Assembly: GCF_008802355.1 (NCBI RefSeq)
Contig: NZ_VZRA01000001.1
Span: 380,980 to 444,979, forward strand
Length of the DNA: 64,000 nt
Reading direction: 5' to 3'
DNA from: Oryzomonas sagensis
Lineage (GTDB): Bacteria > Desulfobacterota > Desulfuromonadia > Geobacterales > Pseudopelobacteraceae
The first letter of the stretch is position 1; each line of letters opens with the position of its first letter. The notes under the pieces are model-generated. The model was not told where the DNA came from. It saw only the letters and a list, made by a program, of their open reading frames with translations, and did not search any database. A program made the position numbers and the translations under genes. Of the stretch, positions 1-64,000 are shown piece by piece.

Positions 1-48
1 TCAAACGTCGCTCATAGCATTGCGCGTGGGCAAAAGGATGGTGGATTG

Positions 49-1833
49 ATGGGAATGGCATTCACACGGTTTGCGGTGGCGTTTGCGTGCGTGCTTGGCC
101 TCTCCCTGCCGGGGGCTGCCGGGCCGCTCGACGACTATTACCTGGCCGCCTTCAATGAGCAGGGCGGCAGCGCCCTGGAGAAGGCGATTCTGTCCACGAC
201 AGCGGAGACGGTCGGGGCCATCCAATGCGGAACGCCGCTCAAACACGAGCTCAGCCGGGACTGGAGCCTGCTGGAACCGGCAACCCGCAAGACACTGGCC
301 AAACAACTGGCCGCACCGGCGCTGACGGGCGAAGCGACCCTCCTCTCCGGCGGCGGGCACTTCCTGATTCACTACGCCACATCGGGCAGCGATGTCCCGA
401 CGCCGGCAGCCGGGTATACCGTCCCATCCTGGGTGCAGGCCGTGGCCGACACCTTCGAGAGCGTCTACGCGACCTACATGACCACCGACGGCTACCACCC
501 GCCGCCGGGCACCCCATACCACATCTACCTGCGCAGCCTGGCTGCGTTGAAGATATACGGCCAGACGACATCGACCTCTGCGTCGCCCTCCGCCGGCTTT
601 GCCAACGCCTACGGGAGCTACATCGAGATCGACAAGGATTTCACCAGTCCGATCTTCCACCCCCAGGTCTACACGCCCCTGCAAAGCCTCCAGATCACCG
701 CAGCCCATGAGTATCACCACGCCATCCAGTACGGCTACAACTTTTTCTTCGATATCTGGTACGCCGAGGCGACCTCCACCTGGTACGAGGACGAGGTGTA
801 CGACACCGTCAACCAGCTCTACGCCTATCTCGATGCGGCGCTGCTGAACACAAACCTGAGCATCGATATCGCCCCCAGCATCACCACGGGAGGCGGATAC
901 GGCCGTTGGCTGTTCAACCGCCATCTTGCCGAGGCCCACGGCGGGCAGAGCATCGTGCGCAGCTTCTGGGAACGGTTGGCGACAACGGCGCCAGCCGGAC
1001 AGGGCGATATCCCCATGACACCCATAATCGACGCCTTGTTGCAGGACAGCGGCTCAAGCCTGAGCACGGACTTCCTCGGGTATGCCGGCAAACTGTACAC
1101 CGGCGCCTGGAGTACCCACCTGTCGGAGATACCGCTGATCCCAGCGGCGGCCATGACGGGGACCTTTACATCCTATCCGGTTGCGGGTACCTCCACCCCC
1201 GCCCCATCCGTAACCCTGCCCCATTACTCGTTTGCTTTTTTCCGCATGGTGCCGTCGGCAACCTCGCCCGCCACACTGACCATTACCCTCACCGCCGATA
1301 CCGGCATTTCTGCGGTCGCGTTCAGCAAGACAGGGAACAGCGTCAACTCGTTCACCGCCGGCGGCGGCAACCAGATCACGATACCCGGTTTCGGCGCGAC
1401 CACCGAGGTTGTGCTCCTCCTGGCAAACACCACCGGCAGCGACAACCTCTTTGCCGGGTTCAGCAGCGACGGGAGCCAAGTCACGCGCACACCCTCCGGC
1501 GGTGGCGGCGGTGGTGGCGGCTGTTTCATCGCCACCGCCGCCTACGGCAGCTACCTTCATCCCCAGGTCCGGGTGCTGCGCGAGTTCCGCGACCGTTATC
1601 TGTTGACCAACGTCCCCGGCCGGGCCTTTGTGGAGCTCTACTACCGCCTCAGCCCGCCGCTGGCGGACGTCATCGCCCGCCATGAGACCCTGCGCTGGGC
1701 GGCGCGGCTTGTCCTGACCCCGGTCGTCATGGCCGTTGCCCACCCCGCAGCCATGGCCGCTGCGCTGATGATGGCGGCAGGCCTGTATATCCCGCTCCGC
1801 CGGCGGCGCAGGACCGTGGTCCAGACCGTTTGA
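49..1833 (+). CDS. Secreted zinc-metalloprotease-like protein with CFI-box C-terminal anchor
   Basis: 594 residues. An N-terminal signal peptide (about 1-24) is followed by a catalytic-looking region with an HEYHH motif at 220-224, which fits the HExxH zinc site of metallopeptidases; the next acidic residues ([11 protein letters not shown]) could supply the third ligand. The C-terminal end has an eight-glycine run, then [10 protein letters not shown] (492-501), a region rich in charged and aromatic residues, a hydrophobic segment near 560-582 and an RRRRR cluster. That order matches the CFI-box-CTERM sorting module known from delta-proteobacteria. ATG 49 follows a GGTGG-rich stretch; TTG 46 and ATG 55 are alternatives. 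I infer a cell-surface protease resembling the MXAN_6640 family. The substrate is unknown. Confidence 0.75.
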
Positions 1834-1923
1834 CACCGGCGGGGGCGCGTGCCTTCGCCCGTTCCCGTGGTACACTTGAAACCGGGTACACCCATTGAAC
1901 AGAGCAACTGGGGGAGGCCTTTG

Positions 1924-2943
1924 ATGCACTGGAAGAAGATGATTATCGCCGCCGTCATTGTCGTTGTGCTGGCAATGACGGTATTTTTCGTCATGCGCCA
2001 CAGACCGGAGGAGTCAGGCACGCTCAAGGTTTCCGGCACCATGGAGGTCACCTCGGTCGAGCTGTCGTTCAAGGTCGGCGGCCGCCTGGCCCAACGCCTG
2101 GTGGACGAGGGGGAGATGGTCACGGCGGGTCAGTTGGTGGCGCGCCTGGAGGATGACGAGCTGAAAGAGGACAAAAACGCCCGGGCGGCCGAAAAACGGG
2201 CCGCCCAGGCGGCCCTGGCCGACCTGCAGGCCGGCAGCCGCCGGGAGGAGATCGCCCAGGCCGAGGCGGCCCTGGCGCGGATGCGGGCCGATGCCGAACG
2301 CTTGAGGAAGGATGCCCTCCGCTCGGAGGCGCTCTTCAAGCGCGAGGTGATCCCCCAGAAAGACCTGGATGCCGCCCGAGCCGGGCGCGACGCTTCGGCC
2401 GCCGCGGTGCGCGAGGCCGAGCAGCACCTGAAACTCCTGCGGATCGGCCCCCGTCCGGATGCAGTACGACAGGCAAAGTCGCATGTTGAAGCGGCCGAGG
2501 CCGGATTGGCCCTGACCGAAACACGCCTCTCCCAGAGCACGCTCACCGCCCCCCTGACGGGGCTGGTGCTGGCCAAACATGCCGAGCAGGGGGAGATGCT
2601 GGCCGCGGGCGCCCCGGTCGTCACCATCGGCAAGATGGACGACGTCTGGCTGCGGGCCTATATCCCGGAAACCGAGATGGGGCGGGTCACGGTGGGACAG
2701 CGGGCGCGGGTCACGGTGGACACCTGGCCGGGACGGGTCTTCGAGGGGACGGTCTCCTTCATCTCCCCCGCGGCGGAGTTCACCCCCAAGAACGTCCAGA
2801 CCGAAAAGGAGCGGGTCAAACTGGTCTACCGCATCAAGATCACCATGGCCAACCCCAGGATGGAGCTGAAGCCGGGCATGCCGGCCGATGCGGTGATCGA
2901 GACGGGGGCCCGAAAGGGCTCGCCCCAGGGGGCCAACCGTTGA
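1924..2943 (+). CDS. HlyD/YbhG-family periplasmic adaptor of an ABC exporter
   Basis: 339 residues from ATG 1924, which has a GGGGAGG ribosome site at 1911-1917; the reading frame is open further upstream but lacks a comparable site. One N-terminal transmembrane anchor (about 5-24) precedes a split lipoyl/beta-barrel domain. A long alanine- and glutamate-rich alpha-helical hairpin (roughly 75-185) lies inside it. This is the architecture of membrane-fusion proteins that join inner-membrane exporters to an outer-membrane channel. It is followed by a double ABC ATPase and two ABC-2 permeases, the same set as YbhG-YbhF-YbhS-YbhR. No TolC-like gene is in the window. The substrate cannot be read from sequence. 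Confidence 0.88.
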   Translation: MHWKKMIIAAVIVVVLAMTVFFVMRHRPEESGTLKVSGTMEVTSVELSFKVGGRLAQRLVDEGEMVTAGQLVARLEDDELKEDKNARAAEKRAAQAALADLQAGSRREEIAQAEAALARMRADAERLRKDALRSEALFKREVIPQKDLDAARAGRDASAAAVREAEQHLKLLRIGPRPDAVRQAKSHVEAAEAGLALTETRLSQSTLTAPLTGLVLAKHAEQGEMLAAGAPVVTIGKMDDVWLRAYIPETEMGRVTVGQRARVTVDTWPGRVFEGTVSFISPAAEFTPKNVQTEKERVKLVYRIKITMANPRMELKPGMPADAVIETGARKGSPQGANR

Positions 2944-2980
2944 CGCCGGGCCTGTTTGCCGCACACCTTTCCCCTATTGA

Positions 2981-3185
2981 CAGGTTGTTGAAAAACTCAG
3001 GTTGTTCAAAAATAGTCAGATCGTCGCACCCGCTAGACAAGCCCCGCGGAGGCGTAGCAGCGCTACGCCGCACAATTTCACTCGTGGAATTGGACCGCGA
3101 AGGCGCCCGAAGGGTGAGGCCAAAGGCCTCAGTCACAAAAGGGCTTTCGAGGACGAAGGCCTGATGGCTATTTTTCAACAACCTG
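2981..3185. repeat. Inverted-repeat element, copy A, inside the exporter operon
   Basis: A perfect 15-bp terminal inverted repeat (2981-2995 with 3171-3185, CAGGTTGTTGAAAAA and its complement) bounds about 205 bp. A second, imperfect arm at 2998-3022 can also pair with the right end. The interior has a further palindrome at 3051-3069 (GGCGTAG/CTACGCC). A related element lies at 6302-6501; positions 2998-3033 and 6302-6337 are identical except for one base. No transposase is encoded. It looks like a MITE- or REP-like non-coding repeat. Confidence 0.8.
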
Positions 3186-3204
3186 TTAAAGAAGGCGGAC
3201 CGGC

Positions 3205-5136
3205 ATGGCCATAGTCGCCACAAACCTCACCCGCCGCTTCGGCGGCCTGACCGCCGTGGACGGCCTGACCCTTTCCGTGCCCCCCGGCGAACTGTTCGGG
3301 CTTGTGGGCTCGGACGGCGCGGGCAAGACCACCACCATCCGCATGCTGACCGGCGTGATGGACCCCACTTCCGGCGATGCCCGGGTGCTGGGGTGCCCCT
3401 GCCGCGACCTGGAACCGGTGCGGAACGATATCGGCTACATGAGCCAGCGCTTCGGCCTCTATCCGGACCTGACCGTGGCCGAGAACATCCGCTTCTATGC
3501 CGACATCTTCGGCGTAGCGCGCCGCGAGCGGCTGGAGCGGACCGAGCACCTGCTCGCCTTCAGCAACCTGGCCCCGTTCCGGGACCGCAAGGCCGCCAAC
3601 CTTTCCGGCGGCATGAAGCAGAAACTGGGGCTGGCCTGCGCCCTGATCCACACCCCCAAGGTGCTGTTCCTGGACGAGCCGACCAACGGGGTCGATCCGG
3701 TCTCGCGCCGCGACTTCTGGCGCATCCTCTACGGCCTGCTGCAGGACGGGGTGACCATCTTCGTGGCCACCGCCTACCTGGACGAGGCGGATCGCTGCCA
3801 CCGGGTCGGCCTGATCCACAAGGGACGGCTTCTGGCCTGCGACAAACCGGTCGCCCTGCGGCGGCTGGCCGGCGGGAGCGTCCTGGAACTGGTCACCCCC
3901 GATGCGCGTGCCGCGGCCCAGATGCTGCGACAGGAACGCCCCGGTCTCGCCGTCGCCCTGTTCGGCGACCGGCTCCACCTGACCAGCGATGCGCCGGAGC
4001 GGACCGACCGGGAGGTGCGGGAACTCTTTCGCCAAGCCGGCATGGAATTGCAGGCCCTGGAGCGGGTCGAGCCATCCCTGGAGGATTGCTTCGTCGCCAT
4101 GATCGGCGAGGCGGACGGGCAGCAGGAGCCGGAACCTGCCGCCCTCGCCCCATCCGACCCTTCCCCGGTAAAGGTGGCCGGGGAACCTGCCGTGTCGGTG
4201 CGGGGCCTGACCCGCCGCTTCGGCGACTTCACTGCCGTCGACGCCATCGACCTGGAGGTGGCCCAGGGGGAGATCTTCGGCTTCCTCGGCCCCAACGGCG
4301 CCGGCAAATCCACCACCATCCGCATGCTGTGCGGCATCCTGGAGCCCTCCGCCGGCGAAGGCCGGGTGGCCGGCTGCGACGTCATGCGCCAGCCGGAACA
4401 GATCAAGACGCGCATCGGCTACATGAGCCAGAAATTCTCCCTGTACGAAGACCTGACCGTGGAGGAGAACATCGCCTTCTACGGCGGCATCTACCGCATC
4501 CCCCCCAAAAAACTGGCCCGGCGCGCGGAGTGGGTGATCGCCATGGCCGGGCTGGAGGAGCGCCGCCGCTCCAAGGCGGGCGAACTGTCCGGCGGCTGGA
4601 AGCAGCGCCTGGCCCTGGGGTGCGCCATGCTGCACGAGCCGCCGGTGATCTTCCTGGACGAGCCGACCTCGGGGGTGGACCCCATCAGCCGCCGTTCCTT
4701 CTGGGACCTGATCAACCGCCTGGCGGCAAATGGTGTGACCGTATTCGTCACAACTCATTACATGGACGAGGCCGAATACTGCGACCGCCTGGGCATGATC
4801 TACCGGGGGGAACTGGTGGCCCTGGGGAGCCCGTCGGAATTGAAACGGGGGCACATGGCCGAAGAGGTTCTGGAAGCGGCCTGCGAACGCCCCCAGGACC
4901 TGTTGGAGGAACTGGAACGGCTCCCCGGCGTGCGTCATGCCGCCCTGTTCGGCCGGGGCGCCCATGTGGTGACCGAGGACGGCGCCGCCACCGAAACGGC
5001 CCTGGCCGCCTCTCCCCTGGCCGGGCAGGTGCGCCTGCGCCGGGTGCTCCCCTCCCTGGAGGATGTGTTTGTTTCCCTGATCGAGGCGCGGGACCGGGAC
5101 GAAGGAGCAAGCCGGCTGCAGAGGGGGGGGCCATGA
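3205..5136 (+). CDS. ABC transporter ATPase with two fused nucleotide-binding domains (YbhF type)
   Basis: 643 residues carrying two complete ABC ATPase domains. The first has Walker A GSDGAGKT (35-42), signature LSGG (133-136) and Walker B VLFLDEP (153-159). The second has Walker A GPNGAGKS (362-369) and signature LSGG (461-464). About 60 linker residues rich in Pro, Ala and Glu separate them. Both sites look catalytically intact. Single proteins with tandem ATPases are typical of YbhF, which drives the YbhS/YbhR permeases. It sits just after repeat copy A, and its stop overlaps the next start in an ATGA junction, so translation is probably coupled. Confidence 0.9.
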   Translation: MAIVATNLTRRFGGLTAVDGLTLSVPPGELFGLVGSDGAGKTTTIRMLTGVMDPTSGDARVLGCPCRDLEPVRNDIGYMSQRFGLYPDLTVAENIRFYADIFGVARRERLERTEHLLAFSNLAPFRDRKAANLSGGMKQKLGLACALIHTPKVLFLDEPTNGVDPVSRRDFWRILYGLLQDGVTIFVATAYLDEADRCHRVGLIHKGRLLACDKPVALRRLAGGSVLELVTPDARAAAQMLRQERPGLAVALFGDRLHLTSDAPERTDREVRELFRQAGMELQALERVEPSLEDCFVAMIGEADGQQEPEPAALAPSDPSPVKVAGEPAVSVRGLTRRFGDFTAVDAIDLEVAQGEIFGFLGPNGAGKSTTIRMLCGILEPSAGEGRVAGCDVMRQPEQIKTRIGYMSQKFSLYEDLTVEENIAFYGGIYRIPPKKLARRAEWVIAMAGLEERRRSKAGELSGGWKQRLALGCAMLHEPPVIFLDEPTSGVDPISRRSFWDLINRLAANGVTVFVTTHYMDEAEYCDRLGMIYRGELVALGSPSELKRGHMAEEVLEAACERPQDLLEELERLPGVRHAALFGRGAHVVTEDGAATETALAASPLAGQVRLRRVLPSLEDVFVSLIEARDRDEGASRLQRGGP

Positions 5137-6284
5137 CGGGCCGTATCGCCATAAAACTGCGCCGCACCCGGGCCGTGGCCCGCAAGGAGACCCTGCACCT
5201 GCTGCGCGACCCCCGCAGCCTGATCATGGGGCTGGCCATCCCCATGCTGATGCTGTTCCTGTTCGGCTACGCCCTCAACCTGGACATCGAAAAGGTCCAG
5301 CTGGCGGTCTGGGACCGGAGCGATACGGTGGCCAGCCGGGATTTCGTCGCCCACTTCGCCTCTTCCCGCTACTTCCAGCTGGTGGAACGCGCCTCGTCCT
5401 ACGGCGAGATCGAGCGGGCCATCGACAGCCGCCGCGCCATCATCGCCCTGGTGGTGCCGGAGGGCTTCAGCCGCACCCTGGAGGGACGCGCCCGGGCCGA
5501 TGTGCAGGCCATCCTGGACGGCAGCGACGCCAACACCGCCACCCTGGTGCTGGCCTATGCCGAAGCGGCGGCGCGCACCTTCTCCACCGAGATCATGGTG
5601 CAACGCCTCCACCGGGCCGGCCGCTCCCCGACACCGCCGCCGGTGGACCTGCGCCCCCGGGTCTGGTTCAACACCGACCTGGTGTCGCGCTACTACATCT
5701 TTCCCGGCCTGATCGCGGTGATCATGATGGTCATCGCGGCCCTGCTCACCTCCCTGACCGTGGCGCGGGAATGGGAGACCGGCACCATGGAGCAACTCAT
5801 CGCCACGCCGCTCACCGGCGGGGAGATCGTTGCCGGCAAGCTGCTCCCCTACTTCATGATCGGGATCATCGACCTGGTCCTGTGCGTGCTGGTGGGGTAC
5901 TTTGCCTTCGGCGTGCCGTTCAGGGGGAACCTGGCGCTCCTGTTCGCCCTGTCCCTGGTCTTCCTGGTGGGGGCGCTGGCCCTGGGTATCCTGATCAGCA
6001 TCCTGGTCAAAAGCCAACTCCTGGCCAGCCAGTTCGCCCTGGTGACCACCATGCTGCCGGCCTTCCTGCTCTCCGGGTTCATGTTCCCCATCGACAACAT
6101 GCCCCAGGTGATCCAGATCGCCACCAACGTGGTCACGGCGCGCCATTTCGTCCACATCCTGCGCGGCATCTATCTCAAGGATGCGGGTATGGGGGAGTTG
6201 GCCCCCCAGGTGCTGGTGCTGGCCCTCTTCGGCGCGGCGGTGCTGGCGCTGGCGGTGAAGAAGTTCCGAAAAAAGATCGATTAG
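5133..6284 (+). CDS. ABC-2 type permease (YbhS/YbhR-like), first of two
   Basis: 383 residues. The start is ATG 5133, set by the ATGA overlap with the ATPase and the purine-rich stretch just upstream; the same frame is open far upstream but that part overlaps the ATPase gene and is not coding. One transmembrane helix near 27-47 is followed by a large periplasmic domain and a C-terminal bundle of about five helices with the AREWETGTMEQLIATP signature of ABC-2 permeases. It should pair with the second permease at 6516 to form the exporter channel. It ends directly before repeat copy B. Confidence 0.9.
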   Translation: MTGRIAIKLRRTRAVARKETLHLLRDPRSLIMGLAIPMLMLFLFGYALNLDIEKVQLAVWDRSDTVASRDFVAHFASSRYFQLVERASSYGEIERAIDSRRAIIALVVPEGFSRTLEGRARADVQAILDGSDANTATLVLAYAEAAARTFSTEIMVQRLHRAGRSPTPPPVDLRPRVWFNTDLVSRYYIFPGLIAVIMMVIAALLTSLTVAREWETGTMEQLIATPLTGGEIVAGKLLPYFMIGIIDLVLCVLVGYFAFGVPFRGNLALLFALSLVFLVGALALGILISILVKSQLLASQFALVTTMLPAFLLSGFMFPIDNMPQVIQIATNVVTARHFVHILRGIYLKDAGMGELAPQVLVLALFGAAVLALAVKKFRKKID

Positions 6285-6301
6285 CAGGCGGCTGAAAAAC
6301 C

Positions 6302-6501
6302 CAGGTTGTTCAAAAATAGTCAGATCGCCGCACCCGCAGAATGCCCCGAGGAGGCCCTCACCCGGCCTTTGGCCACCCTCTCCCGGAGGGAGAGGGTAAC
6401 TGTATCCCTTCTCCCTTGGGGAGAAGGATAGGATGAGGGGCGCTACGCTGCACAAGGCGGCTTTTGAGGACGAAGGCGATCTGACTGTTTTTCAACAACC
6501 T
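6302..6501. repeat. Inverted-repeat element, copy B, between the two permease genes
   Basis: Positions 6303-6329 and 6475-6501 are complementary over 27 bases with two mismatches, so the whole element can fold into a long hairpin. Its left 36 bases match copy A (2998-3033) with one mismatch. The interior differs from copy A: it holds GGGAGAGGG/CCCTCTCCC-type and CCTTCTCCC/GGGGAGAAGG-type short inverted repeats common in GC-rich genomes. No open frame or transposase is present. Confidence 0.78.
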
Positions 6502-6515
6502 CCCAGGCGGATCGC

Positions 6516-7643
6516 ATGTTCGAACGGCTGAAGGCCATGCTCATAAAGGAGTTCATCCAGGTGCTGCGGGACCCGCGCACCCGGTTCGTGATCTTCGTCT
6601 TTCCGGTGTTCCAGGTGGTGGTCTTCGGCTATGCGGTCAACACCGACGTGCGCAACAGCCGCACCGCGGTGCTGGATCGGGACAACAGCCGCGAGAGCCG
6701 GGCGATCGTGGAGCGTTTCCAACGCTCCGGGTACTTCGACATCACCGAGCGGGTCACGGACGAGCGCCGTATCCGCTATCTGCTGGATCGGGGCCAGGTG
6801 CGGGCGGTACTGGTATTCGACCACGGTTTCGAAGGGCGGCTGAAAAAGGAGGGGGCGGCACCCCTGGCCCTGATCCTGGACGGCAGCGACGCCAACTCGG
6901 CCGGAATCGTGCTGGGCTACGCCTCCTCGATCATCGGCGCCTACAACGCCGAAGAGCTGGCCCTTCGCCTGGCCCGGAGCGGGGTTGCCGCCCGGCCGGA
7001 GGGGGTGACGCTCCGCTCCCGGGCCTGGTTCAACCCCAACCTGGAAAGCCGGGTCTATTTCGTGCCGGCCGTCATCGCCATGCTGGTGATGGTGGTGACC
7101 ATGCTCCTCTCCAGCATGGCCGTGGTGCGGGAGAAGGAGATCGGCACCATCGAACAGGTGGTGGTCACCCCCATCACCAAAGGGGAATTCATCCTCGGCA
7201 AGACGGTCCCCTTCATCCTGATGGGCTACGCCAATGTGATCATCGTGGCCTTCGTGGCGGTGCGCTGGTTCGACATCCCCATCCGGGGGAGCCTGGGGCT
7301 TCTGGCCTTCAGCACCGGCCTATTCCTCATGAGTTCCCTGGGGGCGGGGCTGTTGATCTCCACCGTCAGCAGCACCCAGCAGCAGGCCATGATGACCGCC
7401 TTCTTCGTCATCTTTCCCTGCATGCTGCTCTCCGGCTTCTCCTTCCCCATCGACAACATGCCGGTTGCGGTGCAGTACATCACCCTGATCAATCCCCTGC
7501 GTTATTACATGATCATCCTGCGTTCCATCTTTCTCAAGGGTGTGGGGATCGTGGTGCTCTGGCGGGAGCTGGCGGCCCTTACGGCCATCGGCGTCGTGGT
7601 GCTCATGGTGGCGGTGGGGCGTTTCAGAAAGACGGTGGGGTAA
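6516..7643 (+). CDS. ABC-2 type permease (YbhS/YbhR-like), second of two
   Basis: 375 residues from ATG 6516 with AGGCGGA upstream. As in the first permease, there is one N-terminal transmembrane helix (about 25-45), a periplasmic domain of about 130 residues and five or so C-terminal helices. The EKEIGTIEQVVVTP motif is typical of this family. It completes a HlyD / double-ATPase / two-permease exporter. The 231-bp gap before it is filled by repeat copy B, so the last gene may be expressed differently from the first three. A short GC hairpin follows the stop. Confidence 0.9.
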   Translation: MFERLKAMLIKEFIQVLRDPRTRFVIFVFPVFQVVVFGYAVNTDVRNSRTAVLDRDNSRESRAIVERFQRSGYFDITERVTDERRIRYLLDRGQVRAVLVFDHGFEGRLKKEGAAPLALILDGSDANSAGIVLGYASSIIGAYNAEELALRLARSGVAARPEGVTLRSRAWFNPNLESRVYFVPAVIAMLVMVVTMLLSSMAVVREKEIGTIEQVVVTPITKGEFILGKTVPFILMGYANVIIVAFVAVRWFDIPIRGSLGLLAFSTGLFLMSSLGAGLLISTVSSTQQQAMMTAFFVIFPCMLLSGFSFPIDNMPVAVQYITLINPLRYYMIILRSIFLKGVGIVVLWRELAALTAIGVVVLMVAVGRFRKTVG

Positions 7644-7647
7644 GGGG

Positions 7648-7671
7648 CGGGCGGGTGACCGCCCGTTATTC
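7648..7671 (+). terminator. Hairpin between convergent genes
   Basis: CGGGCGG (7648-7654) pairs with CCGCCCG (7659-7665) across a GTGA loop, followed by TTATTCTT. It lies in the 22-bp gap between convergent stops. The T-run is short, so termination would be moderate and mainly for the plus strand. Confidence 0.5.
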
Positions 7672-7854
7672 TTCCGCTTTTTCCTTGCGGTAGAACCTGA
7701 TCAGAAACTCCCCATCCCTGGGGGAGAGGTCGAACTTGAAGACCGCTTCCTGGAGAAGCGGCGCTAACGGCTGGCCGGGGTTTTCCTGAAGGTTGCCGGA
7801 TATCCATTTGATTGCGCGCCGCAACTCTTCTCCATCGGGCAACAGGTCATGCAT
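7666..7854 (-). CDS. Small conserved-looking protein of unknown function (62 aa)
   Basis: 62 residues from the ATG at 7854, chosen because AAGGAG lies nine bases upstream; a longer frame to 7875 has no such site. It starts MHDLLPDGEELRRAI and is rich in charged and amphipathic helix-forming residues, with no cysteines, signal or membrane segment. From memory, similar short LLPDGEELR proteins occur in Geobacter genomes, but no function is known to me. It lies 25 bp downstream of the sensor kinase gene on the same strand and could be the last gene of that operon. Confidence 0.6.
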   Translation of the reverse strand: MHDLLPDGEELRRAIKWISGNLQENPGQPLAPLLQEAVFKFDLSPRDGEFLIRFYRKEKAEE

Positions 7855-7879
7855 GGCGATAGCTCCTTTACACAATATG

Positions 7880-9889
7880 TCATCCCTGCGTCCCCTGCTC
7901 TTCAGGGGCCTGCCGGAGCGGCAGGATGACGCTGAAGATCGTGCCCTGGCCCGGCTCGCTCAACACCTCGATCTCGCCCCCGTGGTCCCTGACGATGCCG
8001 TAGGATACCGCCAGCCCCAGGCCGGTCCCATGGGGCTTGGTGGTATAGAAGGGGGTGAACAGTTTCTCCACCTGCTCTTCGCTGAGGCCCGGTCCGGTAT
8101 CCGCGACCGCTACCCGGCACAACCCGGCCTCCGGGTCGGCTCCGATGTCCACGAAGAGCGTCCCGCCTCCCTCCATGGCCTGCAGGCCGTTGACGATCAG
8201 GTTGGTGAAGACCTGCCGCAACTGGTCTTCGTCCGCCTCGATCATGATCTTCTTGCCGCGATAATGCCGGGTGACGGTATAGGGATCGAGCAACACCTGA
8301 TGTCCCACCTGGTCCAGGATATCCTCCAGCACCTCCGCGAGGGAAAACCGGCTGAGCTGCTTGGCGCTGCCGCGCGAGAAGGCCCGAAGATTTTTGACGA
8401 TCCGCTCGATCCGTGCCACCTGGCGCATGATGGTATCCAGCTCCTCGGGGCCGTGATCGCCGGCAGCGCTGTTCATCTCCAAAAGCTCCACATTGCCCCG
8501 GATGATGGCCAGGGGATTATTGATCTCGTGGGCCACGCCGGAGGCCAGAAGACCGATGGCCGCCAACCGTTCGGCCTGGGCCAACTCCTTTTGGGCAAGC
8601 AGCAGTTGCTCGTTCTTTTCCTCGAGCTGGGTGGTGCGTTCCGTCACCTTTTCTTCCAGGGTATGGTTGAGGGACAGAATCTCCCGCTCCCGTTCCTTCA
8701 GGCGACGCTTCATGATGTTGAACTCGCCGGCCAGCGAGGCGATCTCGTCATGGCTGTCCACGGTGATGTCGGACTGCTGTTCACCGGCGGCGATCCTCCG
8801 GGCCCCCTCTTCCAGCGCCTTGATCGGCCGGGCCATGTTGGAGCCGAGCCAGGCCGAAAGCGGGACACCGAACAGAGTGACGAAGGCCAGGACCCCGGAG
8901 AAGATGGTGTTGATCTGGGAGCGCAACTCAGCATAGGGCTGCTCCGACATTCCCACATAGAGCGCGCCGACCACGCTTCCCCGGTAATCCCTGAGCGGTT
9001 CGTAGGCGGTAAAGTTCCATCTGTCCACGACGAATGCCTTGCCGTTCCATTTTTCCCCCCGGCTGACGGCGCTATACACCTCGGCTGACATCATGCTGCC
9101 GATGGCCCGCTCGCCCCGCCCGTCCATCACGCTGGTGGCGATGCGCACATCATCCAGGAATATCGTCGCGCTGCCCACCGGCTGGCCGGCACTTTCCCGC
9201 GGTTGGAAAATGACCCGCGTGATGCGGTCAACGAGCCTGTTTTCGCCATTCAGCAACATGCCGCCGTAGATCACGCCGGCAACGGTGCCGTCGGCCGCGA
9301 TGACCGGGGCAGCGGCAATCAGGAACAACCCGCGGTTTTCGACCTGTTTCGTGTAGATCCGGGCATGGGGGGTAGGTTTGAGGGGGATATTCATCAGCGA
9401 AGGCAACTGGGGATTTTCACGGACGACCTGCTCGGGCCGCAACAGGAAGATGCCGCTGCAGACGATCCCCTTGGCGGCATCGGCGAGGATTTTCTCCGAT
9501 CGCAGCGCATCGCCCGTACTGCCGGGGTTGGCGGCCCGGTAGCGGACAAAGCCGTAACGGTCCACCAGGGTCAGGAAACTGAGGCGATCGTTCCTGAGTA
9601 TGGACTGAAGGGGGATAACGGCCGACAGGTTTCTGTTGTCGCGCAGGGCGGCCGACAATTCCGGGGAGAGGCCGGCCAAGCGGATGATGTCGCTCAGACG
9701 CGCCATCTCCCCCAGAAAGATCTCGTTAGCCGAGCTGAGATTGCTCTCCACCGTCTGTTGCGCCTCGCTGATGAAGCGCGTGATGATGATCGAGGAACCG
9801 ATGACCCAACAGACGGCAATGGCCGCCACCAGCGGCACCATGGTGCCAACCGTCAGCTTGAAGCGTATGGAGGTCCGCAGGAATTTCAT
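7880..9889 (-). CDS. Membrane sensor histidine kinase with periplasmic cache domain
   Basis: 669 residues. Transmembrane helix 1 lies near 12-33, a large extracytoplasmic sensing region (about 34-325, cache-like) follows, and helix 2 is near 328-352. Then come a HAMP domain, a coiled coil (about 400-450), the phosphoacceptor H-box GVAHEINNPLAII (His454), and an HATPase_c domain with DTGPGLS and GTGLGLAVS. It ends 35 bp upstream-to-downstream from the regulator gene at 9924-11294, which is transcribed first. The pair faces away from the hydrogenase operon, whose sigma-54 promoter it probably controls. The ligand is not deducible. Confidence 0.9.
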   Translation of the reverse strand: MKFLRTSIRFKLTVGTMVPLVAAIAVCWVIGSSIIITRFISEAQQTVESNLSSANEIFLGEMARLSDIIRLAGLSPELSAALRDNRNLSAVIPLQSILRNDRLSFLTLVDRYGFVRYRAANPGSTGDALRSEKILADAAKGIVCSGIFLLRPEQVVRENPQLPSLMNIPLKPTPHARIYTKQVENRGLFLIAAAPVIAADGTVAGVIYGGMLLNGENRLVDRITRVIFQPRESAGQPVGSATIFLDDVRIATSVMDGRGERAIGSMMSAEVYSAVSRGEKWNGKAFVVDRWNFTAYEPLRDYRGSVVGALYVGMSEQPYAELRSQINTIFSGVLAFVTLFGVPLSAWLGSNMARPIKALEEGARRIAAGEQQSDITVDSHDEIASLAGEFNIMKRRLKEREREILSLNHTLEEKVTERTTQLEEKNEQLLLAQKELAQAERLAAIGLLASGVAHEINNPLAIIRGNVELLEMNSAAGDHGPEELDTIMRQVARIERIVKNLRAFSRGSAKQLSRFSLAEVLEDILDQVGHQVLLDPYTVTRHYRGKKIMIEADEDQLRQVFTNLIVNGLQAMEGGGTLFVDIGADPEAGLCRVAVADTGPGLSEEQVEKLFTPFYTTKPHGTGLGLAVSYGIVRDHGGEIEVLSEPGQGTIFSVILPLRQAPEEQGTQG

Positions 9890-9923
9890 GCCGCCTCACG
9901 TCCATGCGGGCCACGGCCAGGCA

Positions 9924-11294
9924 TTACTCGGCCCGGCCGGCACTGAGGCCGAATTCGACGATCTTGCGGTCCAGCGTCTTGCGCGAGATGCCGAGGATCT
10001 CGGCCGTGCGGCTCTTGTGGAAGCCGGTGCGCTTCAACACCGCCTTGATATGTTGCCGCTCCACCTCATCCAGCGCCACCAGGGGGGCCGCCCCATGGGG
10101 GGCGGCCGCGGTCTCGCGGCGCCTCCCGATGGGGAGCAGGGCGGCGGTGATGATGTTGGAACGGGCCAGGATCACGGCGCGCTCCATGACGTTCTCCAAC
10201 TCGCGCACATTGCCGGGCCAATCGTAGTCCATCAGCATCGCCAGGGCTTCATCCTCGAAATCGTGCACCTCTTTCTTCATCTTGGCGGTATAGATATCCA
10301 GGAAGTGGCGCGCCAGCGGTTCGATGTCCTCGCGCCGCTCGCGCAGGGAGGGGAGATTCACGGTTATGACGTTCAGGCGGTAATAGAGATCCTCGCGGAA
10401 ACGGCCGTCCCGAACCTCATTGACCAGGTCCTTGTTGGTGGCGGCGACAAAACGTACGTCCACCTTGCGGGGCCGGGTCGAGCCGACGGCGATGAAGTCC
10501 TTTTCCTGGATGACCCGCAGCAACTTGGCCTGCACCGTCGGGCTGACATCGCCGATCTCGTCCAAAAAAAGCGTCCCGCCGTCCGCCTCCTCCACCAGCC
10601 CCTTCTGATTGATCACGGCGCCGGTAAAGGCACCGCGCACATGCCCGAAGAGCTGGCTTTCCAGCAGGGTATCCGAGAGGGCGGCGCAGTTGAGGGAGAT
10701 ATACGGCTTGCCGGCACGCGGACTGTTGGCGTGGATGGTGCTGGCGATCAGCTCCTTGCCGGTGCCCGATTCCCCCAGGATCAGGATATTGGCATCGCTG
10801 GAGGCGACCTGAAGGGTCAGGTCGTACACCTCGCGAAAACAGGCGCTCCTGAAAACCATTGTTTCGGAACGGCCCGTCCCCCGCTGCAACTCCTTGCGCA
10901 ACATGAGATTTTCGTTGGCCAGCCGGTGATGGTCGAGCAGTCGGTCCAGCACCGTCAGCAGCTTCTCTTTGGGAAACGGTTTGGTGATATAGTCGTAGGC
11001 CCCCAGCTTGATGGCCTGGACCGCATCGTCGATCGTGCCGTGGGCCGTCATGATGACCACCGGCACGTCCGGGCGTTCGCTACGGAGATGTTTGAGAACC
11101 TGGAGGCCGTCCATGTCGGGCATGCGCACATCCTGGAGGATCACATCGCACTCCGCGGCATCCGACGCCTTTACCCGCTTCAGAAGCTCGTTGCCGCGCA
11201 AAAAGGTCTCGACCTGATAGCCGTTCGCACTCAGGAGCTTATCAAGATAGCGGAGAATATCCGCTTCATCATCACATACAAACACAGTTGGCAT
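9924..11294 (-). CDS. NtrC-family sigma-54-dependent response regulator
   Basis: 456 residues in three domains. The receiver has the acidic pocket DDE (8-10) and phosphoacceptor Asp55. The AAA+ domain has Walker A GESGTGKE (174-181) and the sigma-54 contact loop GAFTGA (221-226). The C-terminal Fis-type helix-turn-helix is at about 420-449. All residues needed for open-complex activation are present. It is the first gene of a minus-strand operon with the sensor kinase and is divergent from hybS, with 355 bp between starts. Because that interval contains a near-consensus -24/-12 promoter facing the hydrogenase, I infer this is its activator. Confidence 0.93.
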   Translation of the reverse strand: MPTVFVCDDEADILRYLDKLLSANGYQVETFLRGNELLKRVKASDAAECDVILQDVRMPDMDGLQVLKHLRSERPDVPVVIMTAHGTIDDAVQAIKLGAYDYITKPFPKEKLLTVLDRLLDHHRLANENLMLRKELQRGTGRSETMVFRSACFREVYDLTLQVASSDANILILGESGTGKELIASTIHANSPRAGKPYISLNCAALSDTLLESQLFGHVRGAFTGAVINQKGLVEEADGGTLFLDEIGDVSPTVQAKLLRVIQEKDFIAVGSTRPRKVDVRFVAATNKDLVNEVRDGRFREDLYYRLNVITVNLPSLRERREDIEPLARHFLDIYTAKMKKEVHDFEDEALAMLMDYDWPGNVRELENVMERAVILARSNIITAALLPIGRRRETAAAPHGAAPLVALDEVERQHIKAVLKRTGFHKSRTAEILGISRKTLDRKIVEFGLSAGRAE

Positions 11295-11649
11295 AGGACA
11301 TGCTCCTTATTCACGCGGGTGGCGTCGCTCCCCCTTTGCCCCCTGCGAGACCGGCGAGCGGACGAGCTCGCAATCTCTCTGTTGAACTATGGAGTGGCTG
11401 TTTTTCCCCCTGTGGGAACAGAGGGAAGCGGAGAGGACTGCCTGGGACAAAAAGATACATCATGTGCCAAAAAGACGCAACCGTTGTTTTGTTTTGTCGT
11501 CTACCCGCCTGGCCGCAAACACAACGAATTCAGCAATTATAAACAGTTGCAGCAAGTCGCTCCAAAAAGCAAGATTGGCACGCCTGTTGCCGTATACTAC
11601 AAGGTTTTTAACCAGCCACATACTCAAGTACATGACAGCGGAGGATGCA
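11295..11649. other. Divergent control region between the regulator gene and hybS
   Basis: 355 bp without a gene. It contains the sigma-54 promoter at 11575-11590. An imperfect inverted repeat at 11398-11421 (CTGTT and CCC arms, complementary to GGGAACAG) lies about 165 bp upstream, where an enhancer would sit. The short palindrome CGAGCTCG lies around 11364-11371. No open reading frame here looks coding. Confidence 0.5.
11575..11590 (+). promoter_or_regulatory. Sigma-54 (-24/-12) promoter of the hyb operon
   Basis: TTGGCACGCCTGTTGC matches the consensus TTGGCACG-N4-TTGC exactly, with GG and GC twelve bases apart. Transcription would start near 11602, leaving a leader of about 48 bases before the hybS start. 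An NtrC-type activator gene is divergent from it. Confidence 0.85.
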
Positions 11650-12762
11650 ATGACAAAAGAGGGCCTTTTCCCCGGCGTTACCCGTCGAGACTTCATGAAG
11701 ACCTGCATGACCGTATCAGCCATGCTGGGGCTTCCCTACGGGATGGTTACCAAAGTTGCCCAAGCGGCCCAGAAGAGCGACAACAGGCCAGCAGTAATCT
11801 GGCTCCATTTCCAAGAGTGCACCGGTTGTTCGGAGTCACTGCTGCGTTCGACGCATCCAACCGTCTCCAACCTGATCCTCGACATGATCTCCCTGGACTA
11901 CCACGAGACCCTCATGGTCGGCTCCGGACATCAGGCCGAAAAATCCCTGACCGACTCCTTGCTGGCCAACAAAGGAAACTATATCCTGGTCGTCGAGGGC
12001 GCCATCCCCACCAAGGACAACGGCATCTACTGCAAGGTCCACGGTAAAACGGCTCTGGATTCGCTGAAGCATGCCGCCGAGGGCGCTGCCGCCATCATCT
12101 CCATGGGCACCTGCGCCAGCTACGGCGGTATCCAATCCGTCGGCCCCAACCCCACCGGCGCCGTGGGGGTACGCGACATCGTCAAGGACAAGCCGATCAT
12201 CAACATCCCCGGCTGCCCTCCCAACCCTTACAACTTCCTTTCGACCGTTCTCTACTACGTAACGTTCAAAAAGCTGCCCGAACTGGATCAGATGGGCCGC
12301 CCCAAATTCGCTTTCGGCCGCCGGATCCACGAGCACTGCGAACGCCGCCCCCATTTCGACGCCGGCCGTTTCGCCCGCGCCTACGGCGACGAGGGGCACA
12401 GCCAGGGGTACTGCCTCTACAAACTGGGCTGCAAGGGACCGGCCACCTATGCCAACTGTTCGGTGCTGCGCTTCAACGATGTGGCGGTCTGGCCGGTTTC
12501 CGTGGGGCACCCCTGCATCGGCTGCACCGAGCCGGACCTGCTTTTCAAAACCGCCATCGCCGACAAGGTTCAGATTCACGAACCGACGCCGTTCGATAGC
12601 TATGCTCCGATCGACCTGAAGGAAAAAGGCAAGGGTCCCGATCCTCTGACCACCGGCGTCATCGGTCTTGCCGCCGGCGCCGCCATCGGTGCGGGTGTCA
12701 TGATGGCCAAGAGGCTGCCGGATGGTCCGGAGAAGGGAGATGACCATGGGAAAACCGAGTAG
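11650..12762 (+). CDS. hybS: [NiFe] uptake hydrogenase small subunit, Tat-exported
   Basis: 370 residues from ATG 11650 with GGAGG five bases upstream; the frame is open much further upstream but that part is promoter DNA. The twin-arginine signal TRRDFMK (11-17) precedes a hydrophobic stretch. FeS ligand motifs ECTGCSES and HPCIGCTEP, plus a histidine/cysteine-rich middle, match the three-cluster small subunit that passes electrons from the NiFe site. A C-terminal helix (about 336-356) anchors it in the membrane, with the enzyme facing the periplasm. It is the first gene of hybS-hybA-hybB-hybL and overlaps hybA by 17 bp. Confidence 0.95.
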   Translation: MTKEGLFPGVTRRDFMKTCMTVSAMLGLPYGMVTKVAQAAQKSDNRPAVIWLHFQECTGCSESLLRSTHPTVSNLILDMISLDYHETLMVGSGHQAEKSLTDSLLANKGNYILVVEGAIPTKDNGIYCKVHGKTALDSLKHAAEGAAAIISMGTCASYGGIQSVGPNPTGAVGVRDIVKDKPIINIPGCPPNPYNFLSTVLYYVTFKKLPELDQMGRPKFAFGRRIHEHCERRPHFDAGRFARAYGDEGHSQGYCLYKLGCKGPATYANCSVLRFNDVAVWPVSVGHPCIGCTEPDLLFKTAIADKVQIHEPTPFDSYAPIDLKEKGKGPDPLTTGVIGLAAGAAIGAGVMMAKRLPDGPEKGDDHGKTE

Positions 12763-13684
12763 ACGCCAGTTCCTCAAAATCATGGGCGCCACCGGCGCGG
12801 CCCTGCTGGCCGGCAAGAAGGCTGCCGTGGCCAATGAGGGGCACAAGATCAACAATGAAACCATCGGCATGCTGTACGACGCCACCAAGTGCGTCGGCTG
12901 CAAAGCCTGCATGTCTGCCTGCAAGCGGGTCAACGGCGATTACGGCAGCCTCTCGTACGAGCGCGCCAAATTCGACACCGACGGCCTGTGGGATGCCCCC
13001 GAAGACCTGTCGGGGAGTACCCGCACCCTGATCAAGCTCTTCAAGCAGTCCGAACAGGAGTGGTCCTACGTCAAATACTCCTGCATGCACTGCCAGAAGC
13101 CGTCCTGCGTTTCGGTCTGCCCGGTTGCCGCCATGACGCGCGATCCGGAAACCGGCATCGTGGATTACAACAAGAATACCTGCATCGGCTGCCGCTACTG
13201 CCAGGTCGCCTGCGCCTACAACATCCCCAAATTCCAGTGGGACCGCGCAATCCCCCAGATCGTCAAATGCGATCTGTGCAAGAACACCAATCTGCCGAAG
13301 AAGGGGATCAGCGCCTGCGCCGAGGTCTGCCCGGCCGGCGCGATCATGTTCGGCAAACGCAAGGATCTCCTGGAAGAGGCAGAAAAACGGCTGCGGGAGA
13401 ATCCGGGCAAGTACATCAACCACATCTATGGCGCAAACGAACTCGGCGGCACCAACCATCTCTATCTCGCCAGCATGCAGTTCAACAAACTGGGCCTGCC
13501 GACGCTCAAGGACGAGGCGCCCGCCGAATTTTCGGAAAAGATCCAGCACACCATCTACAAGGGCTTCATCGCCCCGGTGGCGCTCTACAGCACGCTCTGC
13601 TTCATCGCGTTGAAAAACATGAAAAAACACGGCGGGGAAGAGGGCGGGCATGACACCAATACCGACAAGGGGGGCCATCACTGA
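12746..13684 (+). CDS. hybA: Hydrogenase-associated 4Fe-4S ferredoxin-type subunit HybA, Tat-exported
   Basis: 312 residues from ATG 12746 (GGGAG six bases upstream; ATG 12740 is too close). It starts with a twin-arginine signal, SRRQFLK, and an alanine/glycine-rich hydrophobic region. Four cysteine groups are visible: CVGCKACMSAC, CMHCQKPSCVSVC, CIGCRYCQVAC and CDLC with CAEVC. These are the ligands of four [4Fe-4S] clusters. A C-terminal hydrophobic segment may anchor it. HybA proteins carry electrons between the small subunit and the membrane quinone-reactive subunit HybB, encoded next. Confidence 0.93.
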   Translation: MGKPSRRQFLKIMGATGAALLAGKKAAVANEGHKINNETIGMLYDATKCVGCKACMSACKRVNGDYGSLSYERAKFDTDGLWDAPEDLSGSTRTLIKLFKQSEQEWSYVKYSCMHCQKPSCVSVCPVAAMTRDPETGIVDYNKNTCIGCRYCQVACAYNIPKFQWDRAIPQIVKCDLCKNTNLPKKGISACAEVCPAGAIMFGKRKDLLEEAEKRLRENPGKYINHIYGANELGGTNHLYLASMQFNKLGLPTLKDEAPAEFSEKIQHTIYKGFIAPVALYSTLCFIALKNMKKHGGEEGGHDTNTDKGGHH

Positions 13685-14973
13685 TGGGACACGATGAGTA
13701 CCAGGTACATGAAGCGAAGATCTTGACCCCCTCGTTCATAGTTCTTCTGACCTTGACCCTGATCGGGTTCGCCCTGATCGCGCTCCGCTTCATCAAGGGG
13801 ATCGGCGCCGTATCCAACATGAGCGACGGCTACCCCTGGGGCATCTGGATCACCTACGACGTCGCCACCGGCACGGCCATCGCCTGCGGCGGCTACGCCA
13901 TGGCGATCCTGATCTACATCCGCAACCGCATGCACTACCACCCCATGATCCGTTCCGCCATCCTGACCAGTATGTTCGGATACGGACTGGCCGGTTTTTC
14001 GGTCATGGTGGACGTGGGGCGCCCCTGGAACGCCTACAACTTCTTCGTTCCTTCCAAGTGGCAGGTAAACTCCGCCATGTTCGAAGTCGCCGTCTGCGTC
14101 ATGGCCTACACCACGGTTCTGATCATGGAATTTCTGCCCGCCATCCTGACGACGCTGGAAAAGACCGAATGGAAGACCTTGCAGCATATGCTGGATCTGG
14201 TATACGGCCGCCTCGGCATGGAGCGTCCCGAACGGATCGGCGATCGGCTCGACAAGGTCAAGGAACTGGCGGCCTGGGCTCGCCCCCGGCTCGACAAGGT
14301 TCTGATCTTCATCATCGTCCTGGGCATCACCCTGCCGACCATGCACCAGTCGTCGCTCGGCTCGCTCCTTTTGATCGCATCGACCAAGCTGCACCCGCTG
14401 TGGCATACCGGCTTCCTGCCGCTCCTGTTCCTGATCAACTGCATGTATATCGGCTACTCCATCGCCATTCTGGAATCGGTCCTCTCATGCTACGCTTTCA
14501 AACGTCCCTTCGAGACCAAGGAGCTTTCGGGGCTGGCACGCATCATCCCCTTTCTGACGGTCATCTGGCTCTGCGTCGTCATCGGCGACCTGGCATGGCG
14601 CGGTCAACTGGGCAAAGCGCTCTCCTTCGACTTCTACTCGCGCTTCTTCCTGCTCGAGTTCTGCCTGATCGCCTGCGGCTCCCTGCTGTTGTTCAGCAAA
14701 CGCAAACGGGAATCCGTCCGCTGGCTGTTCGTTTCAGCCGCCCTGATCGTGCTGGGCGGGGCGCTGTACCGTTTCAACGTCTATCTGATCGGTTTCAACC
14801 CCGGCAAAGGGTGGCATTACTTCCCGGCGCTGGCCGAAGTGATGATCACGGTCGGCATCGTTGCCTTCGAGATCCTGGGCTACCAGGTGCTGGTCAAGAT
14901 TCTGCCGGTCCTGCCGAAACTGCACACCCGTGAACAGCACGCAGCAGGGCACCCCATGGGTGAAAAGGCGTAA
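13684..14973 (+). CDS. hybB: Hydrogenase membrane subunit HybB (NrfD/PsrC family)
   Basis: 429 residues, nearly all membrane-spanning (about nine to ten helices). It is a polytopic quinone-interacting subunit with the GYPWGIWITYDV motif near the N terminus that is typical of HybB/NrfD proteins. It has no haem-binding histidine pairs of the cytochrome b type, as expected for this class. The start overlaps the hybA stop in a TGATG junction. It should link hydrogen oxidation in the periplasm to menaquinone, possibly in a charge-translocating way. Confidence 0.93.
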   Translation: MGHDEYQVHEAKILTPSFIVLLTLTLIGFALIALRFIKGIGAVSNMSDGYPWGIWITYDVATGTAIACGGYAMAILIYIRNRMHYHPMIRSAILTSMFGYGLAGFSVMVDVGRPWNAYNFFVPSKWQVNSAMFEVAVCVMAYTTVLIMEFLPAILTTLEKTEWKTLQHMLDLVYGRLGMERPERIGDRLDKVKELAAWARPRLDKVLIFIIVLGITLPTMHQSSLGSLLLIASTKLHPLWHTGFLPLLFLINCMYIGYSIAILESVLSCYAFKRPFETKELSGLARIIPFLTVIWLCVVIGDLAWRGQLGKALSFDFYSRFFLLEFCLIACGSLLLFSKRKRESVRWLFVSAALIVLGGALYRFNVYLIGFNPGKGWHYFPALAEVMITVGIVAFEILGYQVLVKILPVLPKLHTREQHAAGHPMGEKA

Positions 14974-15037
14974 GCCAAGATACAATCGCTCTATGTTGAT
15001 GGATTCAATACATAAAAACCGATAACGGAGGAAATAC

Positions 15038-16717
15038 ATGGCCCGCATTACCCTTGACCCGATCACCCGTATCGAAGGTCACCTGAGAATTGATGCAGAA
15101 GTAAACGGTGGCGTCGTCACCAATGCCTGGTCGTCCGCCCAGATGTGGCGCGGCATCGAAACCATCCTGAAAGACCGCCCTCCCCAGGATGCCTGGATCT
15201 ACGCCCAGCGTTTCTGCGGCGTGTGCACCACGGTCCACGCCATCTCCTCGATCCGTTCCGTGGAACACGCCCTCAAGGTCGATGTCCCGCTGAACGCCCA
15301 GTACATCCGAAACATCATCATGGCCCAGCATTCGGTGCAGGACCATATCGTCCACTTCTACCACCTGTCCGCCCTGGACTGGGTGGATGTGGTCTCGGCC
15401 CTCAAGGCCGACCCCAAGAAGACCGCCCAACTGGCCCAGTCCATCTCCAACTGGCCGGGCAACAGTGAAACCGAATTCAAGGCCGTCCAGCAGAAGTTGA
15501 AATCCTTCGTGGAAACCGGACGCCTCGGCATCTTCGCCTCCGGCTACTGGGGCCACCCGGCCATGAAACTGCCGCCCGAGGCCAACCTCATGGCGGTTGC
15601 CCATTACCTCAAGGCCCTGGATTATCAGCGCAAAGCCGCCCAGGCCATCGCCATTCTGGGGGGCAAGAACCCCCACATCCAGAACCTGTGCGTCGGCGGT
15701 GTCGCTACCGCCATCAACATGGAAAACCTGGCCACCCTCAACATGGAGAAGATCGCCTCACTGAAGACCCTCATGACGGAGACCCGCGACTTTGTCCAGC
15801 AGGTCTACTATCCGGACATGGTGGCCATCGCCTCCATCTACAAGGATTGGTTCAAATACGGCCGCGGCGTGGTCAACTACCTGGCCGTGCCGGAGATGCC
15901 CGAGGACACCAAGAACACCAAGTTCGCCCTGCCGGGCGCCATCATCAACGGCGGCGACATCAAGAAGGCACGCATCGTCACCAACCACCAGGACCTGGAC
16001 CTGATCGCCAACATCAAGGAAAACGTGTCCCACGCCTGGTACGAAGGAAACGGCACCCTGCATCCATGGGACGGCGAGACCAAACCGAACTACACCGACT
16101 TCCAGGACAACGGCAAATACACGTGGTGCAAGGCTCCCCGCCTGGACGGCAAACCGGTTCAGGTCGGTCCGCCGGCACAGCTGTTTGCCGCCTATGCCGG
16201 CGGCAACGAAAAGGTCCGGAAACTGGTGGACGCAAGCTGCGCCAAGATCGGCGTCGGCGTGAACGACCTGCACTCCACCATGGGCCGTCTCGGCGCCCGC
16301 GCCATCCGTGCCCATCTGATGGCCGACTACTCTCTGGAGTATCTGGACAAGCTGGTGGAAAACGTGGGCAAAGGCGACAAGGTCTACGCCAATCCCACCG
16401 AGATCCCCAAAGGCGAGTACAAGGGCGTCGGTTTCCACGAAGCGCCGCGCGGCACCCTGTCTCACTGGATCGTGATCGAAAACCGCAAGATCAAGAACTA
16501 CCAGGCCGTCGTTCCCTCGACCTGGAACGCCTCGCCGCGTGACGACAAAGGTGCGCTCGGCCCGTATGAGGCCTCGTTGGTCGGCAACCCCGTGGCGCAG
16601 GCCGACAAACCGTTGGAAGTGCTGCGGACCATCCACTCCTTCGACCCTTGTATCGCCTGTGCGGTGCATACCATCGATCCGGAAGGGAAAGAGATCACGA
16701 ACGTCAAGGTGATGTAG
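15038..16717 (+). CDS. hybL: [NiFe] uptake hydrogenase large (catalytic) subunit
   Basis: 559 residues. The N-terminal nickel ligands are in RFCGVC (Cys60, Cys63) and the C-terminal ones in DPCIACAVH (Cys538, Cys541). The 15 residues after His544 form the tail cleaved by the maturation protease after nickel insertion. The DPITRIEGHLRI start is a family hallmark. It has no export signal of its own and would travel with the Tat-targeted small subunit. GGAGG precedes the ATG. It lies 64 bp after hybB and is followed by an unusual 223-bp gap before its likely protease. Confidence 0.96.
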   Translation: MARITLDPITRIEGHLRIDAEVNGGVVTNAWSSAQMWRGIETILKDRPPQDAWIYAQRFCGVCTTVHAISSIRSVEHALKVDVPLNAQYIRNIIMAQHSVQDHIVHFYHLSALDWVDVVSALKADPKKTAQLAQSISNWPGNSETEFKAVQQKLKSFVETGRLGIFASGYWGHPAMKLPPEANLMAVAHYLKALDYQRKAAQAIAILGGKNPHIQNLCVGGVATAINMENLATLNMEKIASLKTLMTETRDFVQQVYYPDMVAIASIYKDWFKYGRGVVNYLAVPEMPEDTKNTKFALPGAIINGGDIKKARIVTNHQDLDLIANIKENVSHAWYEGNGTLHPWDGETKPNYTDFQDNGKYTWCKAPRLDGKPVQVGPPAQLFAAYAGGNEKVRKLVDASCAKIGVGVNDLHSTMGRLGARAIRAHLMADYSLEYLDKLVENVGKGDKVYANPTEIPKGEYKGVGFHEAPRGTLSHWIVIENRKIKNYQAVVPSTWNASPRDDKGALGPYEASLVGNPVAQADKPLEVLRTIHSFDPCIACAVHTIDPEGKEITNVKVM

Positions 16718-16753
16718 TCGTCACGGAGCAACTCTCGCACCAGAAGCACAATG

Positions 16754-16825
16754 GGCGCTGACAACAGTGAAGAGACTTAGAGCACACGAGTCGCATGTTC
16801 CTGTTGTCAGTCGCCTTTGTGCTCT
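16754..16825 (+). other. Two interleaved inverted repeats between hybL and its protease gene
   Basis: Arm A1 (16754-16767, GGCGCTGACAACAG) is complementary to A2 (16801-16815) with one extra base. Arm B1 (16779-16786, AGAGCACA) lies in the A loop and is perfectly complementary to B2 (16818-16825), just after A2. The order A1-B1-A2-B2 allows either alternative hairpins or a pseudoknot in RNA. No T-run follows, so it is not a classical terminator. Confidence 0.55.
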
Positions 16826-16940
16826 TTGTGTCTTTGGCAGGGGCTGTAACGTGCTATAAACGAGTGAAGCGGGATGGCAGCTCAATCCCAGCCCATAGTA
16901 GTCTGAAACGACCTCTTAGTGATGGAAAAGGACAATTACG

Positions 16941-17420
16941 ATGAAAACACTTATCTTCGGCGCCGGCAACCTGCTCCTCTCCGATGAAGGCTTTGGGGTC
17001 CACTTTATTGAGTACCTGCAGAAACACTACGTTTTCCCCGACGACGTCACCCTGTACGACGGCGGAACGCTCGGCATCATGGTCTGCCACATGCTGGAGG
17101 AAGCCGACCAGGTCTTTCTGGTGGACGTCATCGAGGCCACGGGCGAGCCGGGAGATATCTACCGCTACGAGAAGGAGGACTTCATGCTGGGCAAACTGCC
17201 CATCAAGATGTCGCCCCACCAGATCGGCATCCAGGAGGTGCTGGCGCTCTCCGAGATCCGTGATCGCTGTCCCGAGAAGGTAACCCTGTTCGGCATCATC
17301 CCTGCCTCCTACGAAGCGGGTGCCGAATTGTCGCCCCTGTTGGCCGGGAAGCTTCCGGGACTGGCCGAACTGGTTGTTGCCGAGATTACGGCCTCAGGGA
17401 GCCCCGTTGAAAAGTGCTGA
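16941..17420 (+). CDS. hybD: Hydrogenase maturation endopeptidase (HyaD/HybD family)
   Basis: 159 residues, the usual family length. The GAGNLLLSDEGFGVH start contains the conserved Glu (DEGFG) and the following region holds VDVIEA, providing nickel-sensing acidic residues. HybD-type proteases clip the C-terminal tail of the large subunit once nickel is in place. Position right after hybL points to that protein as substrate. AAAGGA precedes the ATG. Geobacter literature calls the equivalent gene hybP. A second protease gene at 20250 serves the second hydrogenase. Confidence 0.9.
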   Translation: MKTLIFGAGNLLLSDEGFGVHFIEYLQKHYVFPDDVTLYDGGTLGIMVCHMLEEADQVFLVDVIEATGEPGDIYRYEKEDFMLGKLPIKMSPHQIGIQEVLALSEIRDRCPEKVTLFGIIPASYEAGAELSPLLAGKLPGLAELVVAEITASGSPVEKC

Positions 17421-17761
17421 TTGCCGCCCCCGGCGGAGTGACAGCCGCCGAGGGGAGTTCGTTCATCGCGGAGACAAAAGGACTTTAGCAATCCTGTCCA
17501 TGTAAAACACCCGCGCCTCATGTCCATCCCGCCGCAGCCGGACGCTCCGGAAACGTATCCCGGTCGGTCGATTCACCGGCCACGGCGGTGACGCAGCAAT
17601 CCCATAATCTCTTGCACGTTGCCGACAAACCGGCACAAGAGTGCGGTTCCCTGCACGAATCGATCGACGGCCTCAGCGGCGCGGTCATCGCCACCGCCGA
17701 GGCCGTCCATGAGGCATGCGGCATTGCCGACCGGCTCTGACCACGACACAAAGGAGGCGCC
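17421..17761. other. Intergenic region between the two hydrogenase operons, with one doubtful short ORF
   Basis: 341 bp. No clear sigma-54 or sigma-70 promoter stood out, though a promoter for the second hydrogenase would be expected here. A GTG-initiated 50-codon frame (17588-17740) ends 21 bp before mvhG. It contains several His, Cys and Ala residues but has no ribosome site, so I do not call it a gene. Confidence 0.4.
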
Positions 17762-18766
17762 ATGCCAACCCTCAAACCAAAACTCGCCATGTACTGGGCC
17801 GCATCCTGCGGCGGTTGCGAGATCGCCCTGGCAAACATCAACGAAGCGCTCCTTGAGGTCGATGCCCACTTCGATTTCATGTTCTGTCCCTGTCTCCTGG
17901 ACACCAAACGGGCGGATATCGAGGCGTTGCCCGACAAGGCGATCTTCCTGACCCTGTTCAATGGCGCCCTGCGGACCGAGGAAAACCTGGAGATGGCCGA
18001 ACTGCTGCGCCGCAAGTCCCAACTGTTCGTCGCCTTCGGCGCCTGCGCCGCCAGCGGCGGCATCCCGGCCCTGGCCAACCAGCACGGCATCGGCCATGTG
18101 CTCGAAACCGTTTTCCGCACCTCGGCAAGCGCCGATAACCCGCAGGAGTTGATCCCGGGGGCAACCTCTCCCGTACCGGGCGGTGAGCTGGAGTTGCCGG
18201 CATTCCTCCAACGGGTGCTGGCCGTGCACGAGGCCGTGACGGTTGACTACACCATGCCGGGCTGCCCCCCCGAGCCGGAACAGATCGTCGCCGTCATCCG
18301 CCACATCGCCTCGGGCAAACCGCTGCCGGAAAACGGCACGCTGCTCGGCTGCACGGCCCGGGCCGTCTGCGACCAATGCGGCCGCGAAAAGCGCGGTTCC
18401 CTGGCCGCCCGCCTGATACGCCCTTTTGAGGCGCTTCCCGAGGCTGGCTGGTGCCTGGCCGAACAGGGATTCCCGTGCATCGGTACGGCCACCCACGGCG
18501 GGTGCGGCGCCCTCTGCCCCGCCGTCGCCATGCCCTGTACCGGCTGCTACGGCGCCCTCGACCAGGATGCCGATCCCGGCGCAGCCGCGCTGTCCGCCCT
18601 GGCCGCGGTCGTCGATCCCGGAGCGTCCGGCGGCAAGGCGGAAGCCGATATCCACGCCCATCTGCACGGCGCCCTGGCCGGCGTGGCCGATCCGCTCGGG
18701 ACCTTTTATCGCTACACCCTGGCAACGACCGTGGTTGCCGACCGCCGCCCGGAGGTTGAACCATGA
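17762..18766 (+). CDS. mvhG: Cytoplasmic [NiFe] hydrogenase small subunit, MvhG type
   Basis: 334 residues with no Tat signal, so cytoplasmic, unlike hybS. Cluster motifs include CGGCEIAL near the N terminus, GACAASGG, a middle CPPEPE and a C-terminal cysteine-rich stretch (GFPCIG, CGALCP, CTGCYG). These fit the F420-non-reducing (methyl-viologen) hydrogenase small subunit that carries electrons to an HdrA partner. The ribosome site AAAGGAGG is strong. The stop overlaps the next start (ATGA). It heads the six-gene set mvhG-mvhA-protease-hdrA-mvhD-tusA. Confidence 0.9.
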   Translation: MPTLKPKLAMYWAASCGGCEIALANINEALLEVDAHFDFMFCPCLLDTKRADIEALPDKAIFLTLFNGALRTEENLEMAELLRRKSQLFVAFGACAASGGIPALANQHGIGHVLETVFRTSASADNPQELIPGATSPVPGGELELPAFLQRVLAVHEAVTVDYTMPGCPPEPEQIVAVIRHIASGKPLPENGTLLGCTARAVCDQCGREKRGSLAARLIRPFEALPEAGWCLAEQGFPCIGTATHGGCGALCPAVAMPCTGCYGALDQDADPGAAALSALAAVVDPGASGGKAEADIHAHLHGALAGVADPLGTFYRYTLATTVVADRRPEVEP

Positions 18767-20253
18767 ACCAACGCATCACCATCGACCCCATCACCCGCCT
18801 TGAGGGGCACGGCAGGATCGAGATCTTTCTGGACGACGCCGGCGAGGTGGTTTCCGCCTACTTTCAGGTTCCCGAGCTGCGCGGCTTCGAGTCGTTCTGC
18901 GTCGGCCGCCAGGCCGAGGAGATGCCCAACATCACCAACCGCATCTGCGGGGTATGCCCCGAAGCCCACCACATCGCCGCGGCCAAGGCCCTCGACGAAC
19001 TGTTCGGGACCCCCTGCCTCCCCGCGGCGGCCCGGATCCGGGAGTTGATCTACAGCGCGTTTTTCGTCACCGACCATACCACCCATTTCTACTGCCTCGG
19101 CGGACCCGATTTCATCGTCGGCCCCGATGCCCCCAAGGAAGAGCGCAATATCCTCGGCGTGATCCGCAAGGTCGGCCTGGATGCCGGCAAGGCGGTCATC
19201 GCCTGCCGGGCGCGTAATCACGAGCTGATCAAAAAACTCGGCGGCCGGGGCGTCCATCTCTGCGGCGCCCTGCCCGGAGGCTGGAGCGTGGCGGTCACCC
19301 CGGAGATCGCCGATGAGGCGCGGCAGATCGCCCGGCAGAACATCGAGTTCGCCCTGTTCTCCCTGGAAACCTTCCATAGGATCGTCCTGGGCAACGCGGC
19401 CTACCGGGACCTGGTGCAGGGCGACCTCTACGCCCACCAGACCTATTCCATGGGCACCGTGGACGCCCATAACGCCCCGAACTTCTACGACGGCACCATC
19501 CGGGTCGTGGACCCGGCCGGCAACGAGTTCACCCGCTACCGCCCCCAGGAGTACCTGGACCATATTGCCGAGCACGTGGAGCCGTGGACCTACGTCAAGT
19601 TCCCCTACCTGAAGGAGATCGGCTGGAAAGGGTTCGTGGACGGTCCCGCGAGCGGCGTCTACCAGGCAACCCCCCTGGCGCGGCTCAACGTGGCCGACCG
19701 GATGGCGACGCCCCGCGCCCAGGCCGAGTTCGAACGGTTCTTCGACGCCTTCGGCTGCCGCGGCACCGGCCCGGGCGGCCGCAATAGCCCGGTTCATCAT
19801 CGGCTCGCCACCCACTGGGCGCGTCTGATAGAGTTGCTCTATGCGGCGGAACGGATGCAGGAGCTGGCCGACCACCCCGACCTGTGCGACCCGAAGGTGC
19901 GACAGGCCGTGTCGTGTCGTGCCGGTGTCGGTATCGGTTCCGTGGAGGCCCCACGCGGGACCCTGACGCACCATTTCACTTGCGATGAGCACGGCATCCT
20001 CACCAGCGTCAACCTGGTGGTCGGGACGACCAACAACAACGCCCCCATCGGCATGTCCATCGCCAAGGCCGCCAAGGGGCTGATCCATAAGGGCGTAGTC
20101 AGCGACGGCATCCTCAACCGGGTCGAGATGGCGTTCCGCCTGTACGATCCCTGCTGTTCCTGCGCAACCCACGCCATCGGCACCGCGCCGCTGGAGGTCA
20201 CGGTTCGCCGCTCCGACGACGGCACCATTCTCGACCGGATCAGCCGGGGGTGA
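18763..20253 (+). CDS. mvhA: Cytoplasmic [NiFe] hydrogenase large subunit, MvhA type
   Basis: 496 residues. Nickel ligands are ICGVC (Cys62, Cys65) and DPCCSCATH (Cys464, Cys467, His470). A 26-residue tail after His470 should be removed by a maturation protease, and such a gene is next. The DPITRLEGHGRI start is shared with HybL, but the length and the EMPNITNRICGVCPEAHH context are those of the group 3 (cytoplasmic) enzymes. It overlaps mvhG by four bases and the protease gene by four, so the genes are translationally coupled. Confidence 0.93.
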   Translation: MNQRITIDPITRLEGHGRIEIFLDDAGEVVSAYFQVPELRGFESFCVGRQAEEMPNITNRICGVCPEAHHIAAAKALDELFGTPCLPAAARIRELIYSAFFVTDHTTHFYCLGGPDFIVGPDAPKEERNILGVIRKVGLDAGKAVIACRARNHELIKKLGGRGVHLCGALPGGWSVAVTPEIADEARQIARQNIEFALFSLETFHRIVLGNAAYRDLVQGDLYAHQTYSMGTVDAHNAPNFYDGTIRVVDPAGNEFTRYRPQEYLDHIAEHVEPWTYVKFPYLKEIGWKGFVDGPASGVYQATPLARLNVADRMATPRAQAEFERFFDAFGCRGTGPGGRNSPVHHRLATHWARLIELLYAAERMQELADHPDLCDPKVRQAVSCRAGVGIGSVEAPRGTLTHHFTCDEHGILTSVNLVVGTTNNNAPIGMSIAKAAKGLIHKGVVSDGILNRVEMAFRLYDPCCSCATHAIGTAPLEVTVRRSDDGTILDRISRG

Positions 20254-20732
20254 TGATGGTGGTCATCGGCCTGGGATCGCCGTTTCTCACGGATGACAGT
20301 GTCGGCCCCCGGGTCGTCCGGGAACTTGCCGGGGAGGAGCACCCCGGCGTCCGTTTTGTGGAGGCCCATGCCGGCGGCCTGTTGCTGTTGGAGGAGCTGT
20401 CCGGCACCCGGGGTGCCATCATCATCGATGCGTTGCTCGACGAGAACCTCCCCCCGGGCGAGGTGGTCGTGAGCGGCATCCAGAGGGCATCCCACAATGC
20501 GGCATGCAGCCACGATTGCGGTCTCCCCGAGGCGCTCGACATCGGCCGGGCCATGGGGATGCCGCTCCCCGACGACTCGGACATCAGCCTGGTGGCCGTG
20601 GTCGCCAGGGATGTCACCACATTCAGCGAAGCTCTTACTCCCGAGGTTGAAGCGGCCGTACAGCGGGCCTGCACCGCCGTCCGCTCCATCCTCGCCCGGA
20701 AAAATGCGGGGTCACCCGCGGAGGCGTCATGA
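20250..20732 (+). CDS. Second hydrogenase maturation protease
   Basis: 160 residues. GLGSPFLTDDSVG at the N terminus contains the conserved acidic metal ligand region of HyaD/HycI-family peptidases, and IIIDALLDE supplies the second acidic site. GTG 20250 gives the overlap with mvhA; ATGs at 20253 and 20256 are equally possible starts. It lies directly after mvhA, so it most likely processes the MvhA tail. The stop overlaps the hdrA start. It is clearly distinct in sequence from the protease at 16941. Confidence 0.85.
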   Translation: MMMVVIGLGSPFLTDDSVGPRVVRELAGEEHPGVRFVEAHAGGLLLLEELSGTRGAIIIDALLDENLPPGEVVVSGIQRASHNAACSHDCGLPEALDIGRAMGMPLPDDSDISLVAVVARDVTTFSEALTPEVEAAVQRACTAVRSILARKNAGSPAEAS

Positions 20733-22666
20733 ACAAGCAACCCAAAACCGCCGTCATCCTGTGTACCTGCAGCGGCATCATCACCGAGAAGATTGATTGG
20801 GACACGGTACGGGCCCACCTGGCCGAACACCCGGACAAACCGGTCGTCACGACCGATGAGCTGGCCTGCGGTGCCGAGAATCTGGAAAAACTGGCCGCCT
20901 GGCTGAAGGAAGAAAAGCCGGAGCGGGTCGTGGTTGCGGCCTGTTCGCCGCGGGAGCACGAGAGGACCTTTCGCACCCTCCTGGCCTCGGCCGGCATCAA
21001 CCCCTATTACCTCCAGATGATCAACGTCCGCGAACAGGTGGCGTGGGTTACCGCCGATCCCGCCCAGGCGACGCGCAAGGCGGCACGCCTGATCGGCGCG
21101 GCCCTGAAGCGGGTCCGGCACCACCGGCCGCTCGTGGAGCGCCGCGTCCCGGTACGGACCGACGTAGCCGTCATCGGCGCCGGCCCGGCCGGCATCCAGG
21201 CGGCCCTGACCCTGGCCCGGGCCGGCCGCAGGGTGACGCTGATCGAAAGGGAACCCTTTTTCGGCGGCATGCCGGTGCGCTTCGAAGAGCTGTTCCCCAA
21301 CCTGGAGTGCGGTCCCTGCCTGCTTGAGCCGGGCATGGGCGAGCTGCTCCACGGGCCCGAAAGCGAGCACATCAAGCTCCTCACCCTGACGGAGGTGACC
21401 GAGGTCAAGGGGAGCTTCGGCAACTGGCAGCTCTCCCTGCGCCAACAGCCCCGGTACGTGAATCCCGAACTCTGCATCGGCTGCATGGTCTGCGCCGCCG
21501 TCTGCCCGGAACGCCGGGAAAACCCCTGGAACTGCGGCGGCGAACTGGCTGCCGTGGATGGCCCGTTTGTGGGCGCGCTCCCCAACCTGCCCCATGTGGA
21601 TGCCACCCGCTGTCTGAAATTGAACGGTCAGGAATGCGGGGCCTGCCTGGCCGAATGCCCGGTGGAGGGCGCCCTTGACTTCGGCGACACAATCCGTGAT
21701 AGTGTGGTGGAAGTTGGCGCCATCATCGTGGCCACCGGGGCCGAGGAGCTACCGGTCGTCCCGCCCGCTTTCGCGGGTAAGGACAATGTCTTCTCCGCCT
21801 ATGCCTTCGAGCGGCTGCTGGCCATGACCGGTCCCAGCGGCGGCGAACTCGTCAAAGGGGACGGTTCCGCTCCCGCTTCCCTGGCCATCGTACAGTGCGC
21901 AGGGTCGTTCGACGACGCCGTCAGCTACTGTTCGGGCACCTGCTGCCAGGCGGCCCTGAAATATGCCCATATCGCCGCCGCAAAACAGGAGGGGCTGACC
22001 GTCACCCGCCTGATCAGGGAACAGGTGGTTCCCGGGATCAACGCCGCCCGCCTCTTCGGCCACGATCACAGTCATGTGGTCCGCTATGGCGGGCTCGGTG
22101 ACCTGACGGTGGCCGAAACGCCGAATGGGCGTGTTATCGTCTGCGGATCGAACGGCGCCGAGGTCCCCGCGGACATGATCGTGCTCTGCGGGCCCACGGT
22201 GCCCGGCTCCGGAACGACGCAAACGGCACGCCTCCTGGAACTGGGCCTGGACGACGCCGGCTTCATCGCTCCGATTCATGCCCTCTCCGGCTCCTTTCTC
22301 AGCCCGCTCAAGGGTGTCTATCTGGCCGGCACCTGCCGCGGGCCGGGGGACATACGCGAGGCCTTTGCCTCGGGTACCGCGGCGGCCGGCGTTGCGCTCT
22401 CGGAACTGGTGGAGGGGCGCGACCTGACGGTCGATCCCCAGGTGGCGGTCGTGGATGCGGAGCAATGCGCCGGGTGCAAGAGCTGCATCAGGGTCTGCCC
22501 CTACAAGGCCATCTCCTGGGATGAGGCCACCAAGGCTGCCGATATATCGGACATTCTCTGCCGGGGCTGCGGCACCTGCGTGGCGGTTTGTCCGGCGGGC
22601 GCCATTACGGCCCAGGGGTTTTCCCGCGCCATGCTGCGCGCCGAAATTGAGGGGGTGCTATCATGA
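20729..22666 (+). CDS. hdrA: HdrA-like FAD/4Fe-4S protein
   Basis: 645 residues. An N-terminal domain with ILCTCSG and ELACG is followed by an FAD-binding thioredoxin-reductase-like domain (GAGPAG at 150-155). An inserted FeS segment starts at Cys249 (CIGCMVC) and continues with a second cysteine group (CGACLAECP). The C-terminal ferredoxin domain has CAGCKSCIRVCP (from 580) and CRGCGTCVAVCP. HdrA subunits split electron pairs at flavin in methanogens and in some bacteria. Here it sits between MvhGA and MvhD, the usual electron-delivery partners, but no hdrB or hdrC is present in the window. The acceptor is therefore open. Confidence 0.88.
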   Translation: MNKQPKTAVILCTCSGIITEKIDWDTVRAHLAEHPDKPVVTTDELACGAENLEKLAAWLKEEKPERVVVAACSPREHERTFRTLLASAGINPYYLQMINVREQVAWVTADPAQATRKAARLIGAALKRVRHHRPLVERRVPVRTDVAVIGAGPAGIQAALTLARAGRRVTLIEREPFFGGMPVRFEELFPNLECGPCLLEPGMGELLHGPESEHIKLLTLTEVTEVKGSFGNWQLSLRQQPRYVNPELCIGCMVCAAVCPERRENPWNCGGELAAVDGPFVGALPNLPHVDATRCLKLNGQECGACLAECPVEGALDFGDTIRDSVVEVGAIIVATGAEELPVVPPAFAGKDNVFSAYAFERLLAMTGPSGGELVKGDGSAPASLAIVQCAGSFDDAVSYCSGTCCQAALKYAHIAAAKQEGLTVTRLIREQVVPGINAARLFGHDHSHVVRYGGLGDLTVAETPNGRVIVCGSNGAEVPADMIVLCGPTVPGSGTTQTARLLELGLDDAGFIAPIHALSGSFLSPLKGVYLAGTCRGPGDIREAFASGTAAAGVALSELVEGRDLTVDPQVAVVDAEQCAGCKSCIRVCPYKAISWDEATKAADISDILCRGCGTCVAVCPAGAITAQGFSRAMLRAEIEGVLS

Positions 22667-23142
22667 GTTGCCAAACAATGCCCAACGCAGCAGCACACCC
22701 CGCCCCGAAGATGATGAGCGACGGCGTCCCGGGCGAGGTCAGGGTCGTGGCCTTTCTCTGCAACTGGTGTTCCTATGCCGGAGCGGACAAGACCGGCATG
22801 AACCAACTGCCCGTCCCTGACGAACTGTCGGTCGTGCGCGTCATGTGTTCGGGCCGGGTCGAACCGACCCTGATTCTGGAGACGTTCCGGAAGGGTGCCG
22901 ACGGGGTGATGGTGCTGGCCTGTCACCCGGGCGACTGCCACTACAAGGAGGGGAATCTGCGGGCCTTCTGTCGCGCCGAACTGTTGGAACGGATGATGCC
23001 CCAACTCGGCGTCGATCCGGCGCGTTTCTATTTCGATTACGTTTCCGCGGCAGAGGCGGAGAAATTTTCCCAGGCGACGAACGACTTCGTCGCCTCCATT
23101 CGCGCGCTGGGCGGCACGGCTCCGGGACGATACGCAAAGTGA
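22663..23142 (+). CDS. mvhD: MvhD-type [2Fe-2S] subunit linking hydrogenase to HdrA
   Basis: 159 residues, usual for MvhD (about 140-160). It has the conserved cysteine pattern FLCNWCSY, MCSGR and ACHPGDCHY, which binds the iron-sulfur cluster that carries electrons from MvhAG to HdrA. The first 20 or so residues are extra and poorly structured. The start overlaps the hdrA stop by four bases. Some bacteria fuse this domain to HdrA; here it is separate. Confidence 0.9.
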   Translation: MSCQTMPNAAAHPAPKMMSDGVPGEVRVVAFLCNWCSYAGADKTGMNQLPVPDELSVVRVMCSGRVEPTLILETFRKGADGVMVLACHPGDCHYKEGNLRAFCRAELLERMMPQLGVDPARFYFDYVSAAEAEKFSQATNDFVASIRALGGTAPGRYAK

Positions 23143-23226
23143 TTGCGGCATGAACCACCCCGCAGACGAATCCACATATCCCGCTTAATGGGGTTTGGTA
23201 ACACATCACACATAGGGAGGTTAACA

Positions 23227-23451
23227 ATGGCGACACAAACACTCGACTGTCTGGGAATGAAATGCCCGCAGCCAACCCTGAAGGTCAGCATCCTGGCAAC
23301 GAAGATGAAGCCCGGCGATATCCTGGAAGTCGTCGCCGACTGCTCCACATTCGAAAACGACGTCCGGGAATGGTGCAACCGCTCGAAGAAGACTCTCCTC
23401 TGGGTCAAGGATGAGGGCGGCGGCAAGAAACGTGTTCAGATAAAATTCTGA
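23227..23451 (+). CDS. TusA/SirA-family sulfur carrier protein
   Basis: 74 residues from ATG 23227 with GGGAGG at 23215-23220; a longer open frame upstream to 23143 lacks a site. The CLGMKCPQPTLK segment contains the CPxP motif whose cysteine carries persulfide in TusA. It lies 84 bp after mvhD and before a strong terminator, so it is probably the last gene of the Mvh-Hdr operon. The gene could serve sulfur relay or FeS/Moco chemistry. A role with HdrA is suggested by position only. Confidence 0.87.
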   Translation: MATQTLDCLGMKCPQPTLKVSILATKMKPGDILEVVADCSTFENDVREWCNRSKKTLLWVKDEGGGKKRVQIKF

Positions 23452-23476
23452 TCCGCGGCGGTTCCGTTTCACACGC

Positions 23477-23512
23477 AAAAGGCCGGTTCTCAATGGAGAG
23501 CCGGCCTTTTTG
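23477..23512 (+). terminator. Strong intrinsic terminator after the hydrogenase/Hdr operon
   Basis: GGCCGGTTCTC (23481-23491) pairs with GAGAGCCGGCC (23496-23506, one G-T pair), followed by TTTTT. A-run on the left also makes it usable from the minus strand, terminating the 23545 gene. Confidence 0.9.
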
Positions 23513-23544
23513 CCGCTCAGGGTAGCATCAGCACCACAGCGGCG

Positions 23545-24663
23545 TCAGTCATCGCGGACTTCCTCGAGCAACTCTGCCGCCACGCCCCCCTCCTGTTCCA
23601 GCAGCATGTCGAAGGGAGGCAGGTTGTGATCGAGCAGCATCCGCAGGATGCGTGCCTTGAGGATACTTTTCCGGGGGGCATCGGCATGCCTGAAAAAGGC
23701 GCGGATCAGCGATTCCACCGATTCCATCGCGTCCCCCTTGATGTCCATCACCGTCCCCTCCTTGGAGAGGGCGAAGAAGGCGGGGTAACTGCCGTCGGGC
23801 TGAAAATAGCTCATCACCGTGCGCGTCGGCTCCTCGCCCAGCACCGCGCGCACGGCAGCGATGATCTCGTTGAGGGCGGCGATCAGCGCCGGCAGCTTAT
23901 CGTTCAGGGAGATGATGATATCCAGCCCCACCTGGAGTTGCTCCATGCGATCGAGGAAATCGCCGATCAGATCGCCCTGGATGAGGCCGCCGTGCTGGGG
24001 AGCCAGCATGATCGGCTGCGGGTCCAGTGCCCTGATCCTCCGGACCGCCAGCCGGATGGCATCGTTGCTCGGCATGTAGAGCTGATGGAAGGCTTTGATG
24101 CCCGCCCAGTTGGTCGCGTCGGCCCAAAGCCCCGAGGCGGCGATCCCGCCGAACAGGTCGCCGGTAAAGAGTATCCGCGATTCCAGGTCGTATACCATGC
24201 AGGCGCCCCGAAAATGGCAGAACGGGGTCGGAATGAATTGCAGGCGGTGCCCCGAGGGGAGCGAGATGCGCATATTCCTGAAACGCTCCACGGGACGGAA
24301 ATCCCTGCCTTGCAGGCCGTTCAGACTGACCAGCCGCCAGGTATCCTCGCTGGCGAGAAAAAGAGCGTGGGGATTGAGCTTGGCCAACAGCGGCAGGCTG
24401 CCGACCACGTCCGGGTCCTGGTGGTTGACGAACAGCATGTTGACCTTTGCGATGTCGCCGGCAGCGCCGACCACCTTGGCCACGACCGTGTCGAAATCCG
24501 AGGTCGGGCCCGGGTCCATCAGCATGGCGGCATTCTGGCCGCCGCCGTTGAACAGCCTCAGGTAACTGTTGCGATTCAAAAACGATTTACTGCCCGTCCC
24601 CACCCAAAAGATGCCGTCGCTGATCTCCACCGCCTCGTCAAGGTTCTCCGTCCCTGCTGCCAT
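23545..24663 (-). CDS. Oxygen-binding di-iron (ODP/flavodiiron-like) metallo-beta-lactamase-fold protein
   Basis: 372 residues from the ATG at 24663 (GGGGGG six bases upstream; ATG 24678 is an alternative). The first 250 or so residues have the flavodiiron beta-lactamase fold: NHQDPD (His81, Asp83, Asp85), His149, Asp168 and His223. The canonical His after the last Asp is Val86 here. No flavodoxin domain follows. The last 110 or so residues form an extra domain with an amphipathic helical pattern. ODP-type proteins bind or reduce oxygen and can act in oxygen sensing. It is convergent with the hydrogenase operon. Substrate and ligand set are uncertain. Confidence 0.75.
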   Translation of the reverse strand: MAAGTENLDEAVEISDGIFWVGTGSKSFLNRNSYLRLFNGGGQNAAMLMDPGPTSDFDTVVAKVVGAAGDIAKVNMLFVNHQDPDVVGSLPLLAKLNPHALFLASEDTWRLVSLNGLQGRDFRPVERFRNMRISLPSGHRLQFIPTPFCHFRGACMVYDLESRILFTGDLFGGIAASGLWADATNWAGIKAFHQLYMPSNDAIRLAVRRIRALDPQPIMLAPQHGGLIQGDLIGDFLDRMEQLQVGLDIIISLNDKLPALIAALNEIIAAVRAVLGEEPTRTVMSYFQPDGSYPAFFALSKEGTVMDIKGDAMESVESLIRAFFRHADAPRKSILKARILRMLLDHNLPPFDMLLEQEGGVAAELLEEVRDD

Positions 24664-24722
24664 GCCCGTTCCCCCCATGATCGTCTTGTGCGGCGCCTTT
24701 GCGACAAGGCGCCCTCCTGGTG

Positions 24723-25169
24723 CTATTCAAGTGCCCTTTTCGGCCTCTCCACCTTTACCACATCGGGACGGTCCTGTTCGCCGGTAGAGAAAACCACCAG
24801 CCGTGCCGGCTCATTGCCCACGGTCCTGACGTTCTGGGCAAGATTCTGCACCCCCACGATGGCGTCCCCCTGGCGGAAGACATAACTCCTGCCGTCGGCC
24901 ATCTCCACGTCCAGGGAACCGGACAGCACATAGGCGTAGACCGGCACGTTATGCCGATGCCAGCCGGTCTCGCCGCCGGGGGGGAGTTCCACCACCAGCG
25001 CCGTGACCTCCGGCTGGTCGGTGGCCAGATAGGAGATCTTCTGGCCGTTGCTGGCCGTAGAGGTGGTCAGCAGCTTACGGCTCGTAACGCCGGCATAGTC
25101 GTTGGCCCGGCAGGTACCGGTTGCTCCCCACAACGCAATCAGGATGATGGGTACGAATCGAGTCTTCAT
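24723..25169 (-). CDS. Secreted single-domain cupin protein
   Basis: 148 residues with an N-terminal signal peptide (about 1-23). The cupin core has GWHRHNVPVYAYVLSG, where the two histidines form the typical metal site, and a second barrel strand with FRQGDAIV. Single small periplasmic cupins of this kind have no fixed function; they may bind a metal or small ligand. It lies 46 bp upstream of the SulP transporter on the same strand in transcription terms, so the two genes may be cotranscribed, the transporter first. Confidence 0.8.
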   Translation of the reverse strand: MKTRFVPIILIALWGATGTCRANDYAGVTSRKLLTTSTASNGQKISYLATDQPEVTALVVELPPGGETGWHRHNVPVYAYVLSGSLDVEMADGRSYVFRQGDAIVGVQNLAQNVRTVGNEPARLVVFSTGEQDRPDVVKVERPKRALE

Positions 25170-25215
25170 GCTGTCGCTCCTTTCGTGGCGGTCGTTCCCG
25201 GCCGCAGGTCAATCG

Positions 25216-26934
25216 CTATACCGGGGCCTCCGCCAACCCGGCGGCCGCCTCGTCGCCGATCCCGCCGAACTGTCCGTTGATATCCTCGGCCCGGTGCAGG
25301 GCCGAACTGATGTTGGGCAGGATATTACGCGCCCCCAGGAGATGGGGCAGGTTCGAGGTGTAGATCAATCTTTTGGGCTGGCCCCGGGTGCCGCACAGGA
25401 GCAGCGTCCGCCCCGATTCGCGGAGCTTTTCGTTGAATTGTTCGATGGCATACAGGCCCGTGGCGTCGATGGCGGTCATATAGCGCAGCCTCAGGATAAC
25501 GATCGGTTGCAGACGCTCCACCGAATTGGCCATGCGGGTCAGTTTTTCCGCCGCGCCGAACAAAAGCGGCCCCTGCACGTGAAACATGCTGATGTAATGG
25601 GGGATGCTGTGATCCTGCACGATGTGAGCCTTTGCCTTTTCGATGGCCTCGGCCGTCAGGGGCGCCACCACGGTGGTGCGCGAGACCTGGTAGATGTACA
25701 GGAGCGCCGCCAGGGTCATGCCCACTTCCACGGCGATGGTGAGGTCGGCCGCCACGGTCAGGACGAAGGTGATCAGCCAGACGGATATCTCTTTCCGGTT
25801 GAGGCGCAGGATCATGGGTATCTCGTGCCACTCGCCCATGTTGTAGGCCACGACGAACAGCACCGCAGCCAGGGTGGCAAGGGGGATGAAGCGGGCCAGC
25901 GGCGCGGCGAACATGATGATGCAGAGCAGGGTCAGGGCATGGATAATACCGGAGAAGGGAGAGCGCGCCCCGGAACGAATGTTGGTGGCGGTGCGGGCAA
26001 TGGCGCCGGTTACCGGAATGCCGCCGAACAGCGGCACCGTCAGGTTGGCGACCCCCTGGGCCACCAGTTCCACATTGGAGTTGTGGCGGTCGCCGCTCAT
26101 GGAATCGGCCACCACCGCCGAGAGCAGACTCTCGATAGCCGCCAGGAGCGCCACGGTCAGGGCCGAGGGAAGCAGCGGAATAATCAACTCCTGGCGAAAC
26201 TGGGGGATCTGCAGATGGGGCAAGCCGGTGGGGATGCCGCCGAATTTGCTGCCGATGGTCTCCACCGGGAGATCCAACAGGGCGACACAGGCCGTGGCCC
26301 CCAGCAGGGCGACGATCGAACCGGGTATGCGGCGGGTTAAGCGCGGTACGATCAGGATGACGGCCAGGGAGGCCACGGCCAGCACAATGGCGGCCAGGTC
26401 AGCCCTATCCAGGTTCAGGACGATGAAACGCATCCGCTCGATGAACTCGCTGGGCACCTTGGCGGCCACCCGCAGTCCCAGGAAATCCTTGAACTGGGTG
26501 GAGGCTATCAGGATGGCGATACCGTTGGTAAAACCGATGACAACCGGCCTGGGTATGAATTTGACCGCATTCCCCAGGCCGGTCAGCCCCAGGAAAATCA
26601 GGATTACGCCGGCCATCATGGTGACCATCAGCAGGCCCGAAAGGCCGTGCCTGGCGATGATGGCGGCAATTACCACCACGAACGCCCCGGTCGGACCGCC
26701 GATCTGGGTCCGCGAACCGCCCAGGGCCGAGATCAGGAAACCGGCGATGACCGCCGTATAGATGCCGGCCTGGGGCGTGACGCCGGAGGAAATGCCGAAG
26801 GCCATGGCCAACGGCAGGGCCACCAGGCCGACCGTGATGCCGCTGGTCGTGTCGGCCGCCAGGTCGGCCCTCGTATAGCCCTTGAGCGCCTGGACGGACT
26901 TGGGCAGCCATTGCGACAGCTTGCTCTGCTTCAT
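25216..26934 (-). CDS. SulP-family anion transporter with STAS domain
   Basis: 572 residues. About eleven to twelve membrane helices fill residues 20-420 and contain the family motif GLVALPLAMAFGISSGV. A cytoplasmic STAS domain occupies the last 130 residues (ILRLRYMTAIDATGLYAIEQF). SulP proteins carry sulfate, bicarbonate or similar anions; the substrate is not decided by sequence here. No carbonic anhydrase gene is adjacent, which would have suggested bicarbonate. AAAGGA lies about 15 bases upstream of the ATG. Confidence 0.9.
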   Translation of the reverse strand: MKQSKLSQWLPKSVQALKGYTRADLAADTTSGITVGLVALPLAMAFGISSGVTPQAGIYTAVIAGFLISALGGSRTQIGGPTGAFVVVIAAIIARHGLSGLLMVTMMAGVILIFLGLTGLGNAVKFIPRPVVIGFTNGIAILIASTQFKDFLGLRVAAKVPSEFIERMRFIVLNLDRADLAAIVLAVASLAVILIVPRLTRRIPGSIVALLGATACVALLDLPVETIGSKFGGIPTGLPHLQIPQFRQELIIPLLPSALTVALLAAIESLLSAVVADSMSGDRHNSNVELVAQGVANLTVPLFGGIPVTGAIARTATNIRSGARSPFSGIIHALTLLCIIMFAAPLARFIPLATLAAVLFVVAYNMGEWHEIPMILRLNRKEISVWLITFVLTVAADLTIAVEVGMTLAALLYIYQVSRTTVVAPLTAEAIEKAKAHIVQDHSIPHYISMFHVQGPLLFGAAEKLTRMANSVERLQPIVILRLRYMTAIDATGLYAIEQFNEKLRESGRTLLLCGTRGQPKRLIYTSNLPHLLGARNILPNISSALHRAEDINGQFGGIGDEAAAGLAEAPV

Positions 26935-26988
26935 GATGTTTTTCGTACCATTCCTTTCCCGATGCCGACTAGAGAAACACCAATATGC

Positions 26989-27426
26989 CTATCGTCTGAT
27001 TATGAGTGCCGCACCGGCAGCCAAAAGGACGATGCCGAGGAACCGCTGAGGGGTGAGCGGCAGGTGGCGCAGCCCGAACAGCCCATAGTGATCCAGGAAC
27101 GCCCCGGCGGCCAATTGCCCGGTGATGATCGCTGCCATGACGGCTGCCGTCCCGAGGCGCGGCACGGTAATGATCGTCAGAGTGACGAAAAAGGCACCCA
27201 GGAGGCCGCCGGTCAACTCCCACCAACTGGCGGCAGTGACGCCGCGCCACGTCCCGCGCCCGGTGAGCATGACCACCGCCAACAGGGCCAGCGTTCCCAC
27301 GGCAAATGAGATCATGGAACTTTCATAACTGCCGACCTTCTGGGCCAGCCGGGCATTGATCGATGGCTGTACCGCAACCGCCACGCCACCGCAGACCATC
27401 AGTGCAACAAGTAGAATGTTGCTCAC
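26989..27426 (-). CDS. DMT-superfamily permease, YdcZ/DUF606 type
   Basis: 145 residues from GTG 27426, chosen because GGAGGGG lies seven bases upstream; the frame remains open to 27507 but without a site. Five membrane helices are visible, the usual number for this half-size family. It has GRGTWRG between helices 2 and 3 and a short positively charged tail. Such proteins are small exporters with unknown substrates. It lies 54 bp upstream of the SulP gene on the same strand. Confidence 0.82.
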   Translation of the reverse strand: MSNILLVALMVCGGVAVAVQPSINARLAQKVGSYESSMISFAVGTLALLAVVMLTGRGTWRGVTAASWWELTGGLLGAFFVTLTIITVPRLGTAAVMAAIITGQLAAGAFLDHYGLFGLRHLPLTPQRFLGIVLLAAGAALIIRR

Positions 27427-27617
27427 CGCTTTTCCCCTCCACCGCACTCGACGTTCCCCACGCCGATCGCTACCCATTCGGGCCAAAACCGTCGCAGTAC
27501 CCTGCATAGGTACTAGTATGAGAAAACGCCGAATGTCAACAATTTTGGCTCACCATGGCCGGAAAAGTTGACAAGAGCAACACGGAGGCTTTAGAGTTAC
27601 TTGCGTTTGGAGTACCA

Positions 27618-28100
27618 ATGTTCAATAAGAAAAAACTCATACAACGGTTCAAGGCCCTCCTGTCGCTGGACGGTCATCCCGCCCATATTGCGGCCGGCTT
27701 TGCGGTCGGTGTTTTCATCAGCTTCACCCCCTTCTTCGGTCTCCACACCCCCCTGGCCATCGCCCTGGCTTTCGTCTTTCGCCTCAACAAGGTCAGCTGC
27801 ATCAGCGGCGCCTGGGTCAACACGCCGTTTACCGTGGTGCCGACCTTGGCGCTCAGCTACAAGCTCGGCAGATACCTGCGGGGAAAGCCGGTTAACGAAC
27901 TGGCGCTCAAGGGACTGGAATGGCAGTATATCAAGCCCTACGCCAAATCCCTGCTGCTGGGCTGCTCCATCATCGGCTTCATCTCGGCAGTGGCGGCCTA
28001 TTTTCTCTGCTATTGGCTGGTGGTCGTCTTCCGACGCCGGGATGCCTCAATGACGGAGATAACGAGGGAGATGGAAGAGGTGGGAGAAGACTTGGAATAG
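27618..28100 (+). CDS. DUF2062 membrane protein
   Basis: 160 residues from ATG 27618, with TTGGAG seven bases upstream; an ATG at 27555 would add 21 residues. It has the DUF2062 pattern: a basic amphipathic start (KKLIQRF), the motif FISFTPFFGLHTPLA, a second pair of helices with AWVNTPFTVVP, and an acidic C-terminal tail. Proteins of this family are inner-membrane proteins of unknown function. It is flanked by divergent and convergent genes, so it is monocistronic. Confidence 0.85.
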   Translation: MFNKKKLIQRFKALLSLDGHPAHIAAGFAVGVFISFTPFFGLHTPLAIALAFVFRLNKVSCISGAWVNTPFTVVPTLALSYKLGRYLRGKPVNELALKGLEWQYIKPYAKSLLLGCSIIGFISAVAAYFLCYWLVVVFRRRDASMTEITREMEEVGEDLE

Positions 28101-28107
28101 GGTGAAC

Positions 28108-28137
28108 AGGCGGGCGGATGGCCCGCCTTTTTTGTGC
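28108..28137 (+). terminator. Intrinsic terminator between convergent genes
   Basis: GGCGGGC (28109-28116) pairs with GCCCGCC (28122-28129) around GGATG, followed by TTTTTT. It ends the DUF2062 transcript and lies just ahead of the convergent pit stop. Confidence 0.85.
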
Positions 28138-28174
28138 ATGCGCGAGAGCCCCCGCCGCAGGGGGGCGCCTACCT

Positions 28175-29176
28175 CTACCTGCCGAGCAGCGGACTCAGCA
28201 CCTGATAGGCCAGATAGGCCATCAACCCCGAAGCCGGGATGGTCAGTACCCAGGCCAGCACGATACGCTGGGCCACCTTCCAGTTGACCGCCGTGAGCCG
28301 CTTGGAAAGCCCGACGCCCAGGATGGTGGACGTGATGACATGGGTCGTGCTGGTGGGCATGCCCAAAGCCGACGCCCCCAGGATAACCCCGGCCGAAGCG
28401 GTTTCCACGCAGAAGCCGTGCACCGGCTGGAGCTTGACGAAATCACGCCCCACGGTCTTGATGATACGCCAGCCCCCGAGGGCCGTTCCACAGGCCATGG
28501 CGGTGGCGCAGGCCACCATCACCTCCCAGGGAACCGCGAAGGTTTTCAGGAAACCGTAACTGACCAGCGCCATGGTGATGACCCCCATGGATTTCTGGGC
28601 ATCGGCCGTCCCATGGGAGAAAGCCATGAAGGCCGCCGAAAGGACCTGCAAGCGGCGAAAATACTTGTTGAGCGCGCTTGGGGCGCTGTTGTGGAAGACG
28701 CGGTAGAGGAACAACATGAAAGCGAAGCCAACGATGGTCCCCAATATGGGGGAGATCAGCAGGGCGAGAACGATCTTTTCCAGACCGCCCCATTTGAGCG
28801 CGCCGAGGCCGGCATGGGCATACACCGAACCCATGAGGCCGCCGATGATGGCATGGGAGGACGAGGAAGGAAGCCCGTAATACCAGGTGATCAGGTTCCA
28901 GATGATCGCGCCGAGGATACCGGCCAGAACCACCATCTGGGTGATGTTGGCGCTGTCCACGATCCCCTTGCCGATGGTGGAGGCCACCTTGGTGGAGATC
29001 ATGGCGCCGGCGAAGTTGAGCACCGCAGCCATGCAGATGGCGGCCTTTACCGAGAGCGCCCGGGTCGAGACACAGGTTGCGATGGCATTGGCCGTATCGT
29101 GGAATCCGTTGATATAGTCGAACAGAAGCGCCGCCAGGATGACCAGGCAAAGCATCACCAAGACCGGATCAAGCAT
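28175..29176 (-). CDS. pit: PiT-family inorganic phosphate transporter
   Basis: 333 residues, about ten membrane helices. The duplicated family signature is visible: DYINGFHDTANAIAT near the N terminus and a second GxxxGTxxG-type half in the C-terminal part (ACGTALGGWRI). These couple phosphate to protons or sodium. It overlaps the upstream DUF47 gene by eight bases, a pairing seen in many bacteria, where the DUF47 protein modulates the transporter. A 22-bp spaced TGTCACG direct repeat upstream of the pair (29877-29905) may be a PhoB-type site. Confidence 0.9.
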   Translation of the reverse strand: MLDPVLVMLCLVILAALLFDYINGFHDTANAIATCVSTRALSVKAAICMAAVLNFAGAMISTKVASTIGKGIVDSANITQMVVLAGILGAIIWNLITWYYGLPSSSSHAIIGGLMGSVYAHAGLGALKWGGLEKIVLALLISPILGTIVGFAFMLFLYRVFHNSAPSALNKYFRRLQVLSAAFMAFSHGTADAQKSMGVITMALVSYGFLKTFAVPWEVMVACATAMACGTALGGWRIIKTVGRDFVKLQPVHGFCVETASAGVILGASALGMPTSTTHVITSTILGVGLSKRLTAVNWKVAQRIVLAWVLTIPASGLMAYLAYQVLSPLLGR

Positions 29177-29789
29177 TTTTCACCACCACGCTCTCGAGGA
29201 TGTTGGCAGCGTCTTCGCACTTGTCGGTGGCCTTTTCCAGCGTCTCGAAGATTTCCTTCCATTTGATCAGTTGGATCGGGTCCTTTTCCTCATCGAACAG
29301 GCGGCTGATAGCCTCGCGGGATACCCGGTCGGCCTCGTTTTCCAAGGCATTGATCTCCACACACGCCTCGAAGATATGTTCGTTCGACTGTTTGCCCAGC
29401 ATGGCCACGGCCTTGTCCACGACCTGGCACGACTGGAGGATGATGAAACCGAGCGACTTGGCCTCGTGGGGGATGGTCTCCGCGTTATACATGATGATCC
29501 GCTGGGCCGAGGCGTCGATCAGATCGAGGATGTCGTCCAAGGCACTGGACAAGGCATAGATATCCTCCCGGTCAAAAGGGGTGACGAAGGTTTTGTTCAG
29601 CTTCTGGATAATCTCGTGGGTGAGCGAGTCGCCGTTGTGTTCGATATCCTTGATTTTGCGCTGGCTGGCAGCGGGGTTCTCAAAATTGTCGAGCATATCC
29701 TTGAGGGCCAGGGCGCCCTCGATGGTGTTTTCCGTCATCTGCTTGAATAGTTGGAAAAATTTTTCTTCCTTGGGGATCAATCCGAACAT
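29169..29789 (-). CDS. DUF47/PhoU-like regulator of phosphate transport
   Basis: 206 residues from ATG 29789 (GGGAGG eight bases upstream; the longer frame to 29882 lacks a site). It is mostly long alpha helices with conserved acidic and His residues (ALSSALDDILDLID), matching the PhoU-like DUF47 fold. These proteins accompany PiT transporters and bind metal clusters. It is the first gene of a two-gene operon with pit, whose start lies inside its end. Confidence 0.9.
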   Translation of the reverse strand: MFGLIPKEEKFFQLFKQMTENTIEGALALKDMLDNFENPAASQRKIKDIEHNGDSLTHEIIQKLNKTFVTPFDREDIYALSSALDDILDLIDASAQRIIMYNAETIPHEAKSLGFIILQSCQVVDKAVAMLGKQSNEHIFEACVEINALENEADRVSREAISRLFDEEKDPIQLIKWKEIFETLEKATDKCEDAANILESVVVKNA

Positions 29790-29876
29790 TCCGCCTCCCG
29801 TCGTTGTAGAGCCGTTGCGATTAATGTAAAAAAACCTATCGTATATACCATGTTTTTGTGCCGCTTCCCACAGAAA

Positions 29877-29905
29877 TGTCACGGGGGCGCAACGAGGTTG
29901 TCACG
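29877..29905. promoter_or_regulatory. Candidate PhoB-type direct repeat upstream of the DUF47-pit operon
   Basis: TGTCACG occurs at 29877-29883 and again at 29899-29905, exactly 22 bp (two helical turns) apart. PhoB-family regulators recognise 7-bp direct repeats at 11-bp intervals; the genes are for phosphate transport. The middle half-site is poor. Confidence 0.35.
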
Positions 29906-30015
29906 CAGCGGTTTCGGCGGTTGCCTTTGGGGCTGTCTTGCAGTATTCTGCCCCTTTCGAGGGGTGCGGACGGGTGGGTAGCCATCCCAGCCCCCTTGCC
30001 GGAAAGGAATCGTTC

Positions 30016-30828
30016 ATGAACATGTTGCACGCCGTCGTCCTCGGCGCCCTCCAGGGATTTTGCGAAGTACTCCCCATCAGCAGTTCCGCCCACCTGATCC
30101 TGGTGCCCTGGTTTCTGAAATGGCCCGAATCGGGCCTGACCTTCGATGTGGCCCTGCATCTCGGCACCTTGATCGCCCTGGCGGTCTATTTCCGCCGGGA
30201 CATCGTCCAACTGGCGGTCTCCGCCCTCGACGCCATCGCAACACGCTCCCTGGACACGCCGGCCAAACGGCTGCCGTTTTTGCTCCTGGCTGCCACGGTC
30301 CCGGCCGGTGTGGTCGGCAAGCTTTTCGAACAGACCATGGAGGAGGTCTTCCGTGAGAGCCCCTTGCTGATCGCCACCTTCCTGATCGTCTTCGGCATCA
30401 TCCTGGGCCTTGCCGACCGCTGGGGACGCAGGCGCTACGGCCTGAGCGACGTCAAAACCGGCAGCGCCCTCACCATCGGCCTGTTCCAGTGCCTGGCGCT
30501 GATCCCGGGCGTTTCCCGCTCGGGCATCACCATCACCGCCGGCCTGATGCTGGGCTTCACCCGCGAGAGCGCGGCCCGGTTTTCCTTCCTGCTCTCGCTC
30601 CCCATCGTGGCCGGAGCGGCACTGCTCAAAACGCTGCACGTGGCCAAGCACGGCATCCCCGCCGGCGAAGGACTTCCCATGCTGGTCGGTATCGCCGTGT
30701 CGGCGGTCACCGGCTATATCAGCGTGGCTTTCCTGTTGCGCATGGTCCAGAAACGGAGTATCGCGCCGTTTGTCTGGTATCGCCTGCTGGCGGGTGGTGT
30801 CGTGATCGCCCTCGTCATGGCAAGATAA
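30016..30828 (+). CDS. uppP: Undecaprenyl-diphosphatase UppP (BacA)
   Basis: 270 residues from ATG 30016 with AAAGGA upstream (the open frame extends 26 codons further but has no site). It has the two active-site motifs of the family: EVLPISSSAHLIL near residue 20 and PGVSRSGITITAGL near 160. About eight membrane helices are present. UppP regenerates undecaprenyl phosphate for peptidoglycan and O-antigen assembly, so it serves the polysaccharide locus in the same window, although it lies some 15 kb from it. It runs in the same direction as radC, 48 bp downstream. Confidence 0.92.
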   Translation: MNMLHAVVLGALQGFCEVLPISSSAHLILVPWFLKWPESGLTFDVALHLGTLIALAVYFRRDIVQLAVSALDAIATRSLDTPAKRLPFLLLAATVPAGVVGKLFEQTMEEVFRESPLLIATFLIVFGIILGLADRWGRRRYGLSDVKTGSALTIGLFQCLALIPGVSRSGITITAGLMLGFTRESAARFSFLLSLPIVAGAALLKTLHVAKHGIPAGEGLPMLVGIAVSAVTGYISVAFLLRMVQKRSIAPFVWYRLLAGGVVIALVMAR

Positions 30829-30876
30829 CCCCTTCCCCTGAAGGGAAAGTGACACACCCAACTGCGGGAGGTGATC

Positions 30877-31566
30877 ATGAGCGGCGGGATCAAGGAATGG
30901 CCCCAGGATGAACGTCCTCGGGAAAAGATGCTCAAACAGGGGGCGGCCGGCCTGACCGACGCCGAACTCCTGGCCCTCATCCTCAGGAGCGGCGATCCGA
31001 CCACCGGCCAGAGCGCCATCGACCTGGGGCGCAAGCTGATCGGTCACTTCGGCAGCAACCTGCGGGAACTGGGCAGCGCCGAAATCACCGAGATCACCGC
31101 CATCAAGGGCATGGGGCTGGCCAAGGCGGCCGGCGTCAAGGCCGCCTTCACCCTTGCTTCGCGCTTTCAGGCCCGCAAGCTGGAGAGCTTCGACCGCTTC
31201 ACCTCCCCCCGGCAGGTCTTCGACTACTTCCACCACGAATTCCGCGACAGCCGCAAGGAGTATTTCCTGGCACTGCTCCTGGACGGCAAGAACCGCATCA
31301 TCCGCCGCGTTCAGATCTCGGAGGGCTCCCTCAACCAAAGCATCGTCCACCCCCGCGAGGTCTTCAACCCGGCCGTCAGGGAATCCGCCGCAGCCATGAT
31401 CCTGGTCCACAACCATCCCACCGGCGACCCGGCCCCCAGCGGCGAGGACGTGGCCGTCACCCGCCGCCTGCGCGAGGCCGGCGACATCATGGGGATCAGG
31501 GTGCTGGACCATATCGTCATCGGCGACGGCGAGTACGTGAGTTTCGTGGAGCGGGGACTGCTGTAA
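30877..31566 (+). CDS. radC: RadC-family JAB-domain protein
   Basis: 229 residues from ATG 30877 with GGGAGG seven bases upstream. A helix-hairpin-helix-like N-terminal region (LTDAELLALILR, IKGMGLAKAAGVKA) precedes a JAMM metal site, HNHPTGDPAPSGED (His, His, Ser, Asp). RadC proteins are annotated for DNA repair but their molecular function is still unclear. All metal ligands are present. Confidence 0.9.
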   Translation: MSGGIKEWPQDERPREKMLKQGAAGLTDAELLALILRSGDPTTGQSAIDLGRKLIGHFGSNLRELGSAEITEITAIKGMGLAKAAGVKAAFTLASRFQARKLESFDRFTSPRQVFDYFHHEFRDSRKEYFLALLLDGKNRIIRRVQISEGSLNQSIVHPREVFNPAVRESAAAMILVHNHPTGDPAPSGEDVAVTRRLREAGDIMGIRVLDHIVIGDGEYVSFVERGLL

Positions 31567-31603
31567 TCGCAAGCCAGACAACATGATCGGAGAGAGGTTG
31601 ACC

Positions 31604-32263
31604 ATGGAGGAGAGAAACGTGGGGGCAAGGGAAGCCGCCCGAACGGCAGATGAGCCGAATGCGCCCGGGGCCGGTGCCGTTATCCGCTGTGCCTGGGCCG
31701 GCAGCGACCCGCTCTACCAGGCCTACCACGACCGGGAATGGGGTGTGCCGGTGCACGACGACCGGGTGCTGTTCGAGTTCCTGACGCTGGAAGGCGCCCA
31801 GGCCGGGCTCTCCTGGATCACCATCCTGCGCAAGCGGGAGGCCTATCGCGCCGCCTTTGCCGGCTTCGATCCCGAGGCGGTGGCCCGCTTCGACGAGAAC
31901 AAGGTGGCGGCACTGCTGGCCAACCCCGGCATCGTCCGCAACCGTCTGAAGGTGGAATCCACCATCACCAACGCCCGCGCCTTCCTGAAGGTCCAGGAGG
32001 AATTCGGCTCCTTCGCGGCCTACCAGTGGGGTTTCGTGGACGGCAGGCCGCTACGGAATGGCTGGGGGAGCATCAAGGAGGTTCCGCCCAGCACGCCCCA
32101 GTCCGACGCCCTGAGCCGCGACCTGAAACGGCGCGGCTTTCGCTTTGTCGGCACGACCATCTGCTACGCCCACATGCAGGCGGTCGGCATGGTCAACGAC
32201 CACACCGTGGATTGCTTCCGCTGGCGGGAATTGCAGGAAGAGGAGTCATGGCGGGTGCGCTGA
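31604..32263 (+). CDS. tag: DNA-3-methyladenine glycosylase I
   Basis: 219 residues from ATG 31604, with GGAGAGAGG at about nine bases upstream. After an unusual 27-residue leader it matches Tag: RCAWAGSDPLYQAYHDREWG (zinc-binding start), LEGAQAGLSWITILRKR, and the C-terminal THQ-equivalent region with CYAHMQAVGMVNDHTVDCF. E. coli Tag is about 187 residues, so the N-terminal extension may be non-native or the start may be further in. It removes 3-methyladenine from DNA. The gene is 37 bp from radC, another DNA-related gene. Confidence 0.92.
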   Translation: MEERNVGAREAARTADEPNAPGAGAVIRCAWAGSDPLYQAYHDREWGVPVHDDRVLFEFLTLEGAQAGLSWITILRKREAYRAAFAGFDPEAVARFDENKVAALLANPGIVRNRLKVESTITNARAFLKVQEEFGSFAAYQWGFVDGRPLRNGWGSIKEVPPSTPQSDALSRDLKRRGFRFVGTTICYAHMQAVGMVNDHTVDCFRWRELQEEESWRVR

Positions 32264-32397
32264 GGGAATACCGGCGGTTGATCGAGGAGCTGATAATCAG
32301 GTTCCGCACCAGCAAACGCCTTCATCGCCCTCGGTAGGGCGGACAAGTCGTAGGTTATTGCCGGCAGTATTCTCCCCTGGAACCCTTGCCCCTGCTC

Positions 32398-33648
32398 CTA
32401 TTTGATCGCCGAATCTTTCCGCGGCACCACCACGATGCCCGATTCGGTTACGGTGTAGCCCCGGCGCAGGTCCGCCTCGCGGTCGTAGCCGATGATCGCC
32501 CCGTCCGGGATGACCACCCCCTTGTCGATGATCGTCTTTCTGATCTTGGCGTGCCTGCCGATGTTCACGTTTTCGAACAGGATGGAATCCTCCACGAGGC
32601 TGAAGCTGTTGATCTTGCACAACGGGCCGATGATCGACCGGCGGACCGTGCCGCCGCTGGTGATGCAGCCCGCGCAGACGTACGAGTCGATGTTCTGGCC
32701 GCGGCGGTCGTCGTCGTCGAAGACCGTCTTGGCCGGCGGCAGGTTCCCCTGGTTGGTGAGGATGGGCCATTTGTAGTTGTAGAGATTGAGCTGGGGCGAT
32801 ACATGGATCAGGTCCATGTTGGCCTCGTAGTAGGAGTCGATGGTGCCCACGTCCTTCCAGTAGCCCCGCTCCTCGCTCTTCATGCCGGGGATCAGGTTAT
32901 CGTTGAAGTTATAGGCGAACACCCGGTCCCCCTTTTCCAGCATCATGGGGATCACGTGCTTGCCGAAATCCAGGTCTTCGTGCTGCTTCTTCCCTTCCAG
33001 CAGCACCTCGATCAGCTTCTTGGTGGGAAAGATGTAGTTGCCCATGGAGGCAAAGCAGGTTGCCCTTCCGGGGATGGTTTCGGGATTGGCCGGTTTTTCC
33101 GCGAAAGCGGTCACCCGGGAATCGTCGTCCACGGAAAAGACCCCGAACCGTCTGGCCTCTTCCACCGGCACCTCCAGGGCCGCGATCGTGATGTCGGCCC
33201 GGTTCATGCGATGGTAGTTGATCATCTGGCTGATATCCATCTTGTAGATGTGGTCGCCGCCGAACACGGCCACGTAATCCGCATCCGAGGACTCCACGAA
33301 CCGCAGGTACTGCAGGATGGCGTCGGCGGTTCCCTTGAACCACTCCTCGCTCTCGCTGCTGGTTTCCGGCGAGATGGCCACGTAGAACTCCCCCAGGCCG
33401 GTCCACTTGCCCCAGGATTCCCGGATATGCTTGTTGAGCGAGTAGGCCCGGTACTGGGTCAGGATGTAGACCTTCTTGATGCCCGAGTTGAACAGGTTGG
33501 AGAGCACGAAATCGATGATCTTGTATTTGCCGCCGAAGGAAACGCTCGGTTTCGCCCGGCGCATGGTCAGCGGATTGAGCCGTTCCCCCCTGCCTCCGGC
33601 CAGTACCATTGCGATCGTGTTCCTGCCGACGTTGTCAGAGCTGTACAT
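32398..33648 (-). CDS. glgC: Glucose-1-phosphate adenylyltransferase
   Basis: 416 residues. The nucleotidyltransferase motif AGGRGERLNPLT is at the N terminus, followed by the substrate region PSVSFGGKYKIIDF and, after about 300 residues, a left-handed beta-helix domain. It makes ADP-glucose for glycogen. No glgA, glgB or glgP lies in the window, so it is separated from its pathway. AGGAGG lies upstream of the ATG (GGCGCC follows). Its transcript starts near the hemG-side terminator, in a 353-bp gap. Confidence 0.93.
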   Translation of the reverse strand: MYSSDNVGRNTIAMVLAGGRGERLNPLTMRRAKPSVSFGGKYKIIDFVLSNLFNSGIKKVYILTQYRAYSLNKHIRESWGKWTGLGEFYVAISPETSSESEEWFKGTADAILQYLRFVESSDADYVAVFGGDHIYKMDISQMINYHRMNRADITIAALEVPVEEARRFGVFSVDDDSRVTAFAEKPANPETIPGRATCFASMGNYIFPTKKLIEVLLEGKKQHEDLDFGKHVIPMMLEKGDRVFAYNFNDNLIPGMKSEERGYWKDVGTIDSYYEANMDLIHVSPQLNLYNYKWPILTNQGNLPPAKTVFDDDDRRGQNIDSYVCAGCITSGGTVRRSIIGPLCKINSFSLVEDSILFENVNIGRHAKIRKTIIDKGVVIPDGAIIGYDREADLRRGYTVTESGIVVVPRKDSAIK

Positions 33649-34001
33649 GGGGCGCCTCCTTTGCAGCTTATGGGGTTGTTATGGGTATAAGGGCCAGGTG
33701 TATCTCCGGGGCTGATGGATGGTGAGGGGAGCGCCCGGCCAACAAAAAAGCCGCCCGATCAGCAATCTGCTGACCTGAGCGGCTTTTCATCCGGCCTATA
33801 GGGCTTCATCCCGTGAAACCATATCCTCACCCCATGAGAGCGAATCGTAACGCAACCGGTCACAAATTACGCCGGAGAAGCCGGGCTGTCAAGGAGCGCC
33901 ACGATATTTCCGCGGGAAAGGCGGCCCGGCAATGGAACGCCATGGCGCCCCCCACAACCACTCGGAGAAAAATCCTTTTCCCGTATCAGGGCGGCAGTGA
34001 T
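33649..34001. other. Intergenic region between hemY and glgC
   Basis: 353 bp. It contains the hemY-side terminator (33745-33789). The glgC promoter must lie close to 33650-33740, but no strong sigma-70 boxes stood out on the minus strand. Nothing else was seen. Confidence 0.4.
33745..33789 (-). terminator. Intrinsic terminator of the marR-hemY operon
   Basis: AAAAAGCCGC on the left and GCGGCTTTT on the right pair around an inner TCAGCA/TGCTGA hairpin. The T-run lies on the minus strand after the stem, so it stops transcription of the upstream hemY gene before glgC. Confidence 0.85.
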
Positions 34002-35408
34002 CTACAGCAGCCCCAGCGCCTCGTCCGAAGCCCGCTGGGCTGCGGCCACGCAGTCGTTCAAGCCGATGCCCCGGTAGGAGTTGCCGGTCAGGATCAGGCC
34101 GGGATGGGCCGCAAGCCCCGCCCCCAACGCCTCCAGGCGCTTGCCGTGCCCCGCCGTGTACTGGGGGATGGCCTGTTCGTGGCGGAAAATCCGCACGAAC
34201 GACGGATCAACGCCGATCCCCATCGTATCCTTGAGGTCCCGCTTGACCCGCGCCGTCACCTCGTCGTCGCTCAGCTTGACATACTCCGGGAAACAGGCCC
34301 CGCCCATCATGCTGCGCAGGAGCACCTTGCCTTCCGGCGCGCGGTTCTCGAACATGCTGGAATCCCACAGGGTGCCCAGGATGCTGCGCCCCTCCTTCTT
34401 GGGGACCAGATAGCCGAAGCCGTCCAGGGGGTGAGAGATCCGGTCGCGCTCGTAGCCGAAGCAGATCACGGTCATGGTGGCGTAGGGGATCTGGCGCAAC
34501 ACGCCGGAAAGCCCCGCATCCAGGCCGGTGAGCATCTCGGCCGTGGCAAAGGCGGGAGCGGCGACGATGACCACGTCCGCCTCCCGCTCGCTGCCGTCGG
34601 CGCAGCGCACGCGGTAGGGGACGCTCTGCCCCTTCGCCACCGCCGCCACCGGGCTGGCCGGCTTGACCACGTCCCCCAGGGATGCGGCCAGGGCGTCGGT
34701 CAGGTACTGGATGCCCTCGCGGAACGAGGTCAGGACGCCCCCCGGACCGGCGGCGCTGGAGACCGCCTTGCCCGCGGCCCGCTCCTTTTTCTTCTTCCTG
34801 GCCAGCATGATCATGGCCCGGACCAGCCCACCGTACTCCCGTTCCAGTTCGGCAATGCGCGGGAAACAGGAGACGAGCGACATGGTTTCCGGGTCGCCGG
34901 CAAAGATGCCCGACACCATGGGCGCGATCAGCTTGTCCAACGCCTCCTCACCCAGCCTGCGGCGGCCGAAGGCGGCCAGGGTCTCGTCCACCCCCTGGGG
35001 GGCCTTGGCGATGAACGGCGTCGGCTCCAGGGCCAGGCGCAGCTTGCCGGGCCAGGAGATCAAGCGGCTCTTCAGGAAGGATGCGCCGTTCTCCGGCAGT
35101 TGGTGCAGTTCGCCGCCGGAGAAGATGAAGCGCTTGCGGGCGTTGTCGTTGCTGCGGTGCAGGTTGCCGTCGACGCCGATGGCCGAGCAGAGCTCCAGGG
35201 TCTGGGGCTTGCTGTCCAGGAAGCCGTTGGGACCCCATTCGCAGGTATAGCCGTCGGCCTTGATGCTCCAGATCTTGCCGCCGACCCGTTCATCCTTCTC
35301 CAGCAGGGCCAGGTCCAGTTCCACCCCCGCCGTGCGCGCCTTGTCCCGCAGCAGCCAGGCCGTCGCCAGCCCCGAAATGCCGCCGCCTATCACGATCACC
35401 TTTTTCAT
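34002..35408 (-). CDS. hemY: Protoporphyrinogen oxidase, HemY type
   Basis: 468 residues from ATG 35408 (GGAGG just upstream; the longer frame to 35483 begins inside the marR gap). FAD-binding motif VIGGGISGLATAW is at the start, and the family's second and third FAD contact regions follow, including a C-terminal GNSYRGIGLNDCV. It oxidises protoporphyrinogen IX to protoporphyrin IX in haem synthesis. It is the downstream gene of a pair with marR (37-bp gap), so a MarR regulator may control haem synthesis here. Geobacter makes many cytochromes, which fits. Confidence 0.9.
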   Translation of the reverse strand: MKKVIVIGGGISGLATAWLLRDKARTAGVELDLALLEKDERVGGKIWSIKADGYTCEWGPNGFLDSKPQTLELCSAIGVDGNLHRSNDNARKRFIFSGGELHQLPENGASFLKSRLISWPGKLRLALEPTPFIAKAPQGVDETLAAFGRRRLGEEALDKLIAPMVSGIFAGDPETMSLVSCFPRIAELEREYGGLVRAMIMLARKKKKERAAGKAVSSAAGPGGVLTSFREGIQYLTDALAASLGDVVKPASPVAAVAKGQSVPYRVRCADGSEREADVVIVAAPAFATAEMLTGLDAGLSGVLRQIPYATMTVICFGYERDRISHPLDGFGYLVPKKEGRSILGTLWDSSMFENRAPEGKVLLRSMMGGACFPEYVKLSDDEVTARVKRDLKDTMGIGVDPSFVRIFRHEQAIPQYTAGHGKRLEALGAGLAAHPGLILTGNSYRGIGLNDCVAAAQRASDEALGLL

Positions 35409-35445
35409 CACAGCCTCCTTCTTGCCGTCAAAGTCGGTACCTGCC

Positions 35446-35874
35446 CTATTCCAGCTTGCCGAGAATCTCCGCCAGGTTTTCAAAGGCGACCACCAGCCGC
35501 TCCTGATCCCGGGGCGGCAGCCGGTCCAGCAGGGTGCGGTAGTTCTCCACGATCCCCCGGCGCAACTCCCGGATCAGTTCCTCGCCCTTTTCCGTGGTGT
35601 AGATCATCACCTGGCGGCGGTTGTCTTCGTCCACGGTCCGGTACACGAACCCCAGGTTGACCAGCCGGTCCACCATCTCGCTGGCCGAGCTCATGGCGAT
35701 CTGGAGCTCCTTGGCCAGCACGTTCAGGGTGCAGTTGCCCTTGTCGTAAATGGTCAGCAGCATCTTGTACTGGTTGTAGGTCAGGTCCATCCCCTCGTGG
35801 ACGATGCTCCTGATCCTCCCCATGACCCGCATGATGACCGGGTAGAGCTGGGCTATCCGTTCGATCTGTTCCAT
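35446..35874 (-). CDS. MarR-family transcriptional regulator
   Basis: 142 residues, the usual length. The winged helix-turn-helix lies at about 50-105: LNVLAKELQIAMSSASEMVDRLVNLGFVYR followed by a wing with DNRRQVMIYTT. It precedes hemY on the same strand by 37 bp. Two palindromes lie just upstream of its ATG (35898-35910 and 35914-35926), as expected for an autoregulated MarR. The ligand is unknown. Confidence 0.9.
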   Translation of the reverse strand: MEQIERIAQLYPVIMRVMGRIRSIVHEGMDLTYNQYKMLLTIYDKGNCTLNVLAKELQIAMSSASEMVDRLVNLGFVYRTVDEDNRRQVMIYTTEKGEELIRELRRGIVENYRTLLDRLPPRDQERLVVAFENLAEILGKLE

Positions 35875-35897
35875 GACCCGTCTCTTAAAATAGTTTT

Positions 35898-35926
35898 CCG
35901 AACTGTTCGGATAACTAAATGTTAGT
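35898..35926. promoter_or_regulatory. Two adjacent palindromes, candidate MarR operators
   Basis: CCGAACTGTTCGG (35898-35910) is a perfect palindrome with one central base. ACTAAATGTTAGT (35914-35926) has perfect 5-bp arms. They lie 24 to 52 bp before the marR start. Confidence 0.6.
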
Positions 35927-35992
35927 CACATTAATTGAGATTGTCAAGCGGGAAAACCGTTACCTTTTCCCGCGCCTGTTTGCAGAAATGAG

Positions 35993-36031
35993 ACAAAAAG
36001 GGCCGCACCCGTTCGAGGATGTGGCCTTTTT
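35993..36031 (-). terminator. Intrinsic terminator after tatA
   Basis: GGCCGCA and TGTGGCC arms are flanked by AAAAA on the left and TTTTT on the right. On the minus strand the T-run follows the stem. It may work in both directions. Confidence 0.65.
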
Positions 36032-36052
36032 CTTTGTTCAAAGATCCTGCAG

Positions 36053-36223
36053 TTATGCCTCTTTCGCCTTGACCTCGATCTCGTCCCTGCCTTCTGACGC
36101 CTTTTTGAAATTGCGGATGGTCTTGCCCAGGGCACCGCCGATCTCAGGAAGGTGGCTGGCTCCGAAGACCACCACGACTATGGCGAGAACGATGAGCAAT
36201 TCCGGTACGCCGAATCCGAACAT
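36053..36223 (-). CDS. tatA: Small TatA/TatE translocase subunit
   Basis: 56 residues, starting [21 protein letters not shown], with one transmembrane helix, an FG hinge, then an amphipathic helix ([19 protein letters not shown]) and a charged tail. These are all the features of a TatA pore subunit. It is too short for many ORF callers. It starts 18 bp after the Tat-exported metallophosphatase gene on the same strand, so the two are probably one transcript. Tat substrates also include the hydrogenase subunits elsewhere in the window. Confidence 0.9.
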
Positions 36224-36241
36224 GGTATCCCTTTCCGCCGC

Positions 36242-38101
36242 CTAGACGCCGGCCACGGCGGCGAAGTAGCCGTTGTAGTTGACGACCGCCCAAACCGTGC
36301 CGCTGGCCGTATCCACACCATAGGTGCCCAAGGTATAACTGGATTTCCAGGGGCCGAGCACGAACTTTTTCGTGCCGCCGGTGCTCTTGTTCACGGCGTT
36401 GGTCCAGTTGCCGCTGTCGTCCGGCGCAGCCAGGGCGAAGGAGCCGGCCTGGATCTGGGTGTCGGTCACCTTGGTCTTGTCGTAGGTCAGGGAGAGGGCG
36501 AAGATGTCGGTCTGGGTGCTCCCCAAGGAGGCCGACATGCCCCGCAGCAGCAGGATGTCGCTGGCGGTGGCATTGGCAGCATACCAGCCGGTGTTGACCG
36601 TGGCGCTGAAAAAGCGTCCCGAAGGATCGGTCACCGTATAGCCGTTGGAACCGGCCAAAACCTTGGCGACCGTGCCGCTCCCGGCCGTGCTCGTATTCTG
36701 TACCGCGGTATAGGCGGCACCGGCCGCCACCACGAACTGGGTGCCGTTCAGGCTGTACCCGAAGGTCTCACGCTTGGTGAAGGTGAGGGGCGGCACGGTG
36801 GCGATCACCCCGCCGTTGACCGGCGCGGGATAGGCGGGAGCGGAGTAGTAGTCCACCGTCACGTGCGACCCGTCAACGGTCACGATGCAATAGCCAATGG
36901 TGTTCAGTTCCTGTTTGGCAAGTGTCTGGCGCTTGCCGCCGCTGTAGGTCACGTCGTTGGAGGGATTGGCGGGATAGTAGAACTTGCTGCTGTTGGAGGC
37001 ACCCACAATCTGCATCACCTTGGCGGTCATGCCGTCTGAGGTGGCCACCAGGCTGCGGTCGTACATGTGGTCGTGGCCGCAGAAGTGATAACCTACGTTG
37101 TTGTTCTTCAAGCTGGTGATGAAAGCGTCCAGCCCCGGGGAGCTGGCGGCCGACGGATCGTTACCGAAGAGCACATCCGTATGATCCTGGGTGATCATCC
37201 CCTTGTGGCTGAAGACAAAGGCGTGGCCGCCGGTGGGCTTGCCGGCCAGGGTGGCATCGATCCAACTCTGCTGCGCGGCGATGGTCGTGCCGAGGGCATA
37301 GGCCGTGCCGTCGGCGTTAAGGTTGTTGGCCGGATTAAACTGGTCGAGCAGCACGAAGCGCACATTGTTGTAGTCGAATGAATAGGACAGGCCCTTCAGG
37401 TTATTCACATCGGTGCTGGGGCTGCTGAAGTTGGAGCCGAGGGTGAAGGCGGCGCCGTTCTTGGCTGGGGAGGGCTGGAGGTCGGCATCGGGGTTGGTGA
37501 GGCTTAAGACATCCGCCGGCGTTGTGTTCATCTGGCCGTTCTGTGTCTGGGGAAAGGCACGTTGGAACTCGGTGGCCGTGGTTGTCGCACTGTCGTGGTT
37601 GCCGCGCAGGGGGAAGAAACCGATCCCGGCGTTGTACAGGGTCTGGGCAAAGACCGCCCGCATGTCCTCGGCGGCGGTGTTCGAGTAGGTATAGGTCGTG
37701 GTCGTGCCGTTGACCGTCTTGGTGGCGCTGGTGGTACCGGTCGAACTTGCCTTTTCCGTCAGGTCACCGGTCTGCACCACAAACTTGACACCCTTGTTGA
37801 TAAACTCCTGGTTCAGCTTGGCAATGATGTCCACTGGCGTGCCGTTGGGGTTGTAGCCGTCATCGGTCTGGGTCCATTGGGTGTCGTTCATGACGGCGAA
37901 TTTCCATGCGGTCTTGGACGGCACTACGGCTGCAATCGAACTGGTCGTGGCAGCAGACGACGATGTCCCGCAGCCTCCCATGACCATACCCACCGCGACG
38001 GCGCCGGCGCCGGCTGCGGTGCGCTTTATGAACTCGCGCCGGTCGATACCCTTTGTCGCACCTGGTTCGAGACCCTTGTTCTTGTCGTCATTCTGTGACA
38101 T
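36242..38101 (-). CDS. Tat-exported calcineurin-like metallophosphatase
   Basis: 619 residues from ATG 38101 with AAGGAGGAAA upstream; the frame is open to 38206 without a site. The twin-arginine signal DRREFIKRT (near residue 20) is followed by an Ala/Gly-rich hydrophobic stretch and a Gly-Cys (MGGCG) that may form a lipobox. The metallophosphatase metal motifs are in order: NDTQW, QTGDLTE, GNHDS and GHDHMYDRS. Beyond the catalytic domain, the last 200 or so residues are rich in Thr, Ser and Gly and beta-like. Substrate unknown; phosphodiester hydrolysis outside the cytoplasm is the likely role. Confidence 0.88.
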   Translation of the reverse strand: MSQNDDKNKGLEPGATKGIDRREFIKRTAAGAGAVAVGMVMGGCGTSSSAATTSSIAAVVPSKTAWKFAVMNDTQWTQTDDGYNPNGTPVDIIAKLNQEFINKGVKFVVQTGDLTEKASSTGTTSATKTVNGTTTTYTYSNTAAEDMRAVFAQTLYNAGIGFFPLRGNHDSATTTATEFQRAFPQTQNGQMNTTPADVLSLTNPDADLQPSPAKNGAAFTLGSNFSSPSTDVNNLKGLSYSFDYNNVRFVLLDQFNPANNLNADGTAYALGTTIAAQQSWIDATLAGKPTGGHAFVFSHKGMITQDHTDVLFGNDPSAASSPGLDAFITSLKNNNVGYHFCGHDHMYDRSLVATSDGMTAKVMQIVGASNSSKFYYPANPSNDVTYSGGKRQTLAKQELNTIGYCIVTVDGSHVTVDYYSAPAYPAPVNGGVIATVPPLTFTKRETFGYSLNGTQFVVAAGAAYTAVQNTSTAGSGTVAKVLAGSNGYTVTDPSGRFFSATVNTGWYAANATASDILLLRGMSASLGSTQTDIFALSLTYDKTKVTDTQIQAGSFALAAPDDSGNWTNAVNKSTGGTKKFVLGPWKSSYTLGTYGVDTASGTVWAVVNYNGYFAAVAGV

Positions 38102-38220
38102 GCGTACGTTTCCTCCTTCATCTGGTATTTGGTTGTGAACTGCCGTCCAAAGCCTCCGGGAAGCGCAGTTGCGCAGTGATGCTCCGACGGATTTAGTACC
38201 AGACAATCTCAGGTGTTGGC

Positions 38221-38237
38221 GTTAAGGTCCGGTTAAG
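38221..38237. promoter_or_regulatory. Candidate OmpR/PhoB-type direct repeat upstream of the metallophosphatase
   Basis: GTTAAG at 38221-38226 and 38232-38237, 11 bp apart, is the spacing of winged-helix response regulators. It lies 120 bp before the phosphatase start. The sequence is similar to the TTAAC repeats used by PhoP-type regulators in other phyla. Confidence 0.3.
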
Positions 38238-38296
38238 AGTGCGTGAACTTTTCCGGGGCTGGTGGGAAAATGTTGGGGCGTTCCCAAAGGGATTCA

Positions 38297-38325
38297 TTGA
38301 CAGACGGGCGTCCAGCAATTACATT
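38297..38325 (+). promoter_or_regulatory. Sigma-70 promoter of the cbpA-like gene with overlapping operator
   Basis: TTGACA (38297-38302) and TACATT (38320-38325) are separated by 17 bp. An inverted repeat, CAGCAA (38313-38318) and TTGCTG (38326-38331), is centred on the -10 box, which would place a bound protein across the promoter. Confidence 0.7.
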
Positions 38326-38362
38326 TTGCTGAGACGCTGCACGACAAAGGATGGAAACAACC

Positions 38363-39259
38363 ATGGCACAGACGGATTATTACAAAGCGCTGGGAGTCGA
38401 TAAGAGCGCCACCCCGGACGAAATCAAGAAGGCTTTCCGCAAGCTGGCGGTCAAGTACCACCCCGACCGCAATCCGGGGGACAAGGCGTCCGAGGATAAA
38501 TTCAAGGAGATCAATGAGGCCTATGCCGTGCTCTCCGATGCCAAGAAAAAGGAAGAGTACGACACCTTCGGCTCGAGCGGGTTCCACCGGCAGTACAGCC
38601 AGGAGGACATCTTCCGCGGTTTCGACTTCGGCAACGCCTACAAGGATATGGGGGCGGGAGGCGGCGAAGACATCTTCTCGCGCCTGTTCGGTGGTGCCTT
38701 TGGCCGCGGCGGGCGGAACGGCTTCCGGGCGGCGCCCCAAAAGGGTGCTGACCACGAAATGGAGACCGACGTCAGTTTCCGCGATGCCGCCCAGGGCGCC
38801 GAAAAGCTGGTGGCTTTCCGCAGGAACGGCAAGCGGGAGGAACTCAAGGTAAAGATCCCGGCCGGCGTGGAAAACGGCAGCAAGATTCGTATTGCCGGCA
38901 AAGGTGGGCAGGGGGAAGGCGGCGGGCCGCAGGGGGATCTCTACCTGATCATCCGCGTGCTGGCCGATCCGGTCTTTACCCGCGAGGGAGGCGATCTGTT
39001 CGTGGAGCGCTCCATACCCTTCAGCGCCGCCTGCCTGGGGACCTCACTGGATGTGCCTACCCTGGAGGGGGATAAGCGCATCAAGGTGCCGGCCGGCATT
39101 CAGGCCGGTACGAAGATCCGCCTCAAGGGGTGCGGCGTGAAGCCGCTGGGATCGAACACCAAGGGGGATCTCTATGTGAAGATCACCATCCAGATACCGG
39201 GGTCGCTGAGTACCGAGCAGAAAAAACTGGTGGAGGCATTGGCCGGAAACGGCCTGTAG
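38363..39259 (+). CDS. cbpA: DnaJ-class co-chaperone without zinc finger (CbpA-like)
   Basis: 298 residues from ATG 38363 (GGATGG upstream; ATG 38351 would overlap that site). The J domain has HPD at 33-35, followed by a Gly/Phe-rich stretch ([13 protein letters not shown]). Two beta-rich substrate-binding domains complete it, with no CxxCxGxG zinc repeats. That is the CbpA/type II architecture; it stimulates the ATPase of a DnaK. No dnaK or grpE is nearby. It has its own promoter with an operator-like repeat, so expression may be stress- or growth-phase-dependent. Confidence 0.88.
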
Positions 39260-39324
39260 GACAACGACTCGATAATAAGGCTGATTTTATGAGCGTATTT
39301 CGTGGACGGTTGTTTTGAGAATCA

Positions 39325-40071
39325 TTACTCTTCAACGGCGAAGGTCACGGTAAAGGTCGTCCCCTCCCCTTCCGTGCTTCGCACCCCGATACTCCCCCCC
39401 AGATTTTCCACCAGCGTCTTGGTGACGAACAACCCCAGCCCGGTGCCTTCACCCGGCTTTTTGGTGGTGAAATAAGGATCAAATATCTTGGTCAGGGCTG
39501 CGGCCGGGATGCCGGGCCCGGTATCGGCGATGACGATGCTCACCTTTCCCGGCTCCGGCGCCAGGGTTTCGACCATCAGGCTGCCCCCTTCCCGTTCCAT
39601 GGCCTGCAGGGCATTCATGATGATGTTGAGCAGGACCTGTTTCAGCAGGTTGGCGCCGACCTCCACCACCGGCAGATGGTAGTCCAGTTTCCGCAGCAGG
39701 GTCACTCCGCGCCGAGCCGCTTCGTAGTCGAGAAAGTCCAGCACGAACCCCACCGTCAGGTTGACGTCCGCCTCCCCGCCCGATTCCGTTTCCTCCTGGC
39801 TGCTGAAATTGAGCAACCCGCGCGTCATGTGGGAGAGGCGCAGGGCCTCGGAGCTGATTCGGGCAACCATCTCCCGGACGAACTCCGGCACATCGGCTTC
39901 CCGCATGATCAACTGGGAGGCCGAGATGATGACGGAAAGCGGCGCGTTCAGTTCATGGACCACACCCGCGGATATCCTGCCGAGTTCGGACATCTTCTCG
40001 TTGTATGCCAATTGCTTGAGAAGCTCTAGACTGATGGCTCCGTCGATATGCCTGTCTGCCGGGGTTTCCAT
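39325..40071 (-). CDS. Orphan cytoplasmic histidine kinase
   Basis: 248 residues with no membrane segment and only a short N-terminal tail before the phosphoacceptor GVVHELNAPLSVI (His39). HATPase_c motifs follow: NIIMNALQAM, DTGPGIP and GTGLGLFV. It resembles NtrB-like or PAS-less kinases. No response-regulator gene lies beside it. It sits between cbpA (convergent) and amtB (same strand, upstream), so a nitrogen role is possible but unproven. Confidence 0.85.
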   Translation of the reverse strand: METPADRHIDGAISLELLKQLAYNEKMSELGRISAGVVHELNAPLSVIISASQLIMREADVPEFVREMVARISSEALRLSHMTRGLLNFSSQEETESGGEADVNLTVGFVLDFLDYEAARRGVTLLRKLDYHLPVVEVGANLLKQVLLNIIMNALQAMEREGGSLMVETLAPEPGKVSIVIADTGPGIPAAALTKIFDPYFTTKKPGEGTGLGLFVTKTLVENLGGSIGVRSTEGEGTTFTVTFAVEE

Positions 40072-40113
40072 ACTGATTGATCTCCGGAAGGATCGTCAGA
40101 GTGAATGACAAGG

Positions 40114-40143
40114 GCGGAAGCCGTCCCGGGGGACGACTTCCGC
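40114..40143 (-). terminator. Hairpin after amtB
   Basis: GCGGAAGCCGTCC (40114-40126) pairs with GGACGACTTCCGC (40131-40143) with one mismatch. It lies about 30 bp after the amtB stop. On the minus strand the downstream sequence is not a clean T-run, so termination efficiency is uncertain. Confidence 0.5.
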
Positions 40144-40175
40144 TTCTTCGGTTGCTGCGGGTGGTGAAAGGGCTG

Positions 40176-41639
40176 TTACATATTGTAGCCGGACTCGGAG
40201 TGCTGCGTCTGGTCGAGGCCCATGATTTCGTCTTCCTTATCCACGCGCAGGCCGATGGTCTTATTCAGAACAAAGGCGATGATCAGGGTGACGATGAAGG
40301 CATAGCCCCCGGCCGCAAGAACCGCGATCAACTGGATCATGAGCTGCTTGGCGTTGCCGGTCAGAAGGCCGGTTGCGCCGACGGTGGCGAAGACGCCGGT
40401 CAAGATGGCGCCAAAGGTTCCGCCGATGCCGTGCACGCCAAAGGCATCCAGGGAGTCGTCATATTTCAGCTTGGCTTTCATCAACACACCCAGGTAGCAG
40501 ACGATACCGGCGGCAAAACCCATGAGCAGGGCAGCACCCGGCTGTACGAAACCGGCTGCCGGGGTGATGACGACCAGACCGGCCACGATACCCGAACCGA
40601 AACCGAGGGCGCTGGGCTTGCCGGCGTGGAACCATTCGGCGAACATCCAGGAGAGGCCGGCGGCAGCCGGAGCGATGGCGGTGGTGGTAAAAGCCAGACC
40701 GGCCAGGCCGCCCGCCGCATCGGAGGTGTTGACGCCGACAACCGCTGAACCGGCGTTGAATCCGAACCACCCGAACCAGAGCAGGCCAACGCCCAACAGG
40801 GTCAGCGGGAGGCTATGGGGAGCCATGCGCTCGGTCGGGAAACCGCGGCGCTTGCCGAGAAACACCAGGAACGCCAGGGCCGAAATACCGGAGGAGAGAT
40901 GGACGACCGTACCGCCGGCGAAGTCCAGAGCGCCTTTTTTAAAGAGCCAGCCGTCGGTCATCCAGACCCAGTGGGCCAGGGGGTCATAGACCAGGGTGGT
41001 CCAGAGCAGCACGAACAGGCAGAAGGCAGAAAACTTGACGCGTTCCGCCAGGGCGCCGGAGATGAGGGCGACGGTAATCATGGCGAACATGGCCTGGTAC
41101 ATGGCGAATACCAACTCGGGAATCGCGCCGGGCTCCTTGGCGTAGTTCTGGAACAGGGCCCAATCCACCGTGCCGGTGGCGGCATCCTTCATGATGATGA
41201 GGCCGTTCAGCATGAACTTGCTGCAGTTGCCCACCAGGCCGCCGCCAAGGTCGGGGGCGAAAGCGAGTGAGTAGCCGATGACCGCCCACTGAACACCGAC
41301 GATGCCCATGGCCACGAACGAATGCATCATGGTGGAGAGGACGTTTTTCTGACGGACCATGCCGCCGTAGAAAAAGGCCAGACCGGGGGTCATCAACAGC
41401 ACCAGGGCGCAACAAACCAGCATCCAGGCGGTATCGCCGGTGTTGAGCACCGGCTTGACGTCGGGCGGCGTGGCCGGGGCTGCTGCCGCCGGAGCGGCGG
41501 CGGCAGGCGCGGTTGCGGCCGGGGCCGCGGCGGGTGCTGCCGGGGCGGCGTCCTTTTTCTCTTCAGCCATGGCGCAGATCGGTATCAGACCGGCCAGGAT
41601 GACAAGCATAATTGCGGCAAAATACAGTTTGAGCTTCAT
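40176..41639 (-). CDS. amtB: Ammonium transporter AmtB with alanine/proline-rich N-terminal extension
   Basis: 487 residues from ATG 41639 with GGAGG upstream. The signal peptide (MKLKLYFAA to about 25) and a run of about 35 residues almost entirely Ala and Pro precede the eleven-helix Amt core, which starts near TGDTAWMLVCCALVLLMTPGLAFFYGG. It conducts ammonium or ammonia across the inner membrane. The Ala/Pro-rich linker is not present in E. coli AmtB. The gene follows glnK on the same strand, the usual Amt-GlnK pair. Confidence 0.93.
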   Translation of the reverse strand: MKLKLYFAAIMLVILAGLIPICAMAEEKKDAAPAAPAAAPAATAPAAAAPAAAAPATPPDVKPVLNTGDTAWMLVCCALVLLMTPGLAFFYGGMVRQKNVLSTMMHSFVAMGIVGVQWAVIGYSLAFAPDLGGGLVGNCSKFMLNGLIIMKDAATGTVDWALFQNYAKEPGAIPELVFAMYQAMFAMITVALISGALAERVKFSAFCLFVLLWTTLVYDPLAHWVWMTDGWLFKKGALDFAGGTVVHLSSGISALAFLVFLGKRRGFPTERMAPHSLPLTLLGVGLLWFGWFGFNAGSAVVGVNTSDAAGGLAGLAFTTTAIAPAAAGLSWMFAEWFHAGKPSALGFGSGIVAGLVVITPAAGFVQPGAALLMGFAAGIVCYLGVLMKAKLKYDDSLDAFGVHGIGGTFGAILTGVFATVGATGLLTGNAKQLMIQLIAVLAAGGYAFIVTLIIAFVLNKTIGLRVDKEDEIMGLDQTQHSESGYNM

Positions 41640-41678
41640 GATAGTCCTCCGTAGATAAGTGGTTATATCCAATGATTG

Positions 41679-42110
<432 letters not shown>

Positions 42111-42929
42111 TTAGAATGCGATATCCAACTGGGTGGTAAAGGCCGGCTTGCCGCCGGGATTGACATTACCCCCGTTACCGTTGCCGGGATCGGAAACCGA
42201 TGTGGTGTAGAACGGGTTGAAAACAACAACACCAACGATCAGCGAAACCTGTTTGGAGAAGGCCCACGAACCGCCCACCGAAACTTCGCCGTTGGCGTTG
42301 TTGCCCCCCATGTAATCGACCGCCAGCCAGAGTTTGTCGGAGATCTCGCTCATGGTGCGGTCCCAGGACGCCATGACGCCGCTGTTGGCGCCCTTGCCAA
42401 GGGCACGCTCGGAGCCATAGTAACCGCCTGCGGAGAAGCGGCCGACGACCGGCAGAGTTTTCCCGACCAATCCATAGACGATATTCTGCCGCGTGGTGAG
42501 GCCCCTCACCTCCGGCTTATCGTAGGTGCCGAGGTTATATGCGCCTATGGCAAACTGGGGCAGTCCCTTGATGCCAAAGGCATCCTCGGGCGTACCCAAT
42601 TTTGCGTTGAAATAGAAGGGTGCCCGGTCATAGCCATAAATGGCATCGTCCTGGTAGCCCGACTTAAGAAAATCAACCCCGACCTCCAGCTTGACGTTTT
42701 CCGACGGCAGTACGCCGGCACTCAGACCGATATTGTACAGATTGGGGTTGAAGCCACCCTCGGTTTTTCCGGAAAAGCGGGTATAATTGTCGACATCGAT
42801 ATGAATTTCTTTGAAACCTTTGACATCGGGGGAAGGAATCCAAATCTGCGTTGAAGGGGTCGCCAGTGCCGTTCCACAGGCAAAGGCCAGTGCTGCCATT
42901 GTTGTTGCTGCTACGTTACCAATCCTCAT
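42111..42929 (-). CDS. Outer-membrane beta-barrel (porin-like) protein
   Basis: 272 residues from ATG 42929 with AAGGAGAGG upstream; the open frame extends to 43058 but begins inside the promoter region. A signal peptide (about 1-23, ending ATALA-like ALATP) is followed by alternating hydrophobic beta strands and ends in Phe (LDIAF), the outer-membrane barrel signature. Its family is not certain. In other bacteria a porin-like gene is often found beside glnK-amtB, which fits a nitrogen-linked role. It has a sigma-54 promoter upstream. Confidence 0.8.
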   Translation of the reverse strand: MRIGNVAATTMAALAFACGTALATPSTQIWIPSPDVKGFKEIHIDVDNYTRFSGKTEGGFNPNLYNIGLSAGVLPSENVKLEVGVDFLKSGYQDDAIYGYDRAPFYFNAKLGTPEDAFGIKGLPQFAIGAYNLGTYDKPEVRGLTTRQNIVYGLVGKTLPVVGRFSAGGYYGSERALGKGANSGVMASWDRTMSEISDKLWLAVDYMGGNNANGEVSVGGSWAFSKQVSLIVGVVVFNPFYTTSVSDPGNGNGGNVNPGGKPAFTTQLDIAF

Positions 42930-43075
42930 CTTTCCTCTCCTTTTCATCGTTGATTTTGAACGGTGATTGGATGAAAGCGACATTGGTTTCATCGATGCAC
43001 GTTCTGTAGAGTAGAATGCGTGAATATATATGTATTTGTATTGTCCGCTGCACCTCACTTTATGGAAATTTCCTT

Positions 43076-43091
43076 AGCACAGAGCGTGCCA
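43076..43091 (-). promoter_or_regulatory. Sigma-54 promoter of the porin-glnK-amtB region
   Basis: On the minus strand it reads TGGCACGCTCTGTGCT, with GG and GC 12 bases apart, matching the -24/-12 consensus except for one base. Transcription would start near 43065, giving a leader of about 136 bases before the porin-like gene. Confidence 0.7.
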
Positions 43092-43243
43092 TATTATATT
43101 TAACAATAATATCAAATATATACAGCATGTTTGTCATAGACCCTGCTCTTTTTGCATACCGAATGCCCCGGCAAATTGCCTGTTTTTTAATCAGTTTTTT
43201 GCCCCATGATTTTTTTTTGAGCCGTAACCAACGGACTTGCATT

Positions 43244-43258
43244 GTGCCCCGCCGGCAC
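43244..43258. promoter_or_regulatory. Candidate enhancer-binding site upstream of the sigma-54 promoter
   Basis: GTGCC-N5-GGCAC is a perfect inverted repeat about 155 bp upstream of the -24 box, at a usual enhancer distance. Its half-sites differ from the enteric NtrC consensus, so the protein is not known. Confidence 0.35.
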
Positions 43259-43377
43259 CTTTTTCGCCGCGCCAGGTTTTCCGTGTTGGCACAAACCTTA
43301 AACCATGCGATGTTCCTTGTCTTTTCAGCCTTTTTGAGGTAGATTAACCAAACTCATCCCTTCAAGGAGGTGCTCCC

Positions 43378-43677
43378 ATGACACCGGTGGCAAAGGTCGG
43401 CGAGATTCCTAACTTCGGCAAGAAGGTTGTTTCCGTCTCAGACCGGGAAATTCTCCTGGTCAACGTCAAAGGGACCATCTTCGCCTGCGAGAACGAATGT
43501 CCCCACCAGGGGAGCCCCATGAATGCCGCCGTTGTCAAAGAGGGGTATATCGCCTGCCCGCGCCACGGCTACCGCTTCAACCTTGCCGATGGCGGATGCA
43601 CGGATCACCCCGACCTCACCCTGAAAACCTTTCCCGTCCAAATCAGTGGAGACGACATCCTCATCGATCCGGCATAG
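43378..43677 (+). CDS. Rieske [2Fe-2S] ferredoxin
   Basis: 99 residues. The cluster motif is complete: Cys41-x-His43 followed by 16 residues and Cys60-x2-His63 (CPHQG and CPRHG). There is no signal or membrane helix, so it is a soluble ferredoxin like those of dioxygenases or nitrite reductase small subunits (NirD-like). No oxygenase is nearby. GGAGG lies upstream. It lies 8 bp before the cardiolipin synthase gene, suggesting cotranscription. Confidence 0.9.
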   Translation: MTPVAKVGEIPNFGKKVVSVSDREILLVNVKGTIFACENECPHQGSPMNAAVVKEGYIACPRHGYRFNLADGGCTDHPDLTLKTFPVQISGDDILIDPA

Positions 43678-43685
43678 ACCTCTCC

Positions 43686-45119
43686 ATGGATCATGCCTTC
43701 ATCGTCCTGTTCGCCCTCTGTGTCTGCCTGCTCTCGCTGGTCACGGCGGGGCACGCCCTGCTCCATAAACGCGATTCCCGTTCCGCCCTGGGCTGGATGA
43801 GCATCAGCCTGACGTTGCCGCTGCTTGGCCCATTCCTCTACTGGTGCCTGGGGGTCAACCGCATCTCCCGCCAAGCCCGGCGCTGGCAGGAAAGCGGCCG
43901 CAGACTCAGCGGAAGCGAGATACACCCCCTTAAGGACCCCGGCAGCGAGGCGGTGCGACTTCCTCTGGCCGCGGCACATCTGGATGACCTGCGCGTACTG
44001 GGGGACCGAGTGGTGCGCACCAGGCTGCGGGAGGGCAACAGGATCATCCCGCTGGTGGATGGCGAGGAAGCCTATCCGGCCATGCTGGCGGCCATCAGGC
44101 GGGCAGAGGAAAGCATCAATCTGAGCAGCTATATCTTCGACGCCGACGGCATCGGTGCCGAGTTCATCGATCAGCTCAAGGAGGCGACCGAACGGGGCGT
44201 TGCGGTGCGGATCATCATCGACGCCCTGGGGGAGAAGTACAGCCGCCACCTCCCCCGCACGGCCCTCGCAGGCACCCAGGTGCGCCTGGTCCGCTATCTT
44301 CCCCTGAGCCGGGGCGCCTACATCAACCTGCGCAACCACCGTAAACTGCTGATCATCGACGGGCGCGAGGCCTTCACCGGCGGCATGAATATCCGCAGCC
44401 GCCACCAACCGGCCTCCACCGACAGGGGCACCGCCATCCGGGACATGCACTTTTCCGTCCAGGGTCCGGTGGTGGCAGATCTGCAAAGGACCTTTCTGGA
44501 AGACTGGTATTTCGTTACCGGCGAACGTTTGGACGCGCCCTCCTTCTTTCCCCCCCTCGCTCCCCAGGGCAACTCCCTGGCCCGCGCCATCAGCGGCGGG
44601 CCGGATAACGAGTTCCGCAAACTCGAGCACATCATCATGGGGGTGCTCGCCTGCGCCAAGAAGTCCGTATGCATCATGACCCCTTACTTCATCCCCGACC
44701 GGCCGATGATCGCCGCCCTGATCACCACCGCCCTGCGCGGTGTGACTGTGCGCGTCGTCCTGCCCGGCCTCAACAACCTGCCGTTTGTCCACTGGGCCAC
44801 CCGCGGGCTCTTATGGGAGCTTCTGGCCAACGGTATCAGGGTATTCTACCAGCCCCCACCCTTTGTCCATACCAAACTGTTTCTGGTGGATGACGTCTGG
44901 TCGCTGGTCGGCTCGGCCAATCTCGATTCCCGCAGCCTGCGCCTCAATTTCGAACTCAACCTGAGTGTTTTCGACGAGTCCTTTGCCGCCAGCCTCAAAC
45001 GGCATTTCGAACAAGCCTTCGCCGCCTCCCACGAGGTCACCCAGGAGGAGATCGACGGCCGTTCTCTGCCCATCAGGCTCAGGGATAATTACGCGCGGCT
45101 CTTTTCACCCTATCTGTAG
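43686..45119 (+). CDS. cls: Cardiolipin synthase (phospholipase D family)
   Basis: 477 residues from ATG 43686; the frame is open further upstream but that part overlaps the Rieske gene. Two N-terminal membrane helices are followed by two HKD motifs: HRKLLIIDG (His218) and HTKLFLVDD (His395), each with the family's downstream Gly/Ser/Asn. Such enzymes condense two phosphatidylglycerols, or PG with PE, into cardiolipin. Length is standard. It ends before a 415-bp gap that contains a gene remnant. Confidence 0.92.
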   Translation: MDHAFIVLFALCVCLLSLVTAGHALLHKRDSRSALGWMSISLTLPLLGPFLYWCLGVNRISRQARRWQESGRRLSGSEIHPLKDPGSEAVRLPLAAAHLDDLRVLGDRVVRTRLREGNRIIPLVDGEEAYPAMLAAIRRAEESINLSSYIFDADGIGAEFIDQLKEATERGVAVRIIIDALGEKYSRHLPRTALAGTQVRLVRYLPLSRGAYINLRNHRKLLIIDGREAFTGGMNIRSRHQPASTDRGTAIRDMHFSVQGPVVADLQRTFLEDWYFVTGERLDAPSFFPPLAPQGNSLARAISGGPDNEFRKLEHIIMGVLACAKKSVCIMTPYFIPDRPMIAALITTALRGVTVRVVLPGLNNLPFVHWATRGLLWELLANGIRVFYQPPPFVHTKLFLVDDVWSLVGSANLDSRSLRLNFELNLSVFDESFAASLKRHFEQAFAASHEVTQEEIDGRSLPIRLRDNYARLFSPYL

Positions 45120-45264
45120 AGAGTTCATACGCCCACTCCGGGGTATCCGTACACAACCCAATAAATCCACGGTATTTTCTCATTTTATTTTTGCAATCAT
45201 TACTGGCGGTATGTTATATCTAATAGCTTAGATTGGGCGTATACAGCCCCACAATATGCACGGC

Positions 45265-45473
45265 TGAACAGCGACCGCGCCACCGGCTGGGGTGTCATCC
45301 GGATCGATCCCAAATACTTCCGGCCGGCCGAGGTCGACCTGCTGCTGGGCGCCCCTTCCAAGGCGAAATGCCAGTTGGGTTGGGAGCAGAAAACGAGCTT
45401 CGATCAACTCGTGAACATGATGGTGGATGGCGATTTGCAGCAGGCGGAGCGGGAAATGCGGGCCAACGGTTAA
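45265..45473 (+). pseudogene. gmd: 3' remnant of a GDP-mannose 4,6-dehydratase gene
   Basis: A 69-codon in-frame stretch with no start, ending TAA at 45471-45473. It carries the C-terminal Gmd signature [22 protein letters not shown], shown here only in part (IDPKYFRP and EVDLLLG), plus LGW and a final helix. The first 250 or so residues are missing: the frame upstream reads open but does not resemble Gmd. Gmd makes GDP-4-keto-6-deoxymannose for fucose and rhamnose-type sugars. The remnant marks the left edge of the polysaccharide locus. Confidence 0.85.
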
Positions 45474-45534
45474 GCTGCCGCTGGCCGGTCGTACATTGGC
45501 TACAGATTGTCCATTGGGCAGTGAGAGGTAAACC

Positions 45535-46545
45535 ATGTCCAAGATTCTCGTAACCGGCGCTGCCGGGTTTATCGGCTTTCATCTTAGCAAGCGCCTGCTG
45601 GCCAGGAGCGACGAGGTCGTTGGCCTCGACAACCTCAACGATTATTACGACGTCCGGCTCAAACATGACCGGCTCAAGCAACTGGAGGAACAACCCGGCT
45701 TCCGGTTCGTCAAGACCTCCCTCGAAGACCGGGAGGCTATTGCCCGCCTCTTTTCCGACGAACGGTTCGACAAGGTTGTAAACCTGGCCGCCCAGGCCGG
45801 GGTACGGTACTCCCTCCAAAATCCCCACGCCTATATCGACAGCAACATCGTCGGCTTCATGAACATCCTGGAAGGGTGCCGCCACAACGACGTCAAACAC
45901 CTCGTCTACGCCTCGTCCAGCTCGGTCTACGGCGCCAACACCCTGATGCCCTTCTCCGTGCACCACAACGTGGACCATCCGGTTTCCCTGTACGCCGCCA
46001 CCAAAAAAGCCAACGAGCTGATGGCCCACACCTATTCCAGCCTGTACCACCTCCCCGCCACCGGCCTGCGCTTCTTTACCGTCTATGGCCCCTGGGGGCG
46101 GCCGGATATGGCGCTGTTCCTCTTCACCAAGGCAATCCTGGCGGGCAAACCGATCAATGTCTTCAACCAGGGCAAGATGCAGCGGGACTTCACCTACATC
46201 GACGATATCGTGGAAGGCGTGATGCGGGTCACAGATACCATACCGGTTCCAAGCTTATCATGGAATGGCGACCAGCCCGACCCCGGCACAAGTTATGCGC
46301 CGTACCGTCTTTACAACATCGGCAACAACAGCCCGGTGGAGCTCATGCGCTTTATCGAGGTACTTGAAGACCGCCTCGGTAAAAAGGCGGAAAAGAACCT
46401 GCTGCCTATCCAGGCCGGGGACGTGCCGGCGACCTATGCCGATGTGGATGATTTGATGAGGGATGTGGGGTTCAAGCCGGCAACCTCCATTGAGGAGGGG
46501 ATTGGGCGGTTTGTGGAGTGGTATCGCGGGTATTATTGTATTTGA
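45535..46545 (+). CDS. UDP-glucuronate 4-epimerase (extended SDR)
   Basis: 336 residues. NAD-binding GAAGFIG (8-14) and the SDR catalytic YAATKK are present. The motifs [12 protein letters not shown] and [10 protein letters not shown] are hallmarks of the UDP-glucuronate 4-epimerase (CapI/LpsL) group, which makes UDP-galacturonate. It is the first intact gene of the polysaccharide locus, 62 bp after the gmd remnant. GC-rich codon use here is like the chromosome, unlike genes further right. Confidence 0.88.
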
Positions 46546-46580
46546 ACATTACAACCATTAACCAAAGGACATAAATTTAG

Positions 46581-47864
46581 ATGGAAACAAGAATAGTATC
46601 AGTTATTGGTCTGGGATATGTTGGCTTACCAGTTGCAGTTGCTTTTGGGAAACAGCGCAAGACAATCGGTTTTGACATCAACCCAATCAGAATCCAGGAG
46701 TTGAAAACTGGCTATGACCGCACTGCCGAGGTAACTTCAGAAGAACTTCTCTCCTCGAATATCCTTTTTACCGACAGTATTAATGAGCTTAGCCAAGCAG
46801 ACTTTCATATCGTTGCCGTTCCTACGCCTGTGGATGAGGCGAACCAGCCTGACCTGACCCCCATGCTCAAAGCCTCGGAGACTGTCGGCAAAGCACTTAA
46901 ACGGGGGGATATTGTTGTCTATGAGTCGACCGTTTATCCTGGAGTTACCGAGGATGAATGTGTTCCGGTATTGGAAAGGTTATCCGGGCTCGTATGTGGA
47001 AAGGATTTCACCGTAGGGTATAGTCCAGAAAGAATCAACCCCGGTGATAAGGAGCACACCTTTACGAAGATCAAGAAAATTGTCTCCGGCCAGGATGCGA
47101 AAACACTTGAAATTGTGGCGCAGGTCTATGAATCTGTCGTGCTTGCTGGTGTGCACAGGGCACCAAGTATAATGGTTGCAGAGGCGGCAAAGGTTATCGA
47201 AAACACCCAGCGCGACCTGAATATTGCCTTGATGAATGAACTGGCCATTATTTTTGACCATATGGGTATCGACACTCACGATGTTCTTGAGGCAGCCGGG
47301 ACAAAGTGGAATTTTCTGCCGTTCAAACCAGGTCTAGTAGGTGGGCATTGCATCGGCGTCGATCCTTATTATCTTACACACAAAGCAGAAAAGATGGGCT
47401 ATATTCCGCAGGTTATCCTTGCCGGCAGGAGGATCAATGACGGCATGGGCAAGTTTATTGCCCAGCGCACTGTTAAGGAGATGATTCGCGCCGGACATAA
47501 CGTGTTGGGGGCAACAGTTACGGTGCTGGGACTGACTTTCAAGGAGGACTGCCCGGATCTGCGTAATTCCAAGGTGATTGATATTATAAATGAGCTTCAG
47601 GACTATGGTATTGCTGTCCAGGTATGCGATCCGTTGGCTGACCCCTCGGAGGCACTACACGAATATGATGTAAAGCTCATACCTTATAATGAACTTAAAC
47701 CCGCTGCTTCCCTAATTATTGCCGTAGCGCACCATGAATACCTCAACCTTACCCCTCATGAGTTATTGCATCTCGCTCCATCACAACCAGTTATTTGTGA
47801 TGTGAAAAACATCTATGACCGTCATGCCCTCGAACAGGCAGGCATGACGGTCTGGCGGCTCTAA
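46581..47864 (+). CDS. UDP-N-acetyl-D-galactosamine dehydrogenase (WbpO/TviB type)
   Basis: 427 residues. Rossmann motif GLGYVGLPVAVAFG is at the start; the catalytic Cys and downstream GGHCIGVDPYYL are typical of UDP-sugar 6-dehydrogenases. The sequence resembles Vi-antigen VipA/TviB and WbpO, which oxidise UDP-GalNAc or UDP-GlcNAc to the uronic acid. It is followed by a WbpP/TviC-type epimerase, the known partner in making UDP-GalNAcA. GC content starts to fall in this gene. Confidence 0.87.
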   Translation: METRIVSVIGLGYVGLPVAVAFGKQRKTIGFDINPIRIQELKTGYDRTAEVTSEELLSSNILFTDSINELSQADFHIVAVPTPVDEANQPDLTPMLKASETVGKALKRGDIVVYESTVYPGVTEDECVPVLERLSGLVCGKDFTVGYSPERINPGDKEHTFTKIKKIVSGQDAKTLEIVAQVYESVVLAGVHRAPSIMVAEAAKVIENTQRDLNIALMNELAIIFDHMGIDTHDVLEAAGTKWNFLPFKPGLVGGHCIGVDPYYLTHKAEKMGYIPQVILAGRRINDGMGKFIAQRTVKEMIRAGHNVLGATVTVLGLTFKEDCPDLRNSKVIDIINELQDYGIAVQVCDPLADPSEALHEYDVKLIPYNELKPAASLIIAVAHHEYLNLTPHELLHLAPSQPVICDVKNIYDRHALEQAGMTVWRL

Positions 47865-47897
47865 AGGCCTCATTCTACAAGCAAGTCAGGGGAAACA

Positions 47898-48929
47898 ATG
47901 TCCACACCGTATGACACGTGCAGAGACGCTCTACATAAAAAACCGAAACGCTGGTTAATTACGGGTACCGCTGGCTTTATCGGGTCCAATCTTCTTGAAC
48001 ACCTCCTAAAGCTGGATCAAACTGTCGTTGGGCTGGATAACTTTTCAACGGGAAAACAAAGTAATCTGGACGAAGTAAGGTCACTTGTCACTGCACAACA
48101 ATGGCAACGCTTCAACTTTATTGAAGGCGACGTCCGCAATCTTCCGACCTGTCAGGCCTCATGCCGAGGTATTGACTATGTGCTCCATCAGGGTGCCTTG
48201 GGGTCAGTACCCCGTTCCATAGCCGATCCAATCGCCAGCACGGAGAACAACGTTAACGGTACGCTCAATATGCTGGTCGCGGCCAGGGACAACAAAATCA
48301 AGCGTTTTGTTTATGCCTCCAGCAGTTCAGTCTATGGCGACCATCCAGCGCTACCAAAGGTTGAAGAGCATATCGGCAATCCGCTTTCACCCTATGCCGT
48401 CTCCAAATTTGTCAATGAGTTACACGCTGCACAGTTTGCCTTACATTATGGTCTTGAGTGCATTGGACTACGCTATTTTAACGTATTCGGCCCGCGTCAA
48501 GATCCAAATGGTGCCTATGCAGCTGTTATTCCTAAATGGATTGCCGCCATGATCAAGGGAGAATCTGTAAAGATTAATGGCACCGGCGAAACCAGCCGTG
48601 ATTTTTGTTATGTTGAGAATGTTGTACAGGCAAATATTTTGGCGGCGACAGTGGTTAATTCTGCAGCAGTCAATCAGATATACAATGTTGCTCTCAACGA
48701 CCGCACTACTCTCTGTCAACTCTTTGCCAATATTCGTGATCTGTTAGCTGGCGAGTATGCACACCTTGCTGAGTTTAAGCCAGTTTATGGAGATTTTCGC
48801 ACCGGCGATGTTATGCACTCGCAAGCGGATATAGGCAAAGTCTCGCAGTTGCTAGGCTATGAGCCTGCACATACCATTAAACAAGGCTTAGCCAGTGCTA
48901 TTGAGTGGTATAAATTTAATTTAATTTAG
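47898..48929 (+). CDS. UDP-N-acetylglucosamine 4-epimerase (WbpP/TviC type)
   Basis: 343 residues, with NAD motif GTAGFIG (near 23-29) preceded by a basic N-terminal extension typical of WbpP, and catalytic SSSVYG with YAVSK. WbpP interconverts UDP-GlcNAc and UDP-GalNAc and works with WbpO to give UDP-GalNAcA. It lies 34 bp after the dehydrogenase gene, forming a pair as in Vi-antigen and Pseudomonas O6 loci. Confidence 0.88.
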
Positions 48930-48978
48930 AATTTTGCCTATGGATCTTCATTTTTTCCGCCTTTTCTGGAGCTAGTGT

Positions 48979-49977
48979 ATGCTACAAAAATTCTTTTATG
49001 TATTGATCTTATGCTGTTGTTCCGCTTGTGGAAACGCAGACTCCCAAAGTAGTACGCCCTTTGAAGATGTTAAATTTGCTGAAGATAAAATGAGCCCAAT
49101 TCTGGTGCCTGGATCTGCTGGGGCGTGGAATGAATTAAAAGCAGACACCGGTGATTCTTTATTGTTCAAGGACAGTAAATGGTGGCTATACCATAGCGGC
49201 CAAAACAGTTCTGCTACCAATCTAATTGGTTTACATATCAGCGATGGGCTTTCTTTAGAGGGACCTTGGAATGATTTGCCTAATAATCCTATTCTAGGGC
49301 TAGGTAGTCCAGGTGATTGGGACGAAAACGGGGTCGCACATCCCTCCGTCATTGAAAGAAGCGGACAAATCATGATGTATTATTCAGGGTTCGGCTTGGA
49401 AGGAGAACAGATCGGATTAGCAAATTCTACGGATGGGGTTTCTTTTACTAAATTTTCTGGGAACCCTGTCGTTAAACTTGGCGGAATGGGTGAATGGGAT
49501 TCGGGGGGAGTAGACCACCCTTCAATTATTCATGATGGAAAACAATATGTTATGGCATACAGAGGATGGGCATCTGGAACTACTGATATACATAGCTCAA
49601 TAGGAATTGCTACTAGTTATGATGGTATAAATTGGACTAAAAATCCATCAAACCCGGTATTGCGGCCCGGCCCTCCTGGCTCGTGGGATGACTACGGGGT
49701 ATTAGCACCTAGGTTATGGTTCGACTCTGGAGTGTATAATATGAATTATAGCGGGAAACCCAATAATACCTTATTAAGTAGCATTGGCCATGCGCAGGCC
49801 ACCTCACTAGCATCTTGGGTGAAAAGCAACAAAAATCCCATTATATATGCAGGAGACTATTCTTGGCATGAGCTTGAATGGGGGACTAATGTGAAAATAG
49901 GGAACGATTGGTTTATGCTTACTACGGCTTGGTATAATGACGGACGTACCGTACTTTGGGTTGGTAAGTTTAGTTAG
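48979..49977 (+). CDS. Lipoprotein with five-bladed beta-propeller (glycoside-hydrolase-like)
   Basis: 332 residues. A short hydrophobic leader ends in CSACGN, a plausible lipobox, so it is probably membrane-anchored. The body shows three imperfect repeats of about 60-70 residues, each with an NPV- or NPI-start, a GxxGxWD core and a GV-x-x-P end. These are the blades of GH43/GH32-type beta-propellers. No obvious catalytic acid pair was identified. Such a protein in an O-antigen locus is unusual: it may bind, modify or cleave the polysaccharide. It is AT-rich relative to the chromosome. Confidence 0.7.
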   Translation: MLQKFFYVLILCCCSACGNADSQSSTPFEDVKFAEDKMSPILVPGSAGAWNELKADTGDSLLFKDSKWWLYHSGQNSSATNLIGLHISDGLSLEGPWNDLPNNPILGLGSPGDWDENGVAHPSVIERSGQIMMYYSGFGLEGEQIGLANSTDGVSFTKFSGNPVVKLGGMGEWDSGGVDHPSIIHDGKQYVMAYRGWASGTTDIHSSIGIATSYDGINWTKNPSNPVLRPGPPGSWDDYGVLAPRLWFDSGVYNMNYSGKPNNTLLSSIGHAQATSLASWVKSNKNPIIYAGDYSWHELEWGTNVKIGNDWFMLTTAWYNDGRTVLWVGKFS

Positions 49978-50020
49978 CTCATTAATTTTGTATCAATAAA
50001 GGTGAAAAGGTGTAATAACT

Positions 50021-51316
50021 GTGCGGCTTGCAACTATACTTGGTAGCCTGACCGGCATAAATGTTCTACTCACGTTTATTTATCAGTGGTATATAGTTAC
50101 AATAATTGGACCTGGCACTGAGACAGATTCCTTTTTTGCAAGCATGGTCGTCCCCCAACTCATCCTAACAGTAGTCACTGGCTCTTTAATATTTGTTCTA
50201 GTACCAATACTCGCAACAGAACAGGATGACTCTTTCCATCAAGAAACGTGGAACTTCTTTTTAGCAATTGGCGTATTGTTCTCCGTAACAACGGTAATAC
50301 TATACCTAACCACGAATTACTGGGTGCCAATGACTGTACCTGGTTTTTCGCCCCACTCAAAAACCCTTACGATAGCTTTAACGAAAATACAACTTGTTGG
50401 CATGCTGTTCACCGCACTTGCAGGAGTTTTGGGCGCGGCATATAATGCAAAGCAGCAATTTGTATGGGTAAGTTTAAGCCCAGTGTTTTCAACGATTATT
50501 GGGTTAATCTTTCTCGTTTGCTTACTCCCTCGTATGGGGGTAATGGCAGCAGCATGGGCAATGGTACTTAAAATGTTTATCCAAATGGCATTACTTTTGC
50601 CAATTTTGGGTAAGTTTAAAAGGCTTGATTTTGAAAGCATCGCTTTCAAAAAAGCATGGACAAAACTTAAGCCCCTTTTATTAGGGAATACCTATTCAAA
50701 AACAGATCAATTGATTGATAGATTTTTGGCTTCTATGGCGCCAATGGGTGAACTTTCCCTTTTGCATTTATCACAACAGATCTATGGCGCCGGGAATCAG
50801 GTTATTACCTCTGCCATTGCAAGCCCAATGGTACCATTATTGGCACAGAAGGCCAGTAGTGGCGAGTGGAATACCTTTAAAGATATATCAAAAAAGCGTC
50901 TATCAGTTGTGGTATGGCTTACGGGTATTATTTTATTGGTTATCATAGTGATTGGTAGGCCAATTCTAAGTGTCGTTTTTGGTCATGGCCGTTTTTTAGC
51001 AGCCCAGTTACAATATTTCTGGCTGATTTTAATAGCACTCGCCGGGGTTTTGATTGGCGGCGCTATGGGGCAAATTCTTTCAACAAGTTTTTATGCTAAA
51101 GGAAATACACATACACCGACTAAAATTGGTGTTATCGGATTTAGTATTGGAATTGTCTTAAAGTTGACTGGCTTTAATTTGTTCGGAGTTATTGGTGTTG
51201 CACTTGCAAATAGCATATACCTTTTTCTTAACGCATTCATAATGCAATATTATTTAACAAAAAATTTAGAGATACTTATTCATGCACCTAATATCGTATC
51301 GAAAACTAGGTTCTAA
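50021..51316 (+). CDS. MviN/MurJ-family lipid-linked polysaccharide flippase (Wzx-like)
   Basis: 431 residues, GTG start required to keep the first helix; no ATG fits until residue 42. About twelve to fourteen membrane helices are present, with the MOP/MVF pattern (PGTETDSFFAS, GVLGAAYNAKQQF). In this locus it would flip the O-unit lipid intermediate to the periplasm. It is AT-rich. The ribosome site is weak. Confidence 0.8.
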   Translation: MRLATILGSLTGINVLLTFIYQWYIVTIIGPGTETDSFFASMVVPQLILTVVTGSLIFVLVPILATEQDDSFHQETWNFFLAIGVLFSVTTVILYLTTNYWVPMTVPGFSPHSKTLTIALTKIQLVGMLFTALAGVLGAAYNAKQQFVWVSLSPVFSTIIGLIFLVCLLPRMGVMAAAWAMVLKMFIQMALLLPILGKFKRLDFESIAFKKAWTKLKPLLLGNTYSKTDQLIDRFLASMAPMGELSLLHLSQQIYGAGNQVITSAIASPMVPLLAQKASSGEWNTFKDISKKRLSVVVWLTGIILLVIIVIGRPILSVVFGHGRFLAAQLQYFWLILIALAGVLIGGAMGQILSTSFYAKGNTHTPTKIGVIGFSIGIVLKLTGFNLFGVIGVALANSIYLFLNAFIMQYYLTKNLEILIHAPNIVSKTRF

Positions 51317-51324
51317 TAACTAAA

Positions 51325-52392
51325 ATGATTAATGTCGCAGCATTAACAACAGGCAAAAATATTCCATCCTCTCGATTTCGTATACGGCAATACATAGAGC
51401 CGTTGAGGTCGCTTGGAATTGCTGTACATGATTACTGTCCCTTTTATGACGAAACTATGGGCTTTAAGAAACTATTAAATATTAGGAAGCGGTATGTCCC
51501 CCCTCTTGCTTTAGCTCAATTTTTACTCAAAGGTATTGCCCGAGTTCCTGGGATCATTGCGACTCATGCCTCTCAAATCACTTGGATTGAGCGAAATATT
51601 TTACCTGGATTTGAATTTCCAGTTTATTTGACCAAGTCTCCAAGAGTTCTTGATGTCGATGATGCTATTTGGATGTCATCCTTTATGTCTGGAACTTCTG
51701 CAAAAACATTGGCACGTAGTGTTGATGTTGTCATAGCCGGTAACACCTTTTTAGCAGATTGGTATTCAAATTATTGCCATAAGGTTTACGTGATACCAAC
51801 GGCAATAGACTGCCATCGTTTTACCCCCCTCCAAAAAACTGATGTAAATACTGATAAACCATTTATTGTTGGTTGGACAGGAACATCCGGCAATTATAAA
51901 TATTTAAAAATGATAGAAGCCCCATTAAAAAAATTCTTGTTGGGCCACAACAATGCTTATTTATTGATAGTTGCCGATAAACCGCCGAGTAACATAAATA
52001 TCGATGGTCGTATAAAATTTGTTGAATGGACCCCAGAAATCGAATCATCAATATTGCATAGTTTTGATGTAGGAATCATGCCATTAACTGACGAAGATTG
52101 GGCACGAGGAAAATGTAGTTTTAAGTTGTTGCAATATATGGCTTCCGGTCTGCCGGTGATTGCATCACCGGTCGGAATGAACAAGGAAGTTATCAATGAT
52201 AATGAAAATGGTTTTTTTGCTAACACTTCTAGTGAGTGGGTAGACTCATTAGAGACTTTATTCTCTGATCGGTCTTTGTGTTCACGTTATGGTGAATCTG
52301 GTCTTAAAATTGCCCGAGATCGATTTAGCCTTGAATCAAATGCGAAGTTAATAGCAACCATATTTAAGACATTAAGTGACAATTTATGTTAA
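51325..52392 (+). CDS. Glycosyltransferase, family 4-like
   Basis: 355 residues with two Rossmann-like halves. The C-terminal donor-binding region has GWTGTSGNY, an EWTPEIESS loop and the GLPVIASPVGMNKEVI motif where GT4 enzymes bind the sugar nucleotide. Acceptor and donor sugars cannot be told. It lies 8 bp after the flippase gene and overlaps the polymerase gene, so the three form one AT-rich transcription unit. Confidence 0.85.
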   Translation: MINVAALTTGKNIPSSRFRIRQYIEPLRSLGIAVHDYCPFYDETMGFKKLLNIRKRYVPPLALAQFLLKGIARVPGIIATHASQITWIERNILPGFEFPVYLTKSPRVLDVDDAIWMSSFMSGTSAKTLARSVDVVIAGNTFLADWYSNYCHKVYVIPTAIDCHRFTPLQKTDVNTDKPFIVGWTGTSGNYKYLKMIEAPLKKFLLGHNNAYLLIVADKPPSNINIDGRIKFVEWTPEIESSILHSFDVGIMPLTDEDWARGKCSFKLLQYMASGLPVIASPVGMNKEVINDNENGFFANTSSEWVDSLETLFSDRSLCSRYGESGLKIARDRFSLESNAKLIATIFKTLSDNLC

Positions 52393-53729
52393 TTACACTT
52401 TTTTTTATCTCATTACTTTCTGTTTTAATTTTCCTTTTGTACGTTAAAGAAAAAATAATATATTACACTTTACTATCACCAGTATTTTGCTGCTTAATAT
52501 CATTTTTAATAGTTTTTATAATGTATCCGTTTGGCATGGATTTTCTTAGAATCAAAACTATTTTAATTCTATTGTCTTTTCTTTTTGCTTTTTTCTGTTC
52601 TGAAGCATTTGTACCTAATATTTCAAATGTCAAGAATAAAGATCATAAAACTCAGCACATTGTTAAGAGTAAAGATATAAATAAACTATCAATGTTATTA
52701 ATACTTATGCAATTAATTGCACTTTTTTCAGCTTATTTAACTCTTATGAAGGCAATAAACTTTGCAAAGTATGATACGGTGCTTTATGCAAGCACATCAA
52801 TAACATCATCTCAAGCTATAATCAGAGGTGTTATGTCGAATGAAGATTATGGTATTCCAATTTGGCTTAAAATAATCAGTCAGTTTAAATATATAAATTA
52901 CATAGCGCCATTATTTTTTATGGTACTTTCACATAAATCTACTAAAAATAAGTTTATTTGGTTTTTTTCAACAATATTAGCATGTTGTTATTCTGTATTT
53001 TTTTTAGAGAGGAGTGGTATTTTTAGAATTATCGTATTAAATAGCATGTTCTGGTATTACTGGTACAAGCCTAGTATTAAAACTGTAGGATTAAAAATGT
53101 TTAGTGCCATAGTTGTGCTGGTACCAGTTTTTAATTTAATTTTATTGCTTCGAGGGCAGGCAGATTCTGGTGGAGGAAATATATACACATACTTTGTTGG
53201 CGCATTAGCAGGTTTAGATTCATTTGTGAGTGGAAATACTGGCATAGTAGACAGTCTGTCTTTTAACGAAATTTATGTTACAGCTGGAGGGTATTCTTTT
53301 GGAGATGCTCCAATAGGCCAAGAAACCCTGACAGAGCTATTTAAATTTGTTAATAATATATTGCAGCTTGGGTATACTATACAGACTAACCAAGAATATA
53401 TATATAGTCCTATTCAAACTAACGTTTACACTGCTATTAGAGCCTTCTACCAAGATTATGGATTTTTAGGGATACCTTTTGTATTCATCTTGGGGATTGT
53501 AACAAACTATATTCATCGTTATTGTATGAATAATAAGACCATTTGGTCTGGATATATAATAGCATATTTATGTTATGTTGCTATATACTCCGTGATAGCA
53601 TATAATTTTCTTATTCGTGATATTTTAGTGCCATATATAATTTTGCTCATTCTCACGCATTACACAAAATCGAAAAAATTTATTTTTTGTAGAATAGCAG
53701 ATATGAAATTAAATTCGTTGAAAGCGTGA
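52386..53729 (+). CDS. O-antigen polymerase (Wzy-like)
   Basis: 447 residues with about ten to twelve membrane helices and one larger periplasmic loop near the middle (residues about 260-345, containing SGGGNIYTYFVG). Sequence similarity among Wzy proteins is low, so the assignment rests on topology, locus position and AT-rich composition. The window's lowest GC content is in this gene. It overlaps the glycosyltransferase stop by seven bases and is followed by an asparagine synthase gene. Confidence 0.75.
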   Translation: MLITLFFISLLSVLIFLLYVKEKIIYYTLLSPVFCCLISFLIVFIMYPFGMDFLRIKTILILLSFLFAFFCSEAFVPNISNVKNKDHKTQHIVKSKDINKLSMLLILMQLIALFSAYLTLMKAINFAKYDTVLYASTSITSSQAIIRGVMSNEDYGIPIWLKIISQFKYINYIAPLFFMVLSHKSTKNKFIWFFSTILACCYSVFFLERSGIFRIIVLNSMFWYYWYKPSIKTVGLKMFSAIVVLVPVFNLILLLRGQADSGGGNIYTYFVGALAGLDSFVSGNTGIVDSLSFNEIYVTAGGYSFGDAPIGQETLTELFKFVNNILQLGYTIQTNQEYIYSPIQTNVYTAIRAFYQDYGFLGIPFVFILGIVTNYIHRYCMNNKTIWSGYIIAYLCYVAIYSVIAYNFLIRDILVPYIILLILTHYTKSKKFIFCRIADMKLNSLKA

Positions 53730-53734
53730 CTAGA

Positions 53735-55600
53735 ATGTGTGGAATATTAGGGGTAATAAATAGCGGTACAATTGATAGGATCCTAGTTAGCAAAGCGCTT
53801 GGGTTGCTTGCTAAAAGAGGACCAGATGATTTTGGAGAATGGCAAGAATCCGGCGTTTATTTTGGGCATCGCAGGTTATCAGTGATTGATTTGGCAAAAA
53901 CTGGTCACCAACCGATGGTGTCATTTGATCACCGTTTTGTAATAGTCTTTAATGGAGAAATCTATAATTATAAAGAAGTTCGGTGTTTATTAGAACCTTC
54001 TGTTAGTAATTGGAATAGCGATAGTGACACGGAAGTAATTTTGGCTGCTTATGCAAAATGGGGGACAAACTGCCTTAAATATTTTCATGGCATGTTTGCT
54101 TTTGCCATTTGGGATCGAAAAGATAAAGTACTTTTTGCAGCACGAGATCGCATGGGCATAAAGCCTTTTTATTACCACTATTCTTCATCTTGTTTTGCCT
54201 TTTCCTCTAGGCCCCGTTCGTTGTTTTATCTTGAACCTGCATTGTCAAAAGAAATAGACGAGCAGGGGCTTCGATTTTACCTGGAGGCGGGGTATGTGCC
54301 GGCTCCTCACTCCATTTACAAAGACGTGCGCAAACTCCCACCCGCTCATTATCTATTAGTTGATAAGAAAGGGTTACGGCTTGAACGATATTGGGATTAT
54401 CGTCATATTCAGCCAGAATTGTCCTGGGTTCATCGAAGTGAAGAAGAGTTGCTCGATGAACTCGACAGGCTTGTTTCACGGTCGGTTGAATCTCGCTTGA
54501 TAAGTGATGTACCGCTGGGAGCATTTTTATCGGGTGGAATAGATAGTTCATTGGTCGTGGCGATCATGGCCAAGCGTTTGTCGCAACCGGTTAAAACATT
54601 TACTATCGGCTTTGCGGATAAAGCTTATGATGAAAGCTCTCATGCGCTGGCTGTTGCGGAGTGCTTGGGCACAGAGCATCACTGTGAACATCTGCAGGTG
54701 AATGACCTTCTCCAACTTCTGCCCACCTTTCAAGAGGAATACGATGAACCCTTTTTCGACAGCTCGGCATTTCCTGTCATGGCGGTATCACGACTAGCGC
54801 GTAAACACGTGACTGTAAGCCTTTCTGGCGATGGAGGTGATGAACTTTTTGGTGGATACCACTACTACCAGATTGCTCAGAAGATAAATCATTTTTTCGA
54901 TCTGCCTCCACAGTTGCGTTCAGTGATTACTTCCTTGATAGAAAGGTTGCCGCAGCATAAGTTTAAACTTTTATCTGGTGCCCTGCGTCAGCCTGATAGA
55001 GCATCAGCCTTTGCTTTTTCCAGAAGTATTGCAAAGGATTTTGGAGGAGTGCTTACCCTCGATCTCATTGAGCGAACGAAGAGTATATATGCACTTTTTT
55101 CTTCGGCTGCAGAAATTTTCCCGAGGGAGTTGCACCCTAGTGAACAGGGGATGCGACTTGATGCATTCTACACGCTTCCCGATGACTATCTGCAAAAAGT
55201 TGATGTTGCAAGCATGGCATTTTCTCTGGAGTCCAGGGACCCGCTGCTTGATCAGGATTTGATAGAATGGGCTATGAAGCTGCCGCTTCAGTGGAAGCTT
55301 CGGGGGGGCGTGAACAAATACTTACTCAGGAAATTGGCTTATCGTTACGTACCCCAAAGAATATTAGACCGACCCAAGCAGGGTTTCGGTGTCCCTATTG
55401 ACAGTTGGTTACGCGGGCCACTTGAGTCATGGGCAGAGGATCGCCTCTATGACAAGACCTTATTTAGCAAGGTTCCTCTTGATCAGTCTGCCGTGCTTGC
55501 CCTCTGGAAGATGCATAAATCAGGCAAGCGCAATGTTCATCCATTATTATGGGCAATCCTCATGTTCTTGAATTTTTTTGACCGCTACGGGGCCGAATGA
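53735..55600 (+). CDS. Asparagine-synthase-like amidotransferase
   Basis: 621 residues from ATG 53735, so that Cys2 becomes the N-terminal catalytic residue (MCGILG); an in-frame GTG at 53726 is not used. The class II glutaminase domain (2-210) has RLSVIDL and GEIYN; the synthase domain has the PPi loop SGGIDSS. In O-antigen loci such enzymes (e.g. WbpS) amidate uronic acids rather than aspartate. The WbpO/WbpP pair nearby makes GalNAcA, so GalNAcA amide is a likely product. Confidence 0.82.
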   Translation: MCGILGVINSGTIDRILVSKALGLLAKRGPDDFGEWQESGVYFGHRRLSVIDLAKTGHQPMVSFDHRFVIVFNGEIYNYKEVRCLLEPSVSNWNSDSDTEVILAAYAKWGTNCLKYFHGMFAFAIWDRKDKVLFAARDRMGIKPFYYHYSSSCFAFSSRPRSLFYLEPALSKEIDEQGLRFYLEAGYVPAPHSIYKDVRKLPPAHYLLVDKKGLRLERYWDYRHIQPELSWVHRSEEELLDELDRLVSRSVESRLISDVPLGAFLSGGIDSSLVVAIMAKRLSQPVKTFTIGFADKAYDESSHALAVAECLGTEHHCEHLQVNDLLQLLPTFQEEYDEPFFDSSAFPVMAVSRLARKHVTVSLSGDGGDELFGGYHYYQIAQKINHFFDLPPQLRSVITSLIERLPQHKFKLLSGALRQPDRASAFAFSRSIAKDFGGVLTLDLIERTKSIYALFSSAAEIFPRELHPSEQGMRLDAFYTLPDDYLQKVDVASMAFSLESRDPLLDQDLIEWAMKLPLQWKLRGGVNKYLLRKLAYRYVPQRILDRPKQGFGVPIDSWLRGPLESWAEDRLYDKTLFSKVPLDQSAVLALWKMHKSGKRNVHPLLWAILMFLNFFDRYGAE

Positions 55601-55646
55601 ATGGCACGCTAAAATGGACGGCAATCATAATTCCGGGGCCACACAC

Positions 55647-56777
55647 ATGAAGATCGTTATCAATGCTTTTTCCGCACGACGCGGAGGCGGACAGACATAT
55701 CTGCTTAATCTCCTACAATATCTTGAAGATTGTTCAGGACTGGACATTTTCATTTTTTGCCCGGATACTCTGAGGTTCCCTGATCATCCTGCAGTCAAAA
55801 GGTTGACTACAAGCTGGCCAATAGAGAACCCTCTTTTACGCGCGTTGTGGGAAAAGTTTGTGTTATCTAAAATCCTTAAGGAAATTGATGCAGATATTCT
55901 CTTTTGCCCTGGTGGCCTTATAAACACCAGAGCTCCAAAAAGGTGCAAGACTGTCACCATGTTCAGAAACATGATCCCTTTTGACATGTCAGTTCGCCAA
56001 AAATATCCTCTTGGCCTGATGCGGATTAGAAACTGGCTGCTTGAACACTCCATGCTTTCGAGCATGATGAAGGCTGATATGGTGATTTTCATATCCGAAT
56101 TCGCCCGCAAAGTCATCGAAGAAAAATCCCATGGTCACCTCAGAAAGGCGGTGACAATCCCACATGGTATTAATGACCATTTTAAAATAGACAACCTTCC
56201 ATCCAAACCCAAATGGTTGCCGGATTGCGAATACCTTCTGTATGTTTCAATTTTTGATGTTTATAAAAATCAGATGGAAGTTGTGCGTGGTTATCATCTG
56301 TTGAAGTCTCGGCGCGAGATGAAGGAAAAACTCATTCTGGCTGGACATTGTACTGCAGCATATGCATTAAAGGTGATGGAGGAGATTCAACGTCTTGGTT
56401 TGAAGAATGATGTTATCCTGACTGGAAATATCGCCTATCAGGAATTGCCTGCCGCGTATGCCCATGCTAAAATCAACATCTTTGCTTCAACTTGTGAAAA
56501 TTGTCCGAACATCCTCCTAGAGGCGATGGGGGCTGGACGGCCCCTGTTAATATCTGGCATTCAGCCAATGCCGGAATTTGGTGGTGAGGCAGCAGTTTAT
56601 TTTGATCCGTTCGATCCAGAAGATTTTGCCAGACAAATAATGTCAATTATTGATGCTCCCGAGGAGTTGGACCGACTTGGACGCATGGTGGCGAAACGCG
56701 CAGAGAAGTATGACTGGAAAGAAACTGCCCATCGCACATGGCAAGCAATTAGAGAATTGGCTCTTTCCGGCAAATGA
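55647..56777 (+). CDS. Glycosyltransferase, GT4-like
   Basis: 376 residues from ATG 55647; upstream in-frame starts at 55578 and 55614 overlap or crowd the previous gene. The N-terminal half starts MKIVINAFSARRGGGQTYLLN, given here in part (SARRGGGQTYLL), the acceptor side of GT-B enzymes. The C-terminal half has the ENCPNILLEAMGAGRPLL donor-binding motif. GC content is rising again. Likely adds one sugar of the O-unit. Confidence 0.85.
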   Translation: MKIVINAFSARRGGGQTYLLNLLQYLEDCSGLDIFIFCPDTLRFPDHPAVKRLTTSWPIENPLLRALWEKFVLSKILKEIDADILFCPGGLINTRAPKRCKTVTMFRNMIPFDMSVRQKYPLGLMRIRNWLLEHSMLSSMMKADMVIFISEFARKVIEEKSHGHLRKAVTIPHGINDHFKIDNLPSKPKWLPDCEYLLYVSIFDVYKNQMEVVRGYHLLKSRREMKEKLILAGHCTAAYALKVMEEIQRLGLKNDVILTGNIAYQELPAAYAHAKINIFASTCENCPNILLEAMGAGRPLLISGIQPMPEFGGEAAVYFDPFDPEDFARQIMSIIDAPEELDRLGRMVAKRAEKYDWKETAHRTWQAIRELALSGK

Positions 56778-56800
56778 ACGCAATTAGAACTGAGGTAAGT

Positions 56801-57826
56801 ATGTTTAAAAACAAAACACTACTGATAACTGGTGGAACCGGTTCATTTGGTAATGCTGTGCTCCGACGTTTTCTCAATACTGGCATTAAGGAAATTCGTG
56901 TGTTCAGCCGCGACGAAAAAAAACAGGAAGACATGCGTATCGAACTGAATAGCAGCAAAGTCAAGTTCTATATCGGCGATGTACGCAACTATAACAGCCT
57001 GCACTCGGCCATGCATGATGTGGATTATGTCTTCCATGCAGCAGCTCTCAAACAAGTTCCATCCTGCGAATTTTACCCCTTAGAAGCTGTGAGGACCAAC
57101 ATTCTGGGTACAGAGAACATGTTGAATGCGGCGCTAGACAACAAGGTGAAAAAGGTGATTTGCCTAAGTACTGACAAGGCGGTTTACCCGATCAACGCCA
57201 TGGGTATTTCCAAGGCGATGATGGAAAAGCTGATGGTCGCCAAGGCCCGCACAACAGATACCTCACAAACAATTATTTGTGGCACACGGTATGGTAATGT
57301 TATGGCGTCCAGAGGTTCTGTAATTCCTCTCTTCATTAAACAGATTCGTGAGGGTAAGCCGCTAACCGTGACCGATCCCAACATGACCAGATACCTCATG
57401 TCGCTTGAAGACGCCGTAGATTTGGTTGTTTACGCCTTTAAAAATGCACGCCAAGGCGATATCTTTGTTCAGAAAGCCTCGGCATCAACGATCATGGATT
57501 TAGCGATCGCAGTACGAGAGATTTTCAAAGCCGACAATGAGATCAAGATCATCGGGACCCGGCATGGCGAGAAGCTTTACGAGACCCTTTTGACGCGTGA
57601 AGAGAAAAACAAGGCCGAAGATCTTGGGGGGTATTACCGGATTGTACCTGATGGCCGTGATTTGAACTATGGCAAGTACTTCACCGAAGGCGAAGAGAAG
57701 ATTGCAGAAATCGAGGACTATAATTCTCACAATACCCGCCGGTTGAATGTCGGAGGGGTTAAAGAGTTGTTGTTGAAGCTTGACTATATCCAGCAAGAGC
57801 TTGCTGCTTCAGGAATCGGGCAATGA
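56801..57826 (+). CDS. fnlA: UDP-N-acetylglucosamine 4,6-dehydratase/5-epimerase (CapE/WbjB/FnlA)
   Basis: 341 residues from ATG 56801 with GAGGT upstream. The SDR motif TGGTGSFG is followed by the catalytic STDKAVYPINAMGISK, where Met replaces Tyr as in the dehydratase subgroup. It is the first enzyme of the UDP-L-FucNAc pathway. Its neighbours FnlB and FnlC complete that pathway in order. The C-terminal GYYRIVPDGRDLNY region is characteristic. Confidence 0.9.
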   Translation: MFKNKTLLITGGTGSFGNAVLRRFLNTGIKEIRVFSRDEKKQEDMRIELNSSKVKFYIGDVRNYNSLHSAMHDVDYVFHAAALKQVPSCEFYPLEAVRTNILGTENMLNAALDNKVKKVICLSTDKAVYPINAMGISKAMMEKLMVAKARTTDTSQTIICGTRYGNVMASRGSVIPLFIKQIREGKPLTVTDPNMTRYLMSLEDAVDLVVYAFKNARQGDIFVQKASASTIMDLAIAVREIFKADNEIKIIGTRHGEKLYETLLTREEKNKAEDLGGYYRIVPDGRDLNYGKYFTEGEEKIAEIEDYNSHNTRRLNVGGVKELLLKLDYIQQELAASGIGQ

Positions 57827-58947
57827 AGACCGTTCTCATAACAGGGTCAGAAGGCTTTATAGGCAAAAATTTGAGGGCAACACTCCAGGGCAGAGAGGAT
57901 GTGCGCATCATTTGTTTCGATGTGAAGCATGATCACACCAAGCTCCCAGCCCTTCTCTCCCAGGCTGATTTCGTATTTCATCTGGCAGGTGTGAACCGTC
58001 CGCAAAATACGGAAGATTTTCGCACCGGAAATACCAGCCTGACTGAGCAGATTTGCCGTTCTCTTGCTAATAGCGGCAAAATTGTACCGATTGCCATAAC
58101 CTCATCGATCCAGGCTGCCCTGGATAACCTCTACGGGGCCAGCAAACGAGGGGCAGAAGAGGCGGTTTTTTCCTATGGCCGGGAAACCGGAGCGGCAGTG
58201 CATGTGTTCCGCCTTCCCAATGTCTTTGGCAAATGGTGCCGTCCCAACTACAACTCTGTCGTTGCAACCTTTTGCAACAACATCGCCAATGGTCTCCCTA
58301 TTCAGCTCAATGATCCGAATGTAGTGATGAATCTGGTTTACATCGACGACGTTGTGCGAGCATTCGTCTCACTCCTAGATGGCATTGTTGTGATGCGGGA
58401 TGTTTTTTGTGTTGTAGAACCGGTGCATACCATCAAGTTGGGATATATTGTAGAACTAATCCGCTCCTTCCAAGCAAGTCGTGACCTGAAAAGCATCCCA
58501 AACATGGCCGATCCGTTTGTAAAAAAGTTGTACAGTACATATCTCAGTTATCTGCCCAAAAATCAGTTCAGCTATCAACTTAAGATGAATATTGATAAGC
58601 GTGGTTCCTTTACCGAGTTTATCAAGACTCCCGATCGTGGGCAGGTGTCGGTCAATATCTCCAAGCCGGGCATTACCAAGGGCAACCACTGGCATCATAC
58701 CAAAAACGAGAAATTCCTTGTGGTTAGTGGCCAAGGGATAATTCGCTTCAGGCGTGTTGGAAGTAACGATATTATCGAGTACCCTGTTTCCGGCGACAAG
58801 CTGGAGGTGGTGGATATCCCTACCGGCTATACCCACAACATCAGCAACACAGGTACAACTGACCTAGTGACCGTGATGTGGTGCAATGAAATGTTTGATC
58901 CTGAGAACCCTGATACTTTTTTTGAACCCGTGGAGCGTGGAGTATGA
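57823..58947 (+). CDS. fnlB: UDP-L-FucNAc pathway reductase with cupin domain (CapF/WbjC/FnlB)
   Basis: 374 residues, two domains. The N-terminal SDR has [10 protein letters not shown] and YGASKR; the C-terminal cupin (about 255-374) has [16 protein letters not shown], the metal-ligand region. CapF reduces the keto sugar made by FnlA. The start overlaps the FnlA stop (ATGA). Confidence 0.92.
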
Positions 58948-60071
58948 AGAAAATGAAAGTGATGACTATTGTCGGTACGCGCCCGGAGATCATCCGCCTT
59001 TCCCGCGTCATGACCTGTCTCGATCAATATGGCGATCACGTTCTGGTGCATACCGGCCAGAACTATGACTATGAGCTGAATGAAATTTTCTTCCATGACT
59101 TGGAAGTGCGAAAGCCGGACCATTTCCTAAATGCGGCCGGGGCAAATGCTGCCGAAACAATCGGTCAGATGATCATCAAGGTAGATCAGTTGCTGGAACA
59201 GGAAAAACCGGAAGCAGTCCTAATACTGGGTGATACCAACAGTTGTCTGGCAGCCATCCCGGCCAAACGTCGAAAGATTCCCATCTTCCACATGGAGGCT
59301 GGTAATCGTTGTTTTGATCAACGTGTTCCGGAAGAGACCAACCGCAAGATTGTCGACCATATTAGCGATATCAACATGACCTACAGTTCGATTGCCCGTG
59401 AATATCTACTGAGAGAGGGGTTACCACCGGACAGGATTATCAAGACAGGCAGCCCGATGTTCGAGGTATTGAATCACTATATGATAAAAATTGATGCATC
59501 TGATGTGCTGTCCCGGTTGGGGCTGACTCCGCAGGAATATTTTGTAGTAAGTGCCCACCGTGAAGAAAACATTGATTCTGAAATAAATCTGGTTAAGCTT
59601 GCAGCGATACTGAACGGTGTTGCGGAGCATTACGACAAAAGAATCATCGTTTCCACACATCCTCGAACAAGAAATCGAATTGAGTCAAGGGGGTTGATTT
59701 TTCATAAAAAGGTCGAGTTATTAAAACCACTCGGTTTTATGGATTATGTGCATCTGCAAAAACATGCGTACGCCGTCTTGTCTGACAGTGGTACGATAAC
59801 GGAAGAATCGTCGATTCTCAATTTCCCTGCACTCAACATACGTGAAGCTCATGAGCGTCCTGAAGGGATGGAAGAGGCATCCGTAATGATGGTTGGGCTA
59901 GAGTTTGAACGTGTTATGCAAGGGCTCGCCGTGCTTGAGGACCAGCAACGTGGATCGGATAGAACACTATGCCAGGTCGGCGACTATTCCATGCCCAATG
60001 TTTCGGACAAGGTAGTGAGAATTATTGTAAGTTACACCGACTATGTAAATCGTGTAGTTTGGAAAAAATAG
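58944..60071 (+). CDS. fnlC: UDP-N-acetylglucosamine-type 2-epimerase (CapG/WbjD/FnlC)
   Basis: 375 residues, WecB-like. The start [13 protein letters not shown] and the later [18 protein letters not shown] are hallmarks of non-hydrolysing 2-epimerases; [16 protein letters not shown] is in the middle. It converts the reduced intermediate to UDP-L-FucNAc. The gene is translationally coupled to FnlB (ATGA overlap). Confidence 0.92.
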
Positions 60072-60086
60072 AAAAGGGCGGTGTGA

Positions 60087-61334
60087 GTGCACATTCTTGT
60101 AGTTACTCAATACTTCTGGCCTGAAAATTTTAGGATAAATGATCTGGTTTCCGGCCTTATAGGGCGAGGCCATCGGGTAACCGTGTTAACAGGCATTCCT
60201 AACTATCCGGAAGGCAAATATTATGACGGCTATGGGCCATTTCAGAAGCATGAACAAGAATATGCTGGCGCCCGGGTGGTTCGCGTGCCGATACTCTCGA
60301 GAGGAAAGGGCAGAGGATTCCGGTTAACGTTGAATTATCTCTCTTTCGTAATCAGTGCGTGCCTTTTAGGCCCCTTACGTTGCCGGAATAATTATGATCT
60401 CATATTTGTTTTTGGGCTATCCCCCATAACCCTAGTGTTGCCAGCATTATTTTTCAAAAAAATACATAAAATTCCCCTAATGCTCTGGGTACAGGACCTC
60501 TGGCCGGAAAGTCTGATTGCGGCAGGGGCGGTTTCATCACCCGCAGTAATTGGCATGGTTGGCAGACTGGTTAAGCTTATTTATAACCGTTGTGATCGGA
60601 TTTTGATAACCTCACGTGCATTTGTTTCCTCAATAATCCAATATGTTAACGATAATGGCCAGATTTGCTACCTCCCTCAGTACGCTGAAGACGTTTACCA
60701 CGTTGTTAACCCCTTTGACAATACACCGGAACGCTTGTTAATACCGGAAGGCTTTGTCGTTATGTTCGCCGGAAATATCGGCGCAGCCCAGGATTTCGAA
60801 ACAATAATCTCTGCAGCAGCACAATTGAGAGAGTATAAGGATATTCACTTCGTAGTCCTTGGCGATGGACGAATGCGTCAATGGGTTGAAGGTGAAATAT
60901 CAAGATTACAACTTTCTGACACCTTTCACTTGTTAGGACGTTATCCCCTAGAATCCATGCCATACTTTTTTTCACTGGCTGATGCGATGCTGGTAACACT
61001 TAAGAAAAATCCTATTTTTTCTCTTACAATTCCAGCAAAGATCCAATCATATCTCGCGTGCGGCAGGCCTATCATAGCCGCCCTTGATGGTGAAGGCGCA
61101 AGAATAATTGAAGAGGCTGCCGCAGGCTATACCTGTACCACGGAAGACCCTACTGCACTTGCTGCCACCATCCTGCAAACTCGGAATACCTTAGACGATC
61201 AACGGCGACTAGCGGGGGAAAACGGCCTGAAGTATTATCGAACTCATTTTGATAGGAACATGCTGATTGACCGTCTTGAACTGTGGATGAAACAACTGGT
61301 AGCTGAAAACAAGAAAAAAAGTGCCGATCTATGA
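60087..61334 (+). CDS. wbuB: WbuB-type L-FucNAc glycosyltransferase
   Basis: 415 residues from GTG 60087, with AAAAGGGCGGTG upstream. It starts HILVVTQYFWPENFRINDLV and has the GT4 donor motif region near residues 315-350. The close WbuB match and its position right after fnlA-fnlB-fnlC reproduce the E. coli O26-type arrangement, where WbuB transfers L-FucNAc. The product is likely one sugar of the repeat unit. Confidence 0.85.
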   Translation: MHILVVTQYFWPENFRINDLVSGLIGRGHRVTVLTGIPNYPEGKYYDGYGPFQKHEQEYAGARVVRVPILSRGKGRGFRLTLNYLSFVISACLLGPLRCRNNYDLIFVFGLSPITLVLPALFFKKIHKIPLMLWVQDLWPESLIAAGAVSSPAVIGMVGRLVKLIYNRCDRILITSRAFVSSIIQYVNDNGQICYLPQYAEDVYHVVNPFDNTPERLLIPEGFVVMFAGNIGAAQDFETIISAAAQLREYKDIHFVVLGDGRMRQWVEGEISRLQLSDTFHLLGRYPLESMPYFFSLADAMLVTLKKNPIFSLTIPAKIQSYLACGRPIIAALDGEGARIIEEAAAGYTCTTEDPTALAATILQTRNTLDDQRRLAGENGLKYYRTHFDRNMLIDRLELWMKQLVAENKKKSADL

Positions 61335-61591
61335 ATATGCTTGTCACCGGTGCAACGGGCTTTGTTAAACATTTCCCCTACAAACAATTGTTGCCGTTTC
61401 CTACTTCTCTCATGCGCATTGCCGGCAAGCTGGCCGGTAAGAGTGCAGCGGTCAATCGGCTCACCGGCTCGCTAACGGTGGACAGCTCAAAAATCCGGCA
61501 AGAACTGGGCTGGGCGCCTCCCTTTACGATGGAAGAGGGGCTTCGGGAGACAGCGGAGTGGTATAAGCAACGAGTGGAGACCAAAAGGTGA
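61331..61591 (+). pseudogene. Internally deleted NAD-dependent epimerase gene
   Basis: 86 codons join two parts of an SDR epimerase. Residues 1-12 (MNMLVTGATGFV) are the NAD-binding start, and residues from about 14 are the C-terminal end (RLTGSLTVDSSKI, LGWAPPF, EWYKQ). A typical family member is about 300-320 residues, so some 220 residues are missing in frame. The stop overlaps the start of the next gene. The protein cannot fold as an enzyme. The intact form commonly sits before the WecA-like initiator in related loci. Confidence 0.85.
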
Positions 61592-62577
61592 CTGGATGCA
61601 ACGATCTCTCGACTATTTTAGGCGGTGCCTTTCTCCTTGGACTCCTCGGTGCATGGCTCACGTCGCATTATGCCTATCGCTTCGGCCTGCTGGACATCCC
61701 CAACAACCGAAGCTCCCATGAACTTCCCACGCCGCGTGGCGGCGGCATCGGTATCCTGGCGGCACTCATCGTATCGGCACTCTATCTGCACGTTCCAACA
61801 TTTTTCTGGCTTCCGGCGATCCTCCTTTCGCTGGCAAGCTTTTTTGATGACCGGCAGGGTCTATCGCCGCGAACACGTTTGATTCTGCAATTTGCAGCGT
61901 CTCTCGCCGTGCTGTTCCCGCAGCTCCTTGCCTTTCCCTCCTCACCAGTCACCTCTTACCTGCTGTTACCCGTTGCATGCCTATTTATGGCCGGTACCGC
62001 CAATTTCTATAATTTTATGGACGGCATCAACGGCATCGCCGGCATAACCGGCTTCGTGGGCTTTGCACTTTTGGGCATATTTGCCGGTCTGACAACACAA
62101 GCAGAGCCCTACCGCATGCTGGCATTTTCACTCAGCGCCGCCTGCCTCGGTTTCCTTCCGATGAATATGCCGCGGGCCAGGGTTTTCATGGGAGATGTGG
62201 GCAGTGTGCTACTTGGCTTTATGTTTGCCGCATTTTGCATCTTGCTTTCGACATCCTTTGGCGATTTCATCGTGCTTGCCGGGTGCCTGTTTCCATTTTA
62301 TGCCGACGCACTGACAACATTGGCGGTTCGGTGGCGCGACGGGGACCGTCTTTCCCTGGCCCACCGCAGACACCTCTATCAGTTGTTTGCAAATCAGATG
62401 AACGTCCCTCACTGGCGGGTCGCCGTCGGTTATGGTATACTGCAACTTTTGGTTGGCTCCAGCATGTTGGCCCTGCGAAAAACCGGCCCTATCGCTACAA
62501 TTCCTTTGGGGCTTGTTCTTTTTGGGTGTTGGTGGTCGGCAATGTCGCGGGTACGCACCCGTGTGGAGGTTAAATAG
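61588..62577 (+). CDS. Undecaprenyl-phosphate sugar-1-phosphate transferase (WecA/WbpL type)
   Basis: 329 residues, about ten to eleven membrane helices. The catalytic motifs ASFFDDRQGLS (DDxx), FYNFMDGINGIAG and FMGDVGSVLLGF define the WecA/MraY superfamily. It starts O-unit synthesis by transferring HexNAc-1-phosphate to undecaprenyl phosphate. The GTG start overlaps the end of the epimerase remnant. Confidence 0.9.
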   Translation: MTGCNDLSTILGGAFLLGLLGAWLTSHYAYRFGLLDIPNNRSSHELPTPRGGGIGILAALIVSALYLHVPTFFWLPAILLSLASFFDDRQGLSPRTRLILQFAASLAVLFPQLLAFPSSPVTSYLLLPVACLFMAGTANFYNFMDGINGIAGITGFVGFALLGIFAGLTTQAEPYRMLAFSLSAACLGFLPMNMPRARVFMGDVGSVLLGFMFAAFCILLSTSFGDFIVLAGCLFPFYADALTTLAVRWRDGDRLSLAHRRHLYQLFANQMNVPHWRVAVGYGILQLLVGSSMLALRKTGPIATIPLGLVLFGCWWSAMSRVRTRVEVK

Positions 62578-62578
62578 C

Positions 62579-64000
62579 ATGTACAATAAGCGCAGAATAA
62601 TGGTGTTCCTGTGCGATGTTTTTCTCGTCAGCACCTCACTCTGCCTGGCATTCCTGCTCCGTTTCGATTTTTCCATTCCGCCCCAGGAACTCCACCTCTT
62701 CCGGGAGTGTCTGCTCGTCGTGCTGGTAGTCAAACCGCTGGTTTTCATCTCCATCGGCTTCTATAAGAGCATGTGGCGCTACGCATCCCTGCAGGATGGC
62801 ATTGAGATATTCAAAGCTGTCACCCTCTCCTCCATTCTTTCGATATTTGCGGTCGTCTTCTTCAGACAGTTCGCCCCGGTCCCCCGTTCCATTTTTCTGC
62901 TCGACTGGTTTCTGCTTCTTTCCTTTGTCGCCGCCAGCAGGCTTTTATGGCGCATCTATCGGGAAAGCTACGTCCTTGGCAAAAACTGCGAGGGGCCGCG
63001 CACCCTTATTGTTGGCGCCGGAGAGGCCGGCAGCATGCTGCTCAAGGAGATTCGGCGGCACCCCCACACGGCCTATAACGTGGTCGGCTTTGTTGACGAC
63101 GATCCCGAGAAGAAAGGCATGAAGCTACACGGCATCCCGGTACTGGGAGCGACGAGACACCTGAAGGCCCTGATCCGCATGAATGATGTCGAAGACGTGA
63201 TCATTGCCATGCCCTCGGCCGGCGGGAAGATAATCCGCGAGATCGTCAGCTCGTACCAGAATGCCCATGTGACGTTCAGGACCCTGCCCAGCATCGGCGA
63301 GTTGATTGACGGAAAACTTTCGGTATCCCAGATCAAGAAGGTGGATATCGAGGACCTGTTGGGGAGAGAGCCGGTTGTGCTGGACAGGGGGCTCATCGGC
63401 AACTACCTGACCGGCAGGCACGTTCTGGTTACCGGCGCGGCCGGAAGTATCGGCAGCGAAATATGCCGCCAGGTAGCACACTTCAAGCCGGCCAAACTTA
63501 TCATGCTCGAACAGGCGGAGACTCCGCTTTACAAGATCGAAATGGAGCTTGCCGCAAACTTTCCAGACCTACGGTTACTTCCGCTTATTGCCGATGTTCG
63601 GGACCGGGACAAGGTCGGGGCCATATTTGAGGAGTTCGCGCCCGACGTGGTGTTCCACGCCGCAGCGTACAAGCACGTGCCGATGATGGAATACAACCCG
63701 GCCCAGGGAGTGCTCAACAATATATTCGGTTCCAAGAATGTCGCCGACGCGGCCCACAGGCATAACGTCAAGAACTTTGTCATGATCTCCACCGACAAGG
63801 CGGTCAACCCGACCAACGTGATGGGGGCCACCAAGAGGGCTGCTGAGATCTACATCCAGGCGCTCTCCCGCATCAGCGCCACCAAGTTCACAACGGTCCG
63901 CTTCGGCAACGTGCTGGGGAGCAATGGGAGTGTGATCCCGCTCTTCAAGGAGCAGATTGCCAAAGGCGGCCCGGTGACCGTTACCGATAAGCGGGTGATT
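62579..64000 (+). CDS. Polysaccharide biosynthesis dehydratase, WbpM/CapD/FlaA1 type (truncated by window edge)
   Basis: At least 474 residues, running off the right edge. About four N-terminal membrane helices (1-120), a Rossmann-like CoA-binding domain (VGAGEAGS near 145), then the dehydratase SDR domain with TGAAGSIG and the STDKAVNPTNVMGATK active-site region, where Met takes the usual Tyr place. WbpM-type enzymes are membrane-anchored UDP-GlcNAc 4,6-dehydratases that make UDP-4-keto-6-deoxy sugars. The start ATG 62579 is one base after the previous stop. Confidence 0.9.
   Translation, partial: MYNKRRIMVFLCDVFLVSTSLCLAFLLRFDFSIPPQELHLFRECLLVVLVVKPLVFISIGFYKSMWRYASLQDGIEIFKAVTLSSILSIFAVVFFRQFAPVPRSIFLLDWFLLLSFVAASRLLWRIYRESYVLGKNCEGPRTLIVGAGEAGSMLLKEIRRHPHTAYNVVGFVDDDPEKKGMKLHGIPVLGATRHLKALIRMNDVEDVIIAMPSAGGKIIREIVSSYQNAHVTFRTLPSIGELIDGKLSVSQIKKVDIEDLLGREPVVLDRGLIGNYLTGRHVLVTGAAGSIGSEICRQVAHFKPAKLIMLEQAETPLYKIEMELAANFPDLRLLPLIADVRDRDKVGAIFEEFAPDVVFHAAAYKHVPMMEYNPAQGVLNNIFGSKNVADAAHRHNVKNFVMISTDKAVNPTNVMGATKRAAEIYIQALSRISATKFTTVRFGNVLGSNGSVIPLFKEQIAKGGPVTVTDKRVI

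Follow-up and report, generated by a model that had tools for sequence, protein, structure and literature searches.

A hydrogenase-HdrA-TusA gene block without HdrBC, recurrent in bacteria and often placed beside chemosensory genes

Described HdrA systems and the block in the window

The closest described relative of the gene set analysed here is HdrABC-MvhADG of methanogens, with a [NiFe] hydrogenase of group 3c. In the sections of PMC12054007 drawn on here, E356 and K409 near the flavin are the bifurcation markers of methanogen HdrA, and an excerpt of PMC9012536 describes Cys197 as a ligand that is given across the HdrA dimer in a solved complex. The same excerpt reports for ANME archaea that HdrA copies outnumber hdrBC copies and that HdrA clusters contain FdhAB-like or HdrD-like genes or a doubled HdrA; thus, an HdrA separate from HdrBC has precedent, and our block shares this separation with the ANME paralogs but differs from them in combining a hydrogenase and TusA. 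Flox/Flx-HdrABC of anaerobic bacteria has HdrA and an MvhD-like subunit in common with the set described here, which is a hydrogenase without HdrBC. Hydrogenases tied to kinase, GGDEF or MCP genes are known too: the excerpted HydDB classification (PMC5037454) names as H2-sensing classes [NiFe] 2b (kinase-linked), 2c (GGDEF-linked, putative) and [FeFe] C2 (MCP-linked, putative), and lists group 3c only as Hdr-linked and bifurcating. As such sensing is listed for other hydrogenase groups, a sensory 3c enzyme would be a variant among already known sensors, to which the block would add an HdrA-MvhD-TusA relay.

The window (the whole stretch of 64,000 nucleotides of Oryzomonas sagensis DNA that was analysed) contains six block genes on the plus strand, in the order MvhG-MvhA-protease-HdrA-MvhD-TusA. 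MvhG (17762..18766) is a [NiFe] hydrogenase small subunit of group 3c type (VhuG, E 2.3e-59, below the cut-off; PF01058, E 2.7e-23) and MvhA (18763..20253) the large subunit (VhuA, E 7.1e-99, below the cut-off) with both CxxC motifs, RICGVC and DPCCSC; the solved chains that match it best are 9sw2_F, 7t2r_D and 5odc_F. The hydrogenase maturation protease follows (20250..20732; TIGR00072, E 8.1e-24, over the cut-off), then HdrA with 645 amino acids (20729..22666; NCBIfam HdrA2, E 4.9e-135, under the curated cut-off of that model) and MvhD, a [2Fe-2S] subunit (22663..23142; PF02662, E 2.5e-46; 9sw2_D, E 1.3e-39). The initial annotation had placed HdrA and MvhD at 20729-23142, and the profile matches confirm these positions. 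Successive genes from MvhG through MvhD overlap by four bases, and directly downstream of MvhD lies a gene for a TusA with two cysteines (23227..23451, ATG at 23227; PF01206, E 1.3e-17), a gene that the initial annotation had not mentioned. All six genes are under purifying selection (dN/dS 0-0.25, window versus three congeners). In regulatory [NiFe] hydrogenases of group 2b (HupUV/HoxBC), the large subunit has no processed C-terminal extension; MvhA of the window differs, with 26 residues after its last motif (DPCCSCATH) and an adjoining protease gene.

HdrA of the window consists of an N-terminal cluster domain, a FAD/thioredoxin-reductase domain and inserted and C-terminal ferredoxin domains. 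In this domain order and in its ligands, as well as in MvhA, MvhG and MvhD, the block is like HdrABC-MvhADG; it differs by the absence of HdrB and HdrC at the locus, a protease of its own, the two-cysteine TusA and frequent chemosensory neighbours. Cys12, Cys14, Cys47 and Cys72 of the N-terminal domain and Cys194, Cys197, Cys390, Cys401, Cys405 and Cys406 are found in all 20 aligned HdrA proteins of the window type, and the alignments show the cysteines of both ferredoxin domains to be invariant. E361 and K411, which correspond to E356 and K409 of the methanogen protein (5odc numbering), are kept in 19 and 18 of the 20, respectively. Judged by these residues, HdrA could still bifurcate. Loss of the N-terminal cluster, considered for the missing cysteine of IREHC, was rejected because HdrA of the M. 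marburgensis type has an Asp at this position and the other cysteines remain. The predicted structure of HdrA has a mean pLDDT of 72, and no reading rests on that model. In MvhA, the motif DPCxxCxxH is present in 77/77 sequences and RxCGxC in 67/77, the remaining ten being six contig ends and four sequences where an in-frame TGA stands at the position of the second cysteine.

Window-type HdrA of full length is present in 22 of the 57 genomes searched (own genome included). Across the 20 neighbourhoods that were fetched the gene order of the block recurs, with TusA in 19; exceptions are L071, which is cut by a contig end, and L063, where protease and HdrA are some 4 kb apart. One locus (L079) has no MvhG or MvhA although 8.5 kb of upstream sequence are present. 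In a scan across named genomes, 139 relatives were identified and 80 loci retained; by record title, these are from Geobacter kin, Nitrospirae, Acidobacteria, Accumulibacter, Sulfuritalea, Bdellovibrionales, Magnetococcales, Riflebacteria, Spirochaetota and others. HdrA and MvhD are present at all 80 loci, the protease at 78, MvhA at 77, TusA at 72 and MvhG at 71. Contig ends account for most of the absent MvhG; of the eight loci with no TusA nearby, seven lack it for reasons other than want of sequence.

HdrBC at the block and elsewhere in the genome

The initial annotation described the window as holding MvhGAD and HdrA without HdrB or HdrC, and this is borne out: profiles of the same genome's own HdrB and HdrC have no match in the window, and none of the 12 places with a CCG domain (PF02754) in the genome lies there. 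It had further proposed a variant complex in which another partner replaces HdrBC, with an hdrBC operon elsewhere whose products copurify with this HdrA as evidence to the contrary. Genes for HdrBC do exist elsewhere, as a hdrC-hdrB-hdrA-mvhD cluster at 178-182 kb of contig C1 with HdrB (178.8-179.5 kb) accounting for two of the 12 CCG-domain places, but the cluster has an HdrA and an MvhD of its own: the genome encodes two full-length HdrA proteins, 36% identical, and two MvhD proteins, one per HdrA locus. The cluster is followed by a GxxExxY gene, an Fe-S gene and a HydB/AsrA-like gene. This second locus looks like the Flox/Flx-HdrABC type and is a candidate for it; one candidate frame for a NAD(P)-binding subunit beside the second hdrA has no match to a solved structure.

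Searches with single-sequence profiles of Oryzomonas sagensis proteins for HdrB, HdrC, the HydB-like protein and the Fe-S protein gave no match at any of the 80 loci among the matches listed, in stretches of up to 20 kb. At the level of whole genomes, 16 of 48 block-bearing genomes (from 50 of the 80 loci) gave no HdrB match at E 1e-10, the completeness of these 16 being unstated. Within the order, 17 genomes with the block were searched and 14 have HdrB; the other three are G041 (rated 100% complete), G028 (90%) and G026 (66%), and in G041, where HdrB was undetected at 1e-15, only one HdrA was seen. Thus, the block can exist without HdrB, though both often co-occur.

These data bear on the idea that HdrBC is borrowed in trans from the hdrCBA-mvhD cluster, which would result in an ordinary HdrABC-MvhADG complex. 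The genome does encode HdrBC, most searched block genomes of the order have HdrB, and one HdrABC of Methanococcus maripaludis can bind alternative input modules, as described in the excerpt of PMC9012536; yet the divergence of the two HdrA proteins, the separate MvhD at each locus and the block genomes with undetected HdrB, G041 among them, make such borrowing very improbable. The set is instead supported as an Mvh-Hdr variant that is not built with HdrBC. The proposal of the initial annotation stands in part: it is not supported as stated, as hdrBC does exist elsewhere in the genome, but at the gene level it is well supported, by the 80 loci and the 16 genomes, that HdrBC is replaced by another partner. 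TusA is the best candidate.

The second cysteine of the block-linked TusA

TusA of the window has one cysteine in a CPQP motif (Cys13) and a second one in the sequence ADC (Cys39). Both are invariant in the block-linked proteins, with the CPxP cysteine in 72/72 and the second cysteine, preceded by A-D or A-N, likewise in 72/72. Among 32 PF01206 domains of this genome and of relatives (restricted to matches with an assigned locus), three have a cysteine at the second position: TusA of the window, the block-linked L209, and L212, which is 11 kb from the block of genome G010. None of the 29 unlinked domains has it; the residue there is D (22 domains), A (3), T (2), L or N. The second cysteine aligns with Asp45 of Escherichia coli TusA, which, according to the excerpted part of PMC2854127, is buried, forms a hydrogen bond to the NH of Cys19 and is conserved among TusA homologues above about 24% identity. 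Block TusA thus shares fold and CPxP with the TusA sulfur carrier and differs by an invariant Cys in place of Asp45. The predicted fold of the window protein resembles E. coli TusA (TM 0.87 to 3lvj_C) and the model has Cys13 immediately ahead of helix 1 and Cys39 immediately behind strand 2. The two cysteines may be able to form a disulfide. DsrC is another small protein with two cysteines and can carry sulfur between redox enzymes; its fold is unrelated to that of TusA, and the likeness is one of analogy only.

TusA is a general sulfur carrier, and the block protein could accordingly act outside the electron flow, in maturation or in sulfur supply for Fe-S or NiFe cofactors. We consider this unlikely: among the TusA proteins examined, the second cysteine is confined to the block-linked type, which indicates a specialised redox role, and none of the three PF01206 places of the genome is near the canonical hdr cluster (contig C1, 178-182 kb) or near the second uptake hydrogenase small subunit (contig C3, 551 kb).

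As far as our literature searches show, the fixed hydrogenase-HdrA-TusA block, the second cysteine of its TusA and the chemosensory setting are new: the titles and abstract openings of the literature surveyed describe neither an HdrA-Mvh-TusA block nor an Hdr hydrogenase in a chemosensory cluster, and the words hydrogenase, heterodisulfide, SirA and TusA are absent from a survey of Geobacter chemotaxis genes (PMC2577667).

Signalling neighbours and possible function

At 34 of the 65 named loci with 500 bp of sequence on both sides, an MCP, Che or GGDEF gene lies co-directionally no more than 500 bp from the block; the other 31 have none. Within the order, such a gene is found within 500 bp of the block at 9/18 loci versus 0/18 canonical HdrA loci (Fisher 0.001) and within 6 kb at 8/16 versus 1/16 (Fisher 0.015), in two sets that share 15 of 20 genomes and consist of related, not independent, loci. 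Extending the count to kinases, receivers and sigma-54 activators removes the difference (9/18 in the order versus 6/18 in the control, Fisher 0.50). Nine of the loci supplied the proteins for the signalling profiles and so match them by construction; the domains of these proteins were confirmed by Pfam, with the exception of the CheW of L121, which was confirmed by other means. Pfam domains of the immediate co-directional neighbours include signalling types, both upstream (42 proteins: REC 14, MCP 12, GGDEF 8, Hpt 7) and downstream (34 proteins: REC 9, Hpt 9, GGDEF 8, CheW 6, sigma-54 activator 4, MCP 1). Distal control genes (71) have them as well (MCP 6, CheR 5, REC 4, CheW 2, Hpt 2; the 25 families listed do not include GGDEF), in part because the same clusters extend that far. 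Block-bearing genomes are rich in signalling genes.

Wsp systems consist of an MCP, a CheW pair, CheR-TPR, CheB, CheA-REC and a GGDEF output. Wsp-like sets are found in L121, L131, L134 and others, those of the three named loci being near-complete: in L121, the block is followed by CheW, MCP, CheB, CheR-TPR and CheA-REC, and in L131 the order is MCP, CheB, CheR-TPR, CheA-REC, CheY, block and GGDEF. Most neighbouring MCPs have two membrane segments by hydropathy and one (L093) has a known ligand domain; these MCPs may therefore sense something else. Co-occurrence with a group 1 uptake hydrogenase, tried as a test for sensing, was discarded as uninformative: it is present in 35/48 block genomes, but also in 52/57 relatives with or without the block.

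The window has no Wsp-like set and no Che gene beside the block, only a remnant of 67 codons of the C-terminal part of an MCP gene (17537..17737, plus strand; 70% identity to the congener locus L062 by tblastn, E 2.6e-27 in a tiny search space). In this congener (G003), the MCP gene is an open frame of 333 codons between hybD and mvhG, the site of the remnant in the window, and another genome of the same genus (G002) has a weaker remnant of the same gene. With the MCP decayed, no Che gene and all six genes under purifying selection, the block can do without that MCP. The Hyb uptake hydrogenase genes hybO-A-B-C-D (11389..17420, plus strand) are directly upstream and co-directional; an NtrC-type response regulator (9924..11294, minus strand; Pfam REC, Sigma54_activat, HTH_8) is divergent from hybO, and a sCache-HAMP-HisKA histidine kinase (Pfam) is encoded at 7880..9889 on the minus strand. 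Sigma-54 promoters before hyb or mvhG were rejected, as 35 matches in the window compare with 34.7 expected.

Our tentatively preferred explanation, held at slightly less than even confidence, is an H2-oxidising HdrA complex in which the two-cysteine TusA replaces HdrBC and which serves as sensory input in many hosts. Electrons from H2 would pass through the HdrA complex, with TusA standing in for HdrBC: its CPxP and ADC cysteines would take the high-potential electrons as disulfide, persulfide or trisulfide, and the inserted ferredoxin domain of HdrA would be the low-potential exit. In many hosts, the redox state of the complex or of TusA may be read by an MCP-CheW-CheA or c-di-GMP output, giving an H2 or redox sensor; in Oryzomonas sagensis, with its decayed MCP neighbour, the output, if any, would be elsewhere or would be the Hyb system. 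The sequences themselves show the gene set and its conservation, the cysteine pair, the retained cofactor ligands and the neighbourhood; complex formation, the acceptor role of TusA and the sensory output are our inferences. Besides the 31 loci with no such signalling gene close by, the equal result of the wider count and the window with no more than an MCP remnant, points against this explanation are the HdrA proteins without K411 (2/20) or E361 (1/20), the eight of 80 loci with no TusA nearby, and the retained ferredoxin domains and protease-processed MvhA, which suit catalysis equally.

The balance between signalling and metabolism is close. A purely metabolic enzyme, an H2:ferredoxin and TusA-persulfide (sulfur) oxidoreductase that converts TusA sulfane sulfur to sulfide as H2 reduces ferredoxin, or runs in reverse, with chemosensory neighbours that hitch-hike or regulate, is a possibility to be taken seriously, if on the whole doubtful. 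It agrees with the retained catalytic and electron-transfer ligands, the protease gene and the C-terminal extension of MvhA, the presence of TusA in 72/80 loci and the purifying selection that persists after decay of the MCP, but it leaves the co-directional Che, MCP and GGDEF flanks in several phyla unexplained, set against none within 500 bp at the 18 canonical HdrA loci of the order, and no sulfur-metabolism family is listed among the immediate neighbours. Conversely, a bifurcating Hdr hydrogenase may have turned into an H2 sensor in many bacterial phyla, with electrons from H2 passing via HdrA to TusA and the thiol or persulfide state of TusA being read by chemosensory arrays or diguanylate cyclases; this too we regard as possible but somewhat doubtful. 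Given the two-cysteine TusA together with the chemosensory and c-di-GMP neighbours, signalling is no less likely than metabolic bifurcation, and the recurrence of the chemosensory context slightly favours sensing over metabolism.

If the preferred explanation is true, a protein thiol pair would be the defined high-potential partner of HdrA complexes outside methanogens, and flavin-based electron bifurcation would be linked to H2 signalling. Both ideas could be tested together through the two-cysteine TusA.

Genes around the block and a partial copy

In the window, the TusA gene that ends the MvhG-MvhA-protease-HdrA-MvhD-TusA block is followed by two genes on the minus strand, encoding an ODP-family beta-lactamase-fold protein (23545-24678) and then a sulfate permease with a STAS domain (25216-26934). 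At two of the relatives' loci, the gene directly upstream of mvhG encodes Tll0287-like domains joined to a kinase or GGDEF domain (L095:3501-5972 and L161:36-1283). A further copy of the block (L079 and L142, two loci whose contigs have an identical length, 30464) consists of protease, HdrA, MvhD and TusA; MvhG and MvhA were not found in the 8.5 kb upstream of it.

Canonical hdr cluster and HdrB

In the canonical hdrC-hdrB-hdrA-mvhD cluster, located elsewhere in the same genome as the window, a GxxExxY gene (L023:12215-12640) separates mvhD from the next Fe-S gene. Genome G051, whose HdrA locus matches that of Geobacter sp. OR-1 (L114), has HdrB only as two copies of the N-terminal half, one each on contigs C39 and C47; the split is perhaps caused by an assembly or gene break.

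An in-frame TGA in MvhA of Nitrospirota

In four Nitrospirota copies, the N-terminal CxxC motif of MvhA has an in-frame TGA where its second cysteine codon would be (RICGV-TGA-PEAHH; L102:7217-7219, L109:7216-7218, L113:7050-7052 and L128:2682-2684). A search of the phylum found one TGA in MvhA in 10 of the 32 matching genomes, including that of L102; two of the nine others were read (L244 and L245) and have the TGA at the same site. The hairpin predicted 3' of the TGA in the four copies (-13 to -22 kcal/mol) proves nothing, as three cysteine-coding relatives fold about equally well at this site (-16 to -19 kcal/mol). In each of the four genomes with these TGA-bearing copies, and in 17 of the 22 genomes tested, a tRNA-Sec scored above the cut-off. 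To our knowledge, selenocysteine in hydrogenases is known only from the C-terminal motif of [NiFeSe] hydrogenases.
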